DNA from: an uncultured Cocleimonas sp. | GTDB lineage: Bacteria; Pseudomonadota; Gammaproteobacteria; Thiotrichales; Thiotrichaceae | NCBI RefSeq assembly: GCF_947495625.1 | Contig: NZ_CANLZW010000036.1 | Coordinates: 1 to 49,152 of the forward strand | Direction of reading: 5' to 3' | DNA: 49,152 nucleotides | In this document: in pieces, positions 1 through 49,152 of the stretch | Position numbering within the stretch: the first letter of the stretch is position 1 | Layout: the number at the start of each line of letters is the position of its first letter | The notes under the pieces: generated by a model | What the model saw: only the letters and a program-made list of their open reading frames with translations | Told to the model about the DNA's origin: nothing | Databases searched by the model: none | Translations under genes and position numbers: made by a program

Positions 1-67
1 GTGAAACGTGTCATCGCCGATGATAGTGTGGGGCTTCCCCATGTGAAAGTAGGTCATCACCAAGTTA
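1..67 (+). rRNA. rrf: 5S ribosomal RNA, 3' part (truncated by window start)
   Basis: The first bases match the 3' half of gammaproteobacterial 5S rRNA: GTGAAACG, then GCCGATGATAGTGTGGGG, then CCCCATGTGAAAGTAGG. The 5' half lies outside the window. The 3' boundary is estimated from where pairing with the missing 5' end should stop. A strong terminator follows directly, so this is the end of an rRNA operon. Confidence 0.93.
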
Positions 68-74
68 TTATCCT

Positions 75-106
75 AAAGCCTGTCTAGTAATAGACAGGCT
101 TTTTTT
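75..106 (+). terminator. Rho-independent terminator of the rRNA operon
   Basis: A perfect stem (AAAGCCTGTCTA / TAGACAGGCTTT) closes a GTAA loop and runs into seven or more T. It sits eight bases after the 5S end. Confidence 0.95.
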
Positions 107-464
107 ATGCCTGAGATTTAGGGAAACATCAGGTTTATACACCGAGCATGTAACACCATCTACTATCCCCAAAACCTACGTTATGACTTATGGCTTTTAT
201 ATGTGAGGTAACGTGACTCTATAAGGAGTTTATCTATTAAAATAAGGGATTACTACGCTATATAAATAAAGGTAGATGAAACTCACATAGATAAAAGCTT
301 GAGGAATTTACTGTTTACGCATTTTTATAAAAAGAATAACGGTTGATTTTGATTAGTGACTATTAAGGATTATCAACAGCCCAAACAGCTAGAAAAAGAT
401 ATCTAGTGTGGTTGTTAACATGAGTAGGATTGCTCAATGATATTGCACTTATTTACTAAATTAT
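107..464. other. Intergenic stretch with no recognisable gene
   Basis: About 360 bases between the rRNA terminator and the first dispersed repeat copy. The region is AT-rich with stops in all frames. I see no convincing ORF with a ribosome site and no RNA fold beyond short, distant inverted repeats. Confidence 0.6.
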
Positions 465-492
465 AAAAAAGTGCCTGAAAGTAGGGGGTGAC
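465..492 (-). repeat. Dispersed AAGTAGGGGGGTG-family repeat, copy 1 (5 G)
   Basis: A-tract, GTGCCT, then AAAGTAGGGGGTGAC. The G-run is five instead of six. The C-rich strand reads along the minus strand, that is, downstream of the lipoprotein gene at 564-869. Strand is given as that of the C-rich sense. Confidence 0.85.
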
Positions 493-510
493 ATAGTTAA
501 TTCAAATAAA

Positions 511-546
511 CGGAAATGCTGTCTATTTAAATAGAATGCATTTCCG
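511..546 (-). terminator. Palindromic terminator after the small lipoprotein gene
   Basis: Arms CGGAAATGC and GCATTTCCG flank the perfect palindrome CTATTTAAATAG, making a nearly continuous 36-base hairpin. On the minus strand it is followed by a T-rich stretch. It lies 18 bases after the stop of the minus-strand lipoprotein gene. Confidence 0.75.
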
Positions 547-563
547 AGTGAATTAGGTTCGTA

Positions 564-869
564 TTAATTGATTTGTTTTCTTAAGGTTGAAATACGCTGG
601 GTTAAGGAGTTATATCTTTTTAATTGAATGTCAGAGAGCACTTTTTTGTTGTCTCTTAGTGTTAATAAATAAGCACCTGCAGTATCTAAATTTTGTTTGG
701 CGTATTGTATCGGGTTTGGTCCTGCATTATTAGACAGTACTCTTTCCGCATCTAATATCAAATCTTCAACTGAATTTAATCTGCTGGTTTGAACAGGTGC
801 GTTACTACATCCTACAAGTAGTGTTGTTGTTAAAACTGTAGTAAAGAGTATTTTTGAAACGGTAATCAC
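564..869 (-). CDS. Small lipoprotein of unknown function
   Basis: 101 residues. The N-terminus is a lipoprotein signal peptide: a basic start, a hydrophobic stretch and the lipobox LLVGC, with Cys21 as the expected acylated residue. The mature part is polar and mostly helical, with many Leu/Asn/Gln, and has no enzyme motif I recognise. Its position in a helical, hydrophilic form suggests a periplasmic or outer-membrane-anchored protein, which is an inference. It is a single-gene unit on the minus strand, with its own hairpin terminator and repeat copy 1 downstream. The call as lipoprotein is firm; the function is unknown. Confidence 0.8.
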   Translation of the reverse strand: MITVSKILFTTVLTTTLLVGCSNAPVQTSRLNSVEDLILDAERVLSNNAGPNPIQYAKQNLDTAGAYLLTLRDNKKVLSDIQLKRYNSLTQRISTLRKQIN

Positions 870-1019
870 TTGTTTCCTCCGATTATATTAAATGAGATAT
901 TTTAAAAGAGAATAAAGGATAATCCATGAGTTCAAACTATGGAAGATCTAAACCTTTAAATTGCATAGGTTTTTTGTCTTTCAAATCAAGCGTCTAAATA
1001 TTCAAACGTATTCTCTTGT

Positions 1020-1048
1020 AAAAAAATGCCTTAAAGTAGGGGGGTGAC
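1020..1048 (-). repeat. Dispersed repeat, copy 2, abutting the psd stop codon
   Basis: A-tract, TGCCTT, then AAAGTAGGGGGGTGAC. It ends against the psd stop codon (1049-1051 on the plus strand), so the psd transcript runs straight into the C-rich strand and then a U-tract. Confidence 0.95.
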
Positions 1049-1900
1049 TTAACTCATAGAGAGTCTTTCACCTAATTTAAGTGTCTGATCTACAGCTAAT
1101 GAATCACTTAATTTTGGTGCGTTGCTCTGGAAAACCAGGATGACTGTGGAGCCCATATTAAAACGCCCCATCTCTTTGCCTTTATTGAGTTGAATATCTT
1201 TTGATTTATAAGATTTACCGGTAATGGTTTCGCCTTTTGGCGGTGTAATTAGCCCGTGCCATACTGTTTCTATGGCAGCTACATTGATTGCACCGACTAA
1301 AACCATAGCCATTGAACCATACTCAGTATCGAAACTAGCGACAACGCGTTCATTTCTGGCAAAGATGCTTTTGACGGTTTTAACTGTATGCTTGGCAACA
1401 CTGAATAGACGACCTGGGATATGTACTTGCTCTTTCAATTTACCTGTACATGGCATATGGATGCGATGGTAATCTCGTGGTGATAGATAAATAGTAATAA
1501 ACTGACCATTATCATAGAGCTTTGCTCTTTCCTTATTCCCACCAAGTAATTGCTCTAAACTATATGTGATGCCCTTAGCTTGTAACAGTTGGCCGTCCTT
1601 AATATCTCCAAATTCACTAATTGTGCCATCAACAGGACTTACTATTTGAGTATCAGCAATCGGTCTTAAGCCTTCTTTTAGTTCTCTTGTAAAAAACTCA
1701 TTGAAAGTGGAGTAACTAGCAGGGTCAGAGTTTTTTGCTTCATCTAAATTCACATCAAACGCTTTGCTAAACAAAGTGATCGCTTTTGGCACAAATGGCG
1801 ATTTAATACGCGTTAATTTAAATACGGTACGTGAAATAAAATGGTGCGGTAATGCGTATAGCGCGCCTGACTTGAGATAATCCGTTAGAGAAGCATTCAT
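1049..1900 (-). CDS. psd: Phosphatidylserine decarboxylase proenzyme
   Basis: 283 residues. The enzyme decarboxylates phosphatidylserine to phosphatidylethanolamine on the inner face of the cytoplasmic membrane. It is made as a proenzyme that cuts itself to create a pyruvoyl cofactor. Family motifs seen are SPVDGTISEFG, YLSPRDYHRIHMP, and near the C-terminus GRFNMGSTVILVF, whose Gly-Ser bond is the self-cleavage site (LGST in most homologues, MGST here). The length is slightly short for the family but all catalytic blocks are present. It stands alone on the minus strand, divergent from prmB. Its stop codon touches repeat copy 2, and no other terminator is visible. Confidence 0.97.
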   Translation of the reverse strand: MNASLTDYLKSGALYALPHHFISRTVFKLTRIKSPFVPKAITLFSKAFDVNLDEAKNSDPASYSTFNEFFTRELKEGLRPIADTQIVSPVDGTISEFGDIKDGQLLQAKGITYSLEQLLGGNKERAKLYDNGQFITIYLSPRDYHRIHMPCTGKLKEQVHIPGRLFSVAKHTVKTVKSIFARNERVVASFDTEYGSMAMVLVGAINVAAIETVWHGLITPPKGETITGKSYKSKDIQLNKGKEMGRFNMGSTVILVFQSNAPKLSDSLAVDQTLKLGERLSMS

Positions 1901-1982
1901 TTAGTTAAGATCGTTTAATTAGTTAATGAAATAAAGCATAAAAATAGGATAATACGGCATTCGTTAAAGGGAAACTATAGTG

Positions 1983-2909
1983 ATGACAAAACAGATTGCA
2001 GATTATGATGCGGCTATCAAAGAGCTTTCAACACTGACCGATTTTATGCGTTGGGGAGCGAGCCGATTTGTAGATGCTGAATTAAGTTATTCGCATGGTA
2101 TGTCTTCGCCTTTGGATGAATCAGTTTATCTTGTTTTACGAGCTTTAAACCTTCCTGTCGATACTCCTAATGTTTACTGGCAATCAAACCTGACAGCAGC
2201 AGAAAAAGAGTCAATTCTATCTTTAATAAAAAGAAGAATTGAAGAAAGAGTGCCCGCTGCTTATTTAATTAAAGAGGGATGGTTTGCCGGTTTGCAGTTT
2301 TTCATTGATGAACGGGTATTAGTGCCTCGTTCTCCGATAGCTGAATTAGTAGAAAACCAATTTCAACCCTGGGTAATGCCGGATGAAGTTGAGAATATAT
2401 TAGACCTTTGTACCGGCAGTGGTTGTATTGGAATTGCCTGTGCTTATGCATTTCCTTATGCAGAAGTAGATTTGGCTGATCTATCTGAAGATGCTTTGGA
2501 TGTGGCTAGAATTAATATAGAAAAACATGATGCATCGGAGCAGGTTACTGCGATCCAGTCAGATCTTTTTTCGAATATAGGTGAACGCCGTTACGACATT
2601 ATTGTGACTAACCCCCCTTATGTTGATAAGGATGATATTGATGACATGTCCGATGAGTTTCATCATGAACCTGAGCTTGGCTTGAGTTCTGGTAACGACG
2701 GATTAGATTGTACTCGTCAAATTCTTGCGCAAGCTTCTGAATATCTAAATGATGAAGGTATTCTAGTCGTTGAAGTGGGTAATAGTCAGCATGCTTTAGT
2801 GCAAGAGTTTCCTCATGTTCCTTTTCAATGGATAGAGTTTGAAAGAGGGGGGGATGGCGTCTTTATGTTAACCAAGAAGCAACTTCAGGAATTTATTACC
2901 AATAATTAA
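1983..2909 (+). CDS. prmB: Ribosomal protein uL3 glutamine N5-methyltransferase
   Basis: About 308 residues. It methylates a glutamine of ribosomal protein L3 using S-adenosylmethionine. The Rossmann SAM motif is LDLCTGSGCIGIA. The catalytic NPPY motif appears as TNPPYVDKDD, and the following DEFHHEPELGL block separates PrmB from PrmC. A C-terminal GGDGVFML is also typical. The start could be the ATG at 1983 or the GTG directly before it at 1980; an AAGGGA ribosome site lies 7-10 bases upstream. It is divergent from psd and transcribed toward lpxC, which has its own candidate promoter. Confidence 0.95.
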   Translation: MTKQIADYDAAIKELSTLTDFMRWGASRFVDAELSYSHGMSSPLDESVYLVLRALNLPVDTPNVYWQSNLTAAEKESILSLIKRRIEERVPAAYLIKEGWFAGLQFFIDERVLVPRSPIAELVENQFQPWVMPDEVENILDLCTGSGCIGIACAYAFPYAEVDLADLSEDALDVARINIEKHDASEQVTAIQSDLFSNIGERRYDIIVTNPPYVDKDDIDDMSDEFHHEPELGLSSGNDGLDCTRQILAQASEYLNDEGILVVEVGNSQHALVQEFPHVPFQWIEFERGGDGVFMLTKKQLQEFITNN

Positions 2910-2995
2910 TAGTGTTTCAGATCCAACTTATCATTTGATGCGTTATGATAGTCATATCTGAACTTTTTAGTGTAAATAGATTCTTAAATTAAGTG

Positions 2996-3004
2996 TGATA
3001 TAAT
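2996..3004 (+). promoter_or_regulatory. Extended -10 promoter element, candidate for lpxC
   Basis: TGATATAAT matches the extended -10 consensus TGnTATAAT exactly. It lies about 90 bases before the lpxC start. No good -35 is seen at the usual distance, which extended -10 promoters can tolerate. Confidence 0.5.
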
Positions 3005-3095
3005 AATTTGTTAAGCATTCAGTAAAGTATATTGCGTTATTCTCGCTTAATCATTAGTTAAATAATAGACAAATCAATCGGTCTCAGGGGACATT

Positions 3096-4010
3096 GTGCT
3101 AGCTCAAAGAACATTAAAAAGCATTGTTAATACAGTGGGTATAGGACTGCATTCTGGCAAACGAGTCAATCTGACATTGCGTCCAGCTGCTGCAAATACG
3201 GGCATTGTATTTACACGTGTAGATCTCGATCCTCCTGTAGAAATCATAGCAACACCTGAAGCTGTCGGTGAAACTGTACTTAGTACAACCTTAGTGAAAG
3301 ATGGTGTTAAAGTTTCTACGATCGAACACTTGATGTCAGCATTTGCAGGTTTAGGTATTGATAATGTATATGTTGATCTTGATGCGGCAGAAGTTCCCAT
3401 TATGGATGGCAGTGCTGCTCCCTTTATATTTCTCATTCAATCTGCTGGTATCGATACCTTATCTCGCCCCAAGAAGTTAGTTAGAATCAAGAAACCTATT
3501 CGCTTCGAAAACAACGCTGGTTGGGCTGAGCTGACTCCTTATGAAGGTTTCAAGGTTTCATTCGAAATTGATTTTGATCACCCTGCGGTAAAAGATACGA
3601 AACAAACACTAGAACATGATTTATCAATAGAGTCATACAACAGTGAAATTAGTCGTGCCAGAACCTTTGGATTTATGCGTGATGTTGAAATGCTCCGTTC
3701 AATGAATTTAGGTTTAGGCGGTAATTTCGGAAACGCTGTGGTTCTCGATGAATATCGAGTTCTTAATAAAGATGGGCTACGCTACAACGATGAGTTTGTT
3801 AAACATAAAATGCTTGATGCAATCGGTGATCTTTATACTTTAGGTTATGGCATTATCGGTGCGTATCATGGTCATAAATCTGGTCATGCAATTAATAACT
3901 TACTATTATTAGAATTATTAAAAAATAAAGAAAGTTGGGAAGTTGTGACACTGACTTCTGATGAAAAACCGCCACAATTATATGTTGGTGATAACTGCTT
4001 GCTTGCCTAG
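3096..4010 (+). CDS. lpxC: UDP-3-O-acyl-N-acetylglucosamine deacetylase
   Basis: 304 residues, full length. It catalyses the committed, zinc-dependent deacetylation step of lipid A synthesis in the cytoplasm. Conserved blocks: [18 protein letters not shown], the zinc histidine in [14 protein letters not shown] (about His78), [20 protein letters not shown], and [10 protein letters not shown] with the other zinc ligands. The catalytic histidine lies in GHKSGHA. The start is GTG with a CAGGGG site upstream, which matches the family N-terminus. The lpxC-to-secA neighbourhood is conserved in gammaproteobacteria, but E. coli secM is absent; a DciA-like gene, an M23 peptidase and a structured leader lie in between. 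Repeat copy 3 follows the stop by 40 bases. Confidence 0.98.
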
Positions 4011-4050
4011 TTAGTTTTTGGCGTTTAGATAGAAGCTCTTTAGATTTAAA

Positions 4051-4080
4051 GTCACCCCCCACCTTTTAGGCACTTTTTTT
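4051..4080 (+). repeat. Dispersed repeat, copy 3 (CACCCCCCACCTT variant)
   Basis: On the plus strand GTCACCCCCCACCTTTTAGG is followed by CAC and eight T, 40 bases after the lpxC stop. It uses the GGT variant (AAGGTGGGGGGTG) shared with copies 7 and 19. It sits between the convergent lpxC and DciA-like genes. A weak CCT/AGG stem plus the T-run could terminate lpxC. Confidence 0.9.
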
Positions 4081-4136
4081 TATTTGAAACACTATCATTC
4101 AGCTAGGAAATTCTATACTGAATATTTCTGGTTGTT

Positions 4137-4553
4137 TTACTGTTTATTCTTATTTTCAGTTAGTTTAAGTAAAGACTTCCTCAGTTCTTCATCATCGATT
4201 TCTTCCGCAATATTCGCAAGAATCTTGCTGGACTTTTCGCCGATTTCAAACAATTTATTATCTGATTTCACTGGTGCTGCCGAAGGTGGAACTATCTTTA
4301 CTTTAGTTTTCTTTAGCTCTAGCAAAAAATGCTTATTCATTTCTGCACAAATGACATTCATTTGATATTGAAGTTGAGTCCCCAGGTAAGGATTGTCTGT
4401 CAATAAAGTGAGTTGTTGCTGTTTGGTGATCACCCAAAGATTATGCTTGGATTTATCTAAGTGCATCAGTTTATACACAAAATCTGACAGCTTGTCGTAA
4501 TTTTTTATACTTCCGGTCAGTTGGGAGTTAACGAGTTGATTAATATTCTTCAT
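4137..4553 (-). CDS. dciA: DciA-like DUF721 protein (probable replicative helicase loader/operator)
   Basis: 138 residues. The N-terminal half carries the DUF721 pattern LWVITKQQQLTLLTDNP followed by LGTQLQYQMNVI, the short KH-like fold of DciA. DciA assists loading of the DnaB helicase in bacteria that lack DnaC. The C-terminal tail is Lys-rich and low in complexity, as in other DciA proteins. Location between lpxC and an M23 peptidase near secA is the classic position of this gene in gammaproteobacteria. It is divergent from the M23 gene with only 44 bases between starts. Assignment rests on pattern and context; sequence conservation in this family is low. Confidence 0.8.
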   Translation of the reverse strand: MKNINQLVNSQLTGSIKNYDKLSDFVYKLMHLDKSKHNLWVITKQQQLTLLTDNPYLGTQLQYQMNVICAEMNKHFLLELKKTKVKIVPPSAAPVKSDNKLFEIGEKSSKILANIAEEIDDEELRKSLLKLTENKNKQ

Positions 4554-4597
4554 TGTAGCGACTTTCGTATGGATACGATCTAGAACTGAAGCATATC

Positions 4598-5512
4598 ATG
4601 AAAGTTATCTTCTTAAGTGACAATGGACGTCACCACCAAAAATATACAGTGAAGCTGTGGTCGCATATTATTTTACCTCTATCGTTATTAACACTATTTG
4701 TTATTACGTCATTTGCGGCAAGTAATTACTATTCTAAATATAGTGATGAAAAATTACAGGTTTCTCATAATGAAAAAAGATTACTGAATAAATTCGACCT
4801 TTTATTAAAAAAAGCTTCAGCTCTGGAAGCAGAAATAGACCGCCTGAATACCTTAGGTAAAACCATTGCTACCAATAGCAATATTGATATTTCGGCTTTT
4901 CATCTTGAAAAAGAACCTGCAAGAGGCGGGTATATCTCAACTAAAGACAATTTAGATCTAGATGCCGTTAATGAAACTGATTTAGTGAGAAGCATCGAAT
5001 TGATAGAAAGTCGCCTAAAACGACAGAAAGTTAGTTTCCAAAAGCTAAATAAAATTTCAAATAAAGCGAATAACTTTTCAAAAGCTTCATTTTCAGGTGT
5101 CGGATTTTATTCTAGTCCTGTTAAAAAAGGCTATATCTCATCTACTTTCGGTAAACGTCGCGATCCAATAAACGGTCATCAACGTCATCATAACGGGATT
5201 GATATAGCGGCAAAGCTAGGCACGGAAATTAATACCATAGGAAGTGGTTTTGTTACTTTTGCGGGTAGGAAAGGTGGTTATGGCAATGTCGTTGAGATTC
5301 ACCATTCGGACGCTTTAAAAAGCCGCTATGCACATTTACGTAAAATACTCGTAAAGAAAGGTGACGTGGTTCATAAAGGGGAGAATATCGCTACAATGGG
5401 TAAAACTGGAAGAGCGACGGGACCCCATCTACATTTAGAAGTCTGGGAAAATGATAAGCCGACTAATCCAGAAGGATTTATTAATATCGCTTTGAAAAAC
5501 CTTAAAAAATAA
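4598..5512 (+). CDS. Membrane-anchored M23 peptidase (LytM-type endopeptidase)
   Basis: 304 residues. One N-terminal transmembrane helix (about residues 24-43) is followed by a coiled-coil-prone region (about 55-160) and a C-terminal M23 domain. Zinc motifs are intact: HHNGIDIA (HxxxD) and HLHLEVW (HxH), with the family block SRYAHL between them. Such proteins cut peptidoglycan cross-links or, when degenerate, activate amidases; here the metal ligands are all present, so hydrolase activity is likely. It faces the periplasm. The gene lies between the DciA-like gene and secA, a common arrangement in this group. Cell wall remodelling is the likely role, and the exact bond cut is not known. Confidence 0.93.
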   Translation: MKVIFLSDNGRHHQKYTVKLWSHIILPLSLLTLFVITSFAASNYYSKYSDEKLQVSHNEKRLLNKFDLLLKKASALEAEIDRLNTLGKTIATNSNIDISAFHLEKEPARGGYISTKDNLDLDAVNETDLVRSIELIESRLKRQKVSFQKLNKISNKANNFSKASFSGVGFYSSPVKKGYISSTFGKRRDPINGHQRHHNGIDIAAKLGTEINTIGSGFVTFAGRKGGYGNVVEIHHSDALKSRYAHLRKILVKKGDVVHKGENIATMGKTGRATGPHLHLEVWENDKPTNPEGFINIALKNLKK

Positions 5513-5576
5513 CTAATAGTCAGAATTAGATAATAATAAAAACAAGTCATTAAGGTACTTAACTGTTTAGTTGTAA

Positions 5577-5582
5577 TATAAT
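5577..5582 (+). promoter_or_regulatory. TATAAT, candidate -10 for the secA transcript
   Basis: A perfect TATAAT about 65 bases after the M23 gene and about 50 bases before the structured leader. No good -35 is seen at 16-18 bases. If used, the transcript would carry the whole hairpin leader. Confidence 0.3.
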
Positions 5583-5632
5583 GCGCTTTTTTATATGCGG
5601 GTTGCTCTTGTATTACGTAGAAAAACCCCTAT

Positions 5633-5795
5633 ATCAAACACTATTCTGCAAATTTCTCGTGGGGACGAGTGATTAGTTATTAAATGAGATTTTGCACGAA
5701 ATGTTTGATGGATTAAAATGGTGTAAAGCATCCAGATTTCTCCTAAAAATGCGGTAGATAGCCGTGCTATTCACCTTGTTTTTAAGAAAAATCTG
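5633..5795 (+). promoter_or_regulatory. Highly structured secA leader: two consecutive nested hairpins
   Basis: First structure: ATCAAACA (5633-5640) pairs with TGTTTGAT (5702-5709), TGCAAA (5647-5652) with TTTGCA (5691-5696), and CTCGT/ACGAG (5656-5669) closes a GGGG loop. Second structure: CAGATTT (5733-5739) pairs with AAATCTG (5789-5795), and TAAAAA (5744-5749) with TTTTTA (5779-5784). The second structure's tip hairpin is GGTAGATAG (5753-5761) against CTATTCACC (5767-5775) around CCGTG. Nesting of six complementary arm pairs in 163 bases is unlikely to be chance. No T-run follows, so this is not a plain terminator. It may take the place of SecM-type control of secA; that is an inference. 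Confidence 0.55.
5701..5757 (+). CDS. Possible 18-residue leader peptide ahead of secA
   Basis: ATG at 5701 opens an 18-codon frame with the product MFDGLKWCKASRFLLKMR. It starts at the 3' arm of the first leader hairpin and ends inside the second, so its translation would disturb both. I see no clear ribosome site, so this is only a possibility. E. coli secA is preceded by secM, but this peptide has no visible likeness to it. Confidence 0.15.
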   Translation: MFDGLKWCKASRFLLKMR

Positions 5796-5876
5796 AAATT
5801 TACGCGTATTTTATTTCATCATGGTTTCGCGCAATGATCCCTAAATATTCCGGTTATCCGGGGGAAAAAAATAAAT

Positions 5877-8621
5877 ATGTTCGGAAAAGTTACCAAAAAG
5901 CTCTTTGGTAGTCGTAATGACAGACTGGTTAAGGCTTATACCAAAAATACTAAAATAATCGCAGGTCTGGATGAAGAATATTCAGCTTTAACTGATGAAC
6001 AACTAAAGGCGAAGACACAAGATTTCAGAAAAAGACTGAAAGACGGTGCAACGCTTGAAGAATTGTTGCCTGAGGCATTTGCTACTGTTCGTGAGGCTGG
6101 TAAAAGAACCATGGGAATGCGTCATTACGACGTACAAATGATTGGTGGAATGGTCCTCAACGAAGGCAAGATTTGTGAGATGCGTACGGGTGAGGGTAAA
6201 ACCTTAGTTGCTACTCTGGCTGCCTATCTTAATGCGCTACCTGAAAAAGGTGTGCATGTTATTACAGTCAATGACTACCTGGCTCGACGCGATGCAGAGT
6301 GGATGGCTAAACTATATGGTTTCCTTGGTTTAACGACAGGTATCATTGTTAATGGGATGGATCAGGCACAACGCCAGCAAGCCTATCAATGTGATATTAC
6401 TTACGGCACCAACAATGAATTCGGCTTTGATTATCTCCGCGATAATATGGCTCATCAAAAAGATGAACGTGTTCAACGCGAATTAAACTTTGCGATCGTG
6501 GATGAGGTTGACTCAATCCTTATCGATGAAGCTAGAACGCCACTGATTATTTCTGGTGCAGCTGAAGATTCTTCCGAACTCTATGCGTCAATTAATAAAA
6601 TCGTTCCCAGCCTTAAACGTCAAGAAGGCGAAGACGAAGAAAATATCACCGTACCAGGTGACTTCACTGTTGATGAGAAAGGTAAGCAAATATTCCTCAC
6701 AGATGATGGTCATGAAACGGCAGAAGAGCTTTTACAGAAAGCTGGGATATTAGCTGAAGGACAAGGACTCTATGATAGTTCTAGCATATCAGTATTGCAT
6801 CACTTTAATGCCGCACTGCGAGCACATAACCTTTTTCAGAAAAACGTAGATTACATCGTCACTGATAATGAAATTGTTATCGTTGATGAATTCACTGGTC
6901 GAACAATGCCTGGAAGACGTTGGTCTGAAGGTTTGCATCAGGCTGTTGAAGCTAAAGAAGGCGTTCATATCAATGCCGAAAACCAGACGATGGCTTCTAT
7001 CACATTCCAGAACTATTTCCGTTTATACGACAAATTATCAGGGATGACAGGAACGGCTGATACCGAAGCATTCGAGCTTCAAGAAATCTATGGTTTAGAA
7101 GTGGTTGTTATTCCTGGAAACAAGCCATTGGCTCGTGAAGACGGTAATGACTTGGTATACATGTCTGAGGAAGAAAAATATCAGGCAATCGCAGAAGAAA
7201 TCGAATACTGCCAGAAGAAAGGACAACCAGTCTTAGTAGGTACAGCTTCAATTGAAACATCTGAGGTGCTTTCTCGATTACTTAATGAAAAAGGCATCAA
7301 GCACGAAGTATTGAATGCTAAGCAGCACGAACGTGAAGCAAATATTATCGAAAATGCGGGTCAGCCAGGTGCTTTGACAATAGCTACTAACATGGCAGGT
7401 CGTGGTACCGATATCGTTTTAGGTGGATCGCTGGATGCTGACCTAAGAGAATTAGGTGAAGATGCGACTGAGGCACAAAAAGAAGCCGCAAAAGCTGAAT
7501 GGCAGAAGCGTCACGATGCAGTAATTGCCGCAGGCGGTTTACATATTATCGGTACAGAACGTCACGAATCGCGTCGTATTGATAATCAGTTACGTGGACG
7601 TGCTGCTCGTCAGGGTGATCCTGGTTCTTCTCGCTTCTTCTTATCTCTGGAAGATAACTTAATGCGTATATTTGCCTCGGATCGTGTGAAAGCGATTATG
7701 CAGCGCCTAGGTATGGAGAAAGGGCAGGCGATTGAAGCAAAAATGGTAAGTAAGTCTATTGAAAATGCCCAGCGTAAAGTTGAGGGACATAACTTTGATA
7801 TTCGTAAAAACCTGCTTGAATACGATGATGTTGCTAACGATCAACGTAAAGTGATCTACGAGCAACGTGCAGAGCTTCTTGAAGCTGCGGACGTTGAAGA
7901 GTCGGTAGCTTCATTCATCGAAGATGTGGTTGAAAGTACTATTGATAAATATATTCCACGTCAAAGCATCGATGAGCAATGGGATATTGCAGGCTTAACC
8001 AAGTACCTTAAAGAAGAAATGTCAGTAGATCTTGATATTCAAGGTTGGCTGGATTCTGATGATGAGTTGCACGAAGAACCCTTGAGAGAGAGAATTCTTC
8101 AGTCAATTCAGGGGAATATCAAAGTCAAAGAAGATTTGATTAGCTCTGAGCGTATGCGTGAATTAGAGCGTGATGTGATGTTGCATGTTGTGGATACGCA
8201 TTGGAAAGAACATTTGGCTGCAATGGATTATCTACGTCAGAGTGTTGGATTACGTGGCTATGCGCAAAAGAACCCAAAACAGGAATTTAAGCGTGAAGCT
8301 TATGAAATGTTCGAAGAGTTGTTGGGTAAAATCAAAACAGACGTGGTGACTTTCTTAACTCGACTAGAGATTACCGTTCCTGAAGATTTAGAAGCGATTG
8401 AAGAAGAGCAAAGACTTTTACAAGAGCAAGATGATGTCGACCTGGATTTTGTCCACGCTGATGCAGAAAGCGCTTTAGGGTCAAGTGATCCTGCTACTGA
8501 TTTGCCACCACCTGAGGCTATGAAGCCGTTTAAGCGTGATGTTGAAAAAGTAGGACGTAATGATCCGTGTCCTTGTGGCTCTGGAAAAAAATATAAACAA
8601 TGCCATGGAAAGCTAGCCTAA
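5877..8621 (+). CDS. secA: Protein translocase ATPase SecA
   Basis: 914 residues, full length. SecA is the ATP-driven motor that pushes unfolded precursor proteins through SecYEG. Seen in order: Walker [14 protein letters not shown] (about residues 102-114), Walker [16 protein letters not shown], the precursor-binding and second nucleotide domains with [27 protein letters not shown], the helical scaffold, and a C-terminal zinc-binding tail [14 protein letters not shown] that contacts SecB and ribosomes. The start has a GGGGG-containing site upstream. A long structured leader precedes it. argJ begins on the base right after the stop codon, so the two are translationally coupled. Confidence 0.99.
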
Positions 8622-9833
8622 ATGCCTGTTAATTTCATACCTGCTTCTGAGCTTGCGCCTGTAAAAGGCGTGAGATTAGCTTCAATAGAAGCCAATATTC
8701 GTTATAAAGATCGTGATGATCTAACCTTAATTGAAGTATCAGAAGGTTCTAGTGTTGCAGGTGTATTCACAAAGAACGCTTTTTGTGCGGCACCGGTAAC
8801 AATTTGCCGAGAGCATTTAAAAACCACTGACGGTATTCGATACCTTATCATCAATTCTGGCAATGCGAATGCTGGGACGGGTGAAGAAGGGATGACCTCA
8901 GCCGATCTTATTTGTGCTGAAGTAGCAGAAGAGGGTATGTGCAATCTTGATTGTGTACTGCCATTTTCAACGGGTGTTATTGGTGAACAATTACCTTATT
9001 GGAAGGTGGTTGAAAAGGTTCCAGAATTAGTAAAGAACTTAGATTCGAATAACTGGATGCGAGCTGCTAAAGCGATTATGACGACTGACACCGTACTTAA
9101 AGGTGTGAGCAAGAGCATAGAGATTGCTGGAGAAGTGGTTACTATTACGGGTATTGCCAAGGGTTCTGGAATGATCGAACCGAATATGGCGACGATGCTT
9201 TCTTATGTGGCGACTGATGCTGCTATTAAGCAATCGCAACTCGAATCAATTTGTCAGGAAATAACCACAGAATCCTTTAACTCGATTAGTGTTGATGGTG
9301 ACACTTCAACAAATGATTCGTTTGTGATGATGGCAACCGGTAAGTCAGGGGTGACACTGGATGAAACTAATCAAGATGTCATCACAGCTGTATTGAATGA
9401 TGTTTGCCAGGAGCTTGCGCAAGCCATTATTCGTGATGCTGAAGGTGCAACCAAGTTTGTTACAATCAGCGTTGAACAAGCGCCTGATTATGATTATGCC
9501 AAAGAAATAGCTTACACGGTTGCACGTTCTCCGCTGGTTAAAACAGCATTGTTTGCTAGTGATCCTAACTGGGGACGTATTGTCGCGGCCATCGGACGTT
9601 CGCCCGTAGAAAATATCAATATCAGTAAGCTGACACTGTATTTAGGTGACACACTACTTATCGAGTCTGGGGAACCCGCTGACAGCTATACTGAAGAGCA
9701 GGGTCAGGCTGAAATGAATAAAGAAGAAATCACGATTCGTGTGTTGCTAAATACGGGTGATGCCAAAGCGCATGTGTGGACTTCAGATTTATCACATGAG
9801 TACATCACGATAAATGCTGACTACCGAAGTTAA
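8622..9833 (+). CDS. argJ: Bifunctional glutamate N-acetyltransferase / ornithine acetyltransferase
   Basis: 403 residues. ArgJ moves the acetyl group from acetylornithine to glutamate in the cyclic arginine pathway and may also use acetyl-CoA. The family self-cleavage motif is present as EPNMATMLSYVATDA, cut between Ala and Thr to give two chains. Other blocks: NSGNANAGTGEEG near residue 75, SVDGDTSTND, and DPNWGRIVAAIGRS. The ATG follows the secA stop (TAA) directly; the ribosome site must lie inside the secA end. A secA-argJ-mutT type arrangement is common in gammaproteobacteria. A terminator follows at 9860. Confidence 0.97.
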   Translation: MPVNFIPASELAPVKGVRLASIEANIRYKDRDDLTLIEVSEGSSVAGVFTKNAFCAAPVTICREHLKTTDGIRYLIINSGNANAGTGEEGMTSADLICAEVAEEGMCNLDCVLPFSTGVIGEQLPYWKVVEKVPELVKNLDSNNWMRAAKAIMTTDTVLKGVSKSIEIAGEVVTITGIAKGSGMIEPNMATMLSYVATDAAIKQSQLESICQEITTESFNSISVDGDTSTNDSFVMMATGKSGVTLDETNQDVITAVLNDVCQELAQAIIRDAEGATKFVTISVEQAPDYDYAKEIAYTVARSPLVKTALFASDPNWGRIVAAIGRSPVENINISKLTLYLGDTLLIESGEPADSYTEEQGQAEMNKEEITIRVLLNTGDAKAHVWTSDLSHEYITINADYRS

Positions 9834-9859
9834 GTAGTTTCAGTCAGAAATAACTAATC

Positions 9860-9883
9860 AACGCCCAATTAAGGGCGTTTTGC
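9860..9883 (+). terminator. Terminator after secA-argJ
   Basis: AACGCCC and GGGCGTT arms with a six-base loop, followed by a short T-rich run. It ends the secA-argJ unit. Confidence 0.75.
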
Positions 9884-10083
9884 TTATATTGAGTTTTAAA
9901 TTACTAACATCATTTTATCGTTGATTTAATACTCGTAAATATCGCTACGTATTCTCGGTTGCGATGAATATGAACTAAAGTCGCGCTTATCAAACTAAGT
10001 TATTGTACTTAAATAAAAATACTCATTTATTGATGAGTTACTTGAGTTTAAAACCAATCAGATTATTAGGGCCAAACAAATAA

Positions 10084-10890
10084 ATGAAGATAAAAATACA
10101 CCCCCCCACTTTTAGCCTGTTTTTCTTATTAATACTGGTTAATTCGCTAATGACGTTTCAGGTATTTGCGGGTGAAGATTGTAATGCAGTGCGCGCTCAG
10201 TATCAGTGTCCTGTTAAAAAACACAGACTCCATTTAAGTTTCGATGATGGCGTCGGCAGTGTTACCCCTAAAATACTTGATGTACTCAAACGTGAAAATA
10301 TAAAAGCTACCTTTTTAATTTTGGGTAATAAGATCGATTGTAAACAATACAAGCCGGGCAAGTCATTAGATCTCTGTAAACAGCGTTTTAATACACTTAA
10401 GCGGATAAAAAGCGAAGGGCATGATATTGGTTCTCATAGTTATCAACATTACCGTCACAGCGAACTCAGCTGGGCTGATTTAAATAAGACTATTCTTGAT
10501 TCTAAAAAGATTCTTGAGCCGTTTTTTACTACGCAACCGCCAATTTTCAGACTCCCTTATGGCGATGGCTGGTTTAATCAGAAAGATCAGCCACAAGTGA
10601 TGCAAGCCCTTAAGCAAGCTGGTTTTGAACATCTTGGCTGGGAGATGACGGCCTATGACTGGAATGAAAAATACCAGCATGGTGATCAAATTCTGGATAA
10701 TGTGATGGGTCAAATGTGTAAAGGCCGTGGTCGAGATGGTGTGGTTTTATTCCACGATGGAGTGTTTGAAAATGAGCACGAAGGCCGCGTTTTTACGGCT
10801 AACAATCTAGCACGCTGGATACCTAAATTACGATGCGCTGCTGAATTTGTTCCATTAATTGATGTTAAGAAAAATCTTAAAAAGAGATAG
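10084..10890 (+). CDS. Secreted polysaccharide deacetylase (NodB/CE4 family)
   Basis: 268 residues. A signal peptide (about 1-30, ending near VFAGED) leads into a NodB domain. CE4 motifs are complete: LSFDDGVG (metal/catalytic Asp pair), GSHSYQHYRHS (metal His), RLPYGDGW, and a late VLFHDGV. Members remove acetyl groups from N-acetylated sugar polymers in the periplasm or outside the cell; the substrate cannot be read from sequence. Odd point: codons 6-13 (HPPTFSLF) are encoded by repeat copy 4, so part of the signal peptide comes from the repeat. No alternative in-frame ATG keeps a full signal peptide. mutT follows 14 bases after the stop, so the two are probably co-transcribed. Confidence 0.9.
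   Translation: MKIKIHPPTFSLFFLLILVNSLMTFQVFAGEDCNAVRAQYQCPVKKHRLHLSFDDGVGSVTPKILDVLKRENIKATFLILGNKIDCKQYKPGKSLDLCKQRFNTLKRIKSEGHDIGSHSYQHYRHSELSWADLNKTILDSKKILEPFFTTQPPIFRLPYGDGWFNQKDQPQVMQALKQAGFEHLGWEMTAYDWNEKYQHGDQILDNVMGQMCKGRGRDGVVLFHDGVFENEHEGRVFTANNLARWIPKLRCAAEFVPLIDVKKNLKKR
10098..10124 (+). repeat. Dispersed repeat, copy 4, inside the deacetylase signal-peptide codons
   Basis: ACACCCCCCCACTTTTAGCC followed by TGTTTTT. The C-run is seven because the usual T after the six C is a C here. The copy lies within codons 5-14 of the deacetylase gene. Confidence 0.9.
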
Positions 10891-10904
10891 AAGGAGAGAC
10901 CGGC

Positions 10905-11309
10905 TTGATTATTCGTGTCGCTGTTGCGGTGATTATTAATCAGAATAAAGAGATTCTGATAGCGAAACGTTCTCAAGATCAGCATCAGGGAAATAAGTGG
11001 GAATTTCCCGGTGGTAAAGTTGAAGCGAACGAAACCAGCGAAGACGCATTACGCAGAGAGATTTTGGAAGAGTTAGGAATTCAAGTGCAGTCTAGTTCTG
11101 AAATGACATCAATCACCCATGAATACATCGAAGAGAATCCTGAAAATAATAAAACGGTCATTCTAGATGTGTTTGATGTGAGAAAATGGCAAGGTGAACC
11201 CAAGGGTGTTGAAGGACAGCCGATTCGCTGGATAACAGTCGAAGAGATAGATAACTACGAATTTCCCATCGCAAATGTAGAGATAGTGAACATAATCAAA
11301 TGTATTTGA
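10905..11309 (+). CDS. mutT: 8-oxo-dGTP diphosphatase, MutT family
   Basis: 134 residues. MutT hydrolyses oxidised dGTP to stop A-to-C mutations. The Nudix box is complete: GGKVEANETSEDALRREI followed by LEELGI. An N-terminal IIRVAVAVIINQ strand and EGQPIRWITVEEI near the end match MutT. The start appears to be TTG at 10905, with an AAGGAGAG ribosome site 7-13 bases upstream. It follows the deacetylase gene closely. In many gammaproteobacteria mutT lies close downstream of secA, as it does here. Confidence 0.92.
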   Translation: MIIRVAVAVIINQNKEILIAKRSQDQHQGNKWEFPGGKVEANETSEDALRREILEELGIQVQSSSEMTSITHEYIEENPENNKTVILDVFDVRKWQGEPKGVEGQPIRWITVEEIDNYEFPIANVEIVNIIKCI

Positions 11310-11343
11310 TGATTTAACTGCTAAGCTTAAGTTAAGTTTTTTC

Positions 11344-11352
11344 TGTTATATT
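11344..11352 (+). promoter_or_regulatory. Extended -10 element, candidate promoter for the Gly/Ser/Met-repeat protein
   Basis: TGTTATATT fits TGnTATAAT with one mismatch, 52 bases before the ATG at 11404. The -35 region is poor. Confidence 0.35.
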
Positions 11353-11403
11353 GAATAAAGCAATTTAATATATAAAACAGCTCATTTTCTTTTTGAGGGA
11401 GTT

Positions 11404-12297
11404 ATGAATAAATCTATCTACAAAACTTTTCCTAAGGCAGTGCTCTTTTTACCACTACTTTTCAGTCTAGGTTCCGTTCAGGCCAATGGCTGGTTTGGCA
11501 ATAATAATAAATTCTTCGGCGCTAATAATGGTAATAATAGCTATAACGACTGGCCAGTATGGACACCCATGTACTGGATGGAAGAAATGTTTGGCAATAA
11601 TAATGGTAACCGATTCTTAGGAAATAATGGGCGTTACGGAGGCGCTTATGGAAATCCATATCAATCACAATATATTCCTCCTCAAGCGCTATTAAATGGT
11701 TATGGCGCTAATCCTTATTCAAGTGCTTACAGCAATCCCTATCAGAGGCAACCTGCTTACTTGAATAATGGCTATCAAGGTTATTATTCACAAGGTCAAT
11801 ATCCACAGGCACAGTACCCACAAAGTCAATATCAAGGCCTTCGCTATGTACCAAGGGCAACACTTGGTATGACGCCTTATTCATCGAGCAGATCGAACTA
11901 TGCTTCGAATCCATTTTCTAATTTTGGTGGTAATAACTTTGGTCGTTCCTTTTCATCTTTTGGTGGCGGATCACCTTTTGGATCACCAATGCAAGGAATG
12001 AATGGGTTTGGCTCTCCTATGAGTAGCTTTGGTTCACCTATGTCCGGCTTTGGTTCGCCAATGAGTAGTTTCGGTTCACCTATGGGTGGTAGTGGCTTTG
12101 GTTCTCCCATGAGTAGTTTTGGTTCACCTATGTCTGGTTTAGGCTCACCGATGTCTGGTTTAGGTTCACCGATGACAGGTTTAGGTTCTCCAATGATGCC
12201 TATGTCAACGATGGGAATGGGTATGCCTGGTATGAGCCCAATGAGTGGCTTTGGCGGTTCACCATTTGGTGGTAGTGGATTTACTCCATTTAGATAG
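11404..12297 (+). CDS. Secreted low-complexity Gly/Ser/Met-repeat protein, sulfur-globule-protein-like
   Basis: 297 residues. A signal peptide (about 1-28, ending SVQANG) is followed by an Asn/Gly/Tyr-rich part containing DWPVWTPMYWMEEMFG, then a Tyr/Gln/Pro region. From about residue 190 the protein is a tandem array of GFGSPMS- or GLGSPMS-type units, ending in Gly/Phe-rich sequence. Small, secreted, Gly/aromatic-rich proteins with such regular repeats coat sulfur globules in sulfur-oxidising bacteria, and the WPVWTPMYWMEE block looks like members of that group. This is a family-resemblance call, not proof. Other low-complexity envelope proteins are possible. A strong ribosome site (GAGGGAG) precedes the ATG. 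Confidence 0.6.
   Translation: MNKSIYKTFPKAVLFLPLLFSLGSVQANGWFGNNNKFFGANNGNNSYNDWPVWTPMYWMEEMFGNNNGNRFLGNNGRYGGAYGNPYQSQYIPPQALLNGYGANPYSSAYSNPYQRQPAYLNNGYQGYYSQGQYPQAQYPQSQYQGLRYVPRATLGMTPYSSSRSNYASNPFSNFGGNNFGRSFSSFGGGSPFGSPMQGMNGFGSPMSSFGSPMSGFGSPMSSFGSPMGGSGFGSPMSSFGSPMSGLGSPMSGLGSPMTGLGSPMMPMSTMGMGMPGMSPMSGFGGSPFGGSGFTPFR
11985..12200 (+). repeat. In-frame tandem repeat encoding GSPMS units
   Basis: About ten degenerate units of mostly 21 bases, each built around GGTTCACCTATG, encode GSPM-S-(G/S)-(F/L). Codon choice varies between units, so the array is under protein-level rather than only recent DNA-level repetition. Confidence 0.8.
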
Positions 12298-12315
12298 TAT
12301 TGTTATGAGCCGCAT

Positions 12316-12342
12316 AAAAACCCCTTAAAAGTAGGGGGGTGT
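12316..12342 (-). repeat. Dispersed repeat, copy 5, just 3' of rof
   Basis: A5, CCCCTTAA, then AAGTAGGGGGGTGTG. Read along the rof transcript it gives CCCCT-loop-AGGGG followed by T5, a plausible compact terminator four bases after the rof stop. It also lies between convergent genes. Confidence 0.95.
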
Positions 12343-12346
12343 GTTT

Positions 12347-12619
12347 TTAATTTATTTCAACAGTCTTAAATTCGGCTTTTTTATCTAATGCGGTGATGGA
12401 TTTAATTTTATCTAATCTGATCTGTAATTCTTCTTTATCTTGATCCGTTTCAACGTCAACGCTAACAAGCAAAAACTCCTGTTTATCTTCAATTTTGGTG
12501 GTTTCAGCTCTACCTAGAAATTCACCTCCATCCAATAATTTGATTGAGAGTTTGTAGTGCCTTAAGCAGGCGATTTCAATATAGTCATACAATTGGCATT
12601 GAATGGGTAAATAGGCCAT
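12347..12619 (-). CDS. rof: Rho-binding antiterminator (Rof/YaeO family)
   Basis: 90 residues. The N-terminal pattern PIQCQLYDYIEIACLRHYKL matches E. coli Rof, which binds transcription terminator Rho and inhibits it. The following LLDGGEFLGRAETTKIEDKQ and a late LRLDKI-like stretch (IRLDKIKSI) also fit. The product is small, acidic and cytoplasmic. Its ATG overlaps the stop of the upstream cupin gene (TAATG), so the two are translationally coupled. A repeat copy with terminator-like shape lies at its 3' end. Length matches the family. Confidence 0.85.
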   Translation of the reverse strand: MAYLPIQCQLYDYIEIACLRHYKLSIKLLDGGEFLGRAETTKIEDKQEFLLVSVDVETDQDKEELQIRLDKIKSITALDKKAEFKTVEIN

Positions 12620-13134
12620 TACTCAGATGGTTCCTTTCTGCCAGTATGCGTTTTAGGGTAAGTGATATTTTCGTAATCAACAACTTCGGCTTTGCCATTG
12701 TGGCGATAGATTCTTTTATTTTGATTGGGATAATCGCCAATATCGTGTTTTAAGCGCTGCCCCATGACCAAGCAGACAAGAGTTTCATTACCGTTATTGT
12801 AAAGACTATGAGCGACTTCATTAGCCGGTAATCCCACAAAGTCCCCTTTAGCAACATTGTATTTATCTTCTTCAATAGTCAGTTCACCGCTACCTTCAAG
12901 GATATAGATACACTCTTCTTCGTATTGATGCTTATGGAATTCAGTGGAGTGGTGATTGGGTTCAACAGAGATCATGTGAACACCCATCTGGGACATGCCG
13001 ACAGCATCTCCCAGAGATTTATTTAATCTAACTGCATTTGGGTTAAGGAAATGGGTGATCTCTTGACCTTCTAACGCTTCAATGTCAGCTGCAGTTAGTA
13101 AATATTTGCGAGTATCTTTTGAAATACTACTCAC
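12619..13134 (-). CDS. Cupin-domain protein
   Basis: 171 residues, a single cupin. Cupin motif 1 is seen as [20 protein letters not shown] (metal-binding His/His/Glu pattern) and motif 2 as [19 protein letters not shown]. The sequence around it ([26 protein letters not shown]) resembles uncharacterised proteobacterial cupins often called XRE/cupin or sugar-metabolism cupins. The reaction is unknown. It overlaps the end of fabI by eight bases and the start of rof, making a fabI-cupin-rof operon. This tight coupling suggests co-expression, not a shared pathway. Confidence 0.85.
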
Positions 13135-13933
13135 TTTCAGCAGGAGGATTGATCCCTGTCATGCCTACCGTGCTGTAACCGCCATCAACATACATAATTT
13201 CTGCGGTAATGCCAGAAGCCAGATCAGATGATAAAAATGCTGCTGCATTTCCTACTTCTTCAATAGTGACATTGCGACGAAGCGGAGCGGCACCAGAGAA
13301 TTGCTCTAGCATCTTACGGAAGCCTTTGATTCCCATTGCTGCAAGTGTGCGAATAGGGCCAGCAGAGATACAGTTGACACGAATGCCTTCAGGGCCAAGG
13401 TCAGAAGCCATAAAGCGTACTGCAGATTCAAGACTTGCTTTCGCCATACCCATGACATTGTAGTTTGGTATAGCAGATACAGCGCCTAAGTAGCTTAGTG
13501 TCAGCATAGATGGATTTTCACGACCCTTCATTAGTGGTCGAGCTGCTTTGGCCATAGCGAGGAAGCTGTAAGCACTGATATCGTGTGCAATCTTAGAGCC
13601 TTCACGAGTGGTATTATCGACAATGCTGCCTTCTAACTCTTCTTTCGGTGCAAAACCAATTGAATGGATAAGGATGTCTAGCCCATCCCATTTTTTGCCT
13701 AACTCGGTGAAACATGCATCGATTGATTCATCACTACCCACATCACACTCGAGTACGATATCAGATCCAAACTCATTGGCGAATTTTTCAACACGGCCTT
13801 TAAGGCGCTCATTTTGATAGGTGAATGCCAGTTCTGCACCTTCGCGATGCATGGCTTGTGCGATGCCATAGGCAATTGATTTATTACTTGCGATACCCGC
13901 AATAATGGCGCGTTTTCCGGTTAAAAAGCCCAT
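13127..13933 (-). CDS. fabI: Enoyl-[acyl-carrier-protein] reductase (NADH) FabI
   Basis: 268 residues. FabI reduces the enoyl-ACP double bond in the last step of each fatty acid elongation round. It is a divergent short-chain dehydrogenase. The cofactor motif is [16 protein letters not shown], and the catalytic Tyr-x6-Lys is [28 protein letters not shown] gives the substrate-binding loop. Length matches E. coli FabI (262). First gene of the fabI-cupin-rof operon. Upstream lie three 11-bp tandem repeats that could be operator sites. Confidence 0.98.
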
Positions 13934-14009
13934 AAAATTCCTTTTGCTTATTTCTAATTGAAAGTGGGAATAATACGACTCGGACGAGGTTTTTACAATC
14001 TTATGCTGA

Positions 14010-14042
14010 AGGTAAGCTGTAGGTAAGTTAAAGGTAAGTTGA
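14010..14042. repeat. Three 11-bp tandem repeats upstream of fabI
   Basis: AGGTAAGCTGT, AGGTAAGTTAA and AGGTAAGTTGA follow each other without gaps. The period of 11 matches one helical turn. They lie 77-109 bases upstream of the fabI start, between the dodecin terminator region and fabI. A regulator-binding role is an inference. Confidence 0.75.
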
Positions 14043-14058
14043 AACTTAAGGAAGAGAT

Positions 14059-14086
14059 GGTTCCCATAAAACTAATCATGGGAACC
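14059..14086. terminator. Perfect hairpin between dodecin and fabI
   Basis: GGTTCCCAT (14059-14067) pairs with ATGGGAACC (14078-14086). T-rich sequence follows on the plus strand but not on the minus strand, so its role is uncertain. Confidence 0.4.
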
Positions 14087-14110
14087 TATTTTTGATTAAA
14101 TCTTTAGAAA

Positions 14111-14139
14111 CTTAGTGTTATTCAGAAAATAACACTAAG
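14111..14139 (-). terminator. Perfect 12-bp hairpin 3' of the dodecin gene
   Basis: CTTAGTGTTATT and AATAACACTAAG arms with a five-base loop, ten bases after the dodecin stop on the minus strand. Only a short T-run follows, so it may act as a terminator or as a 3' stabiliser. Confidence 0.6.
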
Positions 14140-14148
14140 AAGAGATTA

Positions 14149-14349
14149 TTAATCTAAAATAAATGTAACTTTTAAACGTACATTGTAAGCAGATACTTTT
14201 CCGCCTTCTACTGATACGCTTTGATCCGCAACCCATGCACTTGTGATGTTCTTGAGTGTTTTGTTAGCACGTGCTACGCCATTTTCTACGGCGTCTTCAA
14301 AGCTCTTTGTTGATGTTGATGTGATTTCGGTTACTTTTGCTACTGACAT
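14149..14349 (-). CDS. Dodecin, flavin-binding storage protein
   Basis: 66 residues. The pattern MSVAKVTEITSTSTKSFEDA, then VENGVARANKTLKNI, then a VRLKVTFILD C-terminus is that of dodecin. Dodecin forms hollow dodecamers that bind flavins and buffer free riboflavin or FMN. The central AWV contains the tryptophan used in flavin stacking. Monocistronic, with a ribosome site (AAAGGAGTTAA) close upstream and a strong hairpin downstream. Confidence 0.95.
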   Translation of the reverse strand: MSVAKVTEITSTSTKSFEDAVENGVARANKTLKNITSAWVADQSVSVEGGKVSAYNVRLKVTFILD

Positions 14350-14526
14350 ATTTAACTCCTTTGATTGGTATTTGTTTTTTTAGTCTTTCATTAACACTTT
14401 GTTACGTCTTAGCCTGCAGACGTTAGCAATTGTTTGTAGACCATTAAAGTGTAGTCGTTCAAATTAAGAGTAGTTATTTATTTTATTTGTTTGCGATGAA
14501 GTGAATATGCAATATCGTTGTCTTTA

Positions 14527-14847
14527 TTATTTTAAGATCGTTGCGCCATCATCTTCATCAAGAAAAACTTTATTAATTTTATAGCCATTAATTTCGACAT
14601 AACCGTCTAAACGACTATCTCTATCCAAACTAAAGTTAAATCGATAGACACGCTGAAATCCCATTCGGCCATTTTCAGTACGAATGAGTTTTAATGACTT
14701 TAGCGAGGCTGTCTGATCCAGAAATTGAGCATGAATTTCCTTGCAGGCATTTGCTGATGCTTGCAAGGCAATTTCTTTGGCACGAACAGAGTTCATCCAA
14801 AACCAGGCGATGCTAGCCAATAAGAGTAGTATTAATATGCTTGTCAT
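14527..14847 (-). CDS. DUF3301 membrane-anchored protein
   Basis: 106 residues. One N-terminal transmembrane helix (about 3-17), then WMNSVRAKEIALQASANACK and a basic domain ending in DGYVEINGYKI. This matches DUF3301, a small gammaproteobacterial family of unknown function. The bulk is probably cytoplasmic or periplasmic beside the inner membrane. It lies divergently from an IMPase-family gene with 69 bases between. Confidence 0.85.
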   Translation of the reverse strand: MTSILILLLLASIAWFWMNSVRAKEIALQASANACKEIHAQFLDQTASLKSLKLIRTENGRMGFQRVYRFNFSLDRDSRLDGYVEINGYKINKVFLDEDDGATILK

Positions 14848-14916
14848 TTGTTAGTATATATTAGTGCCTGTGGGTAAAGTATGATGCCGAATAATCAAAA
14901 ATCAATGTTGTAAAGT

Positions 14917-15726
14917 ATGTTATCAGAGATAAAGCTGCCAGAGTTAAGAGAACTAGAAGATATTATTCGTGAAGTTGCCAGAGAAGAAATTCTGCCTCGT
15001 TTTAATAAGATTGATTACGTTATTAAGGGTGATGGCAGCTTATTGACCGAAGCTGATTTGTCTACAGATAAGCGCATACGTCTGGCATTGGCAGAGCACT
15101 ATCCTGATATTGATTTCCTTAGTGAGGAAATGGAGCCACAGGAGCAAGAAGCGCTGGTTAAAAACTCGGAAAGACTCTGGTGTTTAGATCCTTTGGATGG
15201 AACCAGTAATTTTGCTGCGGGTATCCCTTTATTTGCAACATCGCTCGCCCTCTTTGTAAATGGGGAAGTACAAATTGGTATCACTTACGATCCACTTAGA
15301 GATGAGATGTTCAGTGCGGTCAAAGGGCAGGGTGCCACCTTAAACAACGAGCCACTTAAATGTGGAGATAGTGGTTTCGATCTTGGTAAGTCTATTGCGA
15401 TAGTTGACTTTAAACGCTTAAAACCTGAACTCGTTCAACGCTTAATTTCTGATGCGCCGTATAAGTCGCAAAGAAATCTGGGTAGTTGCGTACTTGAATG
15501 GGCATGGATGGCAGCGAATAGAGGCCATTTGTACTTGCATGGAGGCATGAAACTATGGGATTTGGCGGCAGGTACACTAATTTTATCTGAGGCCGGAGGT
15601 TATGCTTGCACACTTGAGGGTGAAGACGTGTTTAGGCCATCAATGAAGCCTCGTTCGGTTTTAATATCTCCTGATAAGAAGCTCTTTGAGCAGTGGAAAG
15701 ATTATTTGATATATAAAAAGCCATGA
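14917..15726 (+). CDS. Inositol monophosphatase-family phosphatase
   Basis: 269 residues. IMPase-fold motifs are complete: LTEADLSTDKRI with FLSEEM (first metal site), DPLDGTSNFAAG (catalytic DxLDGT), and KLWDLAAGTLILSEAGG (second Asp). The family hydrolyses phosphate monoesters of inositols or 3'-phosphonucleotides. A second member, SuhB, lies at 46435, and this one is clearly divergent from it, so it is a paralogue with another substrate. It is followed 34 bases later by DUF1461. Confidence 0.9.
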   Translation: MLSEIKLPELRELEDIIREVAREEILPRFNKIDYVIKGDGSLLTEADLSTDKRIRLALAEHYPDIDFLSEEMEPQEQEALVKNSERLWCLDPLDGTSNFAAGIPLFATSLALFVNGEVQIGITYDPLRDEMFSAVKGQGATLNNEPLKCGDSGFDLGKSIAIVDFKRLKPELVQRLISDAPYKSQRNLGSCVLEWAWMAANRGHLYLHGGMKLWDLAAGTLILSEAGGYACTLEGEDVFRPSMKPRSVLISPDKKLFEQWKDYLIYKKP

Positions 15727-15760
15727 AAAAGATCAATTCACAAAGCTGCAAGTAGTATTT

Positions 15761-16504
15761 ATGAAAAGTAAATTATTGTGGGGAGGGTTCTTACTTCTAA
15801 CGTTTCTTATTACATTGCCTATAACCTGGGGGGTGTTAGCTAAAGTAAATTTTCTGTATCCAGCATTACACGATGCTATTGGTATCGATAAACACATAGC
15901 ACGCTATGCGCCTAAGAATAGAAAAAACAAGTTAGGTTTCGAGAACACTTCTAAAGAAGAAAGATCCCGACTGTTTCTAGGAATTGTTGATGCGATACAC
16001 GCTCATGGGGAAGGGCTTTCTTCACTAAGCTATATGAGTAAACAGAATGGTACCACTCAATCGATTCCATTGCTCACTGACCCTGAGGTTGTTCACTTAA
16101 AAGACGTAGCAGTACTACTGGATAAACTAAAGCCAGTAGTACTTTTGTTAATCATTTGTTGGTTGTTGATTATCGTTCTATTTAAAATCAGGAAAGTGGC
16201 ATTGCCCACTACAAGCCAGTTTTTGATCAGTGCATTGATAATGATTTTATTGATCGGTTTGGTGATGCTGTTAGGCCCGGAGAAAATATTCAATCAATTA
16301 CATATTTGGGTATTTCCTGATAATCATCAATGGTTTTTCTATTATGAAGATTCTTTAATGAGTACCATGATGAAAGCGCCTGTTATTTTTGCTTATATTG
16401 TCGCTATCTGGGTGTGTCTATCAATCATCCTGACCAGTTTAATTCTTAAGCTGTTAAAGTCTAAAATCTTGTTAGGCGAAAATAAAAAAGCCCATGCTGT
16501 TTAA
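15761..16504 (+). CDS. DUF1461 family integral membrane protein
   Basis: 247 residues. Predicted helices at about 7-27, 125-142, 151-171 and 205-228, with a large loop between the first two. The loop carries HIARYAPKNRKNKLGFENTS and GIVDAIHAHGEGL. The block FPDNHQWFFYYEDSLMSTMM is the DUF1461 signature. Function is unknown. The terminator at 16485 overlaps its last codons, which is unusual but compact. Confidence 0.82.
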   Translation: MKSKLLWGGFLLLTFLITLPITWGVLAKVNFLYPALHDAIGIDKHIARYAPKNRKNKLGFENTSKEERSRLFLGIVDAIHAHGEGLSSLSYMSKQNGTTQSIPLLTDPEVVHLKDVAVLLDKLKPVVLLLIICWLLIIVLFKIRKVALPTTSQFLISALIMILLIGLVMLLGPEKIFNQLHIWVFPDNHQWFFYYEDSLMSTMMKAPVIFAYIVAIWVCLSIILTSLILKLLKSKILLGENKKAHAV

Positions 16505-16519
16505 GGCATAGGCTTTTTA
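16485..16519. terminator. Bidirectional terminator overlapping the DUF1461 stop
   Basis: AGCC-C-ATGC and GCAT-A-GGCT arms, A-run on the left and T5 on the right. It serves convergent genes DUF1461 (plus) and DUF3461 (minus). Confidence 0.85.
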
Positions 16520-16538
16520 TTTAATCTGATTATTTTTT

Positions 16539-16928
16539 TTAGTCTAACTTGTCTACCAGAGATTTAATGTAAGTCATTCTGGTATGAACTTCTTCTTCGA
16601 GCCTGCTAATCTCATCAAGGATGATCACTTTGTGTTCTTGGTGAGTATGTTTCAGTTCTACTACCTGGTGTAGTTCATCGATAACCTTGTTTAAAAATGG
16701 AGAAATTTCACTCAGGATCTCGGTTGAATTCGTACCGCTATCTGCTACAACCATTCTCTTTGAGCGAGCAAATCTGAATTTTTTACTGTGTGGAAGTAAA
16801 GAACCTTTCTGGCGTTTATATACAACGCGTAAAATATCTACGTCGTTAACATTTTGTAATGAGTATCTTGATATGTCTTCTGGGTTTTGAATGCCCATCT
16901 CATGAAGCGAAGGATAATTAACTGACAT
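16539..16928 (-). CDS. DUF3461 family protein
   Basis: 129 residues. The start YPSLHEMGIQNPEDISRYSL, then RVVYKRQKGSLLPHSKKF and RSKRMVV, match DUF3461, a small gammaproteobacterial cytoplasmic family. The C-terminal 60 residues look like one or two long helices (LNKVIDELHQVVELKH onward), suggesting a coiled coil. Function unknown. Single gene convergent with DUF1461. Confidence 0.85.
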   Translation of the reverse strand: MSVNYPSLHEMGIQNPEDISRYSLQNVNDVDILRVVYKRQKGSLLPHSKKFRFARSKRMVVADSGTNSTEILSEISPFLNKVIDELHQVVELKHTHQEHKVIILDEISRLEEEVHTRMTYIKSLVDKLD

Positions 16929-17018
16929 ATTGTCTCCTAATTAAAAGTAGTGTTGGTTTTAACATTCTATCAATTACTTTAGCGGGAAATTGATATGCTA
17001 ATTAAAAATTCACATATT

Positions 17019-17047
17019 AAAAAACCCCTTAAAAGTAGGGGGGTGTG
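17019..17047 (-). repeat. Dispersed repeat, copy 6
   Basis: A6, CCCCTTAA, then AAGTAGGGGGGTGTG, almost identical to copy 5. The C-rich strand follows the direction of the upstream rplI operon, beyond that operon's own terminator. It lies 90 bases ahead of the DUF3461 start. The rest of 16929-17175 shows nothing else. Confidence 0.95.
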
Positions 17048-17175
17048 TTAAATAAAGATATTAGACCCATTTTGCTGTTTGTGCTTGAATTTATGCATAA
17101 TAAAGCGATATAAATCAAAGTTCTAATGATAACCTATACTGGTTTATCTCAGCTTTTGATGTCTATATGACAAAA

Positions 17176-17220
17176 ACAAAAAAAGCCTGCAACGATATAA
17201 ATCGTTGCAGGCTTTTAAAG
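17176..17220 (-). terminator. Terminator of the rpsF-rpsR-DUF2232-rplI operon
   Basis: GCCTGCAACGAT and ATCGTTGCAGGC make a perfect 12-bp stem. On the minus strand it is followed by seven T. It begins 20 bases after the rplI stop. Confidence 0.95.
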
Positions 17221-17239
17221 CTAAAAAGCTTTTTAGTGC

Positions 17240-17755
17240 TTATCTGTCGTCTTCGTCGACAAAAGTACCAATAGGCTGTTTCTCTACAACTTCCATATCA
17301 CTATCAGCATCTGGAGTAACGATTACTTTAACAGTAGTCTCTACATCAGTGTGTAAGTGGATAAGTACGTCGTACTCGCCAATAGCGCGGATAGGGCCTT
17401 CTGGCATACGAACTTCACGACGTTCAATGTGTACGCCTTGAGCAATGATTGCTTCAGAGATTTCGTGGTTAGAAACAGAGCCAAATAGCTTGCCTTCCTG
17501 ACCTGCTCTCACTTCAATATTAAGCTCGCCAACACCGTTGATAGCAACAAGACGATCTTCAGCGGCTTTAGTTGTTTCTGCTGCAGCTTTTTCTAGTTCA
17601 GCACGAATAGTTTCAAATTCTGCAATATTTGTTTTCGTTGCAGTTTTTGCTTTCTTCTGAGGAACTAGGAAGTTACGTGCGTATCCAGATTTAACTGAAA
17701 CGATATCGCCTATCGCTCCTAAGTTCTCAATTCTTTCCATTAATATAACTTGCAT
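17240..17755 (-). CDS. rplI: 50S ribosomal protein bL9
   Basis: About 171 residues from the ATG at 17755. L9 is an elongated protein bridging the base of the L1 stalk and helps keep translocation accurate. The N-terminal domain MQVILMERIENLGAIGDIV continues into GYARNFLVPQKKA, then a long helix, and a C-terminal domain with RMPEGPIRAIGEYDV. I chose the ATG of MQVIL, three codons after an earlier ATG (17764), because that is the family start and AAGGTGAT lies upstream. The C-terminus has an extra acidic tail (DEDDR). It ends the rpsF operon. Confidence 0.97.
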   Translation of the reverse strand: MQVILMERIENLGAIGDIVSVKSGYARNFLVPQKKAKTATKTNIAEFETIRAELEKAAAETTKAAEDRLVAINGVGELNIEVRAGQEGKLFGSVSNHEISEAIIAQGVHIERREVRMPEGPIRAIGEYDVLIHLHTDVETTVKVIVTPDADSDMEVVEKQPIGTFVDEDDR

Positions 17756-17818
17756 GGTTATCACCTTTTCGACCCTTGGGCCGGTTATCTATTTAATTAA
17801 CGTATTCTTTAAGTTTCT

Positions 17819-18712
17819 TTAATTTGGGTTGCCTGGTTTCTTGCGGCGAAAATCAACAAAAGTGTCAATAATTCCGAAAGTTGCAAGCAGTACAATCATT
17901 TGTATCAGCAATAAAAACATCATTAAATAGAGGCCAATTAACCAGGCTTTATTCAAGTTATGTTTTTTTACCAAGGCATGTGCCAGAGCTAAGCCCTGAA
18001 ACATAAAAACTGCAATCCCTACCATAATGAGTTCAACAACTAGTTGATTCATGGTGAGAACTGCTATTGCTATACCTACAAGTACTGCAATAGCGGCTTG
18101 CTTACCCAGATTGATCTGGCGAAATTCTTCACCAAAACCACCCGGGTTAAACAATACTGCTTGCCAATTCCTTGCAATGATCAATGAAAGTATTGATATC
18201 AATGCTAAAGCAGCGGCAAATGTTCCTGTCATCCACTTTGCGACATCATTGATACTCTCATCAATTTTGGCATCGCTAAGTTGATAGCCTTGTTTAAGCA
18301 GGGGTTTGAACTGTTCTAATACAGGCTTCCAGTATGCGGCTGCATCTGGTTGCATGAAATGAAACAATAAAACACCTGCTGTTGCTGTTATCAGGATTAA
18401 CTGTAAGGTTTTACTCCATGACTTTGTTAATGCAAGCGCACTTGCTATAACTACCATAGGCAACCAGTTGGCTAAACCTGCTAAGAAGCCTCGACTTGCT
18501 TGTTGATCTAAAGCGGCACTAATGATTAAAAGAGTGACACTAGCAAGTAGAGTGTAAACGATCCCTTGTTGCCAACCCTTACGTAACGTTATTAATGCAA
18601 TAGCTGCATTATTGAAAACGATAAGAGGTGGAAATAGTAATGAAATCAGGGTGGATAAAACAACAAATATCGCTGCTTGTATCCGGCCTGCCATTATAAA
18701 GCCGGCCATCAT
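17819..18712 (-). CDS. DUF2232 multi-spanning membrane protein
   Basis: 297 residues with about eight hydrophobic helices, starting MAGRIQAAIFVVLSTLISLL and ending in a basic tail (DFRRKKPG). This matches DUF2232, distantly related to YybS and to the S component of ECF-type importers. In many gammaproteobacteria it sits exactly here, between rpsR and rplI. Substrate or role unknown. Two ATG codons lie at the start (MMAG); the first is kept, with GGAAGAAC upstream. Confidence 0.87.
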   Translation of the reverse strand: MMAGFIMAGRIQAAIFVVLSTLISLLFPPLIVFNNAAIALITLRKGWQQGIVYTLLASVTLLIISAALDQQASRGFLAGLANWLPMVVIASALALTKSWSKTLQLILITATAGVLLFHFMQPDAAAYWKPVLEQFKPLLKQGYQLSDAKIDESINDVAKWMTGTFAAALALISILSLIIARNWQAVLFNPGGFGEEFRQINLGKQAAIAVLVGIAIAVLTMNQLVVELIMVGIAVFMFQGLALAHALVKKHNLNKAWLIGLYLMMFLLLIQMIVLLATFGIIDTFVDFRRKKPGNPN

Positions 18713-18738
18713 TTAGTTCTTCCTATCTATTCTTAATA

Positions 18739-18969
18739 TTATTTGTGTTGATCCGTGTAAGGAATCAACGCAAGAAAACGAGCGCGTTTAATAGCAGTTG
18801 CTAATTGGCGCTGATATCTAGCTTTAGTGCCTGTAACACGGCTAGGTACGATTTTACCTGTTTCAGTAATGAAAGCTTTTAAGGTATCAAGATCTTTATA
18901 ATCTATCTCTTTAACACCTTCTTTGGTAAAACGACAAAATTTTTGACGACGAAAACGTTGTGCTGACAT
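18739..18969 (-). CDS. rpsR: 30S ribosomal protein bS18
   Basis: 76 residues. [20 protein letters not shown] followed by [19 protein letters not shown] is diagnostic. S18 binds S6 and 16S rRNA helix 22-23 on the 30S platform. Second gene of the operon, 12 bases after rpsF. Confidence 0.99.
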
Positions 18970-18981
18970 GATTAACTCCTA

Positions 18982-19332
18982 TTAATTAAATGATTTTCTT
19001 TCTGGCTTCTTTTCATTCTCTTTGCTGAGAATTGAAGGGTCAGTGTCAGCTTCATCGCGACGAATAACCATATTGCGAAGTACTGCATCATTGAAACGGA
19101 ATTGATCTTCAAGCTCACTTAATGTAGCTGAATCACACTCGATGTTCATAAGCACATAGTGTGCTTTGTGTAATTTAACTATTGGGTAAGCTAAAGGACG
19201 ACGACCCCAGTCTTCTAGACGGTGGATTGTGCCTTTATTATCTTCGATAAGCTTGCGGTAACGCTCTAGCATGCCTGGAAGTTGGTCGCTTTGATCTGGG
19301 TGTAACAGAAAAACGATTTCATAATGTCTCAT
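18982..19332 (-). CDS. rpsF: 30S ribosomal protein bS6
   Basis: 116 residues. [20 protein letters not shown], then [15 protein letters not shown], then [11 protein letters not shown] are S6 hallmarks. S6 pairs with S18 on the 30S platform. The tail is rich in Glu/Lys and ends [10 protein letters not shown]. coli S6 is also modified on a C-terminal acidic tail, but here it is not a plain Glu run. First gene of the operon; its leader can fold into a hairpin next to the ribosome site. Confidence 0.98.
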
Positions 19333-19341
19333 AGATATCTC

Positions 19342-19424
19342 CTTATGGACAAGTTGGCCATAAGATTTGCGTTTTTACTCTGTAAAGAACTGCAAAAATC
19401 ATAGCAAGGAGGGGTCATAGACCC
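19342..19424 (-). promoter_or_regulatory. rpsF leader with two hairpins, possible S6:S18 autoregulatory site
   Basis: On the transcript, GGGTC (19424-19420) pairs with GACCC (19416-19412), preceded by CCG. Closer to the start, CTTATGG pairs with CCATAAG (19342-19364 on the window), and the second arm overlaps the AAGGAG ribosome site. S6:S18 is known to bind a CCG-containing leader hairpin in many bacteria. I cannot confirm the exact motif, so this is a context-supported candidate. Confidence 0.4.
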
Positions 19425-19573
19425 ACGGAACGCGGCATTATTCAGTAAACCAAATTAAATGTCAAACAGTACCCGTTATTTCTTATGTAATGTAGGTTTT
19501 ATCAATTTGAATAGGATTATAATCAACTGAATAAAAATGTTTATTGCAGAATTTTCCGGTCAATGAATCGCTT

Positions 19574-19598
19574 ATGTCCTAGACTATGTCCTAGGAGG
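19574..19598 (+). repeat. Direct 9-bp repeat at the kinase ribosome site
   Basis: ATGTCCTAG occurs twice (19574 and 19586) with three bases between, and the second copy runs into AGGAGG. The CCTAG and CTAGG parts can also pair, which could hide the ribosome site of the kinase gene. Confidence 0.5.
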
Positions 19599-19601
19599 AA
19601 A

Positions 19602-19643
19602 ATGAATAAGAATGAGTTTATCAGTAGCGATGATTCAAAATGA
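19602..19643 (+). CDS. Possible 13-residue out-of-frame mini-ORF overlapping the kinase start
   Basis: The AGGAGG site is three bases from an ATG at 19602 that opens the frame MNKNEFISSDDSK and stops at 19643. The real kinase ATG (19612) lies 13 bases from the same site, in another frame. Ribosomes might be diverted to the mini-ORF. It could equally be an accident of an AT-rich start region. Confidence 0.2.
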   Translation: MNKNEFISSDDSK

Positions 19644-20757
19644 CGATGTCTCTGAGGATATCAAGATATTGCTTGGTTCAAAAATATCTCAGCTTAGATT
19701 GGTACATTATGACTATTCTACTATAAATCAGCTCAGCGCAGAGCAACTCAAGCAAAAGTTCAAAGAGTTTGATTTAGTGTTCTTTGATAATAAAAAAGAA
19801 TGTAAAAAACGATTTCTGCCCTCTGATAAGTGTCTATATTGGAAAAACCTCTCTGATCTATCTTCGAAAGTTGATGTTTATATGCAATTGCGAAGATGTT
19901 TATCCCTGTTTCCTCTTACTCTAAAGTACTGGGTTCTGGTAGAGGTGCTGCATAATAGCCAGGACTGCATTATCTATCGTGGTGTCAATAAAAAAGGTGA
20001 ATCGGCAGCTATCAAGCGTTTTAAATTCAAACCGAATGAATTATCTGATGAGATGATCCAGAAATTTCTAGAGCGCGTTGAAAAACAATGCGCAATTCGC
20101 TCTGAGGGGTTAGTGCATTTTTATGATGGTGGGATTTGTAATCACGCGTTCTACCTAGTGATGGAGTATTTGCCATTTGGTACATTGAGGCAGGCTTTAA
20201 ATAGTTGTGAGAAAACGCTTCCTTTATTACATGCATTGGAATGGTTTAGAGAAATTACTTCTGCATTAGATTGCGTTCACAAAGCTGGTTTGATTCATCG
20301 TGATTTGAAAATTGATAATGTGATGCTTAGAAGTGATGGCGTGCTTGCGCTGACAGACTATGGTGTATCAAAGAAGATTTTATTAGATGCGGGTTTTTTG
20401 AAAGCTGATGAGCTGCATTGTTCTCCACATTATGTCAGCCCTGAATTAGTTGCTGGAGAAGATTGTACTAAAGCGTCTGATATCTATAGTTTAGGCGTAA
20501 TCTTTTATGAGCTCTTGATGGGAGAGAAGCCCTATGCAGGGAATAGCCCAACAGAGCTCATGATGCAACACGTTATGATGCCTGTGCCAACCTTGAGTAA
20601 ATGCTATTCACACTTGCAGCCAGTTTTGAATAAGATGATGGCGAAATGTCCAGATGACCGATTTTCAAGTCCGGGTAGAGCATTGCAAGCGCTTGATCTG
20701 TCGATGCAACAAGAACCCATCTATCTAAACGAACAATATGCACCCCCCACCTTTTGA
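19612..20757 (+). CDS. Serine/threonine protein kinase with an unassigned N-terminal domain
   Basis: 381 residues. The C-terminal part (about 108-370) is a Hanks-type kinase: AIKRF with the ATP lysine at about 135, catalytic HRDLKIDN (229-236), DYG instead of DFG (249-251), HYVSPELV, and SDIYSLGVIFYELLMGEKPY. The glycine-rich loop is degenerate (EVLHNSQDCIIYRG). Such variants occur in some bacterial kinases. Residues 1-107 form a small alpha/beta domain that looks like a degenerate receiver (AMIQNDD near 10, DLVFFD near 56). No transmembrane helix is visible, so the protein is likely cytosolic. Repeat copy 7 supplies its last codons (APPTF) and the stop. Targets are unknown. Confidence 0.88.
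   Translation: MSLSVAMIQNDDVSEDIKILLGSKISQLRLVHYDYSTINQLSAEQLKQKFKEFDLVFFDNKKECKKRFLPSDKCLYWKNLSDLSSKVDVYMQLRRCLSLFPLTLKYWVLVEVLHNSQDCIIYRGVNKKGESAAIKRFKFKPNELSDEMIQKFLERVEKQCAIRSEGLVHFYDGGICNHAFYLVMEYLPFGTLRQALNSCEKTLPLLHALEWFREITSALDCVHKAGLIHRDLKIDNVMLRSDGVLALTDYGVSKKILLDAGFLKADELHCSPHYVSPELVAGEDCTKASDIYSLGVIFYELLMGEKPYAGNSPTELMMQHVMMPVPTLSKCYSHLQPVLNKMMAKCPDDRFSSPGRALQALDLSMQQEPIYLNEQYAPPTF
20741..20757 (+). repeat. Dispersed repeat, copy 7, forming the kinase C-terminus and stop
   Basis: CACCCCCCACCTTTTGA encodes the last residues PPTF and the TGA. It is the GGT variant seen in copies 3 and 19, and T-rich sequence follows. Confidence 0.85.
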
Positions 20758-20858
20758 ATGACAAATCGTTTTTGTTTTATTAAAACGATATTGGAATTTA
20801 TGCTTTGCGAGGCCTTTTTTATAAAAGCCTTATATAAGATGAGTTTTTGCACTTTGGA

Positions 20859-21680
20859 TTATAAATAACCTGTCATTTTCATTTCTTTTTCACAAGCTTT
20901 GACAATACGATTTTGAAGCTCAGGTTCTAATTCTGTTTTCCAGCGTTGCGCCTGGCCTTTATGGAAGAACTCTTGCCCGACTGTTTCTCTAAAGCCAGTT
21001 TTTTCTTCTTGCTGCTTCATTTTGTCGAAGGTGCAGGCATCGATGCTCTTACGCACAAGCTCTTCATCGTAATCCATATTCAGGAATTTTATTATTTCAC
21101 TCAAAACCTCAAAGGGATTAGAAAGCAGATCTTCATAACGAAGTGCATAAACAGGATAGGGTAGATTGCGCATCCAGGAAGCGACATGAATATTCCAGGA
21201 AAGTTGTGGAACGAAAAGTCCTTTATTAGGGAAGCGGGTTACAAACTTGCTATCAAGTAGTTTATCAACAGCTATTTCATTGGTCGCTGTGTTGTAGTGG
21301 TTTTTAAATGATAGCGCCACATCTCTAGGGTCTCTGACTATGTAAATAGCAGCTCTGGTAATGTCATGTGGGATTTGTGCAACACCCGACAGATCAATAT
21401 TACAATCATGCGTTTTAAGCATTAAGTTACCACCAGCATCTTCCAGCATTCTCATCATTGCTGCGGGCTTAATTAAAGCCTGGTCGGATGTTGACCATTC
21501 TGTAATAGGTTTCTTGATAATGTCGTCATAGTATTCTGGGTTTTTATCGCCAGTCTGCATAATGTTGTTTATTTGTACTTCGCCATTGTTCGAATAGGCT
21601 GTTATCAATGCTCTCACCCAGGTATTGCCACTTCTTGGGAAGCTGGCTATCCATGTGATTTTATTAGTATCTTGTGTCAT
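20859..21680 (-). CDS. Sulfotransferase-family protein
   Basis: 273 residues. The PAPS 5'-phosphosulfate loop is WIASFPRSGNTWVRALI near the N-terminus. The 3'-phosphate-binding block is YIVRDPRDVALSFKNH. RYEDLLSNPFEVLSEI and the C-terminal FHKGQAQRWKTEL also fit the family. Sulfotransferases move sulfate from PAPS to hydroxyl or amino groups of a small molecule, lipid or glycan. The acceptor cannot be told. No signal peptide, so cytosolic. Single gene between the kinase (convergent) and a porin (divergent). A link to the kinase is not supported by orientation. Confidence 0.88.
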   Translation of the reverse strand: MTQDTNKITWIASFPRSGNTWVRALITAYSNNGEVQINNIMQTGDKNPEYYDDIIKKPITEWSTSDQALIKPAAMMRMLEDAGGNLMLKTHDCNIDLSGVAQIPHDITRAAIYIVRDPRDVALSFKNHYNTATNEIAVDKLLDSKFVTRFPNKGLFVPQLSWNIHVASWMRNLPYPVYALRYEDLLSNPFEVLSEIIKFLNMDYDEELVRKSIDACTFDKMKQQEEKTGFRETVGQEFFHKGQAQRWKTELEPELQNRIVKACEKEMKMTGYL

Positions 21681-21840
21681 TATCTTTGAATCCTTTAAAA
21701 CTCTTTTTTGTAATCGGTTGAGTGAGTTGCGGCATTATTATAAGCTGTAAATCAGCCTTATTGATAGTTAGACGATTATCTGTGTAGAAAATTATTTGTT
21801 GTAAAATTGATACACTTTTTCGTAACTGTTGTTTTTTTTA

Positions 21841-21852
21841 AACAAATTTGTT
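21841..21852. promoter_or_regulatory. 12-bp palindrome overlapping the porin -35
   Basis: AACAAATTTGTT is a perfect palindrome that overlaps the first bases of the candidate -35 (TTGCAA). This is where a repressor would be expected to bind. Short AT-rich palindromes also arise by chance. Confidence 0.35.
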
Positions 21853-21878
21853 GCAAAAATTCTAAATTAGGCTAAAGT
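21851..21878 (+). promoter_or_regulatory. Candidate sigma-70 promoter of the porin gene
   Basis: TTGCAA and TAAAGT separated by 16 bases, 66 bases ahead of the ATG. The -35 is good and the -10 is moderate. Confidence 0.45.
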
Positions 21879-21943
21879 AACCATGTCCTAGCGAAGGTCT
21901 TAGTGGACTTTTGCGGGTTTTTATTAATTTCGGGGTTAATTCG

Positions 21944-22879
21944 ATGAAAAAGAATATTATGATTAAAACAGCAATTGCTGGTGCGATTGTTGCTGCTACA
22001 ACAGCTACTACTATAGCTGACACTACATTATACGGCCGTATGCGTGCTGGTGTTGTATGTACTGACAATGGTTCTGATACTGATTGTGCTTTAGAAAACC
22101 GTTCTTCACGTTTCGGTATCAAAGTAGACCAGGAAATCTCTGATGGTTTGACTGCATTTGGTAAATACGAGTTCGGTGTAAACCTTGATGAAGGTGCTCT
22201 TTCAAACGGCGAGCAAACTAATCGTCTAGCTTATGTTGGTCTTAAAGGTGGTTTCGGTGAAGTTTCTATCGGTGCACGTTGGTCTCCAATGTACAGCTAT
22301 GTAATGAGCCCAATTGACCCATTCCAGCTTCTTGGTGGTACATCAGGTGCTAGTACATATAGCTCTACTTACCGTCGTGCTGATACAGTAAACTACAAGA
22401 ATAAATTCGGTACTACTGGCATGCATGTTCAGTTAGTAATGGATGAAAATGATGCTGGTAACGATGCAGTTGATGAAGTTCAAGTCGGTGCTGGCTTCAA
22501 AGCAGGTCCTGTAAATCTTGGTCTTGCTTACCGCGATGTAACAGATGTAGGGTCACAGATTGGTTTACATGCTGGAGCTAAGTTCGGTATGGCTAATTTA
22601 GGTCTATCTTTAATTAACAGCTCTTCTGATACATCTGGCGTAGATGATGAGTTGTCTATCATGACTCTTGCAGGATTTGGTCTTGGTGGTGGTAAAGCTG
22701 TTAATGTAAGTCTTCATACTACTGATGCAGATGATGAGCCATTAATTATTTCTGCTGAATATGAGCACAAACTAAGCAAGAACTACCGTTGGTTTGCAGC
22801 AGTGCAAAATGCTGACGATGGAAATGATGCGACTGATGATGTGCTTTCATACGGTGTTGGTATGCGTCTAGAGTTCTAA
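21944..22879 (+). CDS. Gram-negative porin
   Basis: About 311 residues from the ATG at 21944. A signal peptide (MKKNIMIKTAIAGAIVAATT, cut near IADTT) is followed by a beta-barrel that opens TLYGRMRAGVV and ends with the C-terminal phenylalanine (GMRLEF) needed for outer-membrane insertion. Conserved porin pieces: SSRFGIKVDQEISDGLTAFG, ANRLAYVGL-like NRLAYVGLKGGFGEVSIG. It forms a general diffusion pore. The barrel is acidic, with many Asp/Asn. I prefer this ATG over a TTG at 21911 because only this start gives a clean signal peptide. A terminator follows at 22910. Codon use looks strongly biased (GGT, CGT), as in highly expressed genes. Confidence 0.93.
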   Translation: MKKNIMIKTAIAGAIVAATTATTIADTTLYGRMRAGVVCTDNGSDTDCALENRSSRFGIKVDQEISDGLTAFGKYEFGVNLDEGALSNGEQTNRLAYVGLKGGFGEVSIGARWSPMYSYVMSPIDPFQLLGGTSGASTYSSTYRRADTVNYKNKFGTTGMHVQLVMDENDAGNDAVDEVQVGAGFKAGPVNLGLAYRDVTDVGSQIGLHAGAKFGMANLGLSLINSSSDTSGVDDELSIMTLAGFGLGGGKAVNVSLHTTDADDEPLIISAEYEHKLSKNYRWFAAVQNADDGNDATDDVLSYGVGMRLEF

Positions 22880-22909
22880 TCTAGTCTCATAGCAAATGCA
22901 TAATAAGAA

Positions 22910-22933
22910 GGGCGCCTATAGGCGTCCTTTTTT
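22910..22933 (+). terminator. Terminator after the porin gene
   Basis: GGGCGCC and GGCGTCC close a TATA loop (one G-T pair), followed by six T. Confidence 0.92.
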
Positions 22934-23068
22934 ATGCCTGAAATAATTTCGATATTTATTAAAATAATAGATTTATTTACGTATATCTTTATTGGCTAAT
23001 TATTAGCATTTAAGAAAGTAAAATAACTAAGTACAATACATTCCTCGAAAGTAAAAAATAAAACTAAA

Positions 23069-24193
23069 ATGATTTATAAAAATAAAATAATTTGGCTGGC
23101 AATCTGCTCAATATTATCTCTGGCAATAACGTCGATTTCGTTTGCAGAAACTCGCTACAAGGTCAGATCAACTGATAATTTGAATAGAATTGTTGAGAGA
23201 TTTTATTCGCAGAGTGATTTAACAAGATCTCAATTATTAGTAGGTGTGTTGGCTAAGAATCAGAGAGCCTTTCGAGGGGGGAATATTAATTTCTTACTCC
23301 GGGGTAAGCAGCTTATATTGCCGGATGAATCAAATTTAGAAACACTATCTGATGAAGAGGCAAAAGAATTGCTGGCGAAACATGCGCGTTATTTTAGAAA
23401 CGGTGAAACGGGAGATTTTGGTTCGCCGATTGCAAACGGTTATGTAGTGAGCAAAAGCCAGAAAGCAAATGTGTTAGAAAATAAACAAGAAATACAGACA
23501 GTAAAAATTGGTCAATTAGAGAAAGAAAGTAACGATTTACGCATGCGCTTAGACAAGCTTATCGCTGAAAAAAATGAGAGTGACGCTCAGTTGCGTAAGG
23601 TTGAAGAGGCATTGCAAAATACCTTAAATAAAAATGGTGCGGGTGAACCTGAAAGCGGAGCAGTATCTCAAGAAGAAATAGAAGAATCTAAAAAAAAATT
23701 AAGTGAACAAGCGAAAGAAAAGATAGATGTTTTTCAGAGTATTAATGCTGAAAAAATACAAATTTCAGATGTTGTTGACCAGATGGAAGAATCAACAGAG
23801 CCATCAGGTTTTACTGAGAGTGAGGTAAGCTCAGAAGAGACTGGTATTAAGTCTATTATGGTAATGCTGGAGAAGTTCTATTTACCAATAATAGGATTGC
23901 TAATATTCCTTTTTGGCTGGCTTCTTTGGAGAAAAAATAATAAGAGTAAATTAATTGCTGATGAAGTAAACATACAGTCAGAGATTGAAAAGGCTTACGA
24001 GGAAGATAAAGATTTTCTTAGTGCGCAAGCTGTTGAAGAAAAGCCATCTAAAGATACGGTAAAAATTGATATGGCTGTAGCTTACATCGATGCAGGAGAT
24101 ATTGATTCAGCAACCACTATTCTTAATAAGCTTATTAATGAAGGTAGTTCTGACCAAAGAAAGCGTGCGCAGAAAATATTAAATAGCCTTTAA
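23069..24193 (+). CDS. FimV-like single-pass membrane protein
   Basis: 374 residues. A signal peptide (about 1-26) precedes a periplasmic FimV N-terminal domain: TRYKVRSTDNLNRIVERFYS and FLLRGKQLILPDESN, LysM-like. A coiled coil spans about 140-180. One transmembrane helix (IIGLLIFLFGWLLW, about 276-289) precedes a short acidic cytoplasmic part ending in the FimV C-terminal domain (MAVAYIDAGDIDSATTILNK). FimV organises polar type IV pilus and cell-pole functions; the classic protein is two to three times longer, so this is a short form. A terminator follows. Monocistronic. No pilus genes are in the window. Confidence 0.87.
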   Translation: MIYKNKIIWLAICSILSLAITSISFAETRYKVRSTDNLNRIVERFYSQSDLTRSQLLVGVLAKNQRAFRGGNINFLLRGKQLILPDESNLETLSDEEAKELLAKHARYFRNGETGDFGSPIANGYVVSKSQKANVLENKQEIQTVKIGQLEKESNDLRMRLDKLIAEKNESDAQLRKVEEALQNTLNKNGAGEPESGAVSQEEIEESKKKLSEQAKEKIDVFQSINAEKIQISDVVDQMEESTEPSGFTESEVSSEETGIKSIMVMLEKFYLPIIGLLIFLFGWLLWRKNNKSKLIADEVNIQSEIEKAYEEDKDFLSAQAVEEKPSKDTVKIDMAVAYIDAGDIDSATTILNKLINEGSSDQRKRAQKILNSL

Positions 24194-24202
24194 TTTACTA
24201 TT

Positions 24203-24236
24203 AGAACGCTCTTTAGCTAAAAGAGTGTTCTTTGTG
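24203..24236 (+). terminator. Terminator after the FimV-like gene
   Basis: AGAACGCTCTTT and AAAGAGTGTTCT arms (one G-T pair) with loop AGCTA, then TTTG. It lies between convergent genes and may act in both directions. Confidence 0.82.
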
Positions 24237-24280
24237 CTCTGTCTTAATTATTTCTAAGACATATCTACGTTAAAACTTAT

Positions 24281-25486
24281 TTAGTTATCTAATAGATGAA
24301 TCCAATGAATCACGGGAACATTGCTGGCTTCTTGTAAGTGAGTCTGGCAGCCAATATTTCCTGTGACGATCATCTCTGGTGAGTGTTTCTGTAAGCTTTC
24401 TATTTTGTTTTGCTGAAGTTTAGTTGAGATTACGGGCTGTAAAATAGAATAAGTACCAGCTGATCCGCAGCACAAATGCGAATTTTCAACAGGTAGTAAA
24501 TCATATCCACAATCACCTAGAATTTTTTCCACCACTCCTGTGATTTTTTGTCCATGCTGTAAAGTGCATGGAGGGTGCCAGCTAATTTTGGTTTTCTCTG
24601 GTGCGTTTAATTGCTTGTAATCTTCATTAAATACAATCTCGGAGATATCTTTGCAAAGCTCTGAAATACGCTGAGCTTTACTGGCATATTCTGAATCGTG
24701 TTGTAAGTGGTGTGCGTATTCTTTTACCATTACACCACAGCCACTTGCTGTCATGACAATAGCTTCGGCGCCGCTTTCAATTTCGGGCCACCAGGCATCA
24801 ATATTATTTTTCATAAACACCAATGCTTTTTCTTCTTCCCCTAGATGCTGGCTAACCGCTCCACAGCAGCCTGCTTTTTTTATTGTGAGTAGAGATATTC
24901 CGAGCTTATCCAAAACGCGTGCGGTAGCTGTATTTATATCTGGTGATAGTGCGGGTTGCACACAGCCATCAAGAATTAGCATTTTACGGCTATGAGAATT
25001 GCCAGGAAGTAATCCTTTTGTGGTCTTTCTTGGGATTTTTTTGCGCAATACTTTAGGTGTAAATGGCTTGAAAAACTGACCGGCTTTCAATAAAGGGGTA
25101 AAGCGTTTCTCATAAGGAAGTATATTCAGAATGAGTTTGCGAGTGATTCTCTCTTTGAAGCTTCTTGGTACTTTTTCTTCAATTAAGCTACGACCTATAT
25201 CGAGTAGTTGAGAATACTTCACGCCTGAGGGGCAGGTGGTCTCACAGCTACGACAGGTCAAACAGCGGTCTAGGTGGAGCTGTGTTGATTCGGTAACATC
25301 TTTGCCTTCCAGAAGCTGCTTAATGAGATAAATGCGACCACGTGGACCATCATTCTCATCGCCTAATAACTGATAGGTAGGGCAGGTTGCATTACAAAAG
25401 CCGCAATGGACACAGGTTCTGAGAATGTCGTCTGCCTGCTTGCCTTTTACAGTATTTAATAAAGAAGGTGTGATATCAGTTTTCAT
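24281..25486 (-). CDS. glcF: Glycolate oxidase iron-sulfur subunit
   Basis: 401 residues. Two ferredoxin-type 4Fe-4S motifs near the N-terminus (CVHCGFCNATCP and CLTCRSCETTCP) and two CCG domains (KAGCCGAVSQH; SHLCCGSAGTYS). GlcF passes electrons from the flavin subunits of glycolate dehydrogenase to the membrane quinone pool. Last gene of glcDEF, 18 bases after glcE. Confidence 0.97.
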   Translation of the reverse strand: MKTDITPSLLNTVKGKQADDILRTCVHCGFCNATCPTYQLLGDENDGPRGRIYLIKQLLEGKDVTESTQLHLDRCLTCRSCETTCPSGVKYSQLLDIGRSLIEEKVPRSFKERITRKLILNILPYEKRFTPLLKAGQFFKPFTPKVLRKKIPRKTTKGLLPGNSHSRKMLILDGCVQPALSPDINTATARVLDKLGISLLTIKKAGCCGAVSQHLGEEEKALVFMKNNIDAWWPEIESGAEAIVMTASGCGVMVKEYAHHLQHDSEYASKAQRISELCKDISEIVFNEDYKQLNAPEKTKISWHPPCTLQHGQKITGVVEKILGDCGYDLLPVENSHLCCGSAGTYSILQPVISTKLQQNKIESLQKHSPEMIVTGNIGCQTHLQEASNVPVIHWIHLLDN

Positions 25487-25504
25487 AGTGTTAAGCCCTA
25501 GGTG

Positions 25505-26581
25505 TTATAAACCAGAGTAGATTCGTCCAGGACTAAAAATACCGTTTGGATCCATATTACGTTTGAGTTGTTTGTGTAATAGCATGAGCGGTTTATCTAA
25601 CACGGGGAAACAAGGTGTTTCAGGTAAATCCCCTTTAAACATATACGCATAACCATTGTTTGAGGTCGCAATATTCTGAATGATATTGGCAGGAGCATTA
25701 CTATTAATCCACCGCTGAGCACCGCCCCATTCAATGAGTTGGTTGTCATCGACACTAGAGATTTGTTTTGTCGCTGGCGGTAAGGATAAGCGCCATAGCG
25801 GCTTGTCAGTACGTCCGAAAAAATGATGTTGATGGTCACGAATATCCGTCCAGAAATCATCGTAATCGCCCAATAAATCAAAGCCCAATTTCTTTTTGGA
25901 ATGCTCAAGTACCGTTTCACTTTCTGATAATCGTAAATAGACTTGATCATTAAACCAGGCGCTTGCAGTAATGGGTAATTGTTGCAATCTGGATTCTCGA
26001 AAAAACTGCAGTGCTGATGTTTGGTCAGATTCGAAGGTCAGCGTGATTTCTTTTTGGGGTTTAGGTAATAGTCTTAATGAAACTTCAAGGATTACACCCA
26101 GTGTTCCTTGTGAGCGAACCATCATGCGAGACAAGTCATAACCCGCCACATTTTTCATCACTTGTCCGCCAAAGCTAACAATTTCGCCGTTACCATTTAT
26201 GATCTTTACACCGAGAATGGCGTCCCTAACCGATCCGGTATAGGCGCGTCTTGGGCCGGAAATTCCAGCAGCAATAGCGCCACCAATGGTTGTTTCTGTT
26301 GTGTACTGAGGTGGCTCAAAAGGTAGAATTTGATTGGTGTTATTGAGTAATGTTTCTAAATCAGATAATAAAGTACCTGCCCTCAATGTTACACAGAGTT
26401 CTGTTGGTTCATAGCTGATAATGCCCGTATGCTGGCTAACATCCAATGGCTTAGCATCAACCGTATTGCCGTAGAACGCCTTGCTATTTCCGCCGTGAAT
26501 ATAGAGTGGTTGTTTGCTTGCTATCGACTCTAGTACGCGTTGTTGTAGGTCAGAACTAATATCGTTATCTTGTATTGTCAT
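25505..26581 (-). CDS. glcE: Glycolate oxidase FAD-binding subunit
   Basis: About 358 residues from the ATG at 26581; a TTG at 26608 would add nine. FAD_binding_4 features: PLYIHGGNSKAFYG, YEPTELCVTLRAGT, TTIGGAIAAGISGPRRAYTG, MKNVAGYDLSRMMVRSQGTL. GlcE works with GlcD and GlcF to oxidise glycolate to glyoxylate. The ATG start gives an N-terminus like that of E. coli GlcE. Repeat copy 8 lies in the 120-base gap from glcD, so this operon is interrupted by a terminator-like element. Confidence 0.95.
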   Translation of the reverse strand: MTIQDNDISSDLQQRVLESIASKQPLYIHGGNSKAFYGNTVDAKPLDVSQHTGIISYEPTELCVTLRAGTLLSDLETLLNNTNQILPFEPPQYTTETTIGGAIAAGISGPRRAYTGSVRDAILGVKIINGNGEIVSFGGQVMKNVAGYDLSRMMVRSQGTLGVILEVSLRLLPKPQKEITLTFESDQTSALQFFRESRLQQLPITASAWFNDQVYLRLSESETVLEHSKKKLGFDLLGDYDDFWTDIRDHQHHFFGRTDKPLWRLSLPPATKQISSVDDNQLIEWGGAQRWINSNAPANIIQNIATSNNGYAYMFKGDLPETPCFPVLDKPLMLLHKQLKRNMDPNGIFSPGRIYSGL

Positions 26582-26634
26582 GTGTGTCACAAAGGATAAA
26601 TTACCCAAAGCCTTTTCGTAGTTGTTTGCGTTAC

Positions 26635-26664
26635 TAAAAAAGTGGCTAAAAGTAGGGGGGTGTC
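26635..26664 (-). repeat. Dispersed repeat, copy 8, between glcD and glcE
   Basis: A6, GTGGCTA, then AAAGTAGGGGGGTGTC. The C-rich strand follows the glc transcript. Read that way it gives TACTTTTAGCC-AC-T6, the same layout as the terminator-like copies, but inside an operon. Confidence 0.95.
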
Positions 26665-26702
26665 ATTTTAAAATAATTACTCGTTTTTATGTGTTTAAAA
26701 CG

Positions 26703-28172
26703 CTAAAAACGAGGAATTTCAGGATGTGGCAATTGGCCGTTATGCACATGCATTCCACCTAATTCAGCGCAGCGGTGTAATGTGGGTACTGCTTTTCCCG
26801 GGTTGAGCAATGCATCCGGATCAAAAGCGTTCTTTACGGCAAAAAACTGGGTGAGTTCCTGGGGTGAAAACTGTACGCACATCTGGTCAATTTTTTCATG
26901 GCCCACACCGTGCTCGCCGGTAATAGTACCGCCCACTTCTACGCAAAGCGTCAAGATATCGGCGCCGAATTTTTCAGTTTTCTCAAGCTCGCCTTCTTTG
27001 TTTGCATCGTACAAAATTAGTGGGTGAAGATTGCCGTCTCCTGCATGGAAAACATTGGCTACACGTAAACCACATTCTTCAGATAATTCGCTAATTCTTT
27101 TGAGTACATAGGCGATCTGCTTTCGGGGAATGGTGCCATCCATGCAATAGTAATCGGGTGAAATTCTTCCAACAGCGGGAAATGCAGATTTCCTTCCTGC
27201 CCATAGTCGTGCTTGCTCATCTGCGGAGTCAGCAATTACGATATCGTCAGCATTTGCGTTGCGCAGTGTTTCTGAAACGGTTTCGATTTGCTCTGCCAGT
27301 TGCTGTTCGCTTCCATCTAATTCACACAGTAAAATAGCTTCTGCATCCAGAGGGTAATTTGCTTTGGCGAAGGCTTCTGCCGCATGAATGGCAGGTTTGT
27401 CCATCATTTCTAAACCAGCGGGAATGACACCCTCGGCGATAATGTTGGCAACGGCATTGCCTGCATCTTCAACCTTTTTGAATGACGCCATTAGGACTTT
27501 AACGGCATGAGGTTTAGGTAATAGTTTAACCACAATCTCAACGATAATGCCGAGCATGCCTTCAGAGCCAGTAATCAAAGCTAAAAGATCATAGCCAGGT
27601 GTGTCTAACGTCTGGGAGCCTAGAGTAACCAATTCGCCATCGATGGTCACGATGGTTACTTGCTGAACATTATGAATGGTCAGTCCATATTTTAAGCAAT
27701 GCACACCACCTGCGTTTTCTGCCACATTGCCGCCAATAGAACAGGCAATTTGAGAGGAAGGATCTGGTGCATAATATAAGCCGAAGGGTCTTGCTGCTTC
27801 GGTAATGGCTAGGTTTCTAACGCCGGGTTGAACGGTTGCAGTTAGATTGTCAGTATCAATCTGTTCGATTTTATTAAAGCGGGATAGCCCCAGAATAATT
27901 CCGCCTTCGTGTGGTAATGCACCACCTGATAAGCCAGTGCCAGCACCGCGGGCAACAATTGGTACTTTGAGTTGTGAGCATATCTTGGCAATACGTTGAA
28001 CTTGCTCAATCGTTTCTGGCAAGACAACTGCGACAGGGAGCTTTTGATAAGCTGATAAGCCATCGCATTCATAGGGTTTGATATCTTCTTCGCTGGTGAG
28101 CAAATATTCTTCTGGGAGAATTTCACCGATCTGAAAAAGCAAATTATTACGTGTATTTGTATCTAGAGACAT
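26703..28172 (-). CDS. glcD: Glycolate oxidase catalytic FAD subunit
   Basis: 489 residues. Oxidises glycolate using FAD. Motifs: VVARGAGTGLSGGALPHEGG, PDPSSQIACSIGGNVAENAG, GSEGMLGIIVEI, NVFHAGDGNLHPLI, GGTITGEHGVGHEKIDQM, and a C-terminal DALLNPGKAVP. Length and order match E. coli GlcD. First gene of glcDEF, divergent from crcB. Glycolate use suggests the cell lives near phototrophs or runs 2-phosphoglycolate salvage; that is an inference. Confidence 0.98.
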   Translation of the reverse strand: MSLDTNTRNNLLFQIGEILPEEYLLTSEEDIKPYECDGLSAYQKLPVAVVLPETIEQVQRIAKICSQLKVPIVARGAGTGLSGGALPHEGGIILGLSRFNKIEQIDTDNLTATVQPGVRNLAITEAARPFGLYYAPDPSSQIACSIGGNVAENAGGVHCLKYGLTIHNVQQVTIVTIDGELVTLGSQTLDTPGYDLLALITGSEGMLGIIVEIVVKLLPKPHAVKVLMASFKKVEDAGNAVANIIAEGVIPAGLEMMDKPAIHAAEAFAKANYPLDAEAILLCELDGSEQQLAEQIETVSETLRNANADDIVIADSADEQARLWAGRKSAFPAVGRISPDYYCMDGTIPRKQIAYVLKRISELSEECGLRVANVFHAGDGNLHPLILYDANKEGELEKTEKFGADILTLCVEVGGTITGEHGVGHEKIDQMCVQFSPQELTQFFAVKNAFDPDALLNPGKAVPTLHRCAELGGMHVHNGQLPHPEIPRF

Positions 28173-28237
28173 TCCCCCATTCTAACCTTTCATATACACT
28201 ATTGCCCAGTTCTTATGCTAGGTCTTTGGAGATATAT

Positions 28238-28639
28238 TTGTCGCTTTCATTCACTCTTTCTGGTTCGCAAGCATTAGCAGTTATGGCTGGTGGTTCAATA
28301 GGTGCTTTGGCACGTTACGTTCTGTCGTCAGTAGTGACTGAAAAGCTCGGCGGAAACTTTCCTTATGGAACGCTTTCGGTCAATGTAATAGGCTCTTTTT
28401 TAATGGGTTTTTTGGCGATTGTTCTGGTTGAAAGAATGGAGCTGGATCCATTGTTGCGGTTGGCTATTTTTGTTGGGTTTCTTGGTGCTTTTACCACATT
28501 CTCGACATTCTCTATGGAAACCATGAATTTATTCGAGGAAGGGCTGCATGCGCGGGCTTTGTTGAATATGTTTATCAGTGTGATGTTAAGTGTACTAGCG
28601 GTATGGCTAGGATTTATAATCGGAAAAACAATCAGTTAA
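28238..28639 (+). CDS. crcB: Fluoride ion channel CrcB
   Basis: About 133 residues from a TTG start at 28238. CrcB/Fluc dimers let fluoride leave the cytoplasm. Four helices are seen, with GGSIGALARYVLS, GTLSVNVIGSFLMG and the family block GFLGAFTTFSTFSMET. I chose TTG because GGAG lies six bases upstream and this leaves a short N-terminus as in the family. An earlier ATG at 28151 would overlap glcD and add 29 unrelated residues. No fluoride riboswitch is visible. serS follows 30 bases later. Confidence 0.93.
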   Translation: MSLSFTLSGSQALAVMAGGSIGALARYVLSSVVTEKLGGNFPYGTLSVNVIGSFLMGFLAIVLVERMELDPLLRLAIFVGFLGAFTTFSTFSMETMNLFEEGLHARALLNMFISVMLSVLAVWLGFIIGKTIS

Positions 28640-28669
28640 ATGACTCGTTGAGTCTTTTGGGAAAATTAG

Positions 28670-29956
<1,287 letters not shown>

Positions 29957-30020
29957 GAACTCGTTTGGTACACTGTTTGTTTGAATGTTTTTAAGATAAG
30001 CCACAACAACTATTTAAAAC

Positions 30021-30036
30021 ATCACCCCCCTACTTA
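30021..30036 (+). repeat. Dispersed repeat, copy 9, 3' of serS
   Basis: ATCACCCCCCTACTTAT on the serS sense strand, directly followed by an independent perfect hairpin at 30037. Confidence 0.93.
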
Positions 30037-30069
30037 TACGAGGTTTTTATTCGTTATGAATAAAAACCT
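30037..30069. terminator. Perfect 14-bp hairpin after serS
   Basis: CGAGGTTTTTATTC pairs fully with GAATAAAAACCTCG around GTTAT. The stem itself contains T5 and A5, so it can work in both directions. It sits immediately after repeat copy 9. Confidence 0.8.
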
Positions 30070-30250
30070 CGTTCTTTGAGTTGTGATAGTAAGGTTTTAA
30101 CACTAGTTCAACTGGATTCTTTTCAGTTGTAAATAAATGTAAAGCTGTTCCTTGATGGGAACTTTCCTTGTTGTTTTTTAATCGTATAACCTTTGAAAAA
30201 TCGCGAAATAAAAATTTCGCGCTAAACTACTATAAATTTTGAGTCAGGAA

Positions 30251-31102
30251 ATGAAAGCCAAAACAATCGTTCAGATAATTAACGAATTCAACAACAATAG
30301 AATATTTCAGTTCTTTATCATTGCTGTCATTGTTGTTTCGGCATTGATGATTGGGGCGAAAACGTATGACATTGATCCTCAATATATAACCTTGCTCGGT
30401 TATCTGGATACGGCAATTACCCTGTTGTTTTTGTTTGAGATTGTGGTTCGTTTTATCGCCGAAGGTCATTCGCTGGCTTTCTTTAAGAAAGGCTGGAATG
30501 TTTTTGATACGCTGATTGTCGGCATAAGTTTAATCCCTATAGAAGATTCAGAAATGGTGCTATTAGCACGTCTGGTAAGAATCTTCCGCGTGTTGCGACT
30601 CATTTCGATTATCCCGGAATTGCGTATATTAATCTCTGCGTTACTCAAAGCATTGCCGCCGATGGGCTACGTATTGCTATTAATGTTCATCATGTTTTAC
30701 ATATACGCGGCAGTCGGTAGCTTCTTGTTTGAAGATATCAATAAAGTGCTGTGGGGTGATATAGCGGTTTCCATGCTGACTTTATTCCGTGTCGTTACCT
30801 TTGAAGACTGGACGGATGTCATGTATGAAACGATGGAAGTCTATCCGCTTTCATGGATGTTTTACCTGTCATTCATTTTCCTTAATGCCTTCGTGTTTTT
30901 AAACATGATGATTGGTATCGTCATCGAGCGCATGCAGGCAGAGCACGATGCCTATAATTTAGAAAATGACGAGGGTGATGTTTCTGACATTAAGCATATC
31001 CATGAGGATACCCGGGCGATTTTAAAGCGCCTGGAGCAATTAGAATCCAAGTTAGTAGAGCAAGGTCGTGCTGAGCTTTCGAATCAAAAGAAAGCAGTAT
31101 AG
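30251..31102 (+). CDS. Voltage-gated ion channel, BacNav superfamily, with a calcium-channel-like filter
   Basis: About 283 residues, one six-helix subunit; four would form a channel. S1-S3 lie at about 18-95. S4 carries regularly spaced arginines (ARLVRIFRVLRLISIIPELR). S5, pore and S6 follow (SFLFEDIN, then LFRVVTFEDWTDVMY). The filter TFEDWTD replaces the sodium-selective LESWSM-type sequence of NavAb; acidic residues at the second and last positions resemble the designed calcium-selective CavAb (LDDWSD). Calcium permeation is therefore an inference. A C-terminal helix (IHEDTRAILKRLEQLESKL) likely forms the usual coiled-coil tetramer bundle. An ATG at 30251 is used; a TTG at 30239 is an alternative. 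Confidence 0.9.
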   Translation: MKAKTIVQIINEFNNNRIFQFFIIAVIVVSALMIGAKTYDIDPQYITLLGYLDTAITLLFLFEIVVRFIAEGHSLAFFKKGWNVFDTLIVGISLIPIEDSEMVLLARLVRIFRVLRLISIIPELRILISALLKALPPMGYVLLLMFIMFYIYAAVGSFLFEDINKVLWGDIAVSMLTLFRVVTFEDWTDVMYETMEVYPLSWMFYLSFIFLNAFVFLNMMIGIVIERMQAEHDAYNLENDEGDVSDIKHIHEDTRAILKRLEQLESKLVEQGRAELSNQKKAV

Positions 31103-31108
31103 CGATAT

Positions 31109-31136
31109 AAAAAAGCCCTTAAAGTAGGGGGGTGAC
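31109..31136 (-). repeat. Dispersed repeat, copy 10, in antisense to its upstream gene
   Basis: A6, GCCCTT, then AAAGTAGGGGGGTGAC, seven bases after the channel gene. Here the G-rich strand is the sense strand of the upstream gene, unlike most copies. No minus-strand gene lies upstream in the C-strand sense. Confidence 0.95.
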
Positions 31137-31226
31137 TAAATTAAACATAAATCATCTGGACAACTACTTGTCCTAACGATCTAATTCTTATTAAATAAGC
31201 GTTAAATAAATAAGGCACTTTTAGCA

Positions 31227-32906
31227 ATGAATGAAAACGAAAAACCACTAAATTTCATCGAAAAAATTATTGAAGAAGATCTCGCTTCTGGAAAAGTTTC
31301 AAGTGTTCAAACACGCTTTCCACCTGAGCCTAACGGTTATTTACATATAGGTCATGCGAAGTCGATTGTTTTGAATTTTGGTCTTGCTGAAAAATACAAC
31401 GGCCAATGTAATCTGCGTTTTGACGATACCAACCCTGAAAAAGAAGAAATCGAATACGTTGATTCGATCAAGCAAGATGTCGAGTGGTTGGGATACAAAT
31501 GGAATGGTGATGTGCATTTCACTTCTGACTATTTTGATCAGCTTTATGACTGGGCGGTTACCTTAATCAAAGAGGGAAAAGCGTATGTCTGCGATCTTAA
31601 TCAGGAAGAGATGCGCGAATACCGTGGTAACTTAAAAGAAGCTGGAAAAGACAGCCCTTATCGAGATCGCAGTGTTGAAGAAAACCTCGATTTGTTAATG
31701 CGTATGCGCGATGGCGAATTTGAAGATGGAAAGCGTTCTTTGCGAGTTAAGATCGATATGGCTCATCCGAATATGCAAATGCGTGACCCTGTTATTTATC
31801 GCATTAAGAATATGGAACATCACCAAACGGGCGACAAGTGGCACATTTATCCATCCTATGATTACGCGCATGGGCAGGGTGATGCAATCGAAGGCGTGAC
31901 ACACTCTGTATGTACCTTGGAGTTTGTTGAGCATCGTCCTTTATACGAATGGTTTATTGAGAATTTGCCGGTTCCGTCTGAGCCTCATCAATATGAGTTT
32001 TCTCGTTTAAATGTGAATTACTCGGTAACCAGTAAGCGTAAATTAAAGCAGTTGGTTGATGAGAATATTGTAAAAGGTTGGGACGATCCTAGAATGCCAA
32101 CGATCTCTGGCATGCGTCGTCGCGGCTTCACCGCCAAATCTATACGAGACTTCGTTGAAAGTACGGGGGTGACTAAAGTCGATGGTGTGGTTGATGTGAG
32201 TCAGCTAGAGTTCTCAGTACGCGAAGATTTAAATAACGTGGCACCGCGTGCCATGTGTGTGATGAATCCATTAAAAGTGACGCTATGGAATGTTCCAGAA
32301 GATATGACGGAATACCTTACTGCGCCTCTACATCCGCAAAATGAAGAGATGGGAACACGTACGTTGATTTTCGATCGTGAAATTTTCATCGACAAGGCGG
32401 ATTTCCAGGAAGAAGGAAATAAGAAATATAAACGTCTAGTGATTGGCAAGCGCGTGCGTTTACGTAATGCATACGTCATAGAAGCCGATGAAGCGATTAA
32501 AGATGGTAATGGCGAAATCATTGAAGTTAAGGCTAGAATTATTGAAGACACGCTGGGTAAGAATCCTGAAGATGGTATTAAGCCAAAAGGAGTTATTCAC
32601 TGGGTGTCTGCATTACAGAATGTAGATTGCGAAGTGCGTATATACGATCGATTGTTTAATGACATCGCGCCAGATGCTGGTGGTAAAGACTTTATGGAAG
32701 CACTCAATCCGAGTAGTCTGGAAGTACTTACGGGCTGTAAGGGTGAAATAAGTTTGATGAATCCGAAGGCAGATGTGCCTTACCAGTTCGAAAGAGAAGG
32801 GTATTTCTTCCTGGATTCAGATTCGGTAATTGATGCTCATGAAGAAAATGAAAAATTAATCTTCAATAAAACAATTGGATTAAGAGATACCTGGGAGAGT
32901 AAGTAA
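31227..32906 (+). CDS. glnS: Glutamine-tRNA ligase
   Basis: 559 residues, full length. Class I signature [17 protein letters not shown] (HIGH) and KRKLKQLV-type KMSKS region ([10 protein letters not shown]). [14 protein letters not shown] and [10 protein letters not shown] mark the C-terminal anticodon-binding barrels. It charges tRNA-Gln. Copy 11 of the repeat is found within the codons for [10 protein letters not shown] bidirectional terminator follows. Confidence 0.99.
32158..32177 (-). repeat. Dispersed repeat core, copy 11, inside glnS
   Basis: AAAGTACGGGGGTGACTAAA differs from the copy 10 sequence by one base in 20. It encodes ESTGVTK, a region conserved in GlnS (GVTK), so the match may be partly chance. 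Confidence 0.6.
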
Positions 32907-32962
32907 CTCCTATGGTCTTCTTGGAGCTGTTAATTCTAATTTAGTATTAACGCCAAAATTAC

Positions 32963-32991
32963 AAAAAAGCCTCGCATTGCGAGGCTTTTTT
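32963..32991. terminator. Bidirectional terminator between glnS and cspA-like gene
   Basis: AAAAAAGCCTCGC and GCGAGGCTTTTTT with a three-base loop; it serves both convergent genes. Confidence 0.95.
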
Positions 32992-33011
32992 GTATGAATG
33001 CTGTAATGCCT

Positions 33012-33215
33012 CTAAGCAGCAGTTACATTAACAGCGGCAGGGCCTTTGGCGCCATCTTCTGTTTCAAAATTCACTTTTTGTCCTTCTTCTAAAGACTTGT
33101 AACCATCCATTTGGATAGAGTTGTAGTGAACAAAAACATCATCACTTCCGTCATCTGGAGCGATAAAACCAAAACCTTTACTACTGTTGAACCACTTAAC
33201 TGTACCTGTAGCCAT
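33012..33215 (-). CDS. Cold-shock protein, CspA family
   Basis: 67 residues. [20 protein letters not shown] with RNP1 (KGFGFI) and RNP2 (VFVHYNSI) is diagnostic of a single cold-shock domain that binds single-stranded [24 protein letters not shown] ends it. It has a long AT-rich leader upstream. Confidence 0.98.
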
Positions 33216-33600
33216 TCCTAAGAACCTCTAAAATATAAAAAATAACGCAGATTTTTAGCAGAAATAAAGTCGATAATATCGACAAAAAAACGGTTACATC
33301 ACTATTTAGAGAAGAAGCCGCTCAACTGCTTCAGGACAAATATTAAATACTTACCCTTAAAAACTACATGAACAGAATATCATAACTACAGAGAATTTCT
33401 ATACTGAGCTCATTTTTTCGAAGGTTATTAGATAAATTATATTGATATGGTTGGCTGTTTAGTTAGGTTGCAACGAAGAAAAGTATAAAAAGTAATCAAA
33501 TAAAGCAGATAAAAATAAAATTAATTAATGGCTTTAGGTTTATTGTTTAAAATTTTCAATATTGCTCTATCAAGTGGATTAGATTCTGCATAAGTGTTTA
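33216..33600. other. Long AT-rich leader/intergenic region upstream of the cold-shock gene
   Basis: 385 bases without a gene. It contains a 15-base palindrome GTCGATA-A-TATCGAC at 33269-33283, 54 bases upstream of the cold-shock start. Long 5' leaders are typical of cold-shock genes. I cannot identify a cold box. Downstream part belongs to the 3' side of the TerB-like gene. Confidence 0.5.
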
Positions 33601-34068
33601 TTAGGAAAGACTAGACTCTTTTTGAATACGTAATTTTGATGCGATAAAGTCGCTGTGAGAAACATGAATCAAATCAGCAATTCGACGAATCACATGGTCT
33701 TCGTGTTTATCTAACACATTATCTGCAAAGGCCACTCGCCAAAGCTTTTCAATTAATTCGATCCGCTGCGTTGCCGAGTAATGTTGATTAATCAAGCTAG
33801 TAAACTGAAAGTTATCGGTGGATTCTGCATGTTCTTGTTTAGCTAAATCAATCAGTTCTTTTGCTTCTTTCTGATCAAGATCAAATGACTCTTCCACCAA
33901 TTTGAGTAGCATTACTCTCTCTTCAGGTGCATTTTCATAATCCGCTTCAGCGACTTCTATCATCAGCGAAGCCAACGCTAATTGTAAGCGATGCTCAGAA
34001 TCAAGCTCTGACGAGCTTGATTCTGCAATGAAATGACTTTCAAAAAATTGTTTTATTTTGGGTAGCAT
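33601..34068 (-). CDS. TerB-like protein
   Basis: 155 residues, mainly helical. LQLALASLMIEVAEADYENA, then EERVMLLKLVEESFDLD and a second half with LWRVAFADNVLDKHEDHVIR, matches the TerB/DjlA-N fold, which carries two repeated acidic motifs thought to bind metal. TerB-family proteins occur with tellurite and stress functions, but a lone copy like this has no assigned role. Lies between hpf and the cold-shock gene. Confidence 0.85.
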   Translation of the reverse strand: MLPKIKQFFESHFIAESSSSELDSEHRLQLALASLMIEVAEADYENAPEERVMLLKLVEESFDLDQKEAKELIDLAKQEHAESTDNFQFTSLINQHYSATQRIELIEKLWRVAFADNVLDKHEDHVIRRIADLIHVSHSDFIASKLRIQKESSLS

Positions 34069-34118
34069 TTTTTAAATTTAAATTCTCTAATAAAATTTCT
34101 ACTTTTTTCTAAGTATTA

Positions 34119-34445
34119 TTAGATTTCAGCAGGTTTACGCGAAAGAGTCTGTCTTTTCTCCATCGCTTTTCTTACCGCGCGTTCTGCACGATGACAGCAA
34201 TTATCAATCGCCGCATATAAATTCTCTTCACTATCCTCGACAACAACCGTCGGCATTTTCTGTAACTCTACATGAATCAGGCAATGTTGTGCTTCTCCGC
34301 CTTTTGGACCATTCTCGTCAGACAAATGAACATGAACATTGATAATTCTATCGCCATAGTTATGAATCATTGGCTCAAGTTTCTCTTCTGTATGAGTTCT
34401 CATTGCTTCTGTTACTGAAAAATTTTGAGATTGAATATCGATCAT
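34119..34445 (-). CDS. hpf: Ribosome hibernation promoting factor (HPF/RaiA family, short form)
   Basis: 108 residues. IDIQSQNFSVTEAMRTHTEE, then VHVHLSDENGPKGGEAQHC and LYAAIDNCCHRAERAVRK, fits the short HPF. It binds the 30S decoding site and promotes 100S dimers in stationary phase. Close upstream of the TerB-like gene, maybe one unit. Confidence 0.93.
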   Translation of the reverse strand: MIDIQSQNFSVTEAMRTHTEEKLEPMIHNYGDRIINVHVHLSDENGPKGGEAQHCLIHVELQKMPTVVVEDSEENLYAAIDNCCHRAERAVRKAMEKRQTLSRKPAEI

Positions 34446-34625
34446 TCTTTATTATCCTCTTGATAGGTCTTTCGTTATTTTTGAAGTTCTCGTGTGTAGT
34501 TTGTGAATAAAATATTCCCTACAATTTAACTATAGTTTCAGAAATCGTAAATTCAAGCCAATTGATTGTTAAAAAGTAGAATATTTTACTAGCATCATGG
34601 AGCAGTTTTTATTATCCTACGCGCT

Positions 34626-34656
34626 CTTTGAAGTTTATCGACTAAAAACTTCAAAG
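34626..34656. repeat. Perfect 11-bp inverted repeat just before the tRNA-Ser gene
   Basis: CTTTGAAGTTT (34626-34636) and AAACTTCAAAG (34646-34656) around a nine-base spacer, ending 11 bases before the tRNA. It is in the tRNA promoter/leader zone. Confidence 0.6.
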
Positions 34657-34667
34657 AATACAACAAT

Positions 34668-34757
34668 GGAGAGGTGACTGAGTGGCCGAAAGTACCGGTT
34701 TTGAAAACCGGCGACGGGTTAAACCGTCCCAGGGTTCGAATCCCTGCCTCTCCGCCA
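34668..34757 (+). tRNA. tRNA-Ser(UGA)
   Basis: 90 bases, with a seven-bp acceptor (GGAGAGG/CCTCTCC) and encoded CCA. The anticodon stem CCGGT/ACCGG holds the loop TTTGAAA with anticodon TGA at 34702-34704. A long variable arm, then GGTTCGAATCC T-arm, is class II as in tRNA-Ser. Confidence 0.98.
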
Positions 34758-34763
34758 TATTAC

Positions 34764-34803
34764 AAAAAGCCCGCTAGCGTTTTCGCGCTAGCGGGCTTTT
34801 TTT
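34764..34803 (+). terminator. Terminator of tRNA-Ser
   Basis: GCCCGCTAGCG and CGCTAGCGGGC, 11 bp, closing TTTTCG, then T7. Confidence 0.97.
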
Positions 34804-34846
34804 ATTCTGTTTGCGAGAGTAGGTATGAGAACCCTGATCGGTTTGG

Positions 34847-35008
34847 CTAAAATATTAGGAATATTTTAGAACGAGCGAAAGCGAGCCCGAAGGGTCGGGT
34901 ACATGGACGTACCCGATAAAACATTGCGCTCAAGCAATGTTAGATGTCAGAGGAACGACGACGGTCCTGAGGAACGAAGGATTAAGAATCGCCCTAAGCG
35001 ATTCTTAA
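34847..35008. repeat. Multi-hairpin element downstream of tRNA-Ser
   Basis: Four perfect hairpins in 162 bases. CTAAAATATT (34847) pairs with AATATTTTAG (ends 34869). TCGGGTAC (34895-34902) pairs with GTACCCGA (34909-34916). AACATTGC (34920-34927) pairs with GCAATGTT (34934-34941). TTAAGAATCGC (34982-34992) pairs with GCGATTCTTAA (34998-35008). A GAGGAACGA direct repeat sits between the last two. GC is higher than the surroundings. It has no ORF and looks like a MITE/REP-like or palindromic genomic element. Confidence 0.7.
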
Positions 35009-35059
35009 CAATCCCGCCCAAATCTATAGCTTACAGTTGGAGTATTTCCAAAGCGCTCT

Positions 35060-35088
35060 AAAAAAGTGCCTATAAGTAGGGGGGTGAT
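35060..35088 (-). repeat. Dispersed repeat, copy 12
   Basis: A6, GTGCCTAT, then AAGTAGGGGGGTGATC. The C-rich strand follows the small minus-strand gene at 35116. Read in that sense, CCTA-CTTA-TAGG forms a four-bp hairpin before a T6 run. Confidence 0.95.
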
Positions 35089-35115
35089 CCTTACTTTCTC
35101 AGAATTCGAATAGAA

Positions 35116-35310
35116 TCATTTACTAAAAATAACTTCATTCTCATTTCTTTTTGCAGTAATTCCAGTCATTTCAAATGTGTGTTCATTACCATCATCAAGA
35201 ACTGCCAATTGTTCAGGGCCGCAAGTTATTTTAAAACCTTTGATAACACCGCAATGTATATTTCCCAATTTTTCATAGTAACCTTCTCTTACTTCTACGT
35301 TTTCTGACAT
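35116..35310 (-). CDS. Small conserved-looking hypothetical protein
   Basis: 64 residues, acidic, no membrane segment. The sequence (REGYYEKLGNIHCGVIKGFK, then EHTFEMTGITAKRNENEVIF) looks like a small beta-rich fold. I do not recognise it. A ribosome site (AAAGGAAAAAGA) lies upstream. Repeat copies 12 and 13 flank it. Confidence 0.6.
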   Translation of the reverse strand: MSENVEVREGYYEKLGNIHCGVIKGFKITCGPEQLAVLDDGNEHTFEMTGITAKRNENEVIFSK

Positions 35311-35415
35311 TTCTTTTTCCTTTTGATAATTAATTGTTAAAGTATGTGACTAATGTAGTACTAATCTTGAATGGTGGTACAGGTCTATTTTCTTATCTCA
35401 GTTGGTTGGTCTTGT

Positions 35416-35444
35416 AAAAAACTGGCTATAAGTAGGGGGGTGAT
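35416..35444 (-). repeat. Dispersed repeat, copy 13
   Basis: A6, CTGGCTAT, then AAGTAGGGGGGTGATA. It is very similar to copy 12, 355 bases away and in the same orientation. Confidence 0.95.
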
Positions 35445-35501
35445 AGTAAATTTGTTTTTATGACTGAGTTTTTTACTCTCAGGGCGCAGTACAAAGTACC
35501 G

Positions 35502-35606
35502 TTATTTTCGTTCTTTATCCTTTAAGTCTTTTTCACGTTTCGCTTTTAATATAAAGGCTATTACCGTTACAAAGATAAATGCGGCTAATACGTATATGTA
35601 TTCCAT
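35502..35606 (-). CDS. Very small single-helix membrane protein (34 residues)
   Basis: MEYIYVLAAFIFVTVIAFIL then a charged tail KAKREKDLKDKERK: one transmembrane helix and a strongly basic cytosolic tail, the usual shape of bacterial small membrane proteins. It lies between umuC and repeat copy 13 on the minus strand. The ribosome site is weak (AGGAC about 20 bases upstream), so expression is uncertain. Confidence 0.45.
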   Translation of the reverse strand: MEYIYVLAAFIFVTVIAFILKAKREKDLKDKERK

Positions 35607-35702
35607 GTCGTTATGTAGTTTTGTCCTAAATCTTATTTACACTAACTATAGTTGAATATGCTTAATTTGTTTAACGATGCTTTTCCATGCTAGATCTATA
35701 AG

Positions 35703-36956
35703 TCATTCAACTCTCAGCAACTCATCCCAGCACGTTGTGTATTTAGGGGATAATAGATTCTGATTCATATACCAGCGCTTCTTGCTTTCAGAGCCTAGCC
35801 TTAAGGTTTGTCTGCCATATTTACTATTCACATGATCCATGAGTTTCATGCGCTGGCGCGCGTTGCTGTCGTATTTTTCGGGTTGGAATAAACACAGTTG
35901 CTGTTTGCTGTCGGGGATAATGTCTAGAATCATGATGCCCCCTTTTTGATATTCGTAGCCGTCTTTGTAAATGTTCTCCAGAATATAGGTTGCCATCTTG
36001 ATAAACGTGGCAGTGTCTGCAGAATATTGGTTTAGGCTTACTGTTCCTGCATTGCTGTATTTCGGGCTAGCATTGAACGGGCTGGTGCGAATGAATACCT
36101 GAATGCTGCTGGCGACGCTGTGTTGTTTTCTAAGCTTTTCACACGCTCTGGCGACATAGCCGGAGATTAGCGAGCGTAACAGTTGATAGTTGGTGATTTT
36201 GTTTTTAAAGCTACGAGAAACGAGTAGTTGTTTCTTTTCCGGTAGTTCCTCGATAGAAATGCAATTTTCACCGTTTAGTTCACGTTGCGTGCGTTGCATA
36301 ACCACGCTGTATTTTCGTCGGATCCAGGTGCTATCTGCTTGTGCCAAATCGTAGGCAGAATGAATACCACAATGCTGGAGGCTCATCGACCATTTTCGTC
36401 CTATGCCCCAGACATCACCAATCGCTATTTTTTTAAGTACATTGTCTATTTGTTGCTGGTTATCAAAAACAAACACCCCCCCACTTTTAGGCGTTTTTTT
36501 TGCCACGCGATTGGCAATCTTCGACAGCGTTTTGGTGCTACCAAAACCAATCGATACTGGCATTCCGATCCATTTGAGTATTTTCTCTCTAACCTCCAAA
36601 CCGTGGGTGTTTAAATCGAAATGATTAAAACCACGCATATCGGCAAAGGCTTCATCGATTGAGTAGATTTCGATATTGGGTGACAGGTATTCCAATACGC
36701 TCATAACGCGTGCAGATAAATCACCGTAGAGTGGGTAGTTAGAAGAAAATACATGAATACCTTTCTGCTTCATTTCTTGTCGAAATTTAAATTCTGGCGC
36801 ACCCATGGGGATACCCAGCGCCTTTGCCTCGTTACTTCGGGCAATCACACAGCCATCATTATTCGATAACACCACAATCGGTTGGTCTTCTAACTCTGGC
36901 CTGAACAATCGCTCGCAGGAGGCATAAAAGTTATTGCAGTCGACAATAGCAAACAT
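35703..36956 (-). CDS. umuC: DNA polymerase V catalytic subunit UmuC
   Basis: 417 residues. Y-family translesion polymerase. FAIVDCNNFYASCERLF gives the first acidic metal ligand; YSIDEAFADM the second pair. WGIGRKWSMSL and the little-finger domain follow. It works with processed UmuD in the SOS response. Codons 153-161 (KKTPKSGGV) coincide with repeat copy 14, in a place where homologues vary but often read KK-P-GGV-like, so the reading frame stays intact. UmuD lies 13 bases upstream. Confidence 0.96.
   Translation of the reverse strand: MFAIVDCNNFYASCERLFRPELEDQPIVVLSNNDGCVIARSNEAKALGIPMGAPEFKFRQEMKQKGIHVFSSNYPLYGDLSARVMSVLEYLSPNIEIYSIDEAFADMRGFNHFDLNTHGLEVREKILKWIGMPVSIGFGSTKTLSKIANRVAKKTPKSGGVFVFDNQQQIDNVLKKIAIGDVWGIGRKWSMSLQHCGIHSAYDLAQADSTWIRRKYSVVMQRTQRELNGENCISIEELPEKKQLLVSRSFKNKITNYQLLRSLISGYVARACEKLRKQHSVASSIQVFIRTSPFNASPKYSNAGTVSLNQYSADTATFIKMATYILENIYKDGYEYQKGGIMILDIIPDSKQQLCLFQPEKYDSNARQRMKLMDHVNSKYGRQTLRLGSESKKRWYMNQNLLSPKYTTCWDELLRVE
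36473..36500 (+). repeat. Dispersed repeat, copy 14, within umuC
   Basis: On the umuC sense strand A7, CGCCTA, then AAAGTGGGGGGGTG. G7 arises by A-to-G change in TAGGGGGG. It uses the same variant as copy 4, the other coding copy. Confidence 0.85.
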
Positions 36957-36969
36957 GATTTATACCGAA

Positions 36970-37401
36970 CTAATATTGATGAATGGTCGCGGTGACCACG
37001 CCCCACACATGCAACTCTCCATGCACGGGAATGTCTTTATGATGCTTGCTTTCCGCTTTTAATAAAATGCCATTGGGGTGGTTGGTAATGAGGCGTTTCA
37101 CCGTGGTTTCGCCATCAATCACCGCGATGATAATATCCCTATTGGATGCTTCAAGAGAGCGATCAACGATCAAAATATCATTTGGGTAAATACCGACGTT
37201 AACCATCGAACGCCCAACAACACGCACAAAAAAGGTCGCCTCCTGATGTTTAATGAGCAACTTGTTGAGGTCCAGGTATTCCTCGATAAAATCATCTGCA
37301 GGCGAGGCAAAACCTGCGCGTACTTTATTGCCATAGAGTGGAATCATTACAGGTTTGGCAGATGGGCTTAATCGCTTTATTTCTATTATTTCGTTTGTCA
37401 T
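36970..37401 (-). CDS. umuD: DNA polymerase V accessory protein UmuD (LexA-like self-cleaving)
   Basis: 143 residues. Cleavage site Ala29-Gly30 in KVRAGFASPADDFIEEYLDL; catalytic Ser65 (VVGRSMVNVGIYPND) and Lys102 (TTVKRL) are in place. RecA-stimulated self-cleavage makes the active UmuD'. Heads the umuDC operon. A GTTC-N7-GTTC box 37 bases upstream may be its LexA-type operator. Confidence 0.95.
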   Translation of the reverse strand: MTNEIIEIKRLSPSAKPVMIPLYGNKVRAGFASPADDFIEEYLDLNKLLIKHQEATFFVRVVGRSMVNVGIYPNDILIVDRSLEASNRDIIIAVIDGETTVKRLITNHPNGILLKAESKHHKDIPVHGELHVWGVVTATIHQY

Positions 37402-37437
37402 AGTAAAAATAAGCTTAGCAGAAAATAATCAAAAAGC

Positions 37438-37452
37438 GAACAAAAAGCGAAC
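37438..37452 (-). promoter_or_regulatory. GTTC-N7-GTTC direct repeat upstream of umuDC (possible LexA box)
   Basis: On the umuD strand: GTTC-GCTTTTT-GTTC. It is part of an 11-bp tandem repeat, AAAAAGCGAAC twice. GTTCN7GTTC is the known LexA operator of alphaproteobacteria, whereas gammaproteobacteria usually use CTGT-N8-ACAG, which I do not see here. Position fits an SOS operator for umuDC. Confidence 0.45.
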
Positions 37453-37468
37453 TTATTTTAAGTTTTTC

Positions 37469-37481
37469 GGGGGGGGGGGGG
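37469..37481. repeat. Homopolymer of 13 G between umuD and the LysR gene
   Basis: An uninterrupted G13 followed by GCGA repeats (CGAGCGAGCG). Located about 68 bases upstream of umuD and 116 bases upstream of the LysR gene. Such tracts are slippage-prone. Confidence 0.85.
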
Positions 37482-37596
37482 CGAGCGAGCGTTCTCGAAA
37501 TTCCCTCACTAATATAGAAATCAACTATTGAATAAAAAAGGATAAATGCCGATAATTGCAAATAATTATTCTCGTATTTAGAACAATAGGTAATGC

Positions 37597-38499
37597 ATGG
37601 GTCAATTAGAAGATATGGAAGCTTTTGTGCGAGTTGTCGAGGCGGGTGGAATAGGTGCAGCCGCAGAACAAATGGGCATTGCAAAGTCAGCCGTTAGCCG
37701 AAGATTGTCAGAACTAGAAGCGCGTTTGGGTGTCACGCTGATTAATCGCACAACGCGCACTCAAAAACTGAGTGATACCGGAGAACACTATTACTCACGT
37801 GCATTGCAAATTCTCAATGAAATGAGCGAGCTCAATAATATAACGTCAAACCCGGAATGTGATTTAAAAGGTACGATACGGATCTCAGCGCCATTGTCAT
37901 TTGGCTTAACCCACTTATCCCCCGCACTTGACAGCTTTTTCAAAGAACACCCTCAACTAACGCTGGATATAGACTTTACAGATAATCATATTGATCTGAT
38001 TGGTGGAGGCTATGACCTGGCATTTCGTATCGGTGATCTAAATGATTCGAGTTTAAAAGCGCGACGTTTGTTTCCTGTTAGCTTTGCATTGTGTGCAAGC
38101 CCAAAGTACCTGGAAGAACATGGCACACCCAAAGACCACGAAGATTTAAAAAATCATCAAGTGCTCAGGTATTCATTGGCGAGCAACACCACGTTGACAC
38201 TGGTTGATAAAGATCAGCAGAAGCATCATGTCGCCACCAAGGGAAATATAATTGCGAATAATGGGGATTTTCTCTCCTTTATGGCAGCCGCTGGCCACGG
38301 GATTCTTTTTACCCCGACCTTTATTTCATGGGAGTCATTAGCTGTTGGTGATTTAGTGCCCATTTTACAAGACTATTCATTACCAAAGATGAATGCCTAT
38401 GCGGTCTACCCACAATCTCGAACCCTTTCTCGTCGTACCCGTTTATTAATCGACTTTTTGGTTGAACGCTTTGGTGATAAGCCTTATTGGGACCAGTAA
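37597..38499 (+). CDS. LysR-family transcriptional regulator
   Basis: 300 residues. Winged helix-turn-helix (about 1-60): MEAFVRVVEAGGIGAAAEQM then GIAKSAVSRRLSELEARLGV. A substrate-binding domain follows. LNRTTR-type linker (INRTTRTQKLSDTGEHYYSR) is typical. Member of the large LysR subgroup that often controls an adjacent operon, but the divergent neighbour umuD is unlikely to be its target. Copy 15/16 of the repeat forms the terminator. Confidence 0.94.
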   Translation: MGQLEDMEAFVRVVEAGGIGAAAEQMGIAKSAVSRRLSELEARLGVTLINRTTRTQKLSDTGEHYYSRALQILNEMSELNNITSNPECDLKGTIRISAPLSFGLTHLSPALDSFFKEHPQLTLDIDFTDNHIDLIGGGYDLAFRIGDLNDSSLKARRLFPVSFALCASPKYLEEHGTPKDHEDLKNHQVLRYSLASNTTLTLVDKDQQKHHVATKGNIIANNGDFLSFMAAAGHGILFTPTFISWESLAVGDLVPILQDYSLPKMNAYAVYPQSRTLSRRTRLLIDFLVERFGDKPYWDQ

Positions 38500-38526
38500 G
38501 GTATTTATAGATATATCTTAATAACT

Positions 38527-38590
38527 AAAAAAACGTCTATAAGTAAGGGAGGATTTAAAAAAGTACCCTCCTACTTATAGGCCTTTTTTT
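38527..38590. repeat. Inverted pair of dispersed repeats, copies 15 and 16
   Basis: Left copy: A7, CGTCTATAAGTAAGGGAGG. Right copy: CCCTCCTACTTATAGG-CC-T7. CTATAAGTA (38537-38545) pairs with TACTTATAG (38572-38580), and the flanking A and T runs add to it. It lies exactly between convergent genes and is thus a bidirectional terminator made from two repeats. The cores are variants: AAGTAAGGGAGG on the left and AAGTAGGAGGG on the right. Confidence 0.9.
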
Positions 38591-38597
38591 AATGAGC

Positions 38598-40196
38598 TTA
38601 GAAAAATCGTTGTAAGCCTCTATATTTAGGTGCTTTTGCAGGTGGTTGATTAAGGTGTTCTTTTATTCCCCAGCAACCATAAAACTGGCAAGTACGTGGT
38701 GCGGAGAACGCTACAAACAATCCACCTTCGGTAATTCTGTCCCAGTTTTGTAGAAATTCAATATAGAATTTTTCCATTGGGTGCGCTCGGTTTGCACCAA
38801 TCAGGAATGGATTGGGATGATCTTTAGTTGATTTGGTTCCAGGAGCTGTGAGGTGCTGTCCGCCTTCATAAGCAGCGAGTTTGACGCCGTATTTTTTCGC
38901 TAAATCCATTTGTACTTGAATCATCTTGTAGACGTTATTCATCGAATACGGATTTTTCTTATCATCTTTTAGCAGGGCAAAAACACTCGGTACGCTATTT
39001 ACACCTGAAAGTGCTTTTTGGTGAACAAAGAAGTAAGGCGCTATCGCCATCACATCAACATTTTTATACGCGCCTTTATGCTCCATCACCACGGGTGTCA
39101 TGTAACGATTTGCCGACCACGCTCCCATGACTCTGACAATACGATTACTGCTCGAATTACCAAATACCTGCTGGAATATTTTGAAGATTTCTACAGAGCG
39201 CTGTGAGTAGTATTTTTGTCCGGCGACATTAGGGTCAGGATCTAGACGCAGTTTTGTCCCCATATCTTTAGCATAATGCATTTGCGAAAATCCGGGGTTC
39301 CAGGCTTCGTTGGTGTATTCAATATATGCTTTCAGGTTAGGTCGCAGGTGTTTCTTTACATAAGATGCATACTTCCTGACGAGATTATTATCCGCGGCGT
39401 GTGGGATATTGAACCAGGGGTCTCGGTTGAGCACATTCGCCAGTTTAACCATTACCGATAAAGGCGTACCACGTGTACCTTCATAGCCTGCCCAAGTGGC
39501 TTTGCTGATGTGGGGCATTTGCTTCCAGTGTTTGATCGGGTTGCGAGTGATGCCGGACATATTCATCATTCGAATGACTTTAAAATCCTTCATGAATCTT
39601 AAGTAATCAGGGTTGAAGATGATTTTTTTGTGATGCTTTTCAAACGATAGGAAATTGCCACGGCATTGGTTTGCATTGTTAACACGTGTAAAGGGATCGT
39701 TTGCGCAAATACCACCGGGCATGATCACTCGAATATTACGCACATAATTATTAGGTTCGGAGCGCTTTATTAATAATGAGACCTGCATGAATTTGTCATG
39801 GCCAGAGCGAAATTCAACGATGTCTTTGCCGGGTGAAGAGTGAACAATTTTAGCATCACCTTCGTAAGCCAGTTGGCCTTCGCCATCATAAAGAACCGTA
39901 TAATTTCCTTCTGGTAACGTTCCGGCAGGTAGCCAATGAATCATATAGCTGCCTGCCTTTCCGCCTTTTAAGTCAACTGGCCATCCATCACGATCGTATT
40001 GAATATGTCCATGAGTAAGTTTTTTGGCGTCTTTAAACGGCATCGCCATTTTGAACACATTGACAAACGGAGCGCTCGAATCAACGTGTTGGATTTCATT
40101 GGTGTTCATGCCGACGGGTAATTTGGCAAGCGTTGTGTTGCACAGCAAAACAGATAGTGTAGCTAGCAGTGTGTTAATCAATCCTTTGATATTCAC
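38598..40196 (-). CDS. Secreted glycoside-hydrolase-like (TIM-barrel clan A-type) protein
   Basis: 532 residues. A signal peptide (about 1-24, NTTLAK) precedes an N-terminal beta-rich region and a TIM-barrel-like domain. DPWFNIPHAADNNLVRKYAS leads to IEYTNEAWN, where Glu297 fits the acid/base of clan A hydrolases. KLAAYEGGQHL carries Glu444 as the likely nucleophile. The family occurs as 'cellulose-binding' or uncharacterised secreted proteins. Substrate unknown; a beta-linked polysaccharide is likely. Single gene. A 14-bp palindrome lies upstream. Confidence 0.75.
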   Translation of the reverse strand: MNIKGLINTLLATLSVLLCNTTLAKLPVGMNTNEIQHVDSSAPFVNVFKMAMPFKDAKKLTHGHIQYDRDGWPVDLKGGKAGSYMIHWLPAGTLPEGNYTVLYDGEGQLAYEGDAKIVHSSPGKDIVEFRSGHDKFMQVSLLIKRSEPNNYVRNIRVIMPGGICANDPFTRVNNANQCRGNFLSFEKHHKKIIFNPDYLRFMKDFKVIRMMNMSGITRNPIKHWKQMPHISKATWAGYEGTRGTPLSVMVKLANVLNRDPWFNIPHAADNNLVRKYASYVKKHLRPNLKAYIEYTNEAWNPGFSQMHYAKDMGTKLRLDPDPNVAGQKYYSQRSVEIFKIFQQVFGNSSSNRIVRVMGAWSANRYMTPVVMEHKGAYKNVDVMAIAPYFFVHQKALSGVNSVPSVFALLKDDKKNPYSMNNVYKMIQVQMDLAKKYGVKLAAYEGGQHLTAPGTKSTKDHPNPFLIGANRAHPMEKFYIEFLQNWDRITEGGLFVAFSAPRTCQFYGCWGIKEHLNQPPAKAPKYRGLQRFF

Positions 40197-40280
40197 GCTT
40201 TCCCCTTTTTGTTGATGTATTTTTTATCAGTATTTTATTTGCAGTATAGTGTTTAGTTTTGTTTTTAATAAAAAGGTTCT

Positions 40281-40294
40281 ATTTCGGCCGAAAT
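40281..40294. promoter_or_regulatory. 14-bp palindrome upstream of the glycoside-hydrolase-like gene
   Basis: ATTTCGGCCGAAAT, perfect, 85-98 bases upstream of the start. It is a possible regulator site, or part of the der terminator region. Confidence 0.4.
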
Positions 40295-40298
40295 AAAA

Positions 40299-40333
40299 AA
40301 CCCGCCGTATTAGGATTAGTTAATAGGCGGGTT
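40299..40333 (-). terminator. Terminator after der
   Basis: AACCCGCC and GGCGGGTT with inner TATTA/TAATA pairing; on the minus strand it runs into T6. It follows the der stop by ten bases. Confidence 0.93.
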
Positions 40334-40343
40334 ATGGATCTTC

Positions 40344-41795
40344 TTATTTTTTCTTTTTACTGGTTTTATTTGTTTTTGATGTGTGAGGACTATTCTTCCT
40401 TTTACGGAACATCTGAGAAGGAGAAAGTTTGGCGCGCTTATCGCCTCGTCCTTCAAATGGATTATCGCCCGTTTTGAATTCTATTTTTACCTGAGTACCT
40501 TTTAGCTTCAACGTTTCACGGAAGTAATTCATCAAATAACGTTTGTAAGAACCAGGTATGCGATTAGTCTGATTACCATGAATAATCACGGTGAATGGGT
40601 TACTGCCACCCTGATGGGCATAACGAAGCTTGATACGACGTGTCGCTACTATCGGAAGTTGATGCGCTTCGGTCGCTGTTTGTAGAATTCGAGTCATGCG
40701 AGCTGTGGGTACGTCAAGCATTGCAGAATCATACGCTTCGTGGACTGATTTATATAAATGCCCAACACCTGTGCCGTGAAGCGCAGAGATGAAGTGTTTA
40801 TCGGCAAAATCAAGGAAGGGTAGTTTTACTTCTAATTTAACTTTGATTTGATCTTTGGCGTACTCGTCCAGACCATCCCATTTATTGATCGCAACAACCA
40901 AAGAACGACCTGCATCAAGAATCAATCCTAGCAAGTGCGCATCCTGATCAGTAATCGTTTCATGTGCATCTAACAACATAATGACGACATGTGCCTGTTT
41001 GATCGCTTCTAAGGTTTTTATAATACTAAAGGTTTCAATCGCCTCTTTTACTTTACCGCGACGACGTACCCCAGCAGTATCGATCAAGGTATATTTTTTA
41101 CCATCACGTTCATAAGGAACGTAAATACTGTCGCGTGTGGTGCCAGGCTTATCAAACGCCACAACGCGTTCTTCACCCATAATTCGATTGATAAGTGTTG
41201 ATTTTCCAACATTCGGACGACCAACAAATGCAATGCGAATACTGTCTGCATGCTCTTCGGGAATCGTCTCTTCTTCTTCAAACGGAAAGCTTTCAAGCAG
41301 CTTTTCGATCATGGAGGTAACGCCACGACCATGCGCAGCTGCTATGGCGAATACATCTTTAAAACCCAGTTGATAGAAATCAGCTTTAGCTTGTTCCGGA
41401 TCAACCGCATCGGTTTTATTGACTACCAGGTAAACTGTTTTGCCCGCTTTACGTAATCTATCTGCGACTAAATGATCTGCAGGGGTAAGTCCTTCTCTAC
41501 CATCCACCATAAATAAAACGGTATTGGCTTCATCAACCGCCAACCAGGTCTGGTTCGCCATGTATTCATCGATACCCGCGTCATCGCCACTCAAACCGCC
41601 AGTATCAATGACGAGATAATCGCGTTCTTTACCACCCATGTCATCATCAGTGCCAAGTACTCCTTGACCGTATTTACGATCACGGGTCAAACCAGGAAAA
41701 TCAGCCACCAATGCATCTCGCGATTTGGTTAAGCGATTAAATAAAGTGGATTTACCGACATTTGGTCGGCCAACAAGGGCGAATACAGGTTTCAT
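40344..41795 (-). CDS. der: Ribosome biogenesis GTPase Der (EngA)
   Basis: 483 residues. Two tandem GTPase domains: [14 protein letters not shown] near the start and [14 protein letters not shown] near 200, each with DTAG/DTGG ([16 protein letters not shown]) and NKXD (NKTD, NKWD). A C-terminal KH-like domain and a basic tail follow. Needed for 50S assembly. Divergent from glnD. No terminator-like element lies upstream. Confidence 0.98.
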
Positions 41796-41996
41796 AGCGA
41801 TATTTGTAACAGATTTATAGCAAAGTAGTACTAAAGTTTAAAGCATCAATGCTGTAATCAAAACTCAATAGTTATAGCCGCGCAAGGATAACAAATTGCG
41901 CTGTAATAAGGTATTTATTCAGTGTTTATTCGTCATTATTTGCTATTTAATTCATTCATTATTGGGTAAAAACTAGGTATTTATAGTGATAGCTAC

Positions 41997-42024
41997 AAAA
42001 AACCGCCTAAAAGTAGGGGGGTGT
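41997..42024 (-). repeat. Dispersed repeat, copy 17, in the divergent der/glnD region
   Basis: A6, CCGCCTA, then AAAGTAGGGGGGTGTA, 36 bases ahead of glnD. Not 3' of any gene: the C-rich strand points toward der's 5' side. An exception to the 3' rule. Confidence 0.95.
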
Positions 42025-42059
42025 ATTTAAGTTATCCCTAATTCGTGCATAATCCCATC

Positions 42060-44732
42060 ATGACTTCTACTCCTTCTCTTAAAGAAACCTTACAACTCAA
42101 TAATCAACAATTGCAGCAGCAATTTGAAGATGGGGTTGCGATTCAAGATATTCTCAAACAACGCAGCCAGACTATTGATGGATTATTGCAATCGATGTGG
42201 TCTCAGCAAAACAATGATAATCCCGATGATAGACTTGCGGCTGCTTTAGTAGCTGTAGGTGGTTATGGCAGAGAGGAAATGCATCCGGCTTCCGATGTCG
42301 ATTTATTGGTATTGCTGGCTGATGAGCCGAGTTCAGAAGATGAAGCAAAGCTTTCTGACTTTGTTACTCAATTATGGGACCTAGGTCTGGAAATTGGACA
42401 TAGCGTGCGCACTCTGGATGAGTGTGTCACTGAAGCTACGGAAGATTTAACGGTGATTACCAACCTTATTGAGTCGCGTTTTCTTTGCGGTGATGAGGAT
42501 GTCTTTAATCAACTTAAAGACCTCATCGCTGTTGATAAAATGTGGAGTAGCGAAGAATTCTTTAAGGCGAAAATCAAAGAGCAGGAAGACCGCTACCTTC
42601 GTTATGGCGATACTGCTTATCGTGTGGAACCCAATTTAAAAGATGGTCCTGGCGGTTTGCGCGACTTGCAAACCATAGGTTGGATAGCATTGCGTGAATA
42701 TGGTATTGGCTCATTGAAGACGTTGAGTGATGCTAAAGATAACGATTTATTAAATCCTAAAGAATATGAAACTTTAATTGAGGCGCGTGATTTTTTATGG
42801 AAAGTACGTTTTGCCTTACATCAGATAACGGGTAGAAAAGAAGACCGGTTGCTATTCGATCACCAGCGAGACCTTGCGCATAGTTTTGGCTATACCAATG
42901 ATGAGCACAATGAGTCGATCGAAGCATTCATGCAGCGCTATTACAAAACCATCACGCAGCTTGAGCGTCTTAATGAAATTTTACTCGGCTTACTTAGACA
43001 GCGTATTTTATTAGCCAATCAGGCTGAACCTGTATCTATTAACAATTATTATAGCAATCAGGATGGCTATCTGGATTTGGTGCAAAAAGATATATTCAGC
43101 GAACAGCCCCATACAATTCTGGAAGTTTTCAATATATTACAAACCGTACCGAACTTAAAAGGCTTAACACCTTCCACGATTCGCGAACTACGACGTAATT
43201 TGCACTTAGTGGATCAGGATTTTCGTGATAATCCGCATAATAAACAAATGTTTATCAATATTGTTTCGGCTAACCACAGGGTGAATTTTGTTTTAAGGCG
43301 CATGAATCGCTATGGTGTTCTCGCTGCCTATATTCCTGCTTTTGGTAATATTGTAGGCCGTATGCAATACGATCTTTTCCATGCATACACAGTTGATGAT
43401 CACACCTTGAATGTGGTGCGAAATATTCGTGTTTTGAGCATTGAAAAAGGCGCAAAAGAGCTACCTTTTTGTCATGAGCTTTTCAAGCATATAGAGAAAC
43501 CAATGCTGCTTGTTCTGGCAGGTATCTTCCACGATATTGCAAAGGGTAGAGGTGGAAGTCACTCCGAATTAGGAGCTGTTGATGCGCTTGAATTCTGTCG
43601 ATCACACAGTCTTAGCGAAGAAGATTCTCAACTGGTTAGTTGGTTGGTAGAAAATCATTTGCTGATTAGCAGTATCGCACAACGTAAAGATATTAATGAT
43701 CCTGAAGTAATCAAAGAGTTTGTAGAAGTAGTAGGCACTTTGGAAAGACTGGAATATCTACACATTTTAACTATTAGTGATATCAAAGGAACAAACCCAA
43801 CCTTATTAACAAGTTGGAAACATTCTTTGCTAATCGAGTTATTTAAGAATACACGTAAATACCTACAAAACGACGTAGTTAAAACAGCAAGTAATGAAGA
43901 TATAATAGAGCGAGAAATACAGAGCAAAAAACAAGCGGTACTTGCCAAAGTTGAAAAAAATGGCATGGATAGAGCTAATTGTGAGCGCTTCTGGCAGCGT
44001 TTTGATGATGATTACTTTGTTCAGTTCTCAGGAGAAAGACTGTTCTGGCATATTCAGGAAATTGCGGAAAACAAAAATATTTTAAATGTCAGGGTTAGCC
44101 CATTACAAACATCAAAAGAGCAACTAACAGGAAACCCTGAAGAAGAAATCATAAAAATTGCAGACAGTAATATTACCAAAAGCTCTGTTTTACTTATTTA
44201 CACAAGAGATAGGGAAGGATTGTTTGGAAAAATCACGTCGGCAATTGAGCAGCATCGCCTGAATACAGTGGGAGCGAGTATTACATCCACCAATGATGGT
44301 TATGATCTGTTTACTTTTTATCTGCTGGATAATGACGGTAAACCATTACAAAGTTATGACGACAAAGAAAAGTTATTGAACACCATTAAAAAGAATTTAT
44401 CACAACAGCAACCCTCTTATAATTTTGATCATCATAGAATGCCACGACAACTAAAGCACTTCGAAACTAAAACATCAGTAGAATTTAGTATTAATGAGAA
44501 TCACCAACAGACAGAAATTGTGATTATTACAGCAGATGGCGCTGGAATTTTAACCAGGATTAGTGAAGTTTTTACCCAGTACGGAATCAATATACATAAT
44601 GCGCGAATTTCTACCTTGGGTGAAATTGCGGAAGATATTTTCCTTGTAACCACTAACAGTGGAAAGCCTGTTACTTCAAGTGAAAAACAGGCTGAACTGG
44701 AAGCGGCGTTGATACAGAAACTAGATTCTTAA
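42060..44732 (+). CDS. glnD: Bifunctional uridylyltransferase/uridylyl-removing enzyme GlnD
   Basis: About 890 residues. It adds or removes UMP on PII proteins to report glutamine. Nucleotidyltransferase motif GGYGREEMHPASDVDLL; HD motif HDIAKGRGGSHSELGA; two C-terminal ACT domains (LLIYTRDREGLFGKITS and IITADGAGILTRISEVF). Possible starts: ATG 42060 or GTG 42045; no clear ribosome site for either. Repeat copy 17 lies right upstream. Confidence 0.97.
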   Translation: MTSTPSLKETLQLNNQQLQQQFEDGVAIQDILKQRSQTIDGLLQSMWSQQNNDNPDDRLAAALVAVGGYGREEMHPASDVDLLVLLADEPSSEDEAKLSDFVTQLWDLGLEIGHSVRTLDECVTEATEDLTVITNLIESRFLCGDEDVFNQLKDLIAVDKMWSSEEFFKAKIKEQEDRYLRYGDTAYRVEPNLKDGPGGLRDLQTIGWIALREYGIGSLKTLSDAKDNDLLNPKEYETLIEARDFLWKVRFALHQITGRKEDRLLFDHQRDLAHSFGYTNDEHNESIEAFMQRYYKTITQLERLNEILLGLLRQRILLANQAEPVSINNYYSNQDGYLDLVQKDIFSEQPHTILEVFNILQTVPNLKGLTPSTIRELRRNLHLVDQDFRDNPHNKQMFINIVSANHRVNFVLRRMNRYGVLAAYIPAFGNIVGRMQYDLFHAYTVDDHTLNVVRNIRVLSIEKGAKELPFCHELFKHIEKPMLLVLAGIFHDIAKGRGGSHSELGAVDALEFCRSHSLSEEDSQLVSWLVENHLLISSIAQRKDINDPEVIKEFVEVVGTLERLEYLHILTISDIKGTNPTLLTSWKHSLLIELFKNTRKYLQNDVVKTASNEDIIEREIQSKKQAVLAKVEKNGMDRANCERFWQRFDDDYFVQFSGERLFWHIQEIAENKNILNVRVSPLQTSKEQLTGNPEEEIIKIADSNITKSSVLLIYTRDREGLFGKITSAIEQHRLNTVGASITSTNDGYDLFTFYLLDNDGKPLQSYDDKEKLLNTIKKNLSQQQPSYNFDHHRMPRQLKHFETKTSVEFSINENHQQTEIVIITADGAGILTRISEVFTQYGINIHNARISTLGEIAEDIFLVTTNSGKPVTSSEKQAELEAALIQKLDS

Positions 44733-44761
44733 ATTCTAGATTACTGAAAGTAATGTAATCT

Positions 44762-45340
44762 TTAAATACTAGTGGGTATTACATTCAGGCTGTAAATAGA
44801 ATCGTTGAGTGGCATCCCTTCTAATTCCAGCTGTCGATGGTATTCAGATTCTAAAGGCGCGCCAATCAATGAGGCTTCTAAATCCTGTCTTGCACTCTCT
44901 TCCATGGCAGATTCTAGTCGAGTTGTATCTAGATCAGTCCAGAAATCATTTGCTGTCACATCGTAGTTAAACGAAACACGACTTAAGCCATCAACATTCT
45001 CTGGTTGCTCGATTTCAAAAGATTGTTGCTGATATGAAATCGGATGCATTTCTGTGCTGTCGTCTTTGCTTTTAAAAGACTGTTCCAGAGAATATAAATT
45101 ATTGCGAGGACTGCTTCGTACAGGGCTGCTTATATGTACCTTGTTATGTACAGCGTTAGCAACCGCTTTGAGTTTTAACGGGTTTTGTAAAAAGCCAAAA
45201 ATGGAGGCAATCCCCAAAACTAAGGCTACAACCGCCACAGAATAAAAGAGTGGTGATGCTAATGTGTCCTTGAAGCCTGTTGTGCTGTATACCTTCGGCT
45301 CATGAAAGCTTTCGTTAACAGTTTGCTTTTGATTATTCAT
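44762..45340 (-). CDS. Hypothetical single-pass membrane protein
   Basis: 192 residues. One hydrophobic helix (about 28-50, ASPLFYSVAVVALVLGIASI). The rest is polar, Ser/Asn/Glu-rich, with no recognised motif. It lies convergently to glnD with a short gap and upstream of trmJ in the minus direction, with 220 bases of AT-rich spacer. I do not recognise it. Confidence 0.6.
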   Translation of the reverse strand: MNNQKQTVNESFHEPKVYSTTGFKDTLASPLFYSVAVVALVLGIASIFGFLQNPLKLKAVANAVHNKVHISSPVRSSPRNNLYSLEQSFKSKDDSTEMHPISYQQQSFEIEQPENVDGLSRVSFNYDVTANDFWTDLDTTRLESAMEESARQDLEASLIGAPLESEYHRQLELEGMPLNDSIYSLNVIPTSI

Positions 45341-45560
45341 TGCTCATTCTCTCAAATCATTTTATTTTTATTTTTAAGAGCGTTTTATTGGGGTGTTCTT
45401 TGTGCCAATTCTATGCGAATTATGCAAAACTCAACGCTCTTTCACCTAAAAAATAGACAATTATCTATCTTATTTCAAGGATTTTACGCCTAACGGCTGA
45501 GCCTAAGCTGAATGAGAGCAATTTTAACGATAATTTTAAGCTATTATTTTGAATAAGTTA

Positions 45561-46322
45561 TTAGCGATTCTTCTTTTGAATAGCTGCCAGAAATCCGCGC
45601 TGAATATTGAGTTCACTTCGCGTCATGCTAGATCGGGAATAGAGGCGCCTCAAACGAGTCATTAGGTGCTTGGGGTTTTCTGGGTCTAAGAACTCGACTT
45701 CTTCCATCACCTGTTTTAAATGCTGATAAAAACCATCAAGTTCGTCTGATGTAACCCATTCATCTTCCTTGTTTTTTTCTGGTTTTTCATTTGCTTTAAG
45801 TGTATCTGAAGAATCAACTTTTGATGCAGCGATACGGCATTCATAAGCCAGTAATTGAACCGCAGATGCCACATTTAAAGAGCTGTAATCCGGATTGGTA
45901 GGGATGTGTACTAAATGCTGGCAAACAGCGAGTTCGTCGTTGGTGAGTCCTGAACTCTCTCGACCAAACAATAGTGCAACTTTTACTTTGGACGCATGTT
46001 GCGCGAGGGTTTCTCCACATTCGCGAGAATCTTGAATATCCCAGCTCAAAGTACGTTCATGTCTGGCGCTGCTGCCCACGACTAATTGGCAATCGGCTAT
46101 CGCTTCGGCTAAGGTTGAGACGACGGTGGCATTGTCTAGAATATCAGTGGCATTCGCAGACATTGCATTAGCTTGTTCATCAGGAAAAGATTTGGGATTT
46201 ACCAAATAAAGATCAGATAATCCCATAACTTTCATGGCACGAGCTGCAGCACCGATATTTCCGGGATGAGACGTGTGAATCATTACAATTCTTATGTTAT
46301 CTAATATGTTGTTGTTAAGCAT
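45561..46322 (-). CDS. trmJ: tRNA (cytidine/uridine-2'-O-)-methyltransferase TrmJ
   Basis: 253 residues. SPOUT-class: IRIVMIHTSHPGNIGAAARA at the start, then LLFGRESSGLTNDE and IPTNPDYSSLNVASAVQLLAYE (trefoil knot). It methylates the ribose of position 32 in several tRNAs. Divergent from suhB, as in many gammaproteobacteria. Confidence 0.95.
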   Translation of the reverse strand: MLNNNILDNIRIVMIHTSHPGNIGAAARAMKVMGLSDLYLVNPKSFPDEQANAMSANATDILDNATVVSTLAEAIADCQLVVGSSARHERTLSWDIQDSRECGETLAQHASKVKVALLFGRESSGLTNDELAVCQHLVHIPTNPDYSSLNVASAVQLLAYECRIAASKVDSSDTLKANEKPEKNKEDEWVTSDELDGFYQHLKQVMEEVEFLDPENPKHLMTRLRRLYSRSSMTRSELNIQRGFLAAIQKKNR

Positions 46323-46434
46323 TTTCTGTTAGACTCTCGCGGCTGAAATTAACTTGGCAAGTATCTATTAAGATATTGCTGAGATAAGTATAAAATTGTT
46401 TTGATCTGATGAACTACTATTTACGGAAATTGTT

Positions 46435-47229
46435 ATGAATCCTATGTTAAATATGGCTATTAAAGCCGCCCACGAAGCTGGCGACATCATTGCGCGCAGT
46501 GCCGATAGGATCGACCAGTTACAGATCGAAAACAAGGATAAAAATGATTTTGTTTCTGAAATAGATCGTGCCGCCGAAGATACTATTATTGGTATTCTAA
46601 AAAAAGCATATCCGGATCATAGTTTTATTGGTGAAGAAAGTGGAAAGATTGAAGGTACTTCTAAAGAATACGAATGGATAATTGATCCTCTGGATGGCAC
46701 CACTAACTTCCTTTACGGTGTGCCACATTACGCAGTTTCAATCGCGTTGAGAAAGAACGGAAAAATTGATCAGGGTGTTGTTTACGATCCAATGCGCGAT
46801 GACTTGTTCTATGCATCACGAGGCGGCGGAGCATTTTTAAATAATCGTCGAATTCGTGTTTCTAAACGTCTGTCGTTAGAAAATGCATTATTAGGAACAG
46901 GAATCCCTTACCGCCCAGATCAATCTGAAATCATTGATACTTACCAGCTAACAATGAAAGCGTTGATGCTAAATACGGCAGGTGTTAGACGAGCAGGTTC
47001 TGCGGCATTAGACCTCGCCTATGTTGCAGCAGGCCGATACGATGGTTTCTGGGAATTCGGATTACATGAGTGGGATATCGCTGCAGGTGTACTATTAGTA
47101 CAAGAAGCAGGTGGTCTTGTGGGTGATATGCAAGGTGGCGAAATGCACATGCAGTCTGGTGATATCGTTGCAGCAAACCCAAAAGTTTTCAAAGATATGA
47201 TCAAACGTCTACATGGTGTGCTTAAATAA
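46435..47229 (+). CDS. suhB: Inositol-1-monophosphatase / NusG-partner SuhB
   Basis: 264 residues. IMPase motifs: FVSEIDRAAEDTI with SFIGEESG, DPLDGTTNFLYGVPHY, and ELHEWDIAAG-like GLHEWDIAAGVLL. In E. coli SuhB also serves in rRNA antitermination. The pairing with trmJ supports suhB over the paralogue at 14917. Degenerate 17-base repeats and repeat copy 18 follow. Confidence 0.96.
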   Translation: MNPMLNMAIKAAHEAGDIIARSADRIDQLQIENKDKNDFVSEIDRAAEDTIIGILKKAYPDHSFIGEESGKIEGTSKEYEWIIDPLDGTTNFLYGVPHYAVSIALRKNGKIDQGVVYDPMRDDLFYASRGGGAFLNNRRIRVSKRLSLENALLGTGIPYRPDQSEIIDTYQLTMKALMLNTAGVRRAGSAALDLAYVAAGRYDGFWEFGLHEWDIAAGVLLVQEAGGLVGDMQGGEMHMQSGDIVAANPKVFKDMIKRLHGVLK

Positions 47230-47234
47230 GCATT

Positions 47235-47283
47235 CTTAGCTTAAAAGCGCGCTTAGCTAAAAAGTGCATGGCTAAAAAGAATA
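47235..47283. repeat. Degenerate 17-base tandem repeats after suhB
   Basis: CTTAGCTTAAAAGCGCG, CTTAGCTAAAAAGTGCA and TGGCTAAAAAGAATA lie in tandem. Short and AT-rich; no known role. Confidence 0.5.
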
Positions 47284-47361
47284 CTTAAAAAATATTTAAC
47301 TTAAAAATAATATTATTCACGGGCAAAATTTATATATCCAACTACAATAGATGAAATAAAA

Positions 47362-47388
47362 CACACCCCCTACTTATGGGTGTTTTTT
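47362..47388 (+). repeat. Dispersed repeat, copy 18, forming a clear terminator
   Basis: ACACCC-CCTACTTAT-GGGTGT-TTTTT: six-bp stem and T-run. It is downstream of suhB in its own sense. This is the best single-copy terminator of the family. Confidence 0.93.
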
Positions 47389-47442
47389 GTATCCAGGATT
47401 TATTTAGTGCTTGTATAAGCAATTCTTTAGTAGCTATTTATT

Positions 47443-48072
47443 ATGTTCGAAACCTACATTCTTGCACTAACAACATTCTTCGCGACTGTCGGACCTATCG
47501 ACGTGGCTGCAGTATTTGCGGGGCTAACGTCTCAACGAAGTGCGCGCACTAAAAGTAAAATTGCCTTTAAAGGGGTGATGATTGCAACCACTATCCTTTT
47601 GGCATTTGCTTTTCTCGGTGAGGCTATATTGAGTTCGCTGGGTATAACGCTTCCTGCATTACGCGTGGCTGGTGGTATCTTATTGTTGCTGATAGGCATT
47701 GATATGGTCTTTGCCCGACATTCTGGCGGTACTTCGGCAACAGAAGATGAAGTGGAAGAAGCGGAAAGCAGCCAGGATATCAGTGTGTTTCCCGTAGCCA
47801 CTCCGCTTATTGCAGGTCCTGGAGCAATGGGCGCTGTTATCTTACTGATGGCCAATGTTCAAGGTGATATTGCACAGCAAAGTATGGTGATTTTAGGTCT
47901 ATTAAGCATCATGTTAATTACCTATATTTCACTGATTGGTGCGAGCCAGTTGCATAGATTTATTGGTGTTACCGGCTTGCAAGTAATCACTCGTGTTTTT
48001 GGCGTTATTCTTTGCGCATTAGCCGTTCAGTTTATGTTTGATGGCATCAAACATAGTGGTTTGATTTCATAA
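47443..48072 (+). CDS. MarC/UPF0056 family membrane protein
   Basis: 209 residues with six hydrophobic helices. MFETYILALTTFFATVGPID opens the family fold, LRVAGGILLLLIGIDMV and TPLIAGPGAMGAVIL follow. The family is of unknown transport function. It is unrelated in sequence to the mar regulon despite its name. Precedes an EamA transporter by 100 bases. Confidence 0.9.
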   Translation: MFETYILALTTFFATVGPIDVAAVFAGLTSQRSARTKSKIAFKGVMIATTILLAFAFLGEAILSSLGITLPALRVAGGILLLLIGIDMVFARHSGGTSATEDEVEEAESSQDISVFPVATPLIAGPGAMGAVILLMANVQGDIAQQSMVILGLLSIMLITYISLIGASQLHRFIGVTGLQVITRVFGVILCALAVQFMFDGIKHSGLIS

Positions 48073-48172
48073 CTGAAAAATTCTGATTTGTTCGCTTTGA
48101 TTGGTTCTATAAAAAATATAACTAAGCATAAATAAGAAGCAAGCACCTTAATCAAAGAGAAGTAATCGCTCT

Positions 48173-49072
48173 ATGCAATCCCATAATATCGCCCTTGGTG
48201 CCTTTTTAATCGTCCTGTCTGAACTGGCGATACTCGCCACAGGAATGATAATCAAAACCATATCTGCTGAAGTATCTATTGAGCAAATTGTCTTTGTCAG
48301 AAATTTTGTGGGCCTATTAATATTGTTGCCATGGTTGATGCAGAAAGGTATTTCACGACTACACACCAAACATATTGGGCTCCACATCGCTAGAAGTCTG
48401 GTTGGTTTGACCGCAATGGTTTGTTTATTTTACTCCTGGGGGCATTTGCCGCTTGCACAGGCTTCGTTATTAAAACAAACATCACCGATTTTCATTCCGA
48501 TTTTCGCCTTTTTCTGGATCAAAGAAAGTATTGGTTTGAAAACGATTGTCGCCATTGTAGTTGGATTTCTTGGTGTTGTATTAATCATTAACCCCGGTGC
48601 GGGAGAATTCAACGCGGTGGTTCTATTGGCATTAATTGGGGCGATGTTGGCAGGGCTTGCTAAAGTAATTATTCGTAAAATGACTGCCACAGAAACCCCA
48701 GGACGCATTGTGTTTTACTTTGCGCTTATTGGTACCTTGGTTTCAGCAATTCCAGCGCTGGTAAACTGGGTGAGTTTAAGCTGGGTTCAACTAGGTGCTT
48801 TAGCGGGTATCGCGGCCTTCTCAACAATTGGACAATTGGCATTGAGCAAAGCTTATAGCCACGCACCTGCTGGTCAACTTGGCCCATACACCTATACATC
48901 AGTGGCTTTTGCCGCTTTATTCGGTTGGATAATCTGGAATGAAGTCCTGGATTACAAAACCATAATTGGCATCATGATTATTGTCTTTGCGGGCGTTTTA
49001 GCGATGACCGATAGACGAATCAGTCGGATTAAAGCAGAACAAAAACAGATAGTGTTCGATAAAAATAAATAA
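48173..49072 (+). CDS. EamA/DMT-family transporter
   Basis: 299 residues with about ten helices in two EamA halves: LIVLSELAILATGMIIKT and VRNFVGLLILLPWLM in the first, LALIGAMLAGLAKVIIRKMT and FSTIGQLALSKAYSHAPAGQ in the second. DMT members export metabolites or amino acids; the substrate is unknown. Copy 19 of the repeat directly follows the stop. Confidence 0.92.
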   Translation: MQSHNIALGAFLIVLSELAILATGMIIKTISAEVSIEQIVFVRNFVGLLILLPWLMQKGISRLHTKHIGLHIARSLVGLTAMVCLFYSWGHLPLAQASLLKQTSPIFIPIFAFFWIKESIGLKTIVAIVVGFLGVVLIINPGAGEFNAVVLLALIGAMLAGLAKVIIRKMTATETPGRIVFYFALIGTLVSAIPALVNWVSLSWVQLGALAGIAAFSTIGQLALSKAYSHAPAGQLGPYTYTSVAFAALFGWIIWNEVLDYKTIIGIMIIVFAGVLAMTDRRISRIKAEQKQIVFDKNK

Positions 49073-49093
49073 ACACACCCCCCACCTTGTATG
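49073..49093 (+). repeat. Dispersed repeat, copy 19
   Basis: ACACACCCCCCACCTTGTATG, the GGT variant, one base after the EamA stop, then a separate terminator. Confidence 0.9.
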
Positions 49094-49096
49094 TTC

Positions 49097-49123
49097 ACTC
49101 TTAAGATCAATTGAGAGTTTTTT
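49097..49123 (+). terminator. Terminator after the EamA gene
   Basis: ACTCTTAA and TTGAGAGT (one T-G pair) around GATCAA, then T6. It is separate from repeat copy 19 beside it. Confidence 0.85.
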
Positions 49124-49152
49124 CATAAGATAATTCTATCAATAGTTCTTTA

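Follow-up and report, generated by a model that had tools for sequence, protein, structure and literature searches.

Genes and repeat copies at the locus

The window, i.e., the whole stretch of 49,152 nucleotides analyzed here, belongs to contig 36 in a Cocleimonas genome of 4.60 Mb. Two of its ORFs, 37597-38499 on the forward and 38598-40196 on the reverse strand, converge on a short gap that contains two facing repeat copies. The initial annotation described the flanking genes as convergent LysR and glycoside-hydrolase-like genes. Convergence and the LysR assignment are borne out by the ORF calls and by HTH_1 and LysR_substrate domains, while the glycoside-hydrolase label found no backing: the 532-aa ORF has no Pfam or NCBIfam family at an E cut-off of 0.001 and no PDB sequence match at E 1. 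At a loose cut-off, Pectate_lyase_4 alone appears (E 0.072), which is under the curated cut-off of that family. The features of the locus are as follows.

37597..38499, + strand: LysR-family regulator (HTH_1 8.6e-19, LysR_substrate 2.5e-39)
38527..38590: hairpin of the head-to-head pair, probable bidirectional terminator (RNA fold of both strands)
38527..38552, + strand: left copy, G-oriented (A7, arm CGT plus CTATAAGTA, altered core A plus GGGAGG)
38527-38533: A7 of the left copy, read directly
38534-38545: left arm CGT plus CTATAAGTA, the latter at 38537-38545
38546-38552: altered left core A plus GGGAGG, the latter at 38547-38552
38553..38565: spacer of 13 nt, within the loop
38566..38590, - strand: right copy, C-oriented (altered core CCCTCC, arm TACTTATAG, GCC, T7)
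38566-38571: altered right core CCCTCC, GGAGGG on the opposite strand
38572-38580: right arm TACTTATAG, followed by GCC
38584-38590: T7 of the right copy, read directly
38598..40196, - strand: 532-aa ORF without family match (ORF call; Pfam, NCBIfam and PDB searches)

Direct reading gives the order A7-CGT-CTATAAGTA-A-GGGAGG-13 nt-CCCTCC-TACTTATAG-GCC-T7 and confirms what had been noticed before, namely two copies facing each other at a distance of 13 nt, A7 and T7 at the outer ends, perfectly complementary 9-base arms, and cores altered in both copies to GGGAGG and GGAGGG on the same-strand reading. As RNA, 38527-38590 has a folding energy of -22.7 kcal/mol for the + strand (z -4.46) and of -22.8 kcal/mol for the - strand (z -4.02). 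Not one of 200 shuffles per strand was as stable, which rules out a chance origin of the hairpin.

Both strands have the form of a terminator, a stable hairpin followed by a U tract; on the + strand the T7 starts 3 nt past the 9-bp arm and 1 nt past the extended stem. The bidirectional terminator of the initial annotation thus stands as far as hairpin, T tracts and convergent genes are concerned, and termination itself is plausible from the form. Judged by form and position, the hairpin probably serves both genes as a bidirectional terminator. A simple terminator scan of 30000-49152 does not report the pair because it admits loops of 3-8 nt and T tails starting 0-2 nt after the stem; its 16 sites compare with a shuffle mean of 15.0, so that the scan yields no excess over shuffled sequence. 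Rfam matches across the window are confined to cspA and one tRNA.

A modular repeat family

Both halves of the pair belong to a repeat family, in the following called the G6 repeat. The window genome (4,603,868 bases) contains 777 instances of the exact core, AAGTAGGGGGGTG, and none of the reversed control, so that a chance origin of the core is ruled out. Elsewhere in the genus, there are 721 exact cores in C. flava (G003), 453 in G004, 388 in G011, 232 in G008, and 74 in G007, followed by two each in G001 and G010, one in G009, and none in G002, G005, and G006; several of the genomes, including G004, G007, G008, G009, G010, and G011, are drafts or incomplete, and G012 and G017 contributed little sequence to the repeat comparison. 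The exact core is absent from 45 genomes of other genera. In a further search, 36 of 62 stretches among the matches listed belong to C. flava, and the others are scattered over unrelated organisms. A literature search, outside of which most subscription journals lay, returned no paper containing AAGTAGGGGGGTG as letters and none joining 'Thiotrichales' with 'interspersed repeat'; GTAGGGGGG does occur as letters, but none of the titles listed deals with such a repeat.

In the consensus of 168 exact copies, A5 occupies positions -12 to -8 and is followed by an arm conserved in part, AAGTAGGGGGGTG, and A/T-C-T/C-T. A short form of about 30 bp is composed of A5, a variable arm of 7-8 nt, and AAGTAGGGGGGTGAC. 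In a long form, which reaches about 85 nt, arm and core are separated by a hairpin module of about 55 nt. Module seeds were found in the context of an element in 29 of 40 cases in a 969-kb sample of the window genome, 16 of them with the exact core, which occurs 184 times in all in the same 969 kb. One copy (L014) carries two modules in tandem. The G6 repeat thus has an optional and repeatable internal module between its end modules, a BOX-like architecture. Further hairpin modules (GAGACAACAACTTTGTTTTTTAAAGTTG and similar) were seen in long forms at L145 (~60-175) and L009 (~7050-7125), indicating a wider modular repertoire. Besides the head-to-head pair, the window contains the following copies.

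1021..1046, +: single copy, exact core
12316..12341, +: single copy, exact core; C. flava copy at the same place and in the same orientation
17020..17045, +: single copy, exact core, common to C. flava
20741..20820 (outer bounds approximate), -: long-form copy, arm and module GCATAAATTC...TCATTC, variant core AAGGTGGGGGGTG
26637..26662, +: single copy, exact core, common to C. flava
30023..30048, -: single copy, exact core, common to C. flava
31109..31134, +: single copy, exact core, common to C. flava
35061..35086, +: single copy, exact core
35417..35442, +: single copy, exact core
41998..42023, +: single copy, exact core, common to C. flava

Two more sites of the window deserve mention. A copy with the core AAGTGGGGGGGTG at 36463-36499 lies within the called ORF 35703-36956, with surroundings 96-97% identical in C. 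flava; this copy may be coding, or the ORF may be wrongly called. Short tandem repeats of 21 nt occupy 12003-12282 within ORF 11404-12297.

Copies are nearly confined to the gaps between genes: 191 of 200 in the 969-kb sample lie outside ORFs and nine inside, where a copy means a core with at least five G and ORFs were called by a simple longest-ORF rule (coding fraction 0.87). The density of single copies is highest in convergent gaps (2.65/kb), followed by co-directional (1.30) and divergent ones (0.75). Single copies do not have the form found in the pair. Their C strand folds at a mean of -1.6 kcal/mol, versus -1.3 with the arm letters shuffled (142 copies), and in co-directional gaps their G strand agrees with the genes in 45 cases and opposes them in 49. 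Both results led us to reject single copies as terminators.

Inverted pairs and conservation of the core

According to the initial annotation, the altered cores of the window pair suggested that selection for pairing had relaxed the core, a link that in its own terms would not survive exact cores in other inverted pairs of the genome. The G-first (head-to-head) pattern AAGTANGGN{6,36}CCNTACTT matches at 16 places genome-wide (control 4), 13 of which have G runs of at least five on both sides. Fifteen other G-first pairs were compared with the window pair, 13 from this pattern (eight in convergent and five in co-directional gaps) and two wider-spaced ones, L011 and L130, from the sampled part. 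The exact core is preserved on both sides in nine of the 15 and on at least one side in all of them. The window pair is the only G-first pair found with both sides altered; the genome-wide pattern would miss pairs with strongly altered cores, and core-blind searches (TAAGTA/TACTTA arms genome-wide; the 969-kb sample) found no second pair of this kind.

In canonical head-to-head pairs, G6 stands opposite C6 in the stem. Therefore, pairing should preserve the core, and loss of the core weakens pairing. Six canonical pairs fold at -29.5 to -54.9 kcal/mol, and the window pair has the weakest fold of the seven compared (-22.7 kcal/mol), its stretch being shorter (64 nt versus 76-81 nt). The suggested connection of pairing with core loss is wrong: other pairs keep the core and canonical folds are stronger, so that pairing was rejected as the cause. 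Cores are altered in single copies, too. Among 11 copies that are exact in C. flava and have both flanks placeable in the window genome, two are altered in the latter.

C-first (tail-to-tail) pairs are commoner than head-to-head pairs, with 35 places (control 3). Of 15 such pairs read over their whole length, 11 have two exact cores, and no U tract follows the hairpin of tail-to-tail pairs. Their partner arms are alike at 5.89 of 8 positions versus 4.73 with shuffled partners, a value reached in none of 20000 shuffles (18 pairs). For head-to-head pairs, the likeness is weak (4.85 versus 4.22, p 0.031; 13 pairs); this test used 13 of 18 rows, after removal of two rows from the window (its head-to-head pair and one half site), the half site L028, L011, and L130. 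Matching partner arms in both kinds of pairs, together with the perfect 9-bp arms, A7/T7 and convergent genes of the window pair, would suit a bidirectional terminator dedicated to that task, whose core had been released from its ordinary function by selection for pairing. We consider this very doubtful, as the other G-first pairs keep their cores and pair G6 with C6, and the commoner class of pairs is largely exact on both sides and lacks the U tract.

Orientation with respect to replication

For strand counts, the leading strand was inferred from GC skew, using stretches with |skew| > 0.02 of the 969-kb sample. The G strand of single copies is leading in 129 and lagging in 19 cases (129/148, 87%). 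Genes of the same sample give a ratio of 450:341 (450/791, 57%) and coding runs of at least five G one of 147:93. In view of the nearly even agreement with co-directional genes reported above, the leading-strand orientation is independent of gene direction. C. flava behaves alike, with 85:15 single copies after removal of overlaps and 40:5 in stretches not chosen by motif, and shows long domains of a single polarity with a flip on contig 2. The bias is weaker in the G002 sample (23:9) and in G007 (15:7, not significant). A repeat found on the leading strand at 85-87% in two species, where genes reach 57%, needs either a copying machinery tied to one of the replication strands or selection for polarity.

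Selection for polarity would be expected if the repeat were a polar chromosome signal of the AIMS or FtsK-orienting type, kept on the leading strand because a protein reads its G strand to sense which way replication or segregation proceeds. The strand counts and polarity domains fit such a signal, as do the conservation of the core at sites shared with C. flava (see below) and the bias of shorter parts after masking of the full motif, AGTAGGG at 40:7 and GTAGGGG at 23:3, a mask that leaves variant copies in. However, GGGNAGGG, the E. coli FtsK signal, shows a skew of its own in the window genome (18:2), so that the usual signal may already serve. Confinement to gene gaps, modules, lengths up to about 85 nt, dialects, and inverted pairs do not suit such a signal either, and AIMS are defined as 8-bp sequences in the available part of PMC5993296. 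We grant this explanation a real, though minor, chance.

A strand bias would also arise if the repeat were REP-like and mobilised by a Y1 transposase of the RAYT type whose substrate is single-stranded DNA of the lagging strand. The window genome has four PF01797 matches, one of them with an internal stop. No match was found in C. flava, G004, G007, G008, and G011 (the genomes of G004, G008, and G011 being 80-89% complete), i.e., in five of the six genomes with at least 74 exact cores. Unlike REP sequences with their RAYT partner, the repeat is thus found in carriers where this search detected no Y1 transposase; such an enzyme is unlikely as a general mobiliser, and the explanation is hardly tenable.

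Conservation in C. flava and dialects within the genus

Among 241 copies of the window genome whose flanks were long enough, 18 had both flanks placeable in C. flava, and 17 of these copies are common to both species in the same orientation. Identity at the 17 shared copies amounts to 0.87 in the A-tract, 0.79 in the arm, and 0.96 in the core, for which the search itself had selected, versus 0.72-0.75 in the flanks; with these values, the idea of an arm hypervariable between species was dropped. No clean empty site was found among the 18 comparable places. The shared sites speak for a slow turnover of the family. At two places (window 20753 and L020 2707), a long form in the window genome corresponds to a short form in C. 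flava, which at window 20753 has the same variant core AAGGTGGGGGGTG. At another site (L020, G000:C2:80001-100000, 4039-5803; L093 1438), one C. flava copy corresponds to two direct copies about 1.75 kb apart in the window genome; the upstream flank matches one copy and the downstream flank the other, as if a segment had been gained or lost.

Several members of the genus carry dialects of the repeat. G002 and G009, where the core is absent or nearly so, contain 395 and 128 exact copies of the 12-mer AGGGGGGATGGG, which in G002 sits within AAAAATATATAAAAAACAGGGGGGATGGGT. The window genome and C. flava lack this 12-mer, and none of the 45 genomes from other genera contains it more than twice. 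A 51-kb sample of G010 includes ten copies of ACAAATCATCGAAAAA.AGGGGGGGTGG or near forms, and in G007 (100-kb sample) the dialect reads AAAAGT, G6-7, TGTACTTTT. In the sample of G001 (74 kb), two or three look-alikes were seen, and no dialect was found in those of G005 (68 kb) and G006 (86 kb). Inverted pairs are present in G002, G009, and G010 as well. A second frequent repeat of AGAGGACAGA-type runs was noticed in the G002 sample (L170-L183), often directly behind the G6 dialect.

Hundreds of genus-limited copies, dialects, and inverted pairs between genes could point to a DNA-uptake-type sequence spread by biased uptake, with inverted pairs as terminators as in Neisseriaceae; dialects and inverted pairs are also reported for DUS in the available part of PMC3630211. 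The same text calls intragenic DUS common, whereas nine of 200 copies lie in ORFs here. Strong over-representation with dialects is thus shared with DUS, and frequency within genes is not. Neither the modules nor the 30-bp unit suits an uptake sequence, and a strand bias would be without reason in the uptake of double-stranded DNA. This explanation appears distinctly improbable. The dialects (AAGTAGGGGGGTGAC; AAAAACAGGGGGGATGGGT; GAAAAACAGGGGGGGTGGGTA; AAAAGT G6-7 TGTACTTTT) could also be read as those of a new kind of replication-polarity element, modular, located between genes, read by a protein and kept on the leading strand irrespective of transcription, which would have diverged along with its partner protein; we regard this reading as unlikely on the whole. 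In any case, dialects within one genus, together with C. flava as a named and deposited strain, offer a natural series for finding the machinery or a reader protein.

Origin of the window pair

In C. flava, the surroundings of the pair are distributed over three contigs. Window 35722-37455 matches the interior of contig 3, 37516-38496 with the LysR gene that of contig 4, and 38547-46316 that of contig 1. A run of 13 G at 37469 lies next to the point where the homology changes from contig 3 to contig 4. The LysR gene of C. flava has an exact single copy, AAAAAAACGCCTCAAAGTAGGGGGGTG, behind it, and behind the counterpart of the second gene there is a right copy with the exact core, CACCCCCCTACTTATAGGCCTTTTTTT, whose left-hand partner, AACTAGAGGGGTG, is altered and resembles the long form. 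By eye, C. flava, G011, and G004 share a neighbour beside the second gene that differs from the one in the window. Therefore, the LysR junction of the window looks derived. The BLAST match to C. flava begins at 38547, within the left core, so the junction seems to pass through the left copy. On the right, the core is exact in C. flava and altered in the window.

From this comparison, we infer that the window pair is rearranged and decayed, the junction having arisen at a repeat and the cores having decayed rather than been selected. A chromosome rearrangement at the repeat would have brought the copy of the LysR gene up to that of the neighbouring gene. Both cores would then have decayed while the arms can still pair, and the resulting hairpin would now end transcription in both directions.

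Two further ideas were set aside. The left arm of the window pair could have been homogenised (TAT like the right arm, CAA in C. flava), but TAT arms are common. As to rearrangement hot spots in general, synteny breaks lie at most 70 bp from an own copy in 11 of 40 cases versus 0.206 expected for random intergenic positions, no clear excess. In G002, which lacks this core, the corresponding 3' end has an ordinary bidirectional terminator by eye, A6 / GCCACAG-CTGTGGC / T6.

Nature of the repeat

Taken together, the feature is likely to be a head-to-head pair of a modular Cocleimonas repeat, rearranged and decayed, of an element that is copied with a replication-strand preference and occasionally provides a terminator. 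The repeat itself would most likely be a non-autonomous element, copied by a putative machinery with this preference, best tolerated behind genes, and two facing copies may now and then serve as a terminator. The window pair is an ordinary outcome in that facing repeat copies can make a terminator; the family matters more.

Comparison with known systems

The window pair resembles intrinsic bidirectional terminators in its hairpin, which a T tract follows on each strand, and in its location between convergent genes. This form is limited to head-to-head pairs, and single copies do not fold in this way. The AIMS of PMC5993296, in its available part, resemble the G6 repeat in their preference for the leading strand, which for the repeat was derived from GC skew; they are 8-mers, whereas the repeat is a modular element of 30-85 nt between genes. 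The DUS of Neisseriaceae (PMC3630211, available part) and Pasteurellaceae have in common with it a high copy number, restriction to a genus or family, dialects, and terminator-linked inverted pairs. In contrast to what is described there, the G6 repeat is longer, modular, nearly confined to gene gaps, and strongly oriented with respect to replication.

The nearest described kind are the BOX, RUP, and SPRITE repeats of Streptococcus pneumoniae, as far as the available part of PMC3049150 describes them. All three are small interspersed repeats and more frequent than expected between convergent genes; the internal module of BOX varies in number, and SPRITE is terminator-like and near gene 3' ends. 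An unsystematic search found no terminal inverted repeats and target duplications of the BOX type in the G6 repeat. According to the same source, 61-63% of BOX, RUP, and SPRITE copies are on the leading strand, which its authors regard as a mirror of the coding bias. The G6 repeat is unrelated to them in sequence, reaches 87% where genes reach 57%, and has dialects between species. The G6 family belongs to the small interspersed repeats as a new variant that is of interest for its replication orientation and its dialects.
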